From contig OY997641.1 of assembly GCA_963921795.1 (NCBI GenBank), positions 57,998,950 to 58,062,949 of the forward strand: a stretch of 64,000 bases of DNA, written 5' to 3'. Both the position numbers and the translations under genes were made by a program. The DNA comes from Nannobrachium achirus (Eukaryota; Chordata; Actinopteri; Myctophiformes; Myctophidae). Shown here one piece after another: positions 1-64,000 of this stretch. Each line of letters begins with the position of its first letter. Positions within the stretch are counted from its first letter, which is position 1. The notes beneath the pieces were generated by a model. That model worked only from the letters and a program-made list of their open reading frames with translations, searched no databases and was not told the origin of the DNA.

Positions 1-234
1 AGGTCAGGGGACCCTCAGAGGGACACTGTGGGCTTATCAAGTGGTCCGTGGTCGGTTCTCAAAGTGAGGTCGGGGGACCCTCAGAGGGACACTGTGGGCT
101 TATCAAGTGGTCCGTGGTGGTTCTCAAAGTGAGGTTGGGGGACCCTCAGAGGGACACTGTGGGTTTATCAAGTGGTCCATGGTCGGTTCTCAAAGTGAGG
201 TCGGGGGACCCTCAGAGGGACACTGTGGGCTTAT
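1..234. repeat. 65-bp tandem repeat, left edge of window
   Basis: About 3.5 copies of a 65-66 bp unit beginning near CAGAGGGACACTGTGGGC and containing CAAGTGGTCC and TCTCAAAGTGAGGT. The same unit recurs inside the central array at 3250-4300, so this outer block and the centre of the large inverted repeat share an origin. The array probably continues left of the window. The open frame across it is a product of the repeat, not a gene. Confidence 0.9.
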
Positions 235-291
235 CCATACCTTGGCTACAGGGGGGAAATAATTAAATGTACTTTTCATCGTGCCTGTTGC

Positions 292-351
292 TAAGGTATG
301 GCAACATGATTGGTGTCTTGCAAGACACCAGTCATGTTGCCATACCTTAGC
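292..351. repeat. perfect-type hairpin, about 28-bp arms
   Basis: CTAAGGTATGGCAACATGA on the left is answered by its complement ending CATACCTTAG on the right, with TGGTGTCTTGCAAGACACCA at the centre. The whole 60 bp is almost one palindrome. Its partner lies at 6430-6489. It could be a tiny foldback MITE or the terminal hairpin of the large inverted element. Confidence 0.85.
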
Positions 352-560
352 CTTTCCTGAACTGACGCCGCTGTGAACATGTGTACACAGCCAGCATATT
401 ACTCAATGCCAAACTTTGCACACACACTCCTTGCCTGCCAATCCACAACCTCCACCCCTCCAGGGACCCCCAGGGCTTATCTCCCGATTAGGACACTTTC
501 CAGCATAGTGACATGCAGAACAAACTGTCCATATAGTATGGTTTACATAAAAGTCAGTTG

Positions 561-718
<158 letters not shown>

Positions 719-1277
719 CATTTATTTATTTCATAAATATTTTTCATCACAATTGGGTTTGTGGGGAGCCATCCCTGCTTCAAGCTGTCACAGCATGGTA
801 CCAACACTTCAAACTAATACCCAATACAGCAGATCTACAAGCACCTCACAGATCTACAAGCACCTCGCACATGCCAGGGACAGAGTAGGTTGGCCTGCAT
901 AAGCCTTGCTGTCAACACACTATACTACACCACTCAGGCCACCAAGCCAGGTGTGGTCAATTAGTGCCTTCTTTTGATCAGTGGCTTCTGCTTGATGAGT
1001 GGCACCAGTCTGTCTTTGTTCCCTGGTCAGTCAAGTTCACTGGGAGAGAATGTTTCAGATCAGTGCAAGTGTATTTGTTTTCCATTTGGACTTACTGTGT
1101 TTTGTTGGTACAGTATGCGTGCGACTAACTAATATTTCTGATAATTCCAATTTGTTTGTTGTTTAATTAGCCGGATTGTGAATGCCCTGCATTTTTCTTT
1201 CATCTTTAGAACCACACGTGTGTAACAAAACAGAGTGGTGATCATTTGGTGTGGGTGAAGAGAAGAAAAACATTTCA

Positions 1278-1388
1278 TTAAAGGAGTAGTTCACCCCCAA
1301 AGTGACTTTTTTTCTATTGAACTCAAGTCTCCATGGCGTGAGTAATACATTGAAAAAATAAGTCATTTTGGGGGTGAACTACTCCTTG
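1278..1388. mobile_element. short MITE with ~25-bp terminal inverted repeats (left copy)
   Basis: Ends are AAGGAGTAGTTCACCCCCAAA and its complement TTTGGGGGTGAACTACTCCTT, about 110 bp apart. The interior is itself largely palindromic. Ends of the type AGTAGTTCACCCNAAA are common on fish MITEs. The mirrored copy at 5420-5527 has intact ends. Confidence 0.8.
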
Positions 1389-1429
1389 AGTTTTGTGGTG
1401 TTTTGATTGGACACCCTGAGGATATTGAC

Positions 1430-1430
<1 letters not shown>

Positions 1431-1476
<46 letters not shown>
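1431..1476. repeat. (GACA)n microsatellite
   Basis: About eleven GACA/CAGA tetramers. The mirrored TGTC tract is at 5323-5369. Confidence 0.95.
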
Positions 1477-1603
1477 GAATTGTAGGCCTTGCATTTATTT
1501 GACTTGGTTCCAACAGATGGCGAAAATAGCTAATCTTCAAGCTCACAATGCCTCACTGTTTGGACAAAGAGTTGAGGCGTTACATTTTGTAAAACACGGC
1601 CTT

Positions 1604-1682
1604 GTGAAAATAGCAGATCTACATGCTCACAACACCTCACAACGCAGGGCGGCGTGAGCATGTAGATCTGATATTTTCACAA
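1604..1682. repeat. foldback with the AGCAGATCTACA motif
   Basis: GTGAAAATAGCAGATCTACA and TGTAGATCTGATATTTTCAC form about 30-bp imperfect arms around ACACCTCACAACGCAGGGCGGC. The mirrored copy is at about 5128-5205. The AGATCTACAAGC core recurs at unrelated places in the window (see findings). Confidence 0.75.
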
Positions 1683-1835
1683 TTTCTGCCCCTAATATTT
1701 AATTTATCATTTTAAAAGTATTAAAAAGTCCTTAAATTGTCTCTTTAGAAATGTGCAGATAGCCTCTGTATACTGTTGAGTGGAAAAACAATGTTTCACA
1801 TTAAGCTAAACATTTGGGACCACCCAAGATCATTT

Positions 1836-1942
1836 GGAGACCCCTCTAGGGGTCCCATAGTTGAACCACTGACTTATAAGGGGAGTATGGAGACCCCTCT
1901 AGGGGTCCCATAGTTGAACCACTGACTTATAAGGGGAGTATA
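1836..1942. repeat. 53-bp direct duplication
   Basis: GGAGACCCCTCTAGGGGTCCCATAGTTGAACCACTGACTTATAAGGGGAGTA occurs twice head to tail, and again in reverse complement in the right arm at about 4862-4970. It contains the palindrome CCCCTCTAGGGG. Confidence 0.85.
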
Positions 1943-2348
1943 TGAGGCTGGATCCGTCTGGAACACTGCACTAGGCTCTCGCCAGCTCTGTAGCTCTCCA
2001 CACTTGAACAGTTGTGTCCTTAAATTCAATTATAATAATTAACCCCTGTATATACGGGCAATAGTTTTACATGACTTTGTGTACACAGCCAATAGTTTTA
2101 CATGAACATGTTCAGGCTTTAGTACTGTACTGTCTCGTGTAGCCCAACAGAGCCCATCACAGCACAACACGGCCCACCAGAGCCCAATACAGCCTACCAG
2201 AGCCCAATAGACTCCAGCAAACCTAAGTCCAGCCCAGTCCTGCCCAATAGGAGTATAGACCAGGGAAGGGGGGTAGTTAGATGACTGCACCAGACTCCAC
2301 CAGGCTGCTCCATGCTCCAGCCAGCTCTGTAGATCCTGTGTACACGGC

Positions 2349-2850
2349 ACTCCTAACTCGAAAGGTCAAGGAAAAGGGTCGTTTTAGGCGTCAAAACAGG
2401 CCCTTTGTCCTTAAAATGAATAAAAAAATCAAAAAAATATGTTTTGTTTCAGGCAGGACACACGTTTCATATTTGAAGCATGCCCGATCTGATGGAATGG
2501 GTTTCGTGTCTCTCCGACACTTTGAACCCTTTACGATTGCGAAAAAGACACCGAAACCCGGATTTTTGTCCTTAAAATCAATAAAAAAATCTAAAAAAAT
2601 CTGTTTGTTTTACGCAGGAAACACTTTTCATATTTGAAGGATGCCTGATCCGATGGAATGGGTTTTGTGTCTCTCCGACACTTTGAACCCTTTATGATTG
2701 CGAAAAAGACACGAAATTTGCACGCCACCAACACGATTACACATTCTTTCGGATAAAAGACACTTATTCTGACTTACTTTTTGACGCTGAATCCAACAAA
2801 CCCGGTCTCGTGTCTCTACGACACTCCTAACTCGAAAGGTCAAGGAAAAA
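2349..2850. repeat. insert between 27-bp direct repeats, unique to the left side
   Basis: CTCCTAACTCGAAAGGTCAAGG occurs at about 2349 and again at about 2824. Between them lie two copies of a roughly 161-bp unit (GTCCTTAAAAT at about 2408 and 2569, each followed by an A-rich tract and CATATTTGAAG). The stretch is absent from the right arm, so it was gained on the left or lost on the right. I do not recognise the unit. Confidence 0.75.
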
Positions 2851-3235
2851 GCCACTGTGTACACAGGCAATAATTTTACATGACTTTGTGTACACGGCCA
2901 ATAGTTTTACATGAACATGTCTAGGCTTTAGTACTGTACTGCCTCGTATAGCCCAACAGAGCCCAGCACAGAACAGCACAGCCCACCAGAGCCCAATACA
3001 GCCCCCCAGAGCCCAACAGAGTCCAGCAAACCTAAGTCCAGCCCAGTCCTGCCGAGTAGGAGTATAGACCGGGGAAAGGGGGTAGTTAGATGACTCCACC
3101 AGGCCATTACTGTCCAGATCTGGCTTGAATAGGCCAGACCAGGGTAGACAGGACTGCACCAGACTCCACCAGGCTGCTCCAGCCAGCTCTGTAGATCCTT
3201 GCACATGCGATTAACCACTGTGTACACGGGCATTA
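2850..3235. repeat. second, direct copy of the arm's inner edge
   Basis: This repeats 2039-2340 in the same orientation: ACATGACTTTGTGTACAC, AGGCTTTAGTACTGTACTG, the AGCCCANCAGAGCCC minisatellite and the GTATAGACC region. The inner edge of the right arm matches this copy better in its last 100 bp. It marks a second rearrangement at the centre of the inverted repeat. Confidence 0.8.
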
Positions 3236-3247
3236 GTTTTAAGTTTT

Positions 3248-4390
3248 ACATGAACCCTCAGAGGGACACTGTGGGCTTATCAAGTGGTCCATGGCCGGTT
3301 CTCAAAGTGAGGTCGGGGGGCCCACAGTGTCCCTCTGAGGGGACACGGCACAGACCGTGTACACAAAGGGCAGGAGCAAGTGTTCAAGTCCCATAGAATC
3401 TATGGGAAATGTACACAGGCGTGTACAAAGTCACCAGTAGTTTTACATGAACCCTCAGAGGGACACTGTGGGCTTATCAAGTGGTCCATGGTCGGTTCTC
3501 AAAGTGAGGTCGGGGACCCTCAGAGGGACACTGTGGGCTTATCAAGTGGTCCATGGTCGGTCCTCAAAGTGAGGTCGGGGGACCCTCAGAGGGACACTGT
3601 GGGCTTATCAAGTGGTCCATGGTCGGTTCTCAAAGTGAGGTCGGGGGCCCACAGTGTCCCTCTGAGGGGACACGGCACAGACCGTGTACACGAAGGGCAG
3701 GAGCAAGTGTTCAAGTCCCATAGAATCTATGGGAAATGTACACAGGCGTGTACAAAGTCACCAGTAGTTTTACATGAACCCTCAGAGGGACACTGTGGGC
3801 TTATCAAGTGGTCCATGGTCGGTTCTCAAAGTGAGGTCGGGGGCCCACAGTGTCCCTCTGAGGGGACACGGCACAGACCGTGTACACGAAGGGCAGGAGC
3901 AAGTGTTCAAGTCCCATAGAATCTATGGGAAATGTACACAGGCGTGTACAAAGTCACCAGTAGTTTTACATGAACCCTCAGAGGGACACTGTGGGCTTAT
4001 CAAGTGGTCCATGGTCGGTTCTCAAAGTGAGGTCGGGGGCCCACAGTGTCCCTCTGAGGGGACACGGCACAGACCGTGTACACGAAGGGCAGGAGCAAGT
4101 GTTCAAGTCCCATAGAATCTATGGGAAATGTACACAGGCGTGTACAAAGTCACCAGTAGTTTTACATGAACCCTCAGAGGGACACTGTGGGCTTATCAAG
4201 TGGTCCATGGTCGGTTCTCAAAGTGAGGTCGGGGGACCCTCAGAGGGACACTGTGGGCTTATCAAGTGGTCCATGGCCGGTTCTCAAAGTGAGGTCGGGG
4301 GGCCCACAATGTCCCTCTGAGGGGACACGGCACAGATTGTGTACACGAAGGGCAGGAGCAAGTGTTCAAGTTCCATAGAATCTATGGGAA
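3248..4390 (+). repeat. 196-bp/65-bp higher-order tandem array at the centre
   Basis: Open frames restart at 3774, 3970 and 4166, giving an exact 196-bp period. Each unit is the 65-bp repeat of 1-234, then its first part inverted (CCCACAGTGTCCCTCTGAGGG), then a unique part with CGTGTACACGAAGGGCAGGA and CATAGAATCTATGGG. Extra 65-bp copies are inserted at about 3511-3645 and 4230-4300. The 21-bp inverted pair inside each unit can form a hairpin with a loop of about 45 bases. The open frames are repeat artefacts. Confidence 0.92.
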
Positions 4391-5324
4391 ATGTACACAG
4401 GCGTTTACAAAGTCTCTGAGTGTCCCACCAGGCTGGAGCAGCCTGGTGTTGTCTGGTGCAGTCCTGTCTACCCTAGTCTGGCCTATTCAAGCCAGATCTG
4501 GACAGTAATGGCCTGGTGGAGTCATCTAACTACCCCCTTTCCCCGGTCTATACTCCTACTCGGCTGGGCTGGACTTAGGTTTGCTGGACTCTGTTGGGCT
4601 CTGGGGGGCTGTATTGGGCTCTGGTGGGCTGTGCTGTTCTGTGCTGGGCTCTGTTGGGCTATACGAGGCAGTACAGTACTAAAGCCTAGACATGTTCATG
4701 TAAAACTATTGGCTGTGTACACAAAGTCATGTAAAACTATTGCCCGTATATACAGGGGTTAATTATTATAATTGAATTTAAGGACACAACTGTTCAAGTG
4801 TGGAGAGCTACAGAGCTGGCGAGAGCCTAGTGCAGTGTTCCAGACGGATCCAGCCTCATATACTCCCCTTATAAGTCAGTGGTTCAACTATGGGACCCCT
4901 AGAGGGGTCTCCATACTCCCCTTATAAGTCAGTGGTTCAACTATGGGACCCCTAGAGGGGTCTCCAAATGATCTTGGGTGGTCCCAAATGTTTAGCTTAA
5001 TGTGAAACATTGTTTTTCCACTCAACAGTATACAGAGGCTATCTGCACATTTCTAAAGAGACAATTTAAGGACTTTTTAATACTTTTAAAATGATAAATT
5101 AAATATTAGGGGCAGAAATTGTGAAAATATCAGATCTACATGCTCACGCCGCCCTGCGTTGTGAGGTGTTGTGAGCATGTAGATCTGCTATTTTCACAAG
5201 GCCGTGTTTTACAAAATGTAACGCCTCAACTCTTTGTCCAAACAGTGAGGCATTGTGAGCTTGAAGATTAGCTATTTTCGCCATCTGTTGGAACCAAGTC
5301 AAATAAATGCAAGGCCTACAATTC

Positions 5325-5371
<47 letters not shown>

Positions 5372-5419
5372 GGCAATATCCTCAGGGTGTCCAATCAAAA
5401 CACCACAAAACTGACATTC

Positions 5420-5527
5420 AAGGAGTAGTTCACCCCCAAAATGACTTATTTTTTCAATGTATTACTCACGCCATGGAGACTTGAGTTCAATAGAAAAAAA
5501 GTCACTTTGGGGGTGAACTACTCCTTT
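5420..5527. mobile_element. short MITE, mirrored copy
   Basis: Reverse complement of 1278-1388, bounded by AAGGAGTAGTTCACCCCCAAA and its complement. It is carried by the right arm, so it was present before the inverted duplication. Confidence 0.8.
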
Positions 5528-6094
5528 AATGAAATGTTTTTCTTCTCTTCACCCACACCAAATGATCACCACTCTGTTTTGTTACACACGTGTGGTTCTA
5601 AAGATGAAAGAAAAATGCAGGGCATTCACAATCCGGCTAATTAAACAACAAACAAATTGGAATTATCAGAAATATTAGTTAGTCGCACGCATACTGTACC
5701 AACAAAACACAGTAAGTCCAAATGGAAAACAAATACACTTGCACTGATCTGAAACATTCTCTCCCAGTGAACTTGACTGACCAGGGAACAAAGACAGACT
5801 GGTGCCACTCATCAAGCAGAAGCCACTGATCAAAAGAAGGCACTAATTGACCACACCTGGCTTGGTGGCCTGAGTGGTGTAGTATAGTGTGTTGACAGCA
5901 AGGCTTATGCAGGCCAACCTACTCTGTCCCTGGCATGTGCGAGGTGCTTGTAGATCTGTGAGGTGCTTGTAGATCTGCTGTATTGGGTTTTTTAACTAGT
6001 TTGAAGTGTTGGTGCCGTGCTGTGACAGCTTGAAGCAGGGATGGCTCCCCACAAACCCAATTGTGATGAAAAATATTTATGAAATAAATAAATG

Positions 6095-6218
<124 letters not shown>

Positions 6219-6544
6219 CAACTGACTTTTATGTAAACCATACTATATGGACAGTTTGTTCTGCATGTCACTATGCTGGAAAGTGTCCTAATCGGGAGAT
6301 AAGCCCTGGGGGTCCCTGGAGGGGTGGAGGTTGTGGATTGGCAGGCAAGGAGTGTGTGTGCAAAGTTTGGCATTGAGTAATATGCTGGCTGTGTACACAT
6401 GTTCACAGCGGCGTCAGTTCAGGAAAGGCTAAGGTATGGCAACATGACTGGTGTCTTGCAAGACACCAATCATGTTGCCATACCTTAGCAACAGGCACGA
6501 TGAAAAGTACATTTAATTATTTCCCCCCTGTAGCCAAGGTATGG

Positions 6545-7514
6545 CAGCTGCCATAGCTTGCCATACCCAATTGACGCCCCTGCATGTTCACCTCCAGTAG
6601 GTTGGGAAAGTAGCCTGCCACCCTGTGGAAATAGGCTTGAACTGCAAGATAGGACCCTAAAACAAATAAAATGGAATAAAAAAGCATCCGTAAGACGGAT
6701 GGGCGAACAAGTGGTGTCCATACGTAGATGGGGTCCCAGAGGACATGTAGAGCCCACCCCCTTATTTTTCACGCCCCCAGGGAACACACAGCGGGGTTTG
6801 GAAATTTGTCGTGTACACCAGCCCTAGGACCTCGGCTTCGTGGACCGATTTAACGATAGGGGTAATAATAATAATAATAATCGTAGGCCTAATAAATACA
6901 TAAAAAAAGAATAAGGATAAACACTTATATGAACGAGCAGCGCGTCCCGCAAGAGCTGGCTTTTGCTGCATTAATTAGGATGTTAATTTCGTTCAATAAC
7001 GTGACGTGAGCAACAAGCCACAGAGAAATTGACAAAACAAACAGATACATGTATAAGCCTGGCAGGGCGTAAGTCAGGATGTACTAATTAATAAAAAATA
7101 AAGAATAGAAAAACAAAAGAATCAACTGAGACAAGAAAAAAAAAAAACGAAGCAAAGAACCACTCTACATGGGGGTAAGTTGCGCTGCGACTTCTTTTGT
7201 GTGACGATAATGACTGTACATACTAGGCCACATGCATGCATATGTAGACCTCCCACATAAGTCACATATAAGCTACACATAGATCCGCATACATGCTACA
7301 TGCATACATAGACTGCACATACATACATTAGACTACATACATACGCAGGCCACACATACATCCGCATACATACAGGCTACATACAGGCTGCATACATTCA
7401 TACCAGCACACACACCCATCCACACATTGTGTGTGTATGTATGTGTGCATACCCGCGTGCATGCACGCACGATGCACACACACATACACACACACATGCA
7501 CACGCAGTGAATAG

Positions 7515-7516
<2 letters not shown>
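6545..7516. other. intergenic stretch without a recognisable gene
   Basis: It holds an (AAT)n tract at 6863-6882, A-rich stretches, and a degenerate ACAT/CATACA simple repeat at about 7210-7500. Open frames here are short and show no known domain. Confidence 0.6.
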
Positions 7517-7545
<29 letters not shown>

Positions 7546-8840
7546 GTAGAGGGAGAGTTCGTTACATAGTCAATTCAAGTGTCCCGCACGACCCAACGGA
7601 GCATATAAGGGCCATTCATTACATAATCAATTCTAAGTCTAATTAATGACCCATATGACCCAAGAGAACCGTTGTTTGTATAACATCAGCTCCCAATTTG
7701 AAATGATTAGTTCATTAGTCAGTTAGTGAAACATTCGACTTAGCTTATCATAGGCAGATCCTCATTGTCGTGAAGTAAGCAGAGTGTCCTTATCGCCGTC
7801 TTGTAACTGCTCGCTGCAGTTCGTTGTCTCTGAGAAAGGCATCGATCTCCTCCTTGGAGCGGAATGATTTCTTCTGCCCTTCATGATCAAGAACCAAAGT
7901 GGAAGGGTGGACCACTCCATAGCCGATGTTGTTGTCCTTCAAGACGAGTTTGGCTGCGGAGAACATCTCATTTCTTTTCTTCTGGAGCACTGGTGGAATG
8001 TCGGGGAAGATCATTATTGTTGAATTCTCAAAAATGAGTGTGCCCTTTTCTCTGGAGAGCTGTAGGACTTTCTGCTTTTCTGGGAGCCGGAGGAATCGGA
8101 CCCAGACGGCTCGTGGTGGCTGGCCTTTAGGAGGGGGCTTGGCTGGAGAGCGGTGCGCCGCCTGAAGTTCAATGCGTTTTGGGAGAGTAGACTCAGCTCC
8201 GAGCAGGTTCGAGAAGAATGTCTCAAAGAAGGCCAGCGAGTCAGGGCCCTCTCGGCCCTCAACTAGCCCCCGTACCTTGAGGTTGAACCTTCTGCTTCTG
8301 CTCTCCATTTCTAGGTTCTTCTCTTGTAGTAAAGTGACTTCTTTTTCCAGTTTTTGTAGGCGACATTCATGTAGTGCGACGCGGTCCTCCCCGTCGCTGA
8401 TCCTCTGCTCCGCGGCCTCCACTCTCGTTGTTAAACCTTCCAGTTTTTTGTCCATGGTTGTCACGGTCGCCTGGATTTCATCCACCTTTTTAGCAATGCC
8501 AGTTGAGACCTCAGTCCCGTTCTGTATGGCTTTCATTAAGTCATTTAGGCTTAGTTCTCCTTCTCCAACTTCTCCGGTGCCTGGCATAATGTTTGGGGTG
8601 CGGCGTTTCCTTTGTCTCAGTTGTGTCTCGGCTGGAGTATCTGCGGGTCCTTTACTTCTCAGCCCTCTACTCATTTATCTTTAGTCTTAATTTCAGGTAG
8701 TTTTAGTTCAATTTAAATGTCATCAGTCGTTTTTGAAACAATTTTAAAGCATTGAATAAGTTGATATATTGAGCTTATTGTCGGGAGCTCGGGTTGCGTG
8801 CTGCCACTCTCTAGCACTGCATGCTGGGAAAAAAAAAAAA
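7517..8840 (-). mobile_element. ORF1-only L1-type retrotransposon copy
   Basis: Read on the minus strand: about 160 bp of leader, an intact L1-type ORF1 (8674-7790), about 244 bp of 3' sequence without any reverse-transcriptase coding, and a 28-base poly(A) tail (T tract at about 7518-7545). The organisation matches the half-L1 (HAL1) class known in mammals, which carries ORF1 but no ORF2 and depends on another L1 for movement. The clean tail and open frame suggest a recent insertion. The 5' boundary is set at the 12-base A run (8829-8840) beside GPI exon sequence. I found no convincing target-site duplication. Confidence 0.7.
7790..8674 (-). CDS. L1-type ORF1 protein (RNA-binding chaperone, transposase 22 family)
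   Basis: A 294-residue frame starting MSRGLRSKG. Residues about 45-125 are a heptad-rich coiled coil (KKVDEIQATV, KLEGLTTRVEAAEQRI, RLQKLEKEVTLLQEK). It is followed by the RRM-like domain of L1 ORF1p (NLKVRGLVEGREG) and the C-terminal domain (VWVRFLRLPEKQKVLQLSRE, IFPDIPPVLQKKRNEM). In this family the protein trimerises through the coiled coil, binds RNA and acts as a nucleic-acid chaperone in the L1 ribonucleoprotein. Length is normal for fish and mammalian ORF1p and the frame is open. The basic tail TRRR ends the protein. No ORF2 follows, so it would need a reverse transcriptase supplied in trans. Confidence 0.88.
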   Translation of the reverse strand: MSRGLRSKGPADTPAETQLRQRKRRTPNIMPGTGEVGEGELSLNDLMKAIQNGTEVSTGIAKKVDEIQATVTTMDKKLEGLTTRVEAAEQRISDGEDRVALHECRLQKLEKEVTLLQEKNLEMESRSRRFNLKVRGLVEGREGPDSLAFFETFFSNLLGAESTLPKRIELQAAHRSPAKPPPKGQPPRAVWVRFLRLPEKQKVLQLSREKGTLIFENSTIMIFPDIPPVLQKKRNEMFSAAKLVLKDNNIGYGVVHPSTLVLDHEGQKKSFRSKEEIDAFLRDNELQRAVTRRR

Positions 8841-8841
8841 G

Positions 8842-10396
<1,555 letters not shown>

Positions 10397-10579
10397 CTAT
10401 TAATTTGAACCATTTAGAAAGAGATGCTTACAGTTTGTTCAGTTGCCCACGGGCACTGGATTATAATAGATGAATATAGCAGACAGAGGTACAGTACGTA
10501 TGTTCTCGCATTCAAAATGGTCAGATATCTTCTGCAAATAATGATTAAAAACTATGAGAATCGTTATTGGGTCACTGGG

Positions 10580-10675
10580 GGGGTACCTTAATTGTGCAGG
10601 TCAGCTGATCTCCCTTTCGCTTCCAGAAGGGAAGTATAATGCCCTGCCTCCAGTCATCAGGCAGCGACTCTGTGC
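10580..10675 (-). pseudogene. LINE reverse-transcriptase fragment
   Basis: On the minus strand one frame reads ESLPDDWRQGIILPFWKRKG, then DQLTC. This is the LPxDWxxGxIxPxxKKGD-type motif near the start of non-LTR reverse transcriptases, normally followed by NYRGI, which is missing here. About 32 codons remain. It abuts the first copy of the 310-bp array at 10671. Confidence 0.75.
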
Positions 10676-12022
10676 CTGCTCCACCAGTAACAAATACATT
10701 AAACAGTTCTGGATTCTCTACACGGATTTCTGTAAGTACCAGTTGCGATTTTGTAAAATATATTCTAGTTTTTCAAAAAGGTCAGACTAAGTATTGTGTA
10801 ATAAGAAGTTAAAATATAACATTTAAAAGTATATACATTCAATTTTATTTTTGTAAATACATTACAGTTTCAGTAGTTTTTTGTATTAAATAAGTCATTT
10901 AGTTTAGTTAACCACAATATTTTGAGACAAGAGTATGCTGCATTCGTAATGTATAGCTTTGAGCAAATGTGTCTTACCTGTGCCTGCTCCACTAGTAACA
11001 AATACATTAAACGGTTCTGGATTCTCTCCACGGATTTTCTGTAAGCACCAGTTGCGTATTTTGTAAAAGATATTCTAGTTTTTCAAAAAGGTCAGACTAA
11101 GTATTGTGTAATAAGAAGTTAAAATATAACATTTAAAAGTATATACATTCAGTTTTATTTTTGTAAATACATTACAGTTTCAGTTGTTTTTTGTATTAAA
11201 TAAGTCATTTAGTTTAGTTAACCACAATATTTTGAGACAAGAGTCTGCTGCATTCGTAATGTATAGCTTTGAGCAAATGTGTCTTCCCTGTGCCTGCTCC
11301 ACCAGTAACAAATACATTAAACGGTTCTGGATTCTCTCCACGGATTTTCTGTAAGCACCAGTTGCGTATTTTGTAAAAGATATTCTAGTTTTTCAAAAAG
11401 GTCAGACTAAGTATTGTGTAATAAGAAGTTAAAATATAACATTTAAAAGTATATACATTCAGTTTTATTTTTGTAAATACATTACAGTTTCAGTTGTTTT
11501 TTGTATTAAATAAGTCATTTAGTTTAGTTAACCACAATATTTTGAGACAAGATTCTGCTGCATTCGTAATGTATAGCTTTGAGGAAATGTGTCTTCCTTG
11601 TGCCTGCTCCACCAGTAACAAATACATTAAACGGTTCTGGATTCTCTCCACAGATTTTCTGTAAGCACCAGTTGCGTATTTTGTAAAAGATATTCTAGTT
11701 TTTCAAAAAGGTCAGACTAAGTATTGTGTAATAAGAAGTTAAAATATAACATTTAAAAGTATATACATTCAGTTTTATTTTTGTAAATACATTACAGTTT
11801 CAGTTGTTTTTTGTATTAAATAAGTCATTTAGTTTAGTTAACCACAATATTTTGAGTCAAGAGTCTGCTGCATTCGTAATGTATAGCTTTGAGCAAATGT
11901 GTCTTCCCTGTGCCTGCTCCACCAGTAACAAATACATTAAACGGTTCTGGATTCTCTCCACGGATTTTCTGTAAGCACCAGTTGCGTATTTTGTAAAAGA
12001 TATTCTAGTTTTTCAAAAAGGT
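10671..12022 (-). repeat. 310-bp tandem array containing a Helentron helicase Walker A segment
   Basis: TGTGCCTGCTCCAC starts at 10671, 10979, 11289, 11599 and 11909, giving periods of 308, 310, 310 and 310 bp and about 4.4 units. About 154 bp of each unit (TTTGAGACAAGAGTCTGCTG to GTAAAAGATATT) is nearly identical to 13973-14126, the part of the Helentron frame encoding VFVTGGAGTGKTHLLKA. The remaining 156 bp (CTAGTTTTTCAAAAAGGTC to CCACAATATTT) is not coding in the Helentron. The array ends about 65 bp from the Helentron stop codon. Confidence 0.93.
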
Positions 12023-12086
12023 ATAACATTTCAATTCCAATGTTATTGTGTTAGTTTTAGTGAACTATAAAAACATATTACAGTAG

Positions 12087-15000
12087 TCAAACTATGGAAA
12101 TACGAATGGCTTCGTGAACACTGTAGTAGGCTGGTATTACTTGGACAGATTCGTTTTCAATATCTTTAATGTATACATGGTCAATCAAGGTACCACTCTC
12201 TGTTGTTGCACTTTTTACACATTGTCTGTATTCTTGTTGTTCCATTAAATCTACAAGGGTAGATGTTTTAAACAGATCTTCATTGAAATCTCCCATTATT
12301 ACTTTTCCTCCAGGGTATGAATCCAATTCTTCAACAAGTTTAAGCAAATTTTGGCGAAAGGACTCCATTTTGTATGAATTTGGTCTATACAAAACAGCTA
12401 CTGCCACATCAACTCGTGGAACATAAAAGATCAAACATTCCAAGTTAGAACTTTGTGGTATGATTGTATGAATTGTCTCATCAAAGCGATGATATATTCC
12501 AACTCCACCTCTTGCCTGTTGTTTTAATTGGTCAAACATCGGTTGACTGTTATCATAGCAATTTGATCTTGGATTGTGTTGAAATGTAAAACCTGGTAAA
12601 TCTAGCATCTGTACTGGGTCATCTGACCTTAACCACGTTTCTGTCAAACAAATGCAATTGGCTTTCATTAGCATATGATGTGCTTGAACATCCAGAAAAT
12701 GTGCTTTTAAACCCTGGACATTATGCAAAACTATTGTAAACGCACAACTGCTTGTTGGGGTTTGTTGAGGAATAATGAACTCTGGCATGCTTTTAATTGC
12801 TTTGTCAACTTTGTCGTTGCAAAATATGGCTGAATCCTTAAAATCTTCAATAATGAGGCCACTAAGAGTTCTTACGCGACTTAATGCAACGTATGCTTGT
12901 CCTGCATGATTTACATGTTTCAAAGACACCACAGCATTATCAACTGTTAAACCTTGTACTTTGTGTATTGTGCATCCCCATGCCAATCTCAGAGGAAATT
13001 GCCGTCTTACTCCACCACTATTTGACACATGGTCTGCTTGTGGTTCAATTATCGTAGCATTTTGCCGAGTCTTTGATCTCTGAATTTGTCCAACTTTTGG
13101 ATTATCAAATGCAACATGAATATTAGAGGGAAATGAACTTTCAGGTGAGAGCGTTATGTGGACAACAGTTCCAAAAGCACCATTTACAAGACCATCTGGA
13201 ACATCAATATTCTTCTTGAGAATAACTCTGGCACCTATGCCAAGATGTATAACTTGTGACAAACAAGAGTTATATACTTTTTTATGATGACCAATTTTCA
13301 TTGCCATCCTTCCAGTTTTTGGATTCCTTTCAAAATCTTCAGCCACTATGCTTATCGCATCTGGACACATTCTTGCTAATGTTATAAGGTTGTATGTGTC
13401 AACTTGGTCATTGGTAGCAAATATGTGGATGGCATCGGATTGTTCACCAGTTTCACATTGTTTTATCAAATGTAGATCTTTGTCATTTAATGGTTCTTTC
13501 CTTTTATGTATTCTGAAGCGATTCAGTGTTTGAGCAAAGATTGGATCTTTCTGTCTAACAATCTTAGTCAGCTTTGCAATCGTGAAATTATTCCACAAGT
13601 TAATTCCTGTTCCTTCTGCATATAAAGGTGTACCTTTGACAGGAGGCAACTGATAAAAATCACCTACTGCAATTATACTCACTTTTCCAAAGAGAGAATA
13701 GTCACCAACCTGTTTTATTTGTCTTAATCTTCCATGTATGTAGGCTAGAAGACGATGGTCAACCATAGATATTTCGTCAATTATTAATATTTGTAAATTA
13801 ACCAGTTTGGCACGTAGGGAATTTATTTTGTCATCACCAAGTGGTACGTATGGCAATGTGTTATTAATGCCAATGGAAAAGGTGTTGTGTATGGTTGAAC
13901 TACCAATGTTGTATGCAGCAACACCAGTTGGAGCACATAAAAGAACTGTGATGTCATCAGGATTTACAGAAGTTTGAGACAAGAGTCTGCTGCATTCGTA
14001 ATGTATAGCTTTGAGCAAATGTGTCTTCCCTGTGCCTGCTCCACCAGTAACAAATACATTAAACGGTTCTGGATTCTCTCCACGGATTTTCTGTAAGCAC
14101 CAGTTGCGTATTTTGTAAAAGATATTTGACTGTTCCTCATTTAAAGATCTCATTAGATTTAGTGCTTCTTCTCTACACAGTTGAGCATTATGAGTTTCAA
14201 TGGTGCAAACTTTTTGTGCATTTGTAATCAAATCAGGTATATTTTCATCATTGTTATCATCACCATCATCATCAACTTCATCTTTCCTTGAACTGAGACA
14301 TTCTAGCCTTTCCTTTTCAGATTCAGGACATATTTGAGCCCAAGCATCTTCCAAATCACCAACTTGGTTCAAAAGTTCTTCTGCTTCATCAAGTTTGTCT
14401 GTTTCTTTCTCAAAAAAGGACCTGTTTGTCTCAACAATGGATTTCACTGTCTGTACAGCATTGTCAGCATTTCTCACTGAACCAAGATTGTAAAAGTCTT
14501 CAAATGACTCAAAAGATGGAGGTTTTAACTGAGAATCTTGACGATATGGCAAGAAAAGCTGCAAAATAGATTTATAGTATTTTTCTGGATCTTTTGTTGG
14601 TGTGAATCTCGGATACCTCACCACTGCGACATCTGTTCGTGTGCGTCTTTTCACATATCCCAAATTGTTGTCTAGTTGAATTGTTTCACCTTTAGATGTG
14701 GAAGCCTCTGATTTGGACAGCACTCTGTATTCTGAAACAAATGTAGCAAGGCATAAATATTCAAAGTCTTGAGTTTGTGGTCGGCTTTTATATCGGTCTG
14801 TCTGACTAATCATCCATATGCTTGAGTCATCATCTGTCTCCTGAGAAACTTTGTTCTGCAATTCCTTCAAAGGTTTTGTCATTCTAACCGTATCTCCAAC
14901 AGGAATAAATTGAACTTTGCGAGAACATTCCTTCAAATGCATATTTGTTACTCTGTAAACAGCCTCTTGGGCACTAACTTCTCTATTGTGAAGATAAACA

Positions 15001-18000
15001 GCCCCTAGTTTTTGAAGCGCTTCTTTAGCGTCAAGATTTCCATCTAGACTTTCTTTCTGTGCTCGATCAAGCAACATTCCCATGTTACGTTCAGCTTTTG
15101 ATATGTAGGTGATTATGTACACAACAACAGAGTATGCATCTGTAATAAATTGAATATCCATATTAGCATTCCAACTTGCTAACAAATCCCCGTTGTATTG
15201 ATTTATCCAGGTATCGTTTGGTGAACGTTTCAAAACCACACTCGTTTTGTTAGCGACTCTGTTGTATGCCAATTCAAATATTTCCTGATCAATACCTATG
15301 TCATCAAATAAGTCTTTTGTTGAATCATAACTCATGTCAGGATTTGATAATGCCGTTTTCACTTTTTCAAGGATTTCTATGGCCTGATCTCTTTTTAAGC
15401 AAAACTTATCATCTTCATGATTGGCTGAATTATGCAACTCATCGGCACCGTCAACATCCATGTTTTCTTCTTGTGATGCACCTTTTGTATCATCTGTCTT
15501 TTCAGTCTCCTTTTTCTTTGGTCGGCTAATGAATGTTTGACAAGAAATAGGTCTAGGAAAATTAAATCGACATGTGGTTTTGTTTTTTCTGCACGTCTTT
15601 GAATGTCTAGTGCTATGCTTTTGAACACTATTCACAATCTCATACAGTTTTACATCATCTTTGTCTGGCATCTGACAAGTTACATATGTGTCGACAAATT
15701 CAATAACGTCTTCATCTGAATCTTTATCTATTTGCGGAGCATCTTTAATCCAGAGCAAACCATGGACATGTGGGCTCCCTCTTTGCTGAAATTCGACACG
15801 GTAAAAATAGTCATTTACAAGTCCAACAGGTGCTGCTTTAGATATTAGAAGATCTCTTTTATACTCATGCCATCGATGGTCAAACATCCTTGCTGCCGTA
15901 ACTGGGTTCTGTTTTAGTATGCGACATTTCTCAAACCAATCAAGTCTTTCCACATCAACCTTTTTTCTTTCTTGAAGTACAAGTGTTGCCATCATTTCTG
16001 GCCATCTCATATCTGCAGAACTAAATGAGAAAAACCAGGTAGGAAGACCAAGCTGTCTTAACATTGCAAAAAGATCTTTTTGTACGGACTGCCAAAATGC
16101 CGGACTTCCACGAATATTCCGGAGATATTTGTACCCTTCATCGTAATGTAAGATTTTCCTCAATGATTCAGCATCTGTTAACATATCAGCTGTTATACGC
16201 TTGGGAACCTTTTTGTCAACTCCCTTTCTCATAGCAATAGATACACTATTCACAACTTGTTGAAGTTCAGATATATATTGAGCATAAAATATATAATCTA
16301 TATTGTTTGCAAACCTTCCATCAGCGTTTAAAAGTCTGCTATTTAGGTACTTTGCAAGTGTTATTTTTGTCGGTCTGTCATCATGAAAAGTAGGACCACC
16401 TTTTGGAAACAAAACTGGAAAACATTTAGCTTCATTTGTTTTATCCTTCAGTAGACCAACAGGATTGTTTCCTTCTGCAGGAGCCACTGATATTATACTG
16501 TCAAAATGCTGATCTAAAACATCTTGTGCCAAGTCAACAGGCTGAAGACAAGTATCAAAACATGCTACATTCTGTTGTTCCGTATAGGTTAATTCTTCAT
16601 CGTTTTCTGTTTCATCTCCATTTCCTGCGTCATCTGCATTCTCATTTCCTGCATCATTTGCATTTTCAATTGTTTGTTCTTCCTCAACAACTTCATCAAT
16701 ATCATTAGTTTGACTTAAAGGATTTATCCAGTCTCTATTCATATCTGTGTCAGCATAGAAGCGATTACGTTTATTCAGGTAATGCAAGGCATTTTCTACA
16801 TGATCTGTATGGACATATGCATAATCATAGTGTCCTTTATATGTAATTTTACGTTTCAATTTCATTCTTATCATCATGTCATCACTAGCATTTCTCGGTA
16901 GAACATTTGTCACATGGCTTAAGTTGGAAGGCACGCAAACTACTGGTCCATGGCATCCATTTTGACCTCCTTTTGGCAATGCAACAACTTTCATGAACGG
17001 AATGTGTTTAGCTATCAAATGTTCTTCCAAAACATTGAGACATTTTAGTTCTGGTGGTATTGGTTCAAGATGTAGATTGTTTAACACACTTTGTTCAGGC
17101 ATTTTGCCAGATAATAGTTTTCGATCGCATGTCTTACAAATCCATAGTTTAGCAGCTATTCCTTGTGACATTGCGCAATTAAGTGAACAGTTACTGTCAC
17201 ATGTATGCAAATATGTCTCTGTAATGCATTTGTCTGCTAATAATCCAATATTTTTGTTTTTCTTCACATAGGAAGATTTCTTACATTGACTGACCTGCTT
17301 TCTGAAAAGTTTTCGATGGCAGACACAGCAAACAAATTCAGGGCCTGTACGGACATTTTTTTGGAAAGTTTCAATGGCAACATTAATGTCAACCTGCTTC
17401 GTCTTATTTTCTTTATATTTCTTGCGCAAATTCATATTTTTATCTGCTCGGTACTCTGTGTCAGTAGACAATTTTAACTTTTTGTATTCGCAAACTTTGG
17501 CTCGGAACTCTGCGTCAGTAGCAAATTTGACCTTGCTGTATTCACAAACATCTGCTCGGAACTCTGCATCAGTAGCATATTTGAACTTGCTGTATTCACA
17601 AACATCTGCTCGGAAATCTGCATCAGTAGCATATTTTACCTTGCTGTATTCACAAACATCTGCTCGGAACTCTGCATCAGTAGCATATTTGAACTTGCTG
17701 TATTCACAAACATCTGCTCGGAACTCTGCGTCAGTAGCAAATTTGACCTTGCTGTATTCACAAACATCTGCTCGGAACTCTGCGTCTGTAGCATATTTGA
17801 AATTACTGGATTCAATTTTGTTTGTAGAATAGACTTCATCATTGTGGTATCGGAAATGATCATCGCCAATCTTTTTATGTCTAAACACTTGATCTGTTAT
17901 ATATCTGTCTCTTTCTTTCTCAGTTTTTGACTTCTTGACTCTATCCGTCTTGAAACTTGTATCATGTGACCTTTTTCTTAGTTCCATAGTGCTTTTTTCT

Positions 18001-20747
18001 CCTGCTCCATTGTTACACATGCCTGCACAACAAAATGGATCATCCTTTTTCTTAACACATGTTACAACGTCATAATGATTTCCATTAGTGTTGTTTAAAT
18101 ATACTGCTTGACATCTCTGTACATCTGTAGATGCACGACAACTGGAGAAAATATTCCATATGCCATTATTAAGTGTCATAATAGTTGTTTGCAACAAGTC
18201 AGCAGCTGCAAAGATTTCAAGCTCAGTAGCCCATGTTCCTGAATAATAAATTCTGGATTTAGTCAAGTATTGCTGCATAGATTCATAATCTGCTCTCAAA
18301 TACTGTTGAAATGCTGATGTGTTCTGATTAAGGTGTTTAAATATAGCACGACGGATTTTTAAATGGTTATTTTCATTACCACAGATTGCAAAAGCCAATG
18401 CTCTGAAGAAGCAGTTGCCATCACCTTTGATTTGTTTATTCTCGCAAGGATCACCCATTGGTGTGAAGTCTTTGTTTTGTTCAACAGTTTTGACACTTTC
18501 ATTACGGACATTTAATTGAGAACACAATATGTCTTGATCCACAGATCTAAGCGGCTTGAAAGACAATTTAGGTGTTACGACATCGGTAATGATGACATCT
18601 TGTATTTCACAAGTATCAGAGGTTTTGCCAGAGGTTTTGTCAATGTTTTTGTCAAAGTTTTCAGTTGCATTTGTGGTTTTGTCAGAGTTTTCAGTGGTAT
18701 TTGCCAGGAATTCCCTCTCTCCAAAGGAGAATCCAAGAGGGAATTCCCACTCCTCTCCACGAGGAAATTCCAGCTCCTCTCCACGAGGAAAGTTTTCAGT
18801 TGTATTTGTGGTTTTGTCAGAGTTTTCAGTGGTATTTGCCAGGAATTCCCTCTCTCCAAAGGAGAATCCAAGAGGGAATTCCCACTCCTTTCCACAAGGA
18901 AATTCCAGCTCCTCTCCATGAGGAAATTCCAGCTCCTCTGCAGAAGCATTGATTCCAGTCACATCAAATTGCTCATCAAAAGCATTCAAAGATTGTGCAA
19001 GATTACAGAGGTATCTGTACAATTCTTCAATTCCAGCATGAAATACCAAAACACTTTTTCCTTTTCCATCAACAAGCCCTTTACAATTACGAGCATGGGA
19101 ATCAATTACAGCATACCAGCCATTCTGTCTGACAACTGCACAGGTACTTTCGTTCAAAGTGAACAAACATGCATCAAAGTCTACAAAAACTCTTTGTATT
19201 GCTTCATCCAATGGTAACACAATGTCCTGCAATCCTTCGTCATATTTTGAAATGCAAACTTTACCACAAAAGGTCTTACCATACGTTATCGATATGGACT
19301 TATCACATAGTACATGTCTGCTGGGCAATTCATTAACTTCAACTAATCCACTTGTATGTGCAATTTTACATGTTCGATTCAAAGAAGCATATAATGCATT
19401 ACCATGGTGTAGGATCTCATCAAGGTCCTTTGGTCCCCAGGTAAAGACATTTCTAATTCCACTCATGATTATTGCAGTCAGACTTATTGGGACACATTGC
19501 TTTCCAGCATATGGGTGAAATTGTACATGACCTTGATGGAATGAACCACAAACGAAGGATACTTGGGGGCAATCCGTAGTAGTGTTTTTTAACAAGGTGG
19601 AATCATAAGACTTATGGTTAGTGATACAGCCAGAGAGTTTGTCAGAGTTAATGAGTGTGTCAACATCATGTACTCTGCTAGATGGGTCAATTATCAAAGA
19701 AGGGTTTGGGACATGAACTGTCATACGTGTACTTTTCAACACATCACTGTAGAGTGATCGACTTCGACTAGTATATGCACTTGTACTCGTAGATGGCTTA
19801 TGTTCACAGTATCTTTGCTCCGTTTCATTTATTACAGTTACTTTGACTCCAGTCACATCAAATTGCTCACCAAATGCATGCACAGACTGTGCAAGATTAC
19901 AGATGTTTCTGTACAATTCTGCAATGCCAGCATGATATACCAAAACACTGTTTCCATTTCCATCAACAAGCCCTTCAGAATTACGTGCATGGGAATCAAT
20001 TACAGCAAACCAGCCATTCTTTCTGACAACTGCAAAGGTATTTCCTTTCAAGGTGAACAAACATGCATCAAAGTCCACAAAAACTCTTTGTATTGCTTCA
20101 TCCAGTGGCAAAACCATGTCCTGCAATCCTTCATCATATTCGGAAACACCAACTTCACCACAAAAGGTTTTACCATATGTTATTGATACGGACACATTAT
20201 GCAGTAGATGTCTCTTTGGCAATTCATTAACTTCAACAAATCCACTTCTATGTGCAATTTTACCTGCTCGACTCAAAGAAGCATACAAATCATTTCCATG
20301 CTGTAAGATCTCATCAAGATCCTTTGGTCCCCAGGTAAATATATTTCTGACTTCACTCGTGATTATTGCAGTCAGACTGTTTGTGACACATTGCTTTCCA
20401 GCATATATATGAAATTGTTCATGACCTTGATGGAATGAACCATGAACAAAGGATACTTGGGGGTGATCAATGATACTGCTTTCTATCAAAGTTGAATCCA
20501 AAGACTCATGTTCAGGAGTATAGCCAGAGTTTTTGCTCTTGTCAGAGGTTATGCCAGAGTTTTCTGTAGTATTTGTAGTTTTGTCAGAGTTTTCAGTAGT
20601 TTTTGGGAATTCCCTCTCTCCAAAGGAGAATCCAAGAGGGAATTCCTGCTCCTCTCCGGGAGGGAATTCTAGCTTCTCAGCAGAAGCTCTACTTACCTTA
20701 TTTCTCTTCATGGATTCCTGCTGTTGTCTGCCCTTCTTGCGAGGCAT
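12087..20747 (-). CDS. Helentron (Helitron2-type) Rep-helicase-endonuclease polyprotein with three predicted deubiquitinase domains
   Basis: The uninterrupted frame runs from 20876, but the first sensible start is the ATG at 20747 (MPRKKG). Numbering from 20876, domains run in this order. Two tandem peptidase C76-like domains span about 141-345 and 439-645, with Cys163/Asp294/His296 and Cys461/Asp592/His594. An OTU domain spans about 811-940, with DGNC at 819-822 and His934. Next come 18-residue repeats (1028-1145) and a DUF6570-like Cys-rich part (CVC at 1184-1186, CKTC at 1247-1250). The Helitron Rep domain has HVH at 1703-1705 and the Tyr pair 1920/1924. The Pif1-type helicase has GGAGTGKT at 2278-2285, DE at 2367-2368, and TIHKVQGLT and YVALSR further on. 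The EEP endonuclease has LHNVQGL, GDFN at 2862-2865 and LIDH. The order OTU-Rep-helicase-EEP is that of fish Helentrons, which move by rolling-circle replication. The frame has no internal stop, so the copy may be young. The last EEP motif reads SVH where SDH is usual. Confidence 0.93.
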   Translation of the reverse strand: MPRKKGRQQQESMKRNKVSRASAEKLEFPPGEEQEFPLGFSFGEREFPKTTENSDKTTNTTENSGITSDKSKNSGYTPEHESLDSTLIESSIIDHPQVSFVHGSFHQGHEQFHIYAGKQCVTNSLTAIITSEVRNIFTWGPKDLDEILQHGNDLYASLSRAGKIAHRSGFVEVNELPKRHLLHNVSVSITYGKTFCGEVGVSEYDEGLQDMVLPLDEAIQRVFVDFDACLFTLKGNTFAVVRKNGWFAVIDSHARNSEGLVDGNGNSVLVYHAGIAELYRNICNLAQSVHAFGEQFDVTGVKVTVINETEQRYCEHKPSTSTSAYTSRSRSLYSDVLKSTRMTVHVPNPSLIIDPSSRVHDVDTLINSDKLSGCITNHKSYDSTLLKNTTTDCPQVSFVCGSFHQGHVQFHPYAGKQCVPISLTAIIMSGIRNVFTWGPKDLDEILHHGNALYASLNRTCKIAHTSGLVEVNELPSRHVLCDKSISITYGKTFCGKVCISKYDEGLQDIVLPLDEAIQRVFVDFDACLFTLNESTCAVVRQNGWYAVIDSHARNCKGLVDGKGKSVLVFHAGIEELYRYLCNLAQSLNAFDEQFDVTGINASAEELEFPHGEELEFPCGKEWEFPLGFSFGEREFLANTTENSDKTTNTTENFPRGEELEFPRGEEWEFPLGFSFGEREFLANTTENSDKTTNATENFDKNIDKTSGKTSDTCEIQDVIITDVVTPKLSFKPLRSVDQDILCSQLNVRNESVKTVEQNKDFTPMGDPCENKQIKGDGNCFFRALAFAICGNENNHLKIRRAIFKHLNQNTSAFQQYLRADYESMQQYLTKSRIYYSGTWATELEIFAAADLLQTTIMTLNNGIWNIFSSCRASTDVQRCQAVYLNNTNGNHYDVVTCVKKKDDPFCCAGMCNNGAGEKSTMELRKRSHDTSFKTDRVKKSKTEKERDRYITDQVFRHKKIGDDHFRYHNDEVYSTNKIESSNFKYATDAEFRADVCEYSKVKFATDAEFRADVCEYSKFKYATDAEFRADVCEYSKVKYATDADFRADVCEYSKFKYATDAEFRADVCEYSKVKFATDAEFRAKVCEYKKLKLSTDTEYRADKNMNLRKKYKENKTKQVDINVAIETFQKNVRTGPEFVCCVCHRKLFRKQVSQCKKSSYVKKNKNIGLLADKCITETYLHTCDSNCSLNCAMSQGIAAKLWICKTCDRKLLSGKMPEQSVLNNLHLEPIPPELKCLNVLEEHLIAKHIPFMKVVALPKGGQNGCHGPVVCVPSNLSHVTNVLPRNASDDMMIRMKLKRKITYKGHYDYAYVHTDHVENALHYLNKRNRFYADTDMNRDWINPLSQTNDIDEVVEEEQTIENANDAGNENADDAGNGDETENDEELTYTEQQNVACFDTCLQPVDLAQDVLDQHFDSIISVAPAEGNNPVGLLKDKTNEAKCFPVLFPKGGPTFHDDRPTKITLAKYLNSRLLNADGRFANNIDYIFYAQYISELQQVVNSVSIAMRKGVDKKVPKRITADMLTDAESLRKILHYDEGYKYLRNIRGSPAFWQSVQKDLFAMLRQLGLPTWFFSFSSADMRWPEMMATLVLQERKKVDVERLDWFEKCRILKQNPVTAARMFDHRWHEYKRDLLISKAAPVGLVNDYFYRVEFQQRGSPHVHGLLWIKDAPQIDKDSDEDVIEFVDTYVTCQMPDKDDVKLYEIVNSVQKHSTRHSKTCRKNKTTCRFNFPRPISCQTFISRPKKKETEKTDDTKGASQEENMDVDGADELHNSANHEDDKFCLKRDQAIEILEKVKTALSNPDMSYDSTKDLFDDIGIDQEIFELAYNRVANKTSVVLKRSPNDTWINQYNGDLLASWNANMDIQFITDAYSVVVYIITYISKAERNMGMLLDRAQKESLDGNLDAKEALQKLGAVYLHNREVSAQEAVYRVTNMHLKECSRKVQFIPVGDTVRMTKPLKELQNKVSQETDDDSSIWMISQTDRYKSRPQTQDFEYLCLATFVSEYRVLSKSEASTSKGETIQLDNNLGYVKRRTRTDVAVVRYPRFTPTKDPEKYYKSILQLFLPYRQDSQLKPPSFESFEDFYNLGSVRNADNAVQTVKSIVETNRSFFEKETDKLDEAEELLNQVGDLEDAWAQICPESEKERLECLSSRKDEVDDDGDDNNDENIPDLITNAQKVCTIETHNAQLCREEALNLMRSLNEEQSNIFYKIRNWCLQKIRGENPEPFNVFVTGGAGTGKTHLLKAIHYECSRLLSQTSVNPDDITVLLCAPTGVAAYNIGSSTIHNTFSIGINNTLPYVPLGDDKINSLRAKLVNLQILIIDEISMVDHRLLAYIHGRLRQIKQVGDYSLFGKVSIIAVGDFYQLPPVKGTPLYAEGTGINLWNNFTIAKLTKIVRQKDPIFAQTLNRFRIHKRKEPLNDKDLHLIKQCETGEQSDAIHIFATNDQVDTYNLITLARMCPDAISIVAEDFERNPKTGRMAMKIGHHKKVYNSCLSQVIHLGIGARVILKKNIDVPDGLVNGAFGTVVHITLSPESSFPSNIHVAFDNPKVGQIQRSKTRQNATIIEPQADHVSNSGGVRRQFPLRLAWGCTIHKVQGLTVDNAVVSLKHVNHAGQAYVALSRVRTLSGLIIEDFKDSAIFCNDKVDKAIKSMPEFIIPQQTPTSSCAFTIVLHNVQGLKAHFLDVQAHHMLMKANCICLTETWLRSDDPVQMLDLPGFTFQHNPRSNCYDNSQPMFDQLKQQARGGVGIYHRFDETIHTIIPQSSNLECLIFYVPRVDVAVAVLYRPNSYKMESFRQNLLKLVEELDSYPGGKVIMGDFNEDLFKTSTLVDLMEQQEYRQCVKSATTESGTLIDHVYIKDIENESVQVIPAYYSVHEAIRISIV
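13973..14126 (-). repeat. parent copy of the array segment (helicase Walker A)
   Basis: This 154-bp stretch of the Helentron frame encodes the phosphate-binding loop region and is shared with every unit of the array at 10671-12022. Array copies keep most of the coding sequence, but the frame is interrupted by the 156-bp spacer. Confidence 0.9.
17440..17820 (-). repeat. 54-bp in-frame tandem repeats in the Helentron
   Basis: Six good copies and one diverged copy of a 54-bp unit encode YATDAEFRADVCEYSKVK-type repeats of 18 residues (about residues 1028-1145). The reading frame is kept throughout. The most diverged unit (STDTEYRADKNM) leads into RKKYKENK, a basic stretch typical of the region before the Helitron core, so the repeats look like an expansion of that native segment. 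Confidence 0.92.
18707..18882 (-). repeat. 135-bp in-frame duplication with a nested palindrome
   Basis: Two copies, 135 bp apart (18707 and 18842), encode EEWEFPLGFSFGEREF then LANTTENSDKTTN. Each carries a 41-bp palindrome: GGAATTCCCTCT and AGAGGGAATTCC as outer arms with CTCCAAAGGAG nested inside. The same palindrome occurs at 20606-20645 and 26417-26456. Confidence 0.88.
20697..20747 (-). other. possible alternative exon at the Helentron N terminus
   Basis: The ATG at 20747 is directly preceded by GTTTTTCAG (acceptor-like), and codon 17 of MPRKKGRQQQESMKRNK is followed by GTAAGT at 20696-20691 (a consensus donor). In the paralogous copy at 26624-26505 the same two signals bound coding exon 1 of the SGNH gene. 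The segment could therefore be a genuine exon, either read through into the Helentron frame or spliced elsewhere. Confidence 0.6.
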
Positions 20748-20994
20748 CTGAAAAACATGCATTGACAGTTCAATGAAAGTTTGTACATTTGTATTATACA
20801 AGTATACTAAAAGAACAGTTTGAATAGGCAAGTTAGTGATACTGAATACATGAGTTTGTAACAATATTATAAACAACTTTAATAGACCTCATTGTTTTTA
20901 TTAATGTTCTTAAAAAGGACGAAAAAATTACATTTCAAGTTAATTGATTCTATATATAGATATTGTATACAAATTAGGGGTGTGAAAGAATATT

Positions 20995-21060
20995 CTTTAT
21001 TCGAATATTCGTTCGAATGTTAACAATAAAATAAATTCGAAAGTAAAAAAATTGAGCTTC
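20995..21060. repeat. ATTCGAATATTCG palindromic AT-rich patch
   Basis: TTATTCGAATATTCGTTCGAA is a palindrome-rich patch between the Helentron N-terminal region and the last exon of the SGNH gene. It resembles sequences seen at the edges of fish DNA-transposon remnants, but I cannot assign a family. Confidence 0.4.
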
Positions 21061-21301
21061 GAATTAATTTATATTTAATTAGAACAAATCTACCGCACTT
21101 CTCGCGAGGTGGAATGTTCAACCTTTTTAATTGCAATGACCTCCAGTTTGACTCTGAAGATTCTGGTTGTACTGCTCAACCCTCAATGAGTAACAGTACA
21201 AGATTGTGGTTTAACTTAACTACAGTAGTAGACTTTACTTGTATTATGCATTGCACTGCAATTTAGAGACGACACGTTGTGAGCTTGTAGATCTGATCAT
21301 T

Positions 21302-24300
21302 TTAGGGCTTGTCTGCATGCGGATACTGGTTCCTATCACTGTGCTGTGGACCCATAAGACATCTACATACATCATAACTTGACACCGTGGCACAAAGGAC
21401 ATCACATCTCACAGGCACAGGTCTGTGCAGATTCTTCCGAGGTGATTTTGGAGGACTTGCCTGCATATGGAAACAAAATAACTTTTTCAGGCATGACAAT
21501 GGAAACCCTGTGTGTTGCTTCGCGCATAATTGTGACATTTTGTATGTGTCTAAATTAAATAACACTTGAAAAACAGAGACACTTTGCTTTGAATTTACCT
21601 TGCTGCCCTTTGGACGAGCTGGGCACTCCACAGGGCTGTTCAGGTTGGATGGCTGGAATGCTTCCATAGCATCCAAGACTTTAGGGCTAAACCACACAGG
21701 ATTTCGAGGGATTGAACTCTCTGGTGAGCCGTCCTTTTGTAGAAACAAAGAACAAAAAAGAAAGAAAGAAAAAAGAAAGAAAGGGATTATGATTATTAAA
21801 TGAGCGATAAGTATAAATCCACATGATCCGTTTCTCATTTCTCATGCCGTCTGTCTTTTACTCAAACTCTAGACTGGTTATTATCTCATAGACTATTGTA
21901 TGTAGTTATATCATCAGTCTGCCACTGCCATGCTATAAAAAACCCACAGACACACAGACTTCATGTGTGTCTCTGTTCACTTCATGTCAGCCTGTAAAGT
22001 AGCTATGTATTTGTTACTGTCATTAAAAGTGTCATTACCCGCTTCCAGTTTTTTTCGATTGCTAAAACAAATTTTTCAAAACTGTATGTTTTTTTTCTTC
22101 AAAACTGCACAAACAAAACTCCAAACATTACAAACAAATTGCTAAACCCTGGCATCCCTTTGCAAAACAACTCTTTGCCATCAAATCTGTTAACATGTTC
22201 ACAAAATGGAACTTGTGTTTTCATTTGGTAAACACAGCCATATTTTCACATGACACACACATACCATTCATTGAATAAACACAACTAAGCTTTTGGCTGA
22301 ACACTACCAAGCATGTACAGAACACTGAAGAGCAAAACTGAAAACACAATTGTCGAAATGGAACACCATAAGAATGACCATGGCTCTGGAGAATATAATA
22401 AGATATTTCTCCTTTTGTAAAATGACTCAGTGTAGGCCTACCTTTTTCATAGTCAAACATAAAACAGCACACAAATATGCAGCCAAAACAAGTTTTGATT
22501 TACAGTAAATTAGGCACCATGCCTCTGGTCAGAGATGCATGGGCACAAAAAACAAAAAAAATATATATATATTTTGAAAGAAATTGGTCAGTACTTGGTC
22601 TAATACTGACCAGGATACTGTCACCAAGATACTATCCATATATTTTGAAAGAAATTGGTCAGTACTTGGTCTAATACTGACCAGGATACTGTCACCAAGA
22701 TACTATCCTGGTGTTTGTACCTGTATTTCACTTTCTTTTTTGGTATTTTGTGCCCATCTCTGCCTCCGGTTCCTGTCTCAATGTTCAGTTGTGCAACAAC
22801 TGAACACTCAGAGTGTCAAGAAGGAAAGTCAGAGTTTAAAATGCTAAGGAAATCTAAAGTAGTAACAAATTGAGTCAAAAAACTAACTGCACACTGATTT
22901 GGTTACATCACGGAGAGGAGACACCAGGATGTTGGCTACAACTGTACGTGTGACACAGCATGCTGTCTATTAACGATACTTTCCTACACCAAGACTTCTC
23001 CCCCACTCATTTACACAAAATTGTCAGAAAATAGCAGATCTACAAGCTAACAGACTGTAACGCTAAATGGACTGTATCTTTGTGGAATAGAGCACCTGTT
23101 TGATTCACTAGTCAAAGCTATCTGGGCAGTTGATTGAGAACAATGTTTGCTACTCCTAAATAACACCAAGTCAGTAGAGCACAAACTGGCCCTAACAGTA
23201 AGTATGAAGACGGTTTTAACCTTTTGCTGTTGCTGCTGCTGCTGCTGCTGTAAGACCCAAGCAGACTGCGCAGGACGTACAGGATGTTGCCTCATCTGAA
23301 ATGAGAAATGCAGATTGATGAGTGAAATGTGAATACTAAGGATATGTGATATCAACCTTTGACCATTAACCCATACATCCATCTGTTACTGTCCAATACA
23401 AATATTAACCAATACTGATATATCGTTGTTGTGGGGTGGAATCCTTGTATGTCCACAACTGTTTGTTTTGTATTTATCATTTTTTAAATGATTTAAACTA
23501 CTAAAAAAATTAAGTTCAAGTAAAAATGCTATTTGATTTTTCCAGAAAGCCCAACTGCCATGCAGACATTTGTTTTTATACTAATATCAGCCAATAATAT
23601 CAGACATCCCTACTTAACATAACATAACATAACATAACAGAGTATCCCTTTTTACAAAGCAGTGACAGCATTCATCACTTACCTTCACAGCAGGTGAGCG
23701 TGGTAAGCGCACTTCCCGACTCACAATGACTCTCGGAGACACTGTACGTATTGGTGTTGGTGGAATGAGTGCTGGCTTGGAATGCAACTTCTTGGGAGAC
23801 ACCTACACATACAAAGAGAAACATTTTTACAGACTACAAAATAGGAACCATGTCATTGTACCTTGTATTTATGTAGTTGTAAGATGTGTGGACAAACCTG
23901 TGCTGTCTGTGCTGTACGCTGCAAATCGTTTTTAACAGCCATGTCAATTGCAATTGAGAAAACAGACTGGCCAACAGAATCACTAAGATGAACCTAAGAG
24001 AGACAAAAACAAATGTTTAGAATCCAATAGACATTGTAATATGTCATTAATTCATATGTTATGTTGTGTTCATATCATGTACAAATAATGCATAATCTTC
24101 ATGTGGTTTTTCGAAACAAAGATTACACTTACGTTGTCGCGACACCAAAGTTCAGACTGTGTCAGTGGGAACAGATCTGTGATACCAGTGTATGTCACAC
24201 CTTAAATATAAATAGATCATAGGTGAGATAAGCAACCATCACGTCACATTCACAAACAATATTATTCAAAAATTACCCTACAAAAACAAATATGTTGCTA

Positions 24301-26624
24301 TATACTGTACATGTAGTGTAATACACTAAAACGTGTACCTGGCCTGAAATGGTTAAAAAGGCCTGCAACAACTTGAACCCTTGCATCCCTATTTCTAGGG
24401 AATATTTGTCACAAATATGCTGTGTACAAGCGCACAATGACTGACATTGTTAAATCAACCTAACAACACATTATCTGTTGTGTATGCATTTCCATTACTC
24501 ACCACAGAAATTAGCTGCACTTTTAAAAGCATCACGAAGAGCGTTCTGCTGTCCAATGTTAACATTCAGGCGCGGCGGAAAATCAAGGACGAAAACCTAT
24601 AAAAAACACAAGTGTTGAGTGTCAAAAACAACATCTTCTCAAACTTTGAGAAGCATTAAAAGAAGCACGATAGAAAAAAGTATTGGAAGAAACAACTTAC
24701 ATGTTTCCAGCGCAACAAGGCTGTTTGCAGCAGCCTGCGGAAGTCATCTCCTGCTTGACTCACACTGTGACCACTAATGTCATTACTAGTAGCCAAAATG
24801 CAGACCATGTCCGGCACATGTGGCACGTCAGCGTGTTTCACTTCAAGTTCCAAGTCTGCTGCTTTGGCACCGGGGTATGACATGAAACCAAAGCTGACGT
24901 CAGAGTTGGGCATGTTGATATATCCATCAACAATGGAGCGTAAATGAGAGTCCCCAATTACGACTGCAAACTGTTTCAAGGGAAGAAAAAAACAGAAACA
25001 AATCAATGCTTTTTTGCTTAACAATCACATTCACTCCTCAACAATTAATACACAAGTAAATGAAGGTACCTTCTTCTTTGACAAGTCCGCTGGGAAGACA
25101 CACTTGCACTGCTTTCCTGTCAGCTGTGAAGTTGGCCACTTCCTGACAGAGTGACGTGTGCCTGTGCCACCAGCTGGTAGCTAAAAACACACAGACCGAT
25201 GAAAGATGTGTTCACAGTACATTTTTGCCATTTTGCCAGACATGTTAATCCGAAGTGCTTAGCAGTGATTAGCAGCTAATACATCACTGTCACTACATGA
25301 ACAATCAATATAGATGACGGAAGGGGAATGTTATGTTAGTGTTATGATTTTAGCAGAAGTCTGAAGAGGTGAAACTTCAGTACACAGCAAAAGCTAGGGG
25401 ATGATTCTGTAACTCTAAATGCCACTGCCAGTTGACTCCACAGTTTGCAAGCAGCAGGGAGAACAGTCTAGCCATGATTGAATTTCTGTCCTGGGGTTTT
25501 TTAACTAAAGTTCTGTCACCATCCCTGTGTTGCCTGATTGCACTGAACATGTAGCGTTGTAAGGCTTGATCAAGATTTGCTGAATAAAAGTTTGACACAG
25601 GTGTACTTTGCCTTCATATTGCTCAACCAGGCAAGTGCTCTTTTAAGAGAGAACCAAACGAGCTCAAAACACAACACCAGATATCTGTGAAAACACATGA
25701 ACACAGCCAGAGTGCTTTGTCCTCTGTTCTGTGTAATGTAAAAAAGAAGCACTGTGTAACATACAGTATGATGTGGTGTTTTGACTGCCACAATAATTAA
25801 AATTCTGAAATAGCATACCTGTTCAGCCATTGTAATCTGGCTGCTGGCTCCAGGACACTTGCAAAGGCGAGCCACCTGTTTGATTGAATAATTTATTATA
25901 AGTTTGCATAAGAAACTTTTCCACTGCAAAAGTTATCCTGGAAGTTAATCCATTTCACAACAGAATATTTGCATGACATTATTATGTGATCCCCACAAAT
26001 AAGTCACTGCAGTATACCTTGCGCGCTGGTGAGGAGGAAGGTGTAGATGTTCTTTGTTTTACATCAACCTGGACCAATGGTTGCACAAGGTTTTCCATCT
26101 AAAAGACAAAACACACAAAAAAAGAAAAACATGATGAAATTAACTGTGATACAAAATGACAATATAGAGAACTGACATAAGATGAACACTTTATTAATAC
26201 AAACACTTCAACATTCAGCTGCATACATTTATTTTACTTGGGGGTGATCAATGATACTGCTTTGTATCAAAGTTGAATCCAAAGACTCATGTTCCGGAGT
26301 ATATCCAGAGTTTTTGCCAGACATATTGCCAGAGGTTTTGCCAGAGGTCTTGTCAGAGGTCTTGCCAGAGTTTTCTGTAGTATTTGTGGTTTTGTCAGAG
26401 TTTTCAGTGGTATTTGAGAATTCCCTCTCTCCAAAGGAGAATCCAAGAGGGAATTCCTGCTCCTCTCCACGAGGTTCTAGCTTCTCAGCAGAAGCTCTAC
26501 TTACCATTTGAGCAGAGGGCTCACCCTCATCCTCCTCAGAGGTTTGAGGCGGAAGAGGAATAGGGCAGCTGACCTTTTTCCTCTTCGTGGATTCCCGCTG
26601 TTGTATTCCTTTCTTGCGAGGCAT
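21302..26624 (-). CDS. 12-exon SGNH/GDSL-hydrolase-like gene
   Basis: Exons, 5' to 3': 26624-26505, 26098-26018, 25875-25819, 25180-25070, 24970-24701, 24596-24503, 24200-24133, 23993-23898, 23802-23683, 23295-23221, 21733-21599, 21460-21302 (stop). Every intron begins GT and ends AG, and every junction keeps phase, giving about 461 residues. Exons 5-8 hold the four SGNH blocks: GDSH (Ser131), YPGA (Gly157), ATSND (Asn186) and DNVH (Asp266, His269). Family members hydrolyse esters or act as acetyl-esterases; the substrate here is unknown. Upstream exons are basic and Cys-containing (LTGKQCKCVF). Exon 10 has nine Gln in a row from CAG/CAA. The last exons are Pro-rich. I recall similar uncharacterised multi-copy proteins in other fish genomes, but cannot check. 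Exon 1 and the adjoining intron are shared with the Helentron N-terminal region. Confidence 0.82.
22571..22712. repeat. 71-bp tandem duplication in intron 10
   Basis: TTTTGAAAGAAATTGGTCAG to ACTATCCATATA occurs twice with an exact 71-bp offset. It is flanked by inverted sequences (GAGATGCATGGGCACAAAA near 22530 and TTTTGTGCCCATCTCTGCC near 22748), so it may be the centre of a foldback element of about 22505-22790. Confidence 0.8.
23620..23640. repeat. (AACAT)n short tandem repeat
   Basis: Four to five AACAT pentamers in the intron between SGNH exons 9 and 10. Confidence 0.9.
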
Positions 26625-26760
26625 CTGAAAAACATGCATTGACAGTTCAATGAAAGTTTGTACATTTGTATTATACAAGTATACTAAAAGAACAGTTTGA
26701 ATAGGCAAATTAGTGATACTGAATACATGAGTTTGTAACAATATTACATTTCACATAAGT
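26229..26760 (-). repeat. second copy of the Helentron 5' coding region
   Basis: On the minus strand this matches 20460-20876: the leader (TNLPIQTVLLVYLYNTN in translation), the MPRKKG exon, SRASAEKLE, the EFPLGFSFGEREF palindrome segment, and TPEHESLDSTLIQSSIIDHP, ending at HPQV where the first C76-like domain would begin. It differs by a longer exon 1 (adding the acidic EEDEGEPSAQM part) and additional GKTSGK-type codons. The domain coding itself is absent. Here it forms exon 1 and part of intron 1 of the SGNH gene. Confidence 0.9.
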
Positions 26761-26764
26761 TAAT

Positions 26765-27680
26765 TGATTCTATATATAGATATTGTATACACATGTTGTC
26801 AAACATAAACCCTTCCTAAATCATGTTACTCAATTAAAGCATCACTGGTTCTGATGATTGACATTAATTTATTTTTAGTTTATTAAAAAATAAGCATCTT
26901 GACAATATTAGACTTGCAAAAGATTATTAACTACAAAAGCAAAATATTATTAACCAAGCATAAAAGAACAAATTTGCTTGTTGACACCATTTAATGATTC
27001 CAAAAGGTTTCAAAAGTTGTTTACATTTCACTCTACTTGACTGATAAGTGAAACACAAAATGTAATTCATCACATAAGTGCACTATATCTTCTTACCTGA
27101 TATTTATATTCACGATGAAGGCAGAATAGAAACATGAAGGCAGAATAGAAATATGGGGGAAAAGGAATACAATTATATTAGTTAAATGACTATAGGATTA
27201 CAAAACACAAACTGAATTTGTTTATTGAGAATATTCAACTGATGATTTCAAGTTTAAATAGCAGTATTGATTTCACCATCTACTTGACTGATAATTGATA
27301 CACACAAAAGGTAATTCATCACATAAGTGCACTATATGTTCTTACCTGATATTTAAAGTCACAATGAGTCACAAATGAATGAAGGCAGAATAGACATGAA
27401 AAGAAAAAAGGAATACAATTGATTAGTCATTCACTTTAATGTTAACTGCTTGAGATGAACAACCTGTCATATTACCATTACTGTATAACTGCATGTTGCA
27501 GAACTGAAAAGTAACTATTTTCTGACTGTTTCACTTGATTGTTGCTCATGATATTGTTAACATATTCATTCATTTGATAAAACCAATGTACTTCAATCAT
27601 AATGAAGTGCAGCATAACTAACTAAAAGTAGCAGATGAAAACAAATGACCATAGAAGCAAGACATCTAATAAAACACCAC
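26765..27680. other. AT-rich stretch without a recognised gene
   Basis: It contains two partial direct copies of about 90 bp (CACATAAGTGCACTATAT.TTCTTACCTGATATTTA near 27071 and 27320, each followed by ATGAAGGCAGAATAGA). These look like an ancient local duplication. No coding signal was seen. Confidence 0.5.
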
Positions 27681-27684
27681 TAAT

Positions 27685-28076
27685 TTAAAGGGTCACCACT
27701 TTTGAATCTATTTTCATATAATTGGTCCTCACTAATGTTCATGATAAAATAGCATAATTCTTTTCTACTCAGTCTGTCTCAGAGGATGACTGTGGGGCAG
27801 GTCAGAAACCCATTGTCTTGTGACATCAATGGAGAATCCAAGCCAATAGAAAATACAGGCTTTCTATTCTTGACAAGTTCCAATGTTTAAGTGGGAGCCA
27901 TTGTTCTCGCGAATAGAAAAATACTGTCAAACGTTGATGTCACAAGACTATGGATTTCTGACCTTCCCACAGCTCTCCTAAGAGACTTTTTTTGCGATGT
28001 TATTATGAACATTAGTGAGGGCCTATTATATGAAGATACTGTAGGTTCAAAAGTGGCAAAGTCATCCTTTAAGTAT
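27685..28076. mobile_element. MITE-like foldback, about 390 bp
   Basis: TTTAAAGGGTCACCACTTTTGAA and ATTGGTCCTCACTAATGTTCAT on the left are answered by ATGAACATTAGTGAGGGCC and TTCAAAAGTGGCAAAGTCATCCTTTAA on the right (imperfect ~65-bp arms). The central 200 bp contains a further inverted pair (TTGTCTTGTGACATCAA and TTGATGTCACAAGAC). Ends of the form TTTAAAGG...CCTTTAA fit a TTAA-targeting MITE. The 64-codon open frame inside is not a gene. Confidence 0.8.
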
Positions 28077-28704
28077 CTAATATAAGTCAGACTTTTTAGA
28101 CAATTGTAATTGATATAAAATTGCTTATTACTTATATTGCATATAATTGTTTGTTCTCACCCTATGTTGAAAATCACCATGAAGATAGAGTAGAAACATG
28201 AAGCAACCCAATTAGCTTCATTAAAAAAATTACACTGTGCCAGTTATAATTAAATTCAAAAGCTGGAATACTACTACAAGAGTGGAACACTATAATGACA
28301 AAGTATGTCATGCAAGTCTCTGGCCTAAAGAAATCCCATGTAAAAATGACAAATGTGCATCTTTTTTCTAATGGCCAGCAGAGGGTGACTACATGCTTTG
28401 TTTATCTATTAGTAGGTGCATAGTTTGTTTCAAGTCTGCTGTCACAACCTAAAATTAGCATCATGAGTAAATAATCTAATACTCTTTACATTTTATGGTA
28501 TCAGCCTATTTTAATAAGCCTTTGCAAAATAGTAGCTAATGAAAAAAAAATAGTTGCAAAACAGAGAGCCTACATAAGAGACTAATTTAAAGGAGAAGTA
28601 TTTATTTGGTGTAAAGAAGTGGTCCAGTAGTCTCGTTTTGAAAAGATGCCATATATTCCATTTTTGTTTGAGCTGCTTAGGGAAGGTTAGCCAAGTCTTT
28701 GACC

Positions 28705-29240
28705 AATCTGGGAACTAAATGCTTACCAATAGCTGTTTACACAAATGTGTTCATAAAGGTGTCTACTATGACATCTGAACTTTTTAAAACCCAACTCCCT
28801 TGGGAAACTGTCTAGGTTACTTTACTATAAAAGAAAATACCCCCCAAAAAAGTAGCATGTGATGGGTCAAAATAGGATTTTTCATGATTCTGAATCCAAT
28901 GCAAGCATTTGTTTTGCAGGAAAAACATTCCTTGGGCAAAAAGCGGCCCCCAGAAAACTATGGTTTAGTGACGAATCATCACTTTTCACAGAGCAAAACA
29001 CATGCTTGCATAGGATTCAGAATCATGAAAAAACCCTAGTTTGACCACTCACATGCTACTTAAAGCATATGTATTTTTTTGTATTATTTTCCTGTAAAGT
29101 AAAGTCAATGAGACCCCAACTTTGATTGGCTCCCACAAACTTGGGAGTTAGGTTTGAAAAAGTTCAGATGTGATAGTAGACACCTTTATGAACACATTTT
29201 GTGAAGAAAGCTATTGGTAAGCATTTAGTTCCCAGAACTA
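28705..29240. mobile_element. long foldback MITE, about 535 bp, with nested arms
   Basis: Left arm TGGGAACTAAATGCTTACCA through CTGAACTTTTTAAAACCCAA pairs with the right arm ending GGTAAGCATTTAGTTCCCAG, about 90 bp each. An inner pair (GTAGCATGTGATGGGTCAAA through ATTCTGAATCC at about 28853-28900, and GGATTCAGAATCATGAAAAAACC through CACATGCTACT at about 29010-29063) makes nearly the whole element one imperfect hairpin. No transposase was seen. Confidence 0.82.
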
Positions 29241-29664
29241 CGGATATCTGGGCACCAAAACCATCTGGGCTCTGGAGACATGAGGGCACGGGGACTAACT
29301 AGATAGGCCTACATGTGGGCACCTGGACAACTGGGCATCAAAACCATCTGAGCACTAGGGATGTGTGGGCACCTGGTAATTTGGGTACTAGGGACATGCC
29401 GGCACCTGAATTTATTTAACACACTGTTCTATAAACCAGGTCTATGAAAACAAGCTCAAAAGAAGTAACCAGTTTCACCATGTGAGCCTTATTACATTAG
29501 CCATTTTCAAAAATAATTCTTGAATGCAGGCCAAATAAGCAACTACACTCCAGAATCCAGCCCAAACAATAGCAACCTGCAACTATGAATATTTACAAAC
29601 AACTTTACAAGAACACAAGTTCAAAGTTGCTTATAATAAGCAGACCTGGCAACACTGTCCAACT

Positions 29665-29692
29665 AATGCCAAGTATTTTTTTTTTTTTTTTG
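29665..29692. repeat. T-rich tract
   Basis: A run of about 18 T after AAGTATTT. It could be the tail of a minus-strand retroelement scrap, but no element body was recognised beside it. Confidence 0.6.
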
Positions 29693-29874
29693 GTGGAGAG
29701 CGACCTTTACAAAAAAAATGTATAAAAGAATGGTAGGCTACTGTTAAAAAAATAGAGGGGATTTCTCAAGGATAGAGAAAACAGCAGGGCCAATTAATCC
29801 ACTAGCCAGCTTAAGCATCTGCCTGTCTAGTAAAGCTGTCCTTCCAGGCAGACCCCAATGTTTGGGGGTTTAAA

Positions 29875-30090
29875 GCAGGGGTTCCCAAACTTTTTTGTCT
29901 CAGGGCACCCCATAAATATATTTTTAATCCGAGGCATAATTTTCATTCCCAGCACCTTATATTTATAGCATATCTTTGTTGTTGGGTGGAAACTTTGTAT
30001 GTCCAAAACCATTCGTTTTGTATTTATCATCTATAAAATTTACTAAACTAGTGAAAACAGCAGATCTACAAGCACACAATGCCTCGCATC
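29875..30090. mobile_element. hAT-type MITE end fragment
   Basis: CAGGGGTTCCCAAACTTTTT at 29876 is a typical hAT terminal inverted repeat. The following sequence (GTTGTTGGGTGGAAACTTTGTATGTCC, TTTGTATTTATCAT) recurs near 23425-23490, so the family is represented twice. The other terminus was not found, so this is a partial copy. Confidence 0.65.
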
Positions 30091-30199
30091 GCTCATGATA
30101 ACAACAACATACAGTAAATGCTTCATCCTTGAACAAACTCACCTTAAATTTTCAATGCTCTCCCAATGGTGTACATTTTGAAAATGGCTATATTTGTTT

Positions 30200-30545
30200 G
30201 GTCAAAGCATGTGTGAAGGGAGGGTGATTTTTGCAGGTCTTTCGGTCAGAGTGTATCAATAAAGCAACTGGGTTATGAACTGTTGGTCCGACCAGTTTAA
30301 CATTCACCAGGTTAGCTTTCACCAGCATCGGCAGGTTAGCGTTCACCAGCATCAGCAGGTTAGCATTCACCAGCATTAGTTTTACTGAGGTTAGGGTTAA
30401 GGTTAGGTTTAGGTGTCTGTCCCCCCTGACTTTCATCACCTCCGTGCAGCCAATCACAAGCGTCTGCTGCCTTAACCCAGTTGCTTTTTTGATACACTCG
30501 GACTTAAAGACCTGCAAAAAACACTGTCCCCATGTGTGAAGGACC
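30200..30545. mobile_element. foldback MITE, about 340 bp
   Basis: GGTGATTTTTGCAGGTCTTTCGGTCAGAGTGTATCAATAAAGCAACTGGGTTA pairs with AACCCAGTTGCTTTTTTGATACACTCGGACTTAAAGACCTGCAAAA. Between them, at about 30297-30378, lie three copies of a 24-bp unit (AGGTTAGCNTTCACCAGCATC). Confidence 0.75.
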
Positions 30546-30828
30546 CAGATGACCCACAATGCAAAGCAATTTAGCTGCCATTAGCAAAGCCTGAACAAAT
30601 AAACAACCCATGCTTTATGATATAACCTATATAACTTCTAATTGTATATAAAAGAAATACAGTAAATAGGTTATTTGGATTTATAATAAAACAATCATTT
30701 AATCCAGAAGTTGGGGCACAACCAGGGTTGCCATGTTCTTTTATTATAAGCGACTTGGTCTTGTTTTTCTGTAAATTAGCTTGTAAATATTGGTATAGTA
30801 GTAGCAGGTTGTGGTTAGGGTCTGTTGG

Positions 30829-30852
30829 GGGGGGGGGGGGGGGGGGGGGGGT
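30829..30852. repeat. poly(G) run of about 23 bases
   Basis: An uninterrupted G tract directly before the GTACAGTAAG satellite. Long G runs are assembly-sensitive, so the length may not be exact. Confidence 0.9.
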
Positions 30853-30854
30853 AA

Positions 30855-31350
30855 AAGTACAGTACAGTAAGGTACAGTCAGGTACAGTAGAGTACACTAG
30901 CGTACAGTAAAATACAAAACAGTAAGGTATAGTAAGGTACAGTAAAGTACATTAAATTTCAGTACAATAAGGTACAATAGAGTGCATTAAAGTACAGTAC
31001 AGTAAGGTACAGAAGAGTACATTAAAGTACAGTACAGTAAGGTATAGTAAGATACAGTAGAGTACATTAAAGTACAGTAAAGTACAGTAAAGTACAGTAA
31101 TGTACAGTAAGGTACAGAAGAGTACAGTAAAATACAATACAGTACGGTACAGCAGAGTACAGTACAGTAAGGTACAGCAGAGTACAGTAAAGTACAGTAG
31201 TGTACAGTCAAGTACGGTAAAGTATAGTACAGTAAGGTACAGAACAGTAAGGTACAGTAGTACAGTACAGTACAGTAAGGTACAGTACAGTAAGGTACAG
31301 TAAGGTGTACAGTACAGCACAGTAAGGTACAGTACAGTACTTTATTGTGA
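30855..31350. repeat. GTACAGTAAG decamer satellite
   Basis: About 500 bp of degenerate 5- and 10-bp units (GTACAGTAAG, GTACAGTAGA, GTACATTAAA). Open frames on both strands are repeat artefacts (LLYCT- and KVQYS-type repeats). GTAC palindromes recur at roughly every decamer. Confidence 0.95.
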
Positions 31351-31759
31351 CCGTCCTTTCGTAACATTTTGGCTTCACCTGTTGTGACATCACCTGTCCA
31401 TATATGGGCATTCCCAGATGAAGTACTGTTAGGGGAAACACACTAACAGAATCCCTTTCAAGCCCATATATGGAGATCCCTGATGTCATCAATATTAAGC
31501 CCATATCTGGCCAATATACAGTATACATATTGTGTCAATCAAACCAGTGTCGCTCCCACAACACAAGTCACACTTGCAAATGAATTCTGTCCTTGTCACT
31601 TGCATATTAATATTTGGGGAAATATTTTGTCCACATTTTGTACAACTTTGTCCAGAGTCATGTTTATTAAAATGGAAAATGTTCGATGCAGAACACTCCT
31701 GTCAAATGTTTAGATGGACAAGTAGGAAATGGCTGTATACAATAGACTTGTTTTTTCCA

Positions 31760-31828
31760 GTCCAGACAAGGTTTGAACTCCAAACCTGTTGCGTGAAAGG
31801 CATATGCTCTAACCACTACACTGGGACA
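31760..31828 (-). tRNA. tRNA-Val(CAC)-like sequence, probably a tRNA-derived pseudogene or SINE head
   Basis: On the minus strand the A-box region reads AGTGTAGTGGTTAGAGCATA, the anticodon arm CCTTTCACGCAACAGG would give anticodon CAC, and the B-box region reads GAGTTCAAACC. The layout matches vertebrate tRNA-Val (TAGTGTAGTGGTTATCACG). The acceptor stem pairs only partly, so a functional tRNA is unlikely. Confidence 0.55.
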
Positions 31829-31861
31829 GTCACAGCTGTTTATCAGTCATGTTTAATGTAT

Positions 31862-31864
<3 letters not shown>

Positions 31865-31958
<94 letters not shown>
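31865..31958. repeat. (AC)n microsatellite
   Basis: About 94 bp of uninterrupted AC. Confidence 0.98.
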
Positions 31959-31960
<2 letters not shown>

Positions 31961-32285
31961 ACTGGCTTTTTACTTGGGTGTGGTTGGTAGTGAATGATTG
32001 CCAATAGCTTGGCTGGTGTGACTGATTGGTCACTGATTGGTGTGACTTAGAACCGTACATTGCATGTGAAAATAAAAAATACATTCCATTTACTTTACAT
32101 CCTCCCCACGTACAATCCATGCACGTCCAAGTAAGTAAGTAAGTCTCTTGGGAGATTGTTGAATGGCTGTATTCACAACAAATGATGTCATACATAGAAA
32201 ATAACTTCTCTCAAAAAGTATTGCATGTTATCTTTAATAGTAATTGCATTCACAGCAATGTTTTCTAAAATGCATTTTAAAAGTA

Positions 32286-32348
32286 TGCAAGGCTTGAACC
32301 GGAGACCTCTGGAATGACAGACAAAGGCCTTACCAAGTGAGCTATGAA
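32286..32348 (-). tRNA. tRNA-derived fragment (A and B boxes visible)
   Basis: On the minus strand ATAGCTCACTTGGTAAGG (A box) is followed 30 bases later by CCGGTTCAAGCC (B box). The isoacceptor is unclear. A near-identical copy lies at 61395-61456. Probably a SINE head or tRNA pseudogene. Confidence 0.5.
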
Positions 32349-34063
32349 TTTCTCAGGCCTGCACAATGTGGAAAGATCAGACAAAGATGAGGTTTCTTCC
32401 TTTATGTAACGATGCCAGCTTTTTAGAATATTAATTTGCCTCGGACGCTTCATAGGCATATTAGATAAAGGTCCTTAGATTAAGTATAGAATGTTTCATG
32501 CAAATTGCTCAAAAATCCCAGATAAATACGGGTTTAAGCGTTCTACAAACTGCTTAAAATCATATAGCGCCCCCCTTTGGCTAATTGGGGTAAGATTGGT
32601 TTCAGTGATATTTGGACTAACCCTCTACAGTAGTTCATCATGAAAATGATACTTTGCATGTATGTTTTAGAGGCAGAAGAATAATTTGCATAAAACTTGC
32701 AATATTGATTGAATTATTAAAAAAAGCATGTTTCAATTTTGAAAATATCCGATCTGACAGATCTTTAGATATTGGTCCAAAGTTAATGTAAAAAAAGTTC
32801 CATGCTCGTTATGCGAAAATTCCGGAATAAAAGCGGGTTTAAACGTTTTACAAACTGCTCAAAATGGCGGAAAATCAAAGGGCGGAGCTTACTTAACAAA
32901 GACACAGATGTCTTCTGCTTGAGTCAAGGCACGCGTGTAAGCAAGTTGCATGTCTTCAAACGAAACGAGGCATGACTTATGCCCCTTTAAAGTTTGAGTT
33001 TTCAAACGCTTTGTATAGCGCCCCCCTTTGGCCAATTGGAGTAAGATTGCTTTCAGTGATATTTGGACTAACCATCTACATATTTGCCAAATGCCATGAA
33101 TGTGTCACTTTGCATGTATGATTTAGAGGCAGAAGAATAATTTGCATGAAACTGCATTATACAGTGAATTATTAAAAAATAATGTTTCGCTTTAAAGAAA
33201 ATCCGGCCGCTGTGCGATGACCGTGTTGGTCCAAAGTTCATGTAAAAAAAGTTTCACGCACGTTATGCGAAAATCCCAGGAGGACATAGATTTTGACTGT
33301 TTTTCATATAATTCAAAATTGTGGGAGAGGTAAAGGTCAGAGGTCAAAAGTCAGAGCATAAAAGTTGTTCGGCATGAGGAGACGCATAAGTGTATACAGG
33401 TTTCATTGCTGTACCTGAAACAGGGCATGAGCTACACCAGTTCAAAGTTTGCACTTTTGAAGGCTTCCTACAGCGCCACCCTTTGGCCGATTGTTGCGAG
33501 CTTCGCGTTTTAGCCGTTTGGCATAGTCCTCTGCCATACTGCCATGAACGTGTCACTTTGCATGTATGATTTAGAGGCAGAAGAATAATTTGCATGAAAC
33601 TGCATTATATAGTGAATTATTAAAAAATAATGTTTCGCTTTAAAGAAAATCCGGCCGCTGTGCGATGACCGTGTTGGTCCAAAGTTCATGTAAAAAAAGT
33701 TTCGCGCACGTTACGCGAAAATCCCAGGAGGAGATAGATTTTGACTGTTTTTCATATAATTCAAAATTGTGGGAGAGGTAAAGGTCAGAGGTCAAAAGTC
33801 AGAGCGTAAAAGTTGTTCGGCATGAGGAGACGCATAAGTGTATACAGGTTTCATTGCTGTACCTGAAACAGGGCATGAGCTACACCAGTTCAAAGTTTGC
33901 ACTTTCGAAGGCTTCCTACAGCGCCACCCTTTGGCCGATTGTTGCGAGCTTCGCGTTTTAGCCGTTTGGCATAGTCCTCTGCCATAATGCCGAGTTTCGT
34001 AAAAAGCGACTGCACGGTCTAGCCGCTAGAGCAAAAGTGGCGGAAGAATAATAATAATAATAA

Positions 34064-34262
34064 TAGTGCTGAAGTCCAATAACAATGAGTGGCCAAGGCT
34101 TTTGCCACTTCGTGGCCTTGGCCACTAATAATAATAGTGATGAAGTCCAATAACAATGAGTGGCCAAGGCATTGCCACTTCGTGGCCTTGGCCACTAATA
34201 ATAGTGATGAAGTCCAATAACAATGAGTGGCCAAGGCATTGCCACTTCGTGGCCTTGGCCAC
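34064..34262. repeat. 68-bp palindromic units, three copies (unit 1)
   Basis: Each unit reads AGTGNTGAAGTCCAATAACA, then ATGAGTGGCCAAGGC, TTGCCACTTCGTGGCCTTGGCCAC and AATAATA. GTGGCCAAGGC and GCCTTGGCCAC form an inverted pair. Copy number per array unit is 3, 0, 0, 4, 0, 1, 0, 1. Confidence 0.93.
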
Positions 34263-37209
34263 TAAATATAGCTGCAAGCAGCGATAAAGTGGCCAAGGTA
34301 GAAAAAGTAGGAAAGCAAAAAAGCATCAAGGGAAAGCAAAGAAGAAATCAAAGAAAAACTGGAAGCAGTGTTCTTCCGAACAGGTCTCCGGCAGGTCAGG
34401 TGTTTTTTGTTGGCCTAGTGGTGACTATAATAGGCCAAAGTCAAAAGGGTACCACGTGTTCTTTGGCCTTTCACGGCAATCGGACGCTGCATGCGGGATT
34501 TGAGGCATTTTGTTCCAAAAATGGGTTTTGCAAAAATTGACCCGCTGGTGGCGCTATAACAGGCCAATGTGAGAAGGGTGGCATCTGTTCCTTGGCCTAG
34601 TGGGAATGTGCATGCAAAATCTCACACAAATAGCAGGCTGCGTTTGAGACATTTTGTTCAAAAAGGAGCAATCCTGCAAACCTTGGAATTCAATGTTAGC
34701 CAATTAGATAGAATATGATATTGGACAAATCCGTCATGATTACATCACTGTAGAGATACTGTGTGCCCATTTGTGTGATTATCGGATAAAATCTGAAGGA
34801 GTAATATCGAAGAATGCGTTTTTGGCCTTCTGGTGGCGCTATAAATGACAGAGACTCTGCCGATTTTACACTAATCGGCATAGTTATTGGTGAAAGCACA
34901 AATTGACCTCTACACAACATGTATGCAAAAGACTATATGCAACAGACATAAAATAGTTCCAAAGAACTCCTCAAGGTTTTCAAATAATTCAAGTAGTAAA
35001 CGTCTTCAAATAAAGTTTTTAAACATTAAGTATTGTGAAGTCTGAACCCAAACCACCACACGGAAACAGTTCTCAAGGTGAAAACGCAATAAGCGTTGTT
35101 TTATTCAATGGGGCGTTCCCCTAAAACATGAAATAAAGTTCTTCCCAAAACCGGGGCTTTTAACACGTCTTCAAATAAAGTTTTTAAACATTAAGTATTG
35201 TGAAGTCTGAACCCAAACCAGCACACGGAAACAGTTCTCAAGGTGAAAACGCAATAAGCGTTGTTTTATTCAATGGGGCGTTCCCCTAAAACATGAAATA
35301 AAGTTCTTCCCAAAACCGGGGCTTTTAACTCAAAATATGCTTCTTTCCAGAACTTAACAAACAGGGGTTACATTCGAAACATATGTTTCACAGTATGCCG
35401 TTGCTTCCATTAACACATGCCATTTCTCTTCCAAGACTCAGATGCTGCTCCTAATTTGCCTACAATGGGAACAGATAGAACCACCATTAGCAATGTGGCA
35501 AAATACAGAGCAAATGTGCGACAGAGGAGAACATAGTGGAGTTTTGCTTACTGCTCGATGGAAGAGTCCCTTCGAGAGCCAGCTACACAGTGAAGCAGAG
35601 CTCGGTGGTTAAGAGCAAAAACATTTGGATTGCCTGACTCGGAGAAGCTGTGTTGCGCCCAGGTGCTGACAAATCAAACTGATTGCAACAAGCAGCCATC
35701 TTAGCTGCTGCATTCTGGGAAATGTAGTTTTTTCTGAAAACCAAGCAAAGCCATCAGTTAGATTCAGTTCACATGCAAAAAACAGGGCCTGGATAAAAAA
35801 AATAAGAAAAATCAACTAATCAGCCGATCTACAAGGTTAAAACAAAATAAAGTCAACAGATCTGCTGATTTGGAGGTTGTGATTTGCCATCCAATTTGCG
35901 TGATTTTAGGTCAAAATCTGTAGGAGCAGTGTTGTAAAATGTGTTTTGCAAAAATCTGTCTGATGGTGGCGCTAGAGAGGGGCATGTGTGAAATCAGGGA
36001 CGGAGGTTGTGATTTGACAATCAATTTGTGTGATTTTAGGCCAAAATCTGTAGGAGCAGTGTTCGCAAATGTTTTGCAAGAATCGGCCTCATGGTGGCGC
36101 TGGAGGGCCATGTGAGAAATCAGGCAGCCAAGGAGTGTGTGCAAAGTTTGGCATGGATAGGGGCAATGGTAACGGAGATATGAATAGGGCAAAAGTATGA
36201 TGTCACACGGACAGAGTGACAGCCGGTGGAGGTTTCGATAGTAACTGCGACCTAACAGTCGCAATAATACTCACATCTCTTTAGTTAAATGCTTACATTG
36301 AAGAAAGAGATGAGGCCACACCCCAAACAATAGTGGACACAGGCAATAATCCACAACTGCACACTCCTGACAATATAAAACACATTCTCACTGTAAACGA
36401 TAGAACCAAAATAACACAGTAAAACGGTAAAAGAGACCATACAAAATACAAGCAAACAGTCTTACCGGTTAACAGAGCAGCACACACTCAACTCAGCAGT
36501 GTTTTGTTCAAACTGTTCAGATGGATTCAATCGGCCGACGCCCAACAAGCAACCATCTTAGCTGCTGCATTCTGGGAAATGTAGTTTTTCTGAAAACCAA
36601 ACAATTAAGATTCAGTTCACAGGCAAAAAAACTAAAAAAATCAACTAATCAGCCGATCTACAAGCTTAAAACTAAATAAAGTCGACAAATCTGCTTATCT
36701 ACAAGCAATAATTACATTACCGAACTGAATCTTTTTACATTCCAATCCCAAAACCAGAAACAAACATTTCCGAGCCACATGTTCACTTACCAATTATCTT
36801 AGTCACGCAGCCTCAGTGTCAATATCAGAGTTGGTCAGGTGGATCTAAAAGCAATATAGTGTGGGTTAAATATAAATGGAGTAATGCTGTTAGAAATTGG
36901 AATAGTCTTGAAATGAAATGTGTACAAACCTGCAGCAGCTCCAATGAGGTTACTGAACAAACTGAAAAAAGACTGGCTTTATACAGGGTGTGGTGATTAC
37001 GAATGCTCTGCAGCTGTGACTCAGGGACCGTGGTCAAAACATTGCATGCGAAAAATAAGAATATATTCCATTTGAAAAATAAAATAAAATGACTGTAATT
37101 CCCGCTGAACCGTGGGTTACAAGTGCACAAGTGCACAGTGCACTAACCTACATTATTGCAAAGTGTGATTTAAATGTGACTTTGAATGTATGTTTTAGAG
37201 GCAGAAGAA

Positions 37210-37222
37210 TAACGCACGCACG

Positions 37223-37301
<79 letters not shown>
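37210..37301. repeat. (ACGC)n(AC)n microsatellite, unit 1
   Basis: Short ACGC start (about four tetramers) and about 75 bp of AC. It is the shortest ACGC part among units 1, 2, 4 and 5. Confidence 0.95.
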
Positions 37302-37303
<2 letters not shown>

Positions 37304-37735
37304 GTGCCTAACCATTCTGCATTAGAGGTGGGATTTATGGCTATTTGAAGTGAGACAGTACCATCGATCATAAAATGTGTGTGTAAATTAAGCTACCTTG
37401 ACTTTTGTTATTCATAAAACACCTAAAAAAAACAAGCAGGCAACAATGAACTCGCTCCTCCACTTGTTCTCTCTCTCTCACTCACTCACTGTACTCAGTC
37501 AGTACTCAGTGGAGTAGCAAGGAGATGTTGAATTGGGGGGAGGGGGTCTCCCCCCCAAATGAACGGCTCTCTACTGCGCGAACCGGATCCCAACGTTCAC
37601 TTCAAAGAGCCGTTCAAAAGATTTGATTCGTTCGCGAACGTCCCAGCTCTATTCTGCATCTAGCCTAAGGACCAGATCATGGGAAAACCCTACTCACGTC
37701 AGGGTGGGGGGTCCCCAGTTCAAATATGATTCTTT

Positions 37736-40700
37736 TTGGTTTCAGTGATATTTGGACTTACCCTCTACGGTAGTTCATCATGAAAATGTTACTTTGCATG
37801 TATGTTTTAGAGGCAGAAGAATAATTTGCATACAACTTGCAATGTTGATTGAACTATTAAAAAAGCATGTTTCAATGTTTAAAAAATCCGATCTGACAGA
37901 TCTTTAGATATTGGTCCAAAGTTCATGTAAAAAAAAGTTCCGTGCACATGACGCGAAAGTTCCGGAATAAAAGCGGGTTTAAGTGTTTTACGAACTGCTC
38001 CAAAAGGCGGAAAATCGAAGGGCGGAGCTTACTTAACAAAGACACAGATGTCTTCAGCTTGAGTCAAGGCACGCGTGTAAGCAAGTTGCATGTCTTCAAA
38101 CGAAACGAGGCATGACTTATGCCCCTTTAAAGTTTGAGTTTTCAAACGCTTCGTATAGCGCCCCCCTTTGGCCAATTGGAGTAAGATTGCTTTCAGTGAT
38201 ATTTGGACTAATCCTCTACATATTTGCCAAATGCCATGAATGTGTCACTTTGCATGTATGATTTAGAGGCAGAAGAATAATTTGCATATAACTGCAACAT
38301 TGAGTGAATTATTAAAAAATAATGTTTCGCTTTAAAGAAAATCCGCCCAAGTTTTCAGACCGTATTGGTCCAAAGTTCATGTAAAAAAAGTTTCGCGCAC
38401 ATTACGCGAAAATCCCAGGAGGAGATACATTTTTACTGTTTTTCATATAATTCAAAATTGTGGGAGAAGTAAAGGTCAGAGGTCAAAAGTCAGAGCGTAA
38501 AAGTTGTTCGGCATGAGGAGACGCATAAGTGTATACAGGTTCCATTGCTGTACCTGAAACAGGGCATGAGCTACACCAGTTCAAAGTTTGCACTTTCGAA
38601 GGCTTCCTACAGCGCCACCCTTTGGCCGATTGTTGCGAGCTTCGCGTTTTAGCCGTTTGGCATGGTCCTCTGCCATACTGCCATGAACGTGTCACTTTGC
38701 AGTATGATTTAGAGGCAGAAGAATAATTTGCATGAAACTGCATTATACGGTTAATTATTAAAAAATAATGTTTCGCTTTAAAGAAAATCCGGCTAACTTT
38801 TCAGACCTTATTGGTCCAAAGTTCATGTAAAAAAAGTTTCGCGCACGTTACGCGAAAATCCCAGGAGGAGATACATTTTTACTGTTTTTCATAGAATTCA
38901 AAATTGTGGGAGAGGTAAAGGTCAGAGGTCAAAAGTCAGAGCGTAAAAGTTGTTCGGCATGAGGAGACGCATAAGTGTATACAGGTTTCATTGCTGTACC
39001 TGAAACAGGGCATGAGCTACACCAGTTCAAAGTTTGCACTTTCAAAGGCTTCCTACAGCGCCACCCTTTGGCCGATTGTTGCGAGCTTCGCGTTTTAGCC
39101 GTTTGGCATAGTCCTCTGCCATACTGCAGAGTTTCGTAAAAAGCGACTGCACGGTCTAGCCGCTAGAGCAAAAGTGGCGGAAGAATAATAATAATAAATA
39201 TAGCTGCAAGCAGCGATAAAGTGGCCAAGGCATAAATAGCAGGAAAGCAAAAAGGCATCAAGGGAAAGCAAAGAAGAAATCAAAGAAAAACTGGAAGCAG
39301 TGTTCTTCCAAACAGGTCTCCGGCAGGTCAGGTGTTTTTTTTTTGGCCTAGTGGTGACTATAATAGGCCAAAGTCAAAAGGGTACCACGTGTTCTTTGGC
39401 CTTTCACGGCAATCGGACGCTGCATGTGGGATTTGAGGCATTTTGTTCCAAAAATGGGTTTTGCAAAAATTGACCCGCTGGTGGCGCTATAACAGGCCAA
39501 TGTGAGAAGGGTGGCATCTGTTCCTTGGCCTAGTGGGAATGTGCGTGCAAAATCTCACACAAATAGCAGGCTGCGTTTGAGACATTTTGTTCAAAAAGGA
39601 GCAATCCTGCAAACCTTGGAATTCAATGTTAGCCAATTAGATAGAATATGATATTGGACAAATCCGTCATGATTACATCACTGTAGAGATACTGTGTGCC
39701 CATTTGTGTGATTATCGGATAAAATCTGAAGGAGTAATATCGAAGAATGCGTTTTCGGCCTTCTGGTGGCGCTATAAATTACAGAGACTCTGCCGATTTT
39801 ACACTAATCGGCATAGTTATTGGTGAAAGCACAAATTGACCTCTACACAACATGTATGCAAAAGACTATATGCAACAGACATAAAATAGTTCCAAAGAAC
39901 TCCTCAAGGTTTTAACTCAATATCTTTATTTTCCAACTTTTTCATTAGTTGTCTTTGTTGAAGAGTTGGTCATCAGGTTGTAAACCTTCAAAACAGAGGG
40001 TTAACAACCTAGCCATTTTCAGGCATGTCTTTTAAATCACAATGTTTTCAAATAATTCAAGTAGTAAACGTCTTCAAATAAAGTTTTTAAACATTAAGTA
40101 TTGTGAAGTCTGAACCCAAACCAGCACACGGAAACAGTTCTCAAGGTGAAAACGCAATAAGCGTTGTTTTATTCAATGGGGCGTTCCCCTAAAACATGAA
40201 ATAAAGTTCTTCCCAAAACCGGGGCTTTTAACACGTCTTCAAATAAAGTTTTTAAACATTAAGTATTGTTAAGTCTGAACCCAAACCAGCACACGGAAAC
40301 AGTTCTCAAGGTGAAAACGCAATAAGCGTTGTTTTATTCAATGGGGCGTTCCCCTAAAACATGAAATAAAGTTCTTCCCAAAACCGGGGCTTTTAACTCA
40401 AAATATGCTTCTTTCCAGAACTTAACAAACAGGGGTTACATTCGAAACATATGTTTCACAGTATGCTGTTGCTTCCATTAACACATGTCATTTCTCTTCC
40501 AAGACTCAGATGCAGCTCCTAATTTGCCTACAATGGGAACAGATAGAACCACCATTAGCAATGTGGCAAAATACAGAGCAAATGTGCGACAGAGGAGAAC
40601 ATAGTGGAGTTTTGCTTACTGCTCGATGGAAGAGTCCCTTCGAGAGCCAGCTACACAGTGAAGCAGAGCTCGGTGGTTAAGAGCAAAAACATTTGGATTG

Positions 40701-42289
40701 CCTGACTCGGAGAAGCTGTGTTGCGGCCAGGTGCTGACAAATCAAACTGATTGCAACAAGCAGCCATCTTAGCTGCTGCATTCTGGGAAATGTAGTTTTT
40801 CTGAAAACCAAGCAAAGCCATCAGTTAGATTCAGTTCACATGCAAAAATAGGGCCTGGATAAAAAAAAAAAAAAATCAACTAATCAGCCGATCTACAAGG
40901 TTAAAACAAAATAAAGTCAACAGATCTGCTGATTTGGAGGTTGTGATTTGCCATCCAATTTGCGTGATTTTAGGCCAAAATCTGTAGGAGCAGTGTTGTA
41001 AAATGTGTTTTGCAAAAATCTGTCTGATGGTGGCGCTAGAGAGGGGCATGTGTGAAATCAGGGACGGAGGTTGTGATTTGACAATCAATTTGCGTGATTT
41101 TAGGCCAAAATCTGTAGGAGCAGTGTTCGCAAATGTTTTGCAAGAATCGGCCTCATGGTGGCGCTGGAGGGCCATGTGAGAAATCAGGCAGCCAAGGAGT
41201 GTGTGCAAAGTTTGGCATGGATAGGGGCAATGGTAACGGAGATATGAATAGGGCAAAAGTATGATGTCACACGGACAGAGTGACAGCCGGTGGAGGTTTC
41301 GATAGTAACTGCGACCTAACAGTCGCAATAATACTTACATCTCTTTAGTTAAATGCTTACATTGAAGAAAGAGATGAGGCCACACCCCAAACAATAGTGG
41401 ACACAGGCAATAATCCACAACTGCACACTCCTGACAATATAAAACACATTCTCACTGTAAACGATAGAACCAAAATAACACAGTAAAACGGTAAAAGAGA
41501 CCATACAAAATACAAGCAAACAGTCTTACCGGTTAACAGAGCAGCACACACTCAACTCAGCAGTGTTTTGTTCAAACTGTTCAGATGGATTCAATCGGCC
41601 GACGCCCAACAAGCAACCATCTTAGCTGCTGCATTCTGGGAAATGTAGTTTTTCTGAAAACCAAACAATTAAGATTCAGTTCACAGGCAAAAAAACTAAA
41701 AAAATCAACTAATCAGCCGATCTACAAGCTTAAAACGAAATAAAGTCGACAAATCTGCTTATCTACAAGCAATAATTACATTACCGAAATGAATCTTTTT
41801 ACATTCCAATCCCAAAACCAGAAACAAACATTTCCGAGCCACATGTTCACTTACCAATTATCTTAGTCACGCAGCCTCAGTGTCAATATCAGAGTTGGTC
41901 AGGTGGATCTAAAAGCAATATAGTGTGGGTTAAATATAAATGGAGCAATGCTGTTAGAAATTGGAATAGTCTTGAAATGAAATGTGTACAAACCTGCAGC
42001 AGCTCCAATGAGGTTACTGAACAAACTGAAAAAAGACTGGCTTTATACAGGGTGTGGTGATTACGAATGGTCTGCAGCTGTGACTCAGGGACCGTGGTCA
42101 AAACATTGCATGTGAAAAATAAGAATATATTCCATTTGAAAAATAAAATAAAATGACTGTAATTCCCGCTGAACCGTGGGTTACAAGTGCACAAGTGCAC
42201 AGTGCACTAACCTACATTATTGCAAAGTGTGATTTAAATGTGACTTTGAATGTATGTTTTAGAGGCAGAAGAATAACGCACGCACGCAC

Positions 42290-42387
<98 letters not shown>

Positions 42388-42821
42388 GTGCCTAACCATT
42401 CTGCATTAGAGGTGGGATTTATGGCTATTTGAAGTGAGACAGTACCATCGATCATAAAATGTGTGTGTAAATTAAGCTACCTTGACTGTTGTTATTCATA
42501 AAACACCTAAAAAAAACAAGCAGGCAACAATGAACTCGCTCCTCCACTTGTTCTCTCTCTCTCACTCACTCACTGTACTCAGTCAGTACTCAGTGGAGTA
42601 GCAAGGAGATGTTGAATTGGGGGGAGGGGGTCTCCCCCCCAAATGAACGGCTCTCTACTGCGCGAACCGGATCCCAACGTTCACTTCAAAGAGCCGTTCA
42701 AAAGGTTTGATTCGTTCGCGAACGTCCCAGCTCTATTCTGCATCTAGCCTAAGGACCAGATCATGGGAAAACCCTACTCACGTCAGGGTGGGGGGTCCCC
42801 AGTTCAAATATGATTCTTTTT
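37736..42821 (+). repeat. complex tandem repeat, unit 2 (5.1 kb)
   Basis: Same module order as unit 1. Matching landmarks around the unit 1/unit 2 middle are offset by exactly 5064 bp (36293/41357, 37089/42153). It has two 446-bp sub-units (38235-39118), no 68-bp palindromic units, the TATAGCTGCAAGCAG module at 39196, the 165-bp pair at 40069 and 40234, and an (ACGC)n(CA)n tract at 42276-42385. Confidence 0.92.
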
Positions 42822-45800
42822 GGTTTCAGTGATATTTGGACTTACCCTCTACGGTAGTTCATCATGAAAATGTTACTTTGCATGTATGTTTTAGAGGCAG
42901 AAGAATAATTTGCATATAACTTGCAATGTTGATTGAACTATTAAAAAAGCATGTTTCAATGTTTAAAAAATCCGATCTGACAGATCTTTAGATATTGGTC
43001 CAAAGTTCATGTAAAAAAAGTTCCGTGCACATGACGCGAAAGTTCCGGAATAAAAGCGGGTTTAAGTGTTTTACGAACTGCTCCAAAAGGCGGAAAATCG
43101 AAGGGCGGAGCTTACTTAACAAAGACACAGATGTCTTCAGCTTGAGTCAAGGCACGCGTGTAAGCAAGTTGCATGTCTTCAAACCAAACGAGGCATGACT
43201 TATGCCCCTTTAAAGTTTGAGTTTTCAAACGCTTCGTATAGCGCCCCCCTTTGGCCAATTGGAGTAAGATTGCTTTCAGTGATATTTGGACTAATCCTCT
43301 ACATATTTGCCAAATGCCATGAACGTGTCACTTTGCATGTATGATTTAGAGGCAGAAGAATAATTTGCATATAACTGCAACATTGAGTGAATTATTAAAA
43401 AATAATGTTTCGCTTTAAAGAAAATCCGCCTGAGTTTTCAGACCGTATTGGTCCAAAGTTCATGTAAAAAAAGTTTCGCGCACATTACGCGAAAATCCCA
43501 GGAGGAGATACATTTTTACTGTTTTTCATATAATTCAAAATTGTGGGAGAAGTAAAGGTCAGAGGTCAAAAGTCAGAGCGTAAAAGTTGTTCGGCATGAG
43601 GAGACGCATAAGTGTATACAGGTTCCATTGCTGTACCTGAAACAGGGCATGAGCTACACCAGTTCAAAGTTTGCACTTTCGAAGGCTTCCTACAGCGCCA
43701 CCCTTTGGCCGATTGTTGCGAGCTTCGCGTTTTAGCCGTTTGGCATGGTCCTCTGCCATACTGCCATGAACGTGTCACTTTGCAGTATGATTTAGAGGCA
43801 GAAGAATAATTTGCATGAAACTGCATTATACGGTTAATTATTAAAAAATAATGTTTCGCTTTAAAGAAAATCCGGCTAACTTTTCAGACCGTATTGGTCC
43901 AAAGTTCATGTAAAAAAAGTTTCGCGCACGTTACGCGAAAATCCCAGGAGGAGATACATTTTTACTGTTTTTCATAGAATTCAAAATTGTGGGAGAGGTA
44001 AAGGTCAGAGGTCAAAAGTCAGAGCGTAAAAGTTGTTCGGCATGAGGAGACGCATAAGTGTATACAGGTTTCATTGCTGTACCTGAAACAGGGCATGAGC
44101 TACACCAGTTCAAAGTTTGCACTTTCGAAGGCTTCCTACAGCGCCACCCTTTGGCCGATTGTTGCGAGCTTCGCGTTTTAGCCGTTTGGCATAGTCCTCT
44201 GCCATACTGCCGAGTTTCGTAAAAAGCGACTGCACGGTCTAGCCGCTAGAGCAAAAGTGGCGGAAGAATAATAATAATAAATATAGCTGCAAGCAGCGAT
44301 AAAGTGTCCAAGGCATAAAAAGCAGGAAAGCAATAAGGCATCAAGGGAAAGCAAAGAAGAATATCAAAGAAAAACAGGACCGAACAGGACTCTGGCAGGT
44401 TTTTTTTTTGGCCTAGTGGTGACTCTATAATAGGCCAAAGTGAAAAGGGTGCCACGTGTTCTTGGGCCTTTCACGGCAATCGGACGCTGCATGCAGGATT
44501 TGAAGCATTTTGTTCCAAAAATGTGTTTTGCAAAAATTTACCCGCTGGTGGCGCTATAACAGGCCAATGTGAGAAGGGTGGCCTCTGTTCAGTGTAAATA
44601 CTGAATAAAAGTACAAAGGTATTGGCATCAACTTGACATTTTTTGAAAATAGCAGATCTACAAGCTCACAATGCAATGCATGAGCATTTACTGGAGTAGC
44701 CTAGAAGTAAGACTATACAAGTGAAGTATAAAATACCTCAAAATTATACTAAGGATAGTATTTGAGTAAATGTAATCAGTTACTTTTACACCACTGGCAT
44801 TGTAGACCCAGATGCTTGTGAAACATGATAAAGAAATAGTCATGCAATAGTATGAATTTCAGTTTATTTACACAAAGGATTTGCAATTGCAAAATATTAT
44901 AGCAGCATTATTTTCTGTAAGTGGCTAGCAGAGTCAGACTTAACTAAAGTTAAATTGTTTTTATTGAAAAACGTTGAGGGGAAGGCGGCTGGGGTCAAAA
45001 CTTGGAACTTTAGGGGCTCACATGGGGCTGCTGTCCTGTGGGCAGAGCAGACTATGGATTCCAATTGGGGGGTGTTGGAACCCAGCCAGCCTAGGTGGGG
45101 GAGGGAGAGAGAAATGAGGTGAACTTCAGAATAATTACAGTTGAGCCACAAGGTAGAGAAGAGGTGTTCAATCTGCCCGTTCCACACAGTTCAGAATAAT
45201 GAACCCACTTACACTGCCTTTCTTTGGCTCCAATGAAGCAATCTGGGAGCTGGTACTGATTGTCAGCTGATTGTCAGATGGGCTTCAGGTGTGAGGCTGA
45301 GCTTCCCCTGCATGGTTTGAAACAATGAATAAATGAATGCACTCAAACATCATTACTTTATAAAGAAACTCAAAGTCATTACTTCAAAATCAAAATAGGA
45401 ATGAGTGTCACTGCTTTTTCCTACCCATAGGTCAGACAGGATTGTGTCAGTCTTTCTGCAGGCTCGCCATCTTTCAGATTCAGTTCTAGGGAATAAACCT
45501 GGCCTGGATCAAAGAAAAAGGCCAAATGAATAGAAAAACAACAAATTCAAATAATCTGCTGCACTACAGGCTTGAAACAAAATAATTCCATTAATCTGCC
45601 CAACTAGGCATTGGCATTAAACTCAAAATACATCAATTCAATAATCAACATTGCAGCTAACATACAAGCATTACATTCCAAAAGAAATTGTTTAACATTT
45701 AGATCCCAAAACCAAAAACAACATAACATTACAGAGCACATGGTCACTCACCAAGTCACAATGTTCCTCATTCACACAGCCAGTGTAGCGAGTGGATCAG

Positions 45801-46601
45801 GTAGGTATGGTATCTAAAAGTCAAATTATTGCATGGGTAAGTATAAATAATTAATGAATTAAACTGTCAGAAATTGGAATAGTTGTTGAAATAAATAAAA
45901 AGAACATACCTGCTGCCTGTAACACCTCCAGTGTTGTGGACCACACTGAGCAAGTTACTGCAGAAAGTCTGGCTTTATACTGGGTGTGGTTTGATTGCAA
46001 ATTGCTGGGCAGCTGTGTTTGGGTCTATTCTGCATTAGAGGTGGGATTTATGGCTCTTTGAAGTGAGACAGTACCATCGATCTGGCTCACTAAAAAGAGC
46101 CGTTCAAAAGACTGGCTCGTTTGGCTCCTTGTATATTTATATATTTTTAAGAAGAATTTGTTTAAACATGAATCCACAAGGTGGCACCACATTCCTCTGC
46201 TGACAGTTGAGATCACAATTTAGTATTTACCCTTTTCATAAAATGTGTGTGTAAATTAAGCTACCTTGACTTTTGTTATTCATAAAACACCTAAAAAAAA
46301 CAAGCAGGCAACAATGAACTCGCTCCTCCACTTGTTCTCTCTCTCTCACTCACTCACTGTACTCAGTCAGTACTCAGTGGAGTAGCAAGGAGATGTTGAA
46401 TTGGGGGGAGGGGGTCTCCCCCCAAATGAACGGCTCTCTACTGCGCAAACCGGATCCCATCGTTCACTTCAAAGAGCCGTTCAAAAGATTCGATTCGTTC
46501 GCGAACGTCCCAGCTCTATTCTGCATCTAGCCTAAGGCCCAGATCATGGGAAACCCCTACTCACGTCAGGGTGGGGGGTCCCCAGTTCAAATATGATTCT
46601 T
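42822..46601 (+). repeat. complex tandem repeat, unit 3 (3.8 kb, type B)
   Basis: Head and two 446-bp sub-units as in unit 2, and the TATAGCTGCAAGCAG module at 44278. After about 44600 the type-A middle is replaced by a different 1.4-kb block (44605-46020), which recurs only in unit 7 (59840-61110). It rejoins the common tail at about 46030 and carries about 165 bp (46082-46238) missing from units 1, 2 and 4 but present in unit 5. Confidence 0.9.
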
Positions 46602-47625
46602 TTTGGTTTCAGTGATATTTGGACTTACCCTCTACAGTATTTCATCATGAAAATGTGACTTTGCATCTATGTTTTAGAGGCAGAAGAATAATTTGCATAA
46701 AACTTGCAATGTTGATTGAATTATTAAAAAAGCATGTTTCAATTTAAAAAAAATCCGATCTGACAGATCTTTAGATATTGGTCCAAAGTTCATGTAAAAA
46801 AAGTTCCGTGCACGTGACGCGAAAGTTCCGGAATAAAAGCGGGTTTAAGTGTTTTACAAACTGCTCAAAATGGCGGAAAATCTAAGGGTGGAGCTTACTT
46901 AACAAAGACACAGATGTCTTCCGCTTGAGTCAAGGCACGCGTGTAAGCAAGTTGCATGTCTTCAAACGAAACGAGGCATGACTTATGCCCCTTTAAAGTT
47001 TGAGTTTTCAAACGCTTCGTATAGCGCCCCCCTTTGGCCAATTGGAGTAAGATTGCTTTCAGTGATATTTGTACTAACCCTCTACATATTTGCCAAATGC
47101 CATGAACGTGTCACTTTGCAAGTATGATTTAGAGGCAGAAGAATAATTTGCATGAAACTGCATTATACAGTGAATTATTAAAAAATAATGTTTCGCTTTA
47201 AAAGAAATCCGGCCGCTGTGCGATGACCACATTGGTCCAAAGTTCATGTAAAAAAAGTTTCGCGCACGTTACGCGAAAATCCCAGGAGGAGATAGATTTT
47301 GACTGTTTTTCATATAATTCAAAATTGTGGGAGAGGTAAAGGTCAGAGGTCAAAAGTCAGAGCGTAAAAGTTGTTCGGCATGAGGAGACGCATAATTGTA
47401 TACAGGTTTCATTGCTGTACCTGAAACAGGGCATGAGCTACACCAGTTCAAAGTTGGCATTTTTCAAAGGCTTCCTACAGCGCCACCCTTTGGCAGATTG
47501 TTGCGAGCTTCGCGTTTTAGCCGTTTGGCATAGTCCTCTGCCATACTGCCGAGTTTCGTAAAAAGCGACTGCACGGTCTAGCCGCTAGAGAAAAAGTGGC
47601 GGAATAATAATAATAATAATAATAA

Positions 47626-47894
47626 TAGTGATGAAGTCCAATAACAATGAGTGGCCATTTGCCACTTCGTGGCCTTGGCCACTAATAATAGTGCTGAAGT
47701 CCAATAACAATGAGTGGCCAAGGCTTTTGCCACTTCGTGGCCTTGGCCACTAATAATAGTGCTGAAGTCCAATAACAATGAGTGGCCAAGGCTTTTGCCA
47801 CTTCGTGGCCTTGGCCACTAATAATAATAATAGTGCTGAAGTCCAATAACAATGAGTGGCCAAGGCTTTTGCCACTTCGTGGCCTTGGCCACTA
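47626..47894. repeat. 68-bp palindromic units, four copies (unit 4)
   Basis: Same unit as at 34064-34262. The first copy is shortened in the loop (GTGGCCATTTGCCACTTCG). Confidence 0.93.
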
Positions 47895-50800
47895 AATATA
47901 GCTGCAAGCAGCGATAAAGTGGCCAAGGCATAAATAGCAGGAAAGCAAAAAGGCATCAAGGGAAAGCAAAGAAGAAATCAAAGAAAAACTGGAAGCAGTG
48001 TTCTTCCGAACAGGTCTCCGGCAGGTCAGGTGTTTTTTTTTTGGCCTAGTGGTGACTATAATAGGCCAAAGTCAAAAGGGTACCACGTGTTCTTTGGCCT
48101 TTCACGGCAATCGGACGCTGCATGCGGGATTTGAGGCATTTTGTTCCAAAAATGGGTTTTGCAAAAATTGACCCGCTGGTGGCGCTATAACAGGCCAATG
48201 TGAGAAGGGTGGCATCTGTTCCTTGGCCTAGTGGGAATGTGCATGCAAAATCTCACACAAATAGCAGGCTGCGTTTGAGACATTTTGTTCAAAAAGGAGC
48301 AATCCTGCAAACCTTGGAATTCAATGTTAGCCAATTAGATAGAATATGATATTGGACAAATCCGTCATGATTACATCACTGTAGAGATACTGTGTGCCCA
48401 TTTGTGTGATTATCGGATAAAATCTGAAGGAGTAATATCGAAGAATGCGTTTTCGGCCTTCTGGTGGCGCTATAAATGACAGAGACTCTGCCGATTTTAC
48501 ACTAATCGGCATAGTTATTGGTGAAAGCACAAATTGACCTCTACACAACATGTATGCAAAAGACTATATGCAACAGACATAAAATAGTTCCAAAGAACTC
48601 CTCAAGGTTTTAACTCAATATCTTTATTTTCCAACTTTTTCATTAGTTGTCTTTGTTGAAGAGTTGGTCATCAGGTTGTAAACCTTCAAAACAGAGGGTT
48701 AACAACCTAGCCATTTTCAGGCATATCTTTTAAATCACAATGTTTTCAAATAATTCAAGTAGTAAACGTCTTCAAATAAAGTTTTTAAACATTAAGTATT
48801 GTGAAGTCTGAACCCAAACCAGCACACGGAAACAGTTCTCAAGGTGAAAACGCAATAAGCGTTGTTTTATTCAATGGGGCGTTCCCCTAAAACATGAAAT
48901 AAAGTTCTTCCCAAAACCGGGGCTTTTAACACGTCTTCAAATAAAGTTTTTAAACATTAAGTATTGTTAAGTCTGAACCCAAACCAGCACACGGAAACAG
49001 TTCTCAAGGTGAAAACGCAATAAGCGTTGTTTTATTCAATGGGGCGTTCCCCTAAAACATGAAATAAAGTTCTTCCCAAAACCGGGGCTTTTAACTCAAA
49101 ATATGCTTCTTTCCAGAACTTAACAAACAGGGGTTACATTCGAAACATATGTTTCACAGTATGCTGTTGCTTCCATTAACACATGCCATTTCTCTTCCAA
49201 GACTCAGATGCAGCTCCTAATTTGCCTACAATGGGAACAGATAGAACCACCATTAGCAATGTGGCAAAATACAGAGCAAATGTGCGACAGAGGAGAACAT
49301 AGTGGAGTTTTGCTTACTGCTCGATGGAAGAGTCCCTTCGAGAGCCAGCTACACAGTGAAGCAGAGCTCGGTGGTTAAGAGCAAAAACATTTGGATTGCC
49401 TGACTCGGAGAAGCTGTGTTGCGGCCAGGTGCTGACAAATCAAACTGATTGCAACAAGCAGCCATCTTAGCTGCTGCATTCTGGGAAATGTAGTTTTTCT
49501 GAAAACCAAGCAAAGCCATCAGTTAGATTCAGTTCACATGCAAAAAACAGGGCCTGGATAAAAAAAATAAGAAAAATCAACTAATCAGCCGATCTACAAG
49601 GTTAAAACAAAATAAAGTCAACAGATCTGCTGATTTGGAGGTTGTGATTTGCCATCCAATTTGCGTGATTTTAGGCCAAAATCTGTAGGAGCAGTGTTGT
49701 AAAATGTGTTTTGCAAAAATCTGTCTGATGGTGGCGCTAGAGAGGGGCATGTGTGAAATCAGGGACGGAGGTTGTGATTTGACAATCAATTTGTGTGATT
49801 TTAGGCCAAAATCTGTAGGAGCAGTGTTCGCAAATGTTTTGCAAGAATCGGCCTCATGGTGGCGCTGGAGGGCCATGTGAGAAATCACGCAGCCAAGGAG
49901 TGTGTGCAAAGTTTGGCATGGATAGGGGCAATGGTAACGGAGATATGAATAGGGCAAAAGTATGATGTCACACGGACAGTGTGACAGCCGGTGGAGGTTT
50001 CGATAGTAACTGCGACCTAACAGTCGCAATAATACTCACATCTCTTTAGTTAAATGCTTACATTGAAGAAAGAGATGAGGCCACACCCCAAACAATAGTG
50101 GACACAGGCAATAATCCACAACTGCACACTCCTGACAATATAAAACACATTCTCACTGTAAACGATAGAACCAAAATAACACAGTAAAACGGTAAAAGAG
50201 ACCATACAAAATACAAGCAAACAGTCTTACCGGTTAACAGAGCAGCACACACTCAACTCAGCAGTGTTTTGTTCAAACTGTTCAGATGGATTCAATCGGC
50301 CGGCGCCCAACAAGCAACCATCTTAGCTGCTGCATTCTGGGAAATGTAGTTTTTCTGAAAACCAAACAATTAAGATTCAGTTCACAGGCAAAAAAACTAA
50401 AAAAATCAACTAATCAGCCGATCTACAAGCTTAAAACTAAATAAAGTCGACAAATCTGCTTATCTACAAGCAATAATTACATTACCGAAATGAATCTTTT
50501 TACATTCCAATCCCAAAACCAGAAACAAACATTTCCGAGCCACATGTTCACTTACCAATTATCTTAGTCACGCAGCCTCAGTGTCAATATCAGAGTTGGT
50601 CAGGTGGATCTAAAAGCAATATAGTGTGGGTTAAATATAAATGGAGTAATGCTGTTAGAAATTGGAATAGTCTTGCAATGAAATGTGTACAAACCTGCAG
50701 CAGCTCCAATGAGGTTACTGAACAAACTGAAAAAAGACTGGCTTTATACAGGGTGTGGTGATTACGAATGCTCTGCAGCTGTGACTCAGGGACCGTGGTC

Positions 50801-50976
50801 AAAACATTGCATGTGAAAAATAAGAATATATTCCATTTGAAAAATAAAATAAAATGACTGTAATTCCCGCTGAACCGTGGGTTACAAGTGCACAAGTGCA
50901 CAGTGCACTAACCTACATTATTGCAAAGTGTGATTTAAATGTGACTTTGAATGTATGTTTTAGAGGCAGAAGAATA

Positions 50977-51126
<150 letters not shown>

Positions 51127-54089
51127 GTGCCTAACCATTCTGCATTAGAGGTGGGATTTATGGCTATTTGAAGTGAGACAGTACCATCGATCATAAAATG
51201 TGTGTGTAAATTAAGCTACCTTGACTTTTGTTATTCATAAAACACCTAAAAAAACAAGCAGGCAACAATGAACTCGCTCCTCCACTTGTTCTCTCTCTCT
51301 CACTCACTCACTGTACTCAGTCAGTACTCAGTGGAGTAGCAAGGAGATGTTGAATTGGGGGGAGGGGGTCTCCCCCCCAAATGAACGGCTCTCTACTGCG
51401 CGAACCGGATCCCAACGTTCACTTCAAAGAGCCGTTCAAAAGATGGCTTTTGAACGGCTGGCTTTTGAACGGCTTTTGAGCGTCTTTTTTCAGTCAGTAC
51501 TCAGTGGAGTAGCAAGGAGATGTTGAATTGGGGGGAGGGGGTCTCCCCCCCAAATGAACGGCTCTCTACTGCGCGAACCGGATCCCAACGTTCACTTCAA
51601 AGAGCCGTTCAAAAGATTTGATTCGTTCGCGAACGTCCCAGCTCTATTCTGCATCTAGCCTAAGGACCAGATCATGGGAAAACCCTACTCACGTCAGGGT
51701 GGGGGGTCCCCAGTTCAAATATGATTCTTTTTGGTTTCAGTGATATTTGGACTTACCCTCTACGGTAGTTCATCATGAAAATGTTACTTTGCATGTATGT
51801 TTTAGAGGCAGAAGAATAATTTGCATACAACTTGCAATGTTGATTGAACTATTAAAAAAGCATGTTTCAATGTTTAAAAAATCCGATCTGACAGATCTTT
51901 AGATATTGGTCCAAAGTTCATGTAAAAAAAGTTCCGTGCACATGACGCGAAAGTTCCGGAATAAAAGCGGGTTTAAGTGTTTTACGAACTGCTCCAAAAG
52001 GCGGAAAATCGAAGGGCGGAGCTTACTTAACAAAGACACAGATGTCTTCAGCTTGAGTCAAGGCACGCGTGTAAGCAAGTTGCATGTCTTCAAACGAAAC
52101 GAGGCATGACTTATGCCCCTTTAAAGTTTGAGTTTTCAAACGCTTCGTATAGCGCCCCCCTTTGGCCAATTGGAGTAAGATTGCTTTCAGTGATATTTGG
52201 ACTAATCCTCTACATATTTGCCAAATGCCATGAACGTGTCACTTTGCATGTATGATTTAGAGGCAGAAGAATAATTTGCATATAACTGCAACATTGAGTG
52301 AATTATTAAAAAATAATGTTTCGCTTTAAAGAAAATCCGCCTAAGTTTTCAGACCGTATTGGTCCAAAGTTCATGTAAAAAAAGTTTCGCGCACATTACG
52401 CGAAAATCCCAGGAGGAGATACATTTTTACTGTTTTTCATATAATTCAAAATTGTGGGAGAAGTAAAGGTCAGAGGTCAAAAGTCAGAGCGTAAAAGTTG
52501 TTCGGCATGAGGAGACGCATAAGTGTATACAGGTTCCATTGCTGTACCTGAAACAGGGCATGAGCTACACCAGTTCAAAGTTTGCACTTTCGAAGGCTTC
52601 CTACAGCGCCACCCTTTGGCCGATTGTTGCGAGCTTCGCGTTTTAGCCGTTTGGCATGGTCCTCTGCCATACTGCCATGAACGTGTCACTTTGCAGTATG
52701 ATTTAGAGGCAGAAGAATAATTTGCATGAAACTGCATTATACGGTTAATTATTAAAAAATAATGTTTCGCTTTAAAGAAAATCCGGCTAACTTTTCAGAC
52801 CGTATTGGTCCAAAGTTCATGTAAAAAAAGTTTTGCGCATATTACGCGAAAATCCCAGGAGGAGATACATTTTTACTGTTTTTCATATAATTCAAAATTG
52901 TGGGAGAAGTAAAGGTCAGAGGTCAAAAGTCAGAGCGTAAAAGTTGTTTGGCATGAGGAGACGCATAAGTGTATACAGGTTTCATTGCTGTACCTGAAAC
53001 AGGGCATGAGCTACACCAGTTCAAAGTTTGCACTTTCCAAGGCTTCCTACAGCGCCACCCTTTGGCCGATTGTTGCGAGCTTCGCGTTTTAGCCGTTTGG
53101 CATAGTCCTCTGCCATACCGCCGAGTTTCGTAAAAAGCGACTGCACGGTCTAGCCGCTAGAGCAAAAGTGGCGGAAGAATAATAATAAATATAGCTGCAA
53201 GCAGCGATAAAGTGGCCAAGGTAGAAAAAGTAGGAAAGCAAAAAAGCATCAAGGGAAAGCAAAGAAGAAATCAAAGAAAAACTAGAAGCAGTGTTCTTCC
53301 GAACAGGTCTCCAGCAGGTCAGGTGTTTTTTTTTTTGGCCTAGTGGTGACTATAATAGGCCAAAGTCAAAAGGGTACCACGTGTTCTTTGGCCTTTCACG
53401 GCAATCGGACGCTGCATGCGGGATTTGAGGCATTTTGTTCCAAAAATGGGTTTTGCTAAAATTGACCCGCTGGTGTCGCTATAACAGGCCAATGTGAGAA
53501 GGGTGGCATCTGTTCCTTGGCCTAGTGGGAATGTGCGTGCAGAATCTCACACAAATAGCAGGCTGCGTTTGAGACATTTTGTTCAAAAAGGAGCAATCCT
53601 GCAAACCTTGGAATTCAATGTTAGCCAATTAGATAGAATATGATATTGGACAAATCCGTCATGATTACATCACTGTAGAGATACTGTGTGCCCATTTGTG
53701 TGATTATCGGATAAAATCTGAAGGAGTAATATTGAAGAATGCGTTTTCGGCCTTCTGGTGGCGCCATAAATGACAGAGACTCTTCCGATTTTACACTAAT
53801 CGGCATAGTTATTGGTAAAAGCACAAATTGACCTCTACACAACATGTATGCAAAAGACTATATGCAACAGACATAAAATAGTTCCAAAGAACTCCTCAAG
53901 GTTTTAACTCAATATCTTTATTTTCCAACTTTTTCATTAGTTGTCTTTGTTGAAGAGTTGGTCATCAGGTTGTAAACCTTCAAAACAGAGGGTTAACAAC
54001 CTAGCCATTTTCAGGCATGTCTTTTAAATCACAATGTTTTCAAATAATTCAAGTAGTAAACGTCTTCAAATAAAGTTTTTAAACATTAA

Positions 54090-54724
54090 AGGGTTATTCC
54101 ACTTTCAAAAAACTTTTTGTCATTGTATGGTCTAATCAGGCTTGTGTGAACACCCTGAACAGTTTTTAATTTTCTTCATTCAGTATTTAGATATTTGATG
54201 AAAATGTTTTCTGGCCCGACACGCCCAGTCCCTCTCCCCACACACACTCATTGTAACTTCAAACTCCATTTTAACCATGATAGATTCATTAAAAACACCC
54301 ATTATTTTTTCTGGTGACTCATAATACCCTCCTAATACGTGAGCAGGCCGTGTTTTTTCCATAACAGTTTTCATTATTTTTTTATATATTGTTATTGTAT
54401 TTAGTTTTTTCCATTTTCCCAAAGAATTATTAAAAATACATGAAAAACGTTATGGAAAAAACACGGCCTGCTCACGTATTAGGAGGGTATTATGAGTCAC
54501 CAGAAAAAATAATGAGTGTTTTTAAATAATCTATCATGGTTTAAATGGAGTTTGAAGTTACAATGAGTGTGTGTGGGGAGAGGGCCTGGGCGTGTTGGGC
54601 CAGAAAACATTTACATCAAATATATAAATACTGAATGAAGAAAATTAAAAACTGTTCAGGGTGTTCATACAAGCCTGATTAGACCATACAATGACAAAAA
54701 GTTTTTTGAAAGTGGAATATCCCT
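54090..54724. mobile_element. 635-bp foldback MITE in unit 5 with TTAA target duplication
   Basis: Arms of about 290 bp begin AGGGTTATTCCACTTTCAAA and end with the complement TTTGAAAGTGGAATATCCCT. The spacer is about 60 bp and A/T-rich. TTAA flanks both sides (54086-54089, 54725-54728). Paralogous units have the empty site AAACATTAAGTATTG, so the insertion is exact. TTAA targeting suggests mobilisation by a piggyBac-type transposase. The arms are nearly identical, so it is young. Confidence 0.92.
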
Positions 54725-55305
54725 TTAAGTATTGTGAAGTATGAACCCAAACCAGCACACGGAAACAGTTCTCAAGGTGAAAACGCAATAAGCGTTGTTT
54801 TATTCAATGGGGCGTTCCCCTAAAACATGAAATAAAGTTCTTCCCAAAACCGGGGCTTTTAACTCAAAATATGCTTCTTTCCAGAACTTAACAAACAGGG
54901 GTTACATTCGAAACATATGTTTCACAGTATGCCGTTGCTTCCATTAACACATGCCATTTCTCTTCCAAGACTCAGATGCAGCTCCTAATTTGCCTACAAT
55001 GGGAACAGATAGAACCACCATTAGCAATGTGGCAAAATACAGAGCAAATGTGCGACAGAGGAGAACATAGTGGAGTTTTGCTTACTGCTCGATGGAAGAG
55101 TCCCTTCGAGAGCCAGCTACACAGTGAAGCAGAGCTCGGTGGTTAAGAGCAAAAACATTTGGATTGCCTGACTCGGAGAAGCTGTGTTGCGGCCAGGTGC
55201 TGACAAATCAAACTGATTGCAACAAGCAGCCATCTTAGCTGCTGCATTCTGGGAAATGTAGTTTTTCTGAAAACCAAACTAAGCCATCAGTTAGATTCAG
55301 TTCAC

Positions 55306-55437
<132 letters not shown>

Positions 55438-56026
55438 GTGCCTAACCATTCTGCATTAGAAGTGGGATTTATGGCTCTTTGAAGTGAGACAGTACCATCG
55501 ATCTGGCTAACTAAAAAGAGCCGTTCAAAAGACTGGCTCATTTGGCTCCTTGTATATTTATATATTTTTAAAAAGAATTTGTTTAAACATGAATCCACAA
55601 GGTGGCACCACATTCCTCTGCTGACAGTTGAGATCACAATTTAGTATTTACCCTTTTCATAAAATGTGTGTGTAAATTAAGCTACCTTGACTTTTGTTAT
55701 TCATAATACACCAAAAAAAAACAAGCAGGCAACAATGAACTCGCTCCTCCACTTGCTCTCTCTCTCTCACTCACTCACTGTACTCAGTCAGTACTCAGTG
55801 GAGTAGCAAGGAGATGTTGAATTGGGGGGAGGGGGTCTCCCCCCCAAATGAACGGCTCTCTACTGCGCGAACCGGATCCCAACGTTCACTTCAAAGAGCC
55901 GTTCAAAAGATTTGATTCGTTCGCGAACGTCCCAGCTCTATTCTGCATCTAGCCTAAGGCCCAGATCATGGGAAAACCCTACTCACGTCAGGGTGGGGGG
56001 TCCCCAGTTCAAATATGATTCTTTTT

Positions 56027-57290
56027 GGTTTCAGTGATATTTGGACTTACCCTCTACAGTAGTTCATCATGAAAATTTTACTTTGCATGTATGTTTTAGA
56101 GGCAGAAGAATAATTTGCATAAAACTTGCAATGTTGATTGAATTATTAAAAAAGCATGTTTCAATTTTTTAAAAATCCGATCTGACAGATCTTTAGATAT
56201 TGGTCCAAAGTTCATGTAAAAAAAGTTCCGTGCACGTGACGCGAAAGTTCCGGAATAAAAGCGGGTTTAAGTGTTTTACGAACTGCTCCAAAAGGCGGAA
56301 AATCTAAGGGCGGAGCTTACTTAACAAAGACACAGATGTCTTCAGCTTGAGTCAAGGCACGCGTGTAAGCAAGTTGCATGTCTTCAAACGAAACGAGGCA
56401 TGACTTATGCCCCTTTAAAGTTTGAGTTTTCAAACGCTTCGTATAGCGCCCCCCTTTGGCCAATTCGAGTAAGATTGCTTTCAGTGATATTTGGACTAAC
56501 CCTCGACATATTTGCCAAATGCCATGAACGTGTCACTTTGCATGTATGATTTAGAGGCAGAAGAATAATTTGCATAAAACTGCAACATTGAGTGAATTAT
56601 TAAAAAATAATGTTTCGCTTTAAAGAAAATCCGGCTAACTTTTCAGACCGTATTGGTCCACAGTTCATGTAAAAAAAGTTTTGCGCACGTTACGCGAAAA
56701 TCCCAGGAGGAGATACATTTTTACTGTTTTTCATATAATTCAAAATTGTGGGAGAGGTAAAGGTCAGAGGTCAAAAGTCAGAGCGTAAAAGTTGTTCGGC
56801 ATGAGGAGACGCATACGTGTATACAGGTTTCATTGCTGTACCTGAAACAGGGCATGAGCTACACCAGTTCAAAGTTTGCACTTTCGAAGGCTTCCTACAG
56901 CGCCACCCTTTGGCCGATTGTTGCGAGCTTCGCGTTTTAGCCGTTTGGCATAGTCCTCTGCCATACTGCCGAGTTTCGTAAAAAGCGACTGCACGGTCTA
57001 GCCGCTAGAGAAAAAGTGGCGGAAGAAGGAGATGAAGTCCAATAACAATGAGTGGCCAAGGCATTGCCACTTCGTGGCCTTGGCCACTAATAATAGTAAA
57101 TATAGCTGCAAGCAGCGATAAAGTGGCCAAGGCAGAAAAAGCAGGAAAGCAAAAAAGCATCAAGGGAAAGCAAAGAACAAATCAAAGAAAAACTGGAAGC
57201 AGTGTTCTTCCGAACAGGTCTCCGGCAGGTCAGGTGTTTTTTTTTTTTTTTTTTTTGGCCTAGTGGTGACTATAATAGGCCTATAGATAC
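56027..57290 (+). repeat. complex tandem repeat, unit 6 (truncated, 1.3 kb)
   Basis: Head, one 446-bp sub-unit (56520-56967), one 68-bp palindromic unit (57029-57097) and the TATAGCTGCAAGCAG module (57098), then breaks off after GTGACTATAATAGGCC at about 57282 into unrelated sequence. Confidence 0.88.
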
Positions 57291-57521
57291 ATGATATCAT
57301 TGCAATCCTTGGAAATCACAACATAGGTGTAGACATGACAGTTTGTATTATAATGCTTGTTTCAGGATTTATGATGCAAAATACATTATTTAGTAATGGC
57401 GGATATTAAAATACGCATCAAGGGGGGTTGGGGGACATTTTTAGGAAGGCTCCATATCAGACATTGTTCAAGGAACTAAACTGTAAAGTCTACCAAATGT
57501 CATGGTTTTATGCTTACATAA

Positions 57522-57592
57522 ACCCCAGGCGGGATTCGATCCAACGACCTTCTGCATGAAAGGCATATGCCCTGACCACTACACTAGGCAGC
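57522..57592 (-). tRNA. tRNA-Val-like pseudogene or SINE head
   Basis: On the minus strand TAGTGTAGTGGTCAGGGCATA is followed by CCTTTCATGCAGAAGG and then by TTGGATCGAATCCCGCC. It matches the copy at 31760-31828 except that the anticodon position reads CAT instead of CAC. The changed anticodon argues against a working tRNA-Val. Confidence 0.55.
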
Positions 57593-57874
57593 CACAAGAT
57601 ATGTTAACCATGTTTGTTTAAAAAAAAAAGTTCTATGTAGGCTGAGTGCCTTGATTTTATTGATTTCTTTTTTATATTTTGGAGGCTTGGGGTGAAATCA
57701 ATCTGAGTATATGTAATCTGAGTATTTCTGACATTTTCTTTTACTCAGAACAGAAAAAAAAACGGCCGGTAGAGAAGGGCTCATTTTAAACATGAAGGTG
57801 ATCTGGAGTTAGATCAGACGTGTCAACATTCGCACATGCCATGGGCATCCAGGAAGTTAACATCAACTCAACCC

Positions 57875-57943
57875 GACGTGGGGTTTGAACACTCAACCAT
57901 CTGTATACCAGGCACAGGCACTGACCACTACACTACAGCAGTC
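57875..57943 (-). tRNA. tRNA-Val(TAC)-like fragment
   Basis: On the minus strand TAGTGTAGTGGTCAGTGCC, then GCCTGGTATACAGATGG, then GAGTGTTCAAACCCC. Layout as in tRNA-Val with possible anticodon TAC. The B box is degraded. Confidence 0.45.
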
Positions 57944-58009
57944 ACACATAATGGACCTGTCATTTAAAAAAAAGTTTCATGTAATGTACTTGACGCCTTC
58001 TTTCGAAAT

Positions 58010-61000
58010 GATATAGCGCCCCCCTTTGGCCAATTGGGGTAAGATTGGTTTCAGTGATATTTGGACTAACCCTCTACAGTAGTTCATCATGAAAATTTTA
58101 CTTTGCATGTATGTTTTAGAGGCAGAAGAATAATTTGCATAAAACCGCAATATTGATTGAATTATTAAAAAAGCTTGTTTCAATTTAAAAAAAATCCGAT
58201 CTGACAGATCTTTAGATATTGGTCCAAAGTTCATGTAAAAAAAGTTCCGTGCACGTGACGCGAAAGTTCCGGAATAAAAGCGGGTTTAAGTGTTTTACAA
58301 ACTGCTCAAAATGGCGGAAAATCTAAGGGCGGAGCTTACTTAACAAAGATACAGATGTCTTCCGCTTGAGTCAAGGCACGCGTGTAAGCAAGTTGCATGT
58401 CTTCAAACGAAACAAGGCATGACTTATGCCCCTTTAAAGTTTGAGTTTTCAAACGCTTCGTATAGCGCCCCCCTTTGGCCAATTGGAGTAAGATTGCTTT
58501 CAGTGATATTTGGACTAACCCTCTACATATTTGCCAAATGCCATGAACGTGTCACTTTGCATGTATGATTTAGAGGCAGAAGAATAATTTGCATAAAACT
58601 GCAACATTGAGTGAATTATTAAAAAATAATGTTTCGCTTTAAAGAAAATCCGTCTAACTTCTCAGACCGTATTGGTCCAAAGTTCATGTAAAAAAGGTTT
58701 CGCGCACGTTACGCGAAAATCCCAGGAGGAGATACATTTTTACTGTTTTTCATATAATTCAAAATTGTGGGAGAAGTAAAGGTCAGAGGTCAAAAGTCAG
58801 AGCGTAAAAGTTGTTCGGCATGAGGAGACGCATAAGTGTATACAGGTTTCATTGCTGTACCTGAAACAGGGCATGAGCTACACCAGTTCAAAGTTGGCAT
58901 TGTTCAAAGGCTTCCTACGGCGCCACCCTTTGGCCGATTGTTGCGAGCTTCGCGTTTAAGCCGTTTGGCATAGTCCTCTGCCATACTGCCGAGTTTCGTA
59001 AAAAGCGACTGCACGGTCTAGCCGCTAGAGCAAAAGTGGCGGAAGAATAATAATAATAAATATAGCTGCAAGCAGCGATAAAGTGGCCAAGGCAAAAGCA
59101 TCAAGGGAAAGCAAAGAAGACATCAAAGAGAAACTAGAAGCAGTGTTCTTCCGAACAGGTCAGGTGTTTTTTTTGGCCCACTGGTGACTCTATAACAGGC
59201 CAATGTGAGAAGGGTGGCATCTGTTCCTTGGCCTAGTGGGAATGTGTGTGCAAAATCTCACACACATAGCAGGCTGCGTTTGAGACAATTTGTTCAAAAA
59301 GGAGCAATCCTGCAAACCTTGGAATTCAATTTTAGCCAATTAGATAGAATATGATATCGGACAAATCCGTCATGATCACATCACTGTAGAGATACTGTGT
59401 ACTGATTTGTGTGATTTTCTGTCTATAGCTGCAGAGCGAGATGAACAAATCTCAGTGAGAGTTGCAAGGGCCCCATAGCCTAGTGCAGTGTTTGTTATTT
59501 TTGCCTTTTTCTTGAGTTTTGCCTTTTGTTCCCGTTCCCGAGTTCTTCATTTTTAGATTTTTGGCAAAGTTTATTTTTGCCATTTTTGAATTTTGGGTTT
59601 CACTGTACAACTGCATGGTGGGGGCTGGATAAATAAAAATCTTAACGAGACACAAATTGCTTATTATAAGCAGACATGGCAACCCAGAACCCAACTACTG
59701 ACACTTTAATGCAAGGACAACAGGAAATCAAATGATGTTTTTCAGGACAGCTTTTTCAGCCCCCGCCTTTTTCAGGATATGAACAGGATAACAGGGGCGG
59801 TGCCAGGAATAACATGAATATATAGAGATAAATAGTAATACTGAATAAAAGTACGAAGGTATTGGCATCAACTTGAATTTTTTTGAAAATAGCAGATCTA
59901 CAAGCTCACAATGCAATGCAACGCATGAGCATTTACTGGAGTAGCCTAGAAGTAAGACAATACAAGTGAAGTATAAAATACCTCAAAATTATACTAAGGA
60001 TAGTATTTGAGTAAATGTACTCAGTTACTTTTACACCCCTGGCATTGTAGACCCAGATGCTTGTGAAACATGATAAAGAAATAGTCATGCAATAGTATGA
60101 ATTTCAGTTTATTTACACAAAGGATTTGCAATTGCAAAATATTTGGCAGCATTATTTTCTGTAAGTGGCTAGCAGAGTCAGACTTAACTAAACTTAAATT
60201 GTTTTTATTGAAAAACGTTGAGGGGAAGGCGGCTGGGGGTCAAAACTTGGAACTTTAGGCGCTCACATGGGGCTGCCGTCCTGTGGGCAGAGCAGACTAT
60301 GGATTCCAATTGGGGGGTGTTGGAACCCAGCCAGCCTAGGTGGGGGAGGGAGAGAGAAATGAGGTGAGCTTCAGAATAATTACAGTTGAGCCACAAGTTA
60401 GAGAAGAGGTGTTCAATCTGCCCGTTCCACACAATTCAGAATAATGAACCCACTTACACTGCCGTTCTTTGGCTTCAATGAAGCAATCTGGGAGCTGGTA
60501 CTGATTGTCAGCTGATTGTCAGATGGGCTTCAGGTGTGAGGCTGAGCTTCCCCTGCATGGTTTGAAACAATAAACGAATAAATGAATGCACTCAAACATC
60601 ATTACTTTATAAAGAAACTCAAAGTCATTACTTCAAAATCAAATCAAACTAGGAATGAGTGTCACTGCGGCTGCTTTTTCCTACCCATAACCATAGGTCA
60701 GACAGGATTGTGTCAGTCTTTCTGCAGGCTCGCCATCTTTCAGATTCAGTTCTAGGCAATAAACCTGGCCTGGATCAAAGAAAAAGGCCAAATGAATAGA
60801 AAAACAACAAATTCAAATAATCTGCTGCACTACAGGCTTGAAACAAAATAATTCCATTAATCTCCCCAACTAGGCATTGGCATTAAACTCAAAATACATC
60901 AATTCAATAATCAACGTTGCAGCTAACATACAAGCATTACATTCCAAAAGAAATCGTTTAACATTTAGATACCAAAACCAAAAACAACATAACATTTCAG

Positions 61001-61250
61001 AGCACATGGTCAGCTTACCAAGTGACACATTGTTCCTCCATCATACACAGCCAGTGTATCGAGTGGATCAGGTAGGTATGTTCAGGTGAGGTAAATCTAA
61101 AAGACAAATTATAGTATGGGTAAGTATAATGAATGAAACTGTTAGAAATTGGAATAGTTGTTGGAATAATGAACAGTGTACAGACCTGCAGCTGCTGCAT
61201 AATGTAGCAGTGAGTAGCAGCAACCACCAGCACCATGCGGCTTCAAACAA
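58010..61250 (+). repeat. complex tandem repeat, unit 7 (3.2 kb, type B)
   Basis: Begins ATATAGCGCCCCCCTTTGG like unit 1. It has one 446-bp sub-unit (58541-58986), no 68-bp units, the TATAGCTGCAAGCAG module at 59058 in shortened form, a private stretch (59420-59830), and then the type-B block shared with unit 3 (59840-61110). Confidence 0.88.
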
Positions 61251-61394
61251 TCTGAGAGGGGGGGAGTGGCCTCAACTCAACCACTATTTATACCCTTGCT
61301 TAAGAAGGTTGCCATGTTTGGTCGGGTTGCCATGTTCAGTTGCAGTACCAGGGTTTTCACGGCAAAATGTTGTAAAATGTATTTTAAATGCATG

Positions 61395-61456
61395 AGGTAA
61401 GGCTTGAACAGGGGACTTCTGGAATGATAGACAAAGGCCTTACCATGTGAGCTATG
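61395..61456 (-). tRNA. tRNA-derived fragment
   Basis: Near-copy of 32286-32348. On the minus strand ATAGCTCACATGGTAAGG is followed by CCTGTTCAAGCC. It sits just before unit 8, as its partner sits just before unit 1. Confidence 0.5.
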
Positions 61457-61479
61457 CACAGCTCTGCACAGTGAGAAAA

Positions 61480-64000
61480 TATTACTTTAAATGTTTGTTT
61501 TAGAAGCAGAAGAATAATTTGCATAAAACTTGCAATGTTGATAGAATTATTAAAAAAGCATGTTTCAATTTTTAAAAAATCCGATCTGACAGATCTTTAG
61601 ATATTGGTCCAAAGTTCATGTAAAAAAAGTTCTGTGCACGTGACGCGAAAGTTCCGGAATAAAAGATGGTTTAAGTGTTTTACGAACTGCTCCAAAAGGC
61701 GGAAAATCGAAGGGCGGAGCTTACTTAACAAAGACACAGATGTCTTCAGCTTGAGTCAAGGCACGCGTGTAAGCAAGTTGCATGTCTTCAAACAAAACGA
61801 GGCATGACTTATGCCCCTTTAAAGTTTGAGTTTTCAAACGCTTCGTATAGCGCCCCCCTTTGGCCAATTGGAGTAAGATTGCTTTCAGTGATATTTGGAC
61901 TAACCCTCGACATATTTGCCAAATGCCATGAACGTGTCACTTTGCATGTATGATTTAGAGGCAGAAGAATAATTTGCATAAAACTGCAACATTGAGTGAA
62001 TTATTAAAAAATAATGTTTCGCTTTAAAGAAAATCCGGCCGCTGTGCGATGACCGTGTTGGTCCAAAGTTCATGTAAAAAAAGTTTTGCGCACGTTACGC
62101 GAAAATCCCAGGAGGAGATAGATTTTGACTGTTTTTCATATAATTCAAAATTGTGGGAGAGGTAAAGGTCAGAGGTCAAAAGTCAGAGCGTAAAAGTTGT
62201 TCGGCATGAGGAGACGCATACGTGTATACAGGTTTCATTGCTGTACCTGAAACAGGGCATGAGCTACACCAGTTCAAAGTTTGCACTTTCGAAGGCTTCC
62301 TACAGCGCCACCCTTTGGCCGATTGTTGCGAGCTTCGCGTTTTAGCCGTTTGGCATAGTCCTCTGCCATACTGCCATGAACGTGTCACTTTGCATGTATG
62401 ATTTAGAGGCAGAAGAATAATTTGCATGAAACTGCATTATACGGTTAATTATTAAAAAATAATGTTTCGCTTTAAAGAAAATCCGGCTAACTTTTCAGAC
62501 CGTATTGGTCCAAAGTTCATGTAAAAAAAGTTTCGCGCACGTTACGCGAAAATCCCAGGAGGAGATACATTTTTACTGTTTTTCATATAATTCAAAATTG
62601 TGGGAGAGGTAAAGGTCAGAGGTCAAAAGTCAGAGCGTAAAAGTTGTTCGGCATGAGGAGACGCATAAGTGTATACAGGTTTCATTGCTGTACCTGAAAC
62701 AGGGCATGAGCTACACCAGTTCAAAGTTTGCACTTTCGAAGGCTTCCTACAGCGCCACCCTTTGGCCGATTGTTGCGAGCTTCGCGTTTTAGCCGTTTGG
62801 CATAGTCCTCTGCCATACTGCCGAGTTTCGTAAAAAGCGACTGCACGGTCTAGCCGCTAGAGCAAAAGTGGCGGAATAATAATAATAATAATAATAATAG
62901 TGATGAAGTCCAATAACAATGAGTGGCCAAGGCATTGCCACTTCGTGGCCTTGGCCACTAAATATAGCTGCAAGCAGCGATAAAGTGGCCAAGGCATAAA
63001 TAGCAGGAAAGCAAAAAGGCATCAAGGGAAAGCAAAGAAGAAATCAAAGAAAAACTGGAAGCAGTGTTCTTCCGAACAGGTCTCCGGCAGGTCAGGTGTT
63101 TTTTTTTTGGCCTAGTGGTGACTATAATAGGCCAAAGTCAAAAGGGTACCACGTGTTCTTTGGCCTTTCACGGCAATCGGACGCTGCATGCGGGATTTGA
63201 GGCATTTTGTTCCAAAAATGGGTTTTGCAAAAATTGACCCGCTGGTGGCGCTATAACAGGCCAATGTGAGAAGGGTGGCATCTGTTCCTTGGCCTAGTGG
63301 GAATGTGCATGCAAAATCTCACACAAATAGCAGGCTGCGTTTGAGACATTTTGTTCAAAAAGGAGCAATCCTGCAAACCTTGGAATTCAATGTTAGCCAA
63401 TTAGATAGAATATGATATTGGACAAATCCGTCATGATTACATCACTGTAGAGATACTGTGTGCCCATTTGTGTGATTATCGGATAAAATCTGAAGGAGTA
63501 ATATCGAAGAATGCGTTTTCGGCCTTCTGGTGGCGCTATAAATGACAGAGACTCTGCCGATTTTACACTAATCGGCATAGTTATTGGTGAAAGCACAAAT
63601 TGACCTCTACACAACATGTATGCAAAAGACTATATGCAACAGACATAAAATAGTTCCAAAGAACTCCTCAAGGTTTTAACTCAATATCTTTATTTTCCAA
63701 CTTTTTCATTAGTTGTCTTTGTTGAAGAGTTGGTCATCAGGTTGTAAACCTTCAAAACAGAGGGTTAACAACCTAGCCATTTTCAGGCATGTCTTTTAAA
63801 TCACAATGTTTTCAAATAATTCAAGTAGTAAACGTCTTCAAATAAAGTTTTTAAACATTAAGTATTGTGAAGTCTGAACCCAAACCAGCACACGGAAACA
63901 GTTCTCAAGGTGAAAACGCAATAAGCGTTGTTTTATTCAATGGGGCGTTCCCCTAAAACATGAAATAAAGTTCTTCCCAAAACCGGGGCTTTTAACACGT
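61480..64000 (+). repeat. complex tandem repeat, unit 8 (cut by window end)
   Basis: Starts within the head (ATGTTTGTTTTAGAAGCAG), with two 446-bp sub-units (61925-62818), one 68-bp palindromic unit (62896-62956), the TATAGCTGCAAGCAG module at 62957 and the type-A middle. The window ends at the first bases (CGT) of the second 165-bp copy, so the array continues beyond 64000. Confidence 0.92.

Follow-up and report, generated by a model that had tools for sequence, protein, structure and literature searches.

An intact Helentron coding frame with two tegument-type domains and one OTU domain in Nannobrachium achirus

The window analysed here is a 64,000-nucleotide stretch of Nannobrachium achirus DNA (contig OY997641.1), and the longest of its 17 open reading frames (ORFs) of at least 150 amino acids runs from stop to stop over positions 12087..20888 of the minus strand (2,933 codons). 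The main coding exon lies inside it at 12087..20747 (minus strand) and encodes 2,886 amino acids from the ATG at 20747, with no internal stop. Pfam gives the order along this giant protein as VTD-VTD-OTU-DUF6570-Rep-helicase-EEP, with whole-protein E-values of 8.3e-18 for Herpes_teg_N (two stretches), 1.2e-8 for OTU, 1.9e-20 for DUF6570, 4.9e-30 for Helitron_like_N, 7e-25 for PIF1 and 1.8e-8 for Exo_endo_phos. The last four correspond, all on the minus strand, to the DUF6570 domain (16725..17108), the Helitron_like_N or HUH Rep region (15753..16349, with PHVHG at residues 1659-1663), the Pfam PIF1 stretch of a PIF1-type helicase (13542..14144) and an EEP endonuclease (12156..12725). What we take to be the HUH, Walker A/B and EEP motifs were all found in the protein. 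Rep (HUH), Pif1 helicase and EEP thus stand together in a single protein, the combination by which Helentrons are recognized, and the element is a Helentron, a rolling-circle transposon whose main coding frame is intact. The best matches to its Rep-helicase part, among those listed, are fish proteins at about 61% identity.

Two kinds of repeat also occur in the coding region. A tandem repeat of 18 residues, YATDAEFRADVCEYSKFK-like in translation, occupies residues ~982-1100 (17448..17804, minus strand) and corresponds to a 54-bp array at 17442-17814. A low-complexity peptide repeat (EFPLGFSFGEREF...TTENSDKTTNTTEN) is seen before the first VTD (20548-20678), in the gap between the second VTD and the OTU (18637-18914), and again upstream of the main exon (26330-26474).

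The three N-terminal domains are those of putative deubiquitinases (DUBs). VTD/C76 domain 1 (D1) covers 19839..20462 (minus strand, residues 96-303), with catalytic C120, D251 and H253, and domain 2 (D2) covers 18948..19568 (minus strand, residues 394-600), with C418, D549 and H551; the two are 78% identical. The OTU domain follows at 18042..18527 (minus strand, residues 741-902), with D776, C779 and H891. Scored singly against Herpes_teg_N, D1 reaches 40.9 and D2 36.6 bits (Pfam curated cut-off 25), while the OTU reaches 39.3 bits (curated cut-off 23.3) and matches OTUD3 (4bou) at 5e-9. The catalytic Cys and the Asp-x-His that define a VTD are present in D1 and D2, and the predicted structure of D1 has the M48USP / 8ADD fold. 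Searched one by one with phmmer, D1 and D2 gave nothing significant among PDB sequences, the best tegument match being E 0.56 (D1); a profile search of the same sequences recovered the tegument-type match (8ADD) that phmmer had missed. Two C76-like domains and one OTU are therefore supported by profile, by catalytic residues and by the predicted structure of D1. This is what the sequence-only reading of the locus had proposed, and its anatomy and coordinates prove correct, since the ORF is open, the Pfam order agrees and each VTD and the OTU exceed their curated cut-offs. It had placed the tegument-like domains at residues 141-345 and 439-645 counted from 20876, that is 98-302 and 396-602 of the protein, close to the bounds measured here. 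All three domains look intact, and D1, D2 and the OTU would be expected to be active enzymes.

In a tree of 126 VTDs, D1 and D2 are exclusive sisters (support 1.0). Judged from this tree, their origin is a separate tandem duplication, specific to the window lineage among the proteins compared and unlike the old pair of dead and active VTDs of other fish described below. Four methods put dN between them at 0.11-0.12, dS at 0.17-0.25 and omega at 0.47-0.65. The two differ by 46 amino-acid changes against 51.4 +/- 3.7 under neutrality, and 9.8% of 1,000 simulations gave as low a count. Their differences shun the columns conserved in the family (mean conservation 0.388 vs 0.487 +/- 0.030; 3 of 10,000 permutations as extreme), and of 34 strongly conserved positions D1 keeps 31 and D2 30, where the median of intact VTDs is 31 and the 19 domains of a catalytically dead clade keep 10-15. 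The selection signal is mixed, and the count of changes does not clearly show purifying selection after the duplication.

The gene probably extends beyond the main exon. The ATG at 20747 stands directly behind the 3' splice-site-like TGTTTTTCAG, so the exon that it opens may be an internal or an alternative first exon. The start-codon region, this splice-site-like sequence included, occurs twice on the same strand and 5.9 kb apart (~26235-26752 and 20454-20875), and both copies have a strong donor GTAAGT shortly past the start codon. Fish Helentron proteins, used as tblastn queries, gave more collinear pieces on the same strand between the upstream copy and the main ORF. Together these yield seven predicted exons (26624-21599) with AG/GT borders, which would encode a 298-aa peptide and run on in frame into the exon that opens with the ATG at 20747. 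All lie on the minus strand: exon 1 (MPRKKGIQQ...SAQM; 26505..26624; donor GTAAGT, its start region duplicated at 20747), exon 2 (LPAGGTGTRH...SKKK; 25070..25180; HMM iE 2.2e-14, splice sites, tblastn), exon 3, an SGNH block with GDSH (24701..24970; iE 4.2e-40, tblastn, splice sites), exon 4 (VFVLDFPPRL...; 24503..24596; iE 1.7e-8, donor), exon 5 (VTYTGIT...WCRDN; 24133..24200; iE 2.5e-7), exon 6 (VHLSDS..., with the catalytic His; 23898..23993; iE 2.6e-4) and exon 7 (DGSPESSIPRNPVWFSP...GSK; 21599..21733; iE 1.9e-11, in phase with the ATG exon). Profile matches are thus significant for six exons (iE 2.6e-4 to 4.2e-40); exon 1 rests on duplication, splice sites and phase, as the N-terminal model barely matches it (iE 1.6). 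Positions 255-313 of the fish model, between exons 6 and 7, gave only weak matches in the window and were not found there.

At E up to 1e-5 the predicted peptide has matches in 25 of the 168 other proteins (best 3.6e-66); all 25 carry a VTD and 24 an OTU, compared with 120 and 108 of the 168 overall. The SGNH blocks GDSH, YPGA, TSND and RDNVH all lie on the predicted spliced exons, and their key residues are kept in the relatives that cover them. Pfam PF13472 scores 22.4 bits (E 1.9e-4), below its curated cut-off of 32.9, and the module is for that reason called SGNH-like. On this exon model, splicing probably adds an SGNH-like hydrolase module to the N-terminus; a shorter form that begins at 20747 is just as possible as the spliced long form. 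The uninterrupted frame of the sequence-only reading therefore holds for the ORF 12087..20888, but the gene as a whole probably has these seven further exons upstream.

Helentrons are further marked by subterminal inverted repeats, a terminal palindrome and a TT insertion site. Around this element neither terminal inverted repeats nor an insertion site could be identified: exact inverted words of at least 13 nt, sought between 26700-33000 and 8600-12090, comprised only one AT-rich 13-mer. One 24-nt hairpin occurs downstream of the stop codon (12023-12046), and directly behind it a 310-bp unit is repeated 4.4 times (10670-12022); in each of its four full copies, 154 bp reproduce at 97-100% the helicase P-loop region of the same element (13973-14126). 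Immediately past the downstream side of the Helentron, the ORF 9911-10396 (minus strand) has a strong Pfam match to phosphoglucose isomerase (2.7e-22) and is either an exon of a host gene or a fragment that was captured. Mirror-ordered repeats in 1-6700 (566-716 with 6066-6213; 1835-1941 with 4860-4966) point to a large inverted repeat, several kb long. On the other side, 33000-63000 holds long recurring units, with tandem pairs of ~447 bp at 33085, 38225, 43308, 52219 and 61917 and pairs of 165 bp at 35000, 40068 and 48766, and looks like a segmental tandem array. The 64-kb window gave no match in Rfam or tRNA scans.

Deubiquitinases in Helentrons are not new. OTU domains were reported in these elements earlier (PMC4067079, PMC6431247), and Erven et al. 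(2022; PMC9741609) describe zebrafish Helentron VTDs as active DUBs, three VTDs acting with a preference for K48/K63 chains. They also count 121 Helitrons with VTD and OTU and one element with two VTDs, and already propose that VTDs may stop the proteasomal degradation of proteins required for transposition (PMC9741609). The central idea of the sequence-only reading, tegument-type and OTU deubiquitinases together in a Helentron protein, was thus already known. What is new here is the rare intact set, the separate duplication of D1 and D2, and the predicted SGNH-like exons that join the frame from upstream.

How common is such a set? Relatives were pooled from the overlapping matches of three protein searches, namely 28 with the window's VTD-OTU part, the best 120 of 960 with its Rep-helicase part and 47 with a carp N-terminus, giving 169 proteins including the window's. 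Isoforms and truncated gene models are among them, and proteins with two VTDs are favoured by the carp query. Domains were called with our own VTD and OTU profiles, split matches being merged; P0124 and P0161, at first taken for two-VTD proteins, were rejected as single VTDs split by the HMM. With V for VTD and O for OTU, the architectures are 61 V-O, 37 with neither, 22 V, 16 V-V-O, 10 O, 7 V-O-O, 6 V-V-O-O, 5 O-V and 5 other. The 37 proteins with neither VTD nor OTU, a number inflated by truncated gene models, indicate that an element has no strict need of DUBs. A single VTD and a single OTU, counting full-length domains with intact catalytic residues, are found in 77 of the 169.

At least two full-length VTDs occur in 23 of the 169 proteins, and in 14 of the best 120 Rep-helicase matches. 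All VTDs are intact in five of these 23: the window, loach P0044 (with no OTU), abalone P0085, killifish P0151 and hagfish P0099, whose second VTD-OTU pair near the C-terminus may be a fused neighbouring copy. Goldfish P0149 (1,410 aa, no Rep-helicase listed) carries a dead-plus-intact VTD pair, doubled, and the remaining 17 have at most one intact VTD. That the three DUB folds are unique to the window was considered and rejected: two VTDs with one or two OTUs, in any catalytic state, exist in other fish and in abalone. The order described by the sequence-only reading does recur in other Helentrons; two intact VTDs and an intact OTU before one Rep-helicase are found in 3 of 169 proteins (window, P0085 and P0151). 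The window's exact set therefore looks uncommon.

The intact triad is missing from 24 of 130 full-length VTDs. Nineteen of these (18 unique) form one clade (support 1.0); of the others, three start at residue 1 of truncated models and two (the P0058 domain and P0138's second VTD) carry one change each. Dead-clade VTDs sit upstream of another VTD, which is intact in every carrier except P0138, and do so twice in goldfish-type proteins; the named carriers are cypriniforms, Astyanax, hake and several percomorphs. A profile built from intact VTDs only recognizes all 24 (dead clade E 7e-29 to 5e-13), where 480 shuffled sequences, 389 of which gave any alignment, reached a maximum of 6.0 bits. The carp dead VTD was recognized neither by Pfam nor by a profile search of PDB sequences, and its AF2 model (9 rows) was unusable at pLDDT 44.2; it is the profile of intact VTDs that supports its homology. 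At the position of Glu377 in DrT1-VTD2, 105 of 106 intact VTDs have D or E, while acid-Leu-Pro is found there in 0 of 19 dead-clade VTDs, the alignment being uncertain in so divergent a clade.

The OTUs offer a parallel. Fourteen proteins have two full-length OTUs, and in 13 of them one copy is without its Cys (Ser in 12, Gly in 1), the hagfish keeping both. On the OTU tree the dead copies form a clade of 11 (support 0.999; P0151 and P0142 among them) plus three separate Asp-Ser-His domains (P0073, P0147 and P0153), which suggests four losses. Second OTUs with Ser or Gly for Cys resemble laboratory substrate-trap mutants. To judge from these sequences, one active enzyme per class with retained dead copies looks like the common pattern of multi-copy proteins. 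The portions of PMC9741609 drawn on contain no such statement; they do report VTDs without activity in insects, and one figure legend speaks of both active and inactive domains. Tegument-type DUBs in Helentrons being known, the census speaks to their multiplication and then inactivation; it points to a rule open to testing, by which each class keeps one active DUB along with dead copies, and makes the window's element a rare natural case with three intact DUBs.

What might three such enzymes do in one transposon protein? The explanation that we favour as a whole, and consider fairly probable, is a Helentron with an intact main coding frame whose three DUBs, upstream of Rep-helicase-EEP, protect the transposition protein. 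The modules would strip ubiquitin, of K48/K63 type as in the zebrafish relatives, off the long protein or its binding partners; this would prevent its proteasomal turnover, and enough of it would survive. The substrate would then be the transposase itself. The main rival, which we hold to be rather unlikely, has the DUBs acting in trans on host ubiquitin signalling, in germline silencing or the DNA-damage response. Herpesviral tegument DUBs do have host factors as targets, and overcoming a male-germline limit to transposon inheritance is a speculation of Erven et al. (PMC9741609), but the fusion of the DUBs to the transposase in one frame favours local action. Self-protection and counter-defence, the two roles named by the sequence-only reading, may each be served by the three domains. 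Quite improbable, to our mind, is that the DUB folds serve as processing proteases by which the giant protein, as a polyprotein, is divided into its functional parts: some viral DUBs do so (PMC9741609), and cleavage into Rep, helicase and endonuclease subunits has been named as a possible role of the OTU (PMC4067079), yet the Helitron VTDs that were tested cut ubiquitin and partly NEDD8 substrates.

A further rival concerns the number of modules more than their function. Only one VTD and the OTU may matter, the second VTD being a nearly neutral copy that is decaying into a pseudo-DUB, as in relatives; we see this as possible but doubtful, and for the copies that are active it agrees with the favoured explanation. 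Among relatives with extra copies, most have no more than one that is intact in each class (17 of 23 multi-VTD proteins; 13 of 14 two-OTU proteins with one copy lacking Cys), and the D1/D2 change count is not clearly below neutral. Against this, D1 and D2 retain most conserved positions where the dead clade has kept fewer than half, and their differences avoid conserved columns. The suggestion that selection maintains all three modules is accordingly weakly supported.

We put forward more tentatively, as one joint reading, that fish Helentrons carry a modular ubiquitin toolkit and an SGNH-like module in one male-germline transposon protein. One active VTD and one active OTU would be kept while extra copies become pseudo-DUBs: the upstream VTD would have lost Cys, His and the acid that meets the ubiquitin tail, and the second OTU its Cys, nearly always to Ser and apparently in four lineages, the dead copies possibly serving as natural ubiquitin traps. 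The window element would then represent the stage after VTD duplication and before one copy dies. The SGNH-like module, spliced on upstream, would have been published as the testis gene texim. The texim genes of fish encode SGNH (GDSL2) proteins in several exons, and a Helitron coding region lies immediately 3' of them or within their last intron; they were not detected in zebrafish, teximY is expressed in late spermatids, and the authors infer gene capture (PMC4021074). Texim is mentioned together with Helitron elsewhere (PMC7643365, PMC6825717, PMC9025612, PMC7599744), and VTD genes show male-germline expression in flies and nematodes (PMC9741609). By position and domain description, texim is probably the N-terminal SGNH-like part of a Helentron gene; among the papers listed on Helitron, Helentron, texim and SGNH/GDSL, no title or opening line of an abstract described such a link. 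If the SGNH-like exons do join the Rep-helicase message, a fish testis gene called captured would belong to the protein that the transposon itself encodes, and the two separate reports of male-germline transposon genes would lead back to the same element; on the joint reading, teximY in fish and VTD genes in flies and nematodes would trace to one male-germline transposon protein.

Set beside known systems, the predicted window exons (21.6-26.6 kb) are like texim in forming a multi-exon SGNH gene upstream of or around a Helitron coding region, but texim is described as a captured separate gene (PMC4021074), whereas the window exons join the Rep-helicase frame in phase. A close architecture is that of Nothobranchius furzeri P0151, which also has two intact VTDs before an intact OTU in a Rep-helicase protein, and an SGNH-like module too, but differs by a second OTU with Ser for Cys. 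Haliotis rufescens P0085 likewise has two intact VTDs before an intact OTU, its VTDs stemming from a separate, very recent duplication. The herpesvirus large tegument DUB M48USP (2J7Q) is 17% identical to D1; the window domains, unlike it, stand in tandem in a transposon protein. Finally, as described in PMC9741609, zebrafish DrT1 is without OTU and DrT2 has a single active VTD, whereas the window protein combines two intact VTDs with an intact OTU.
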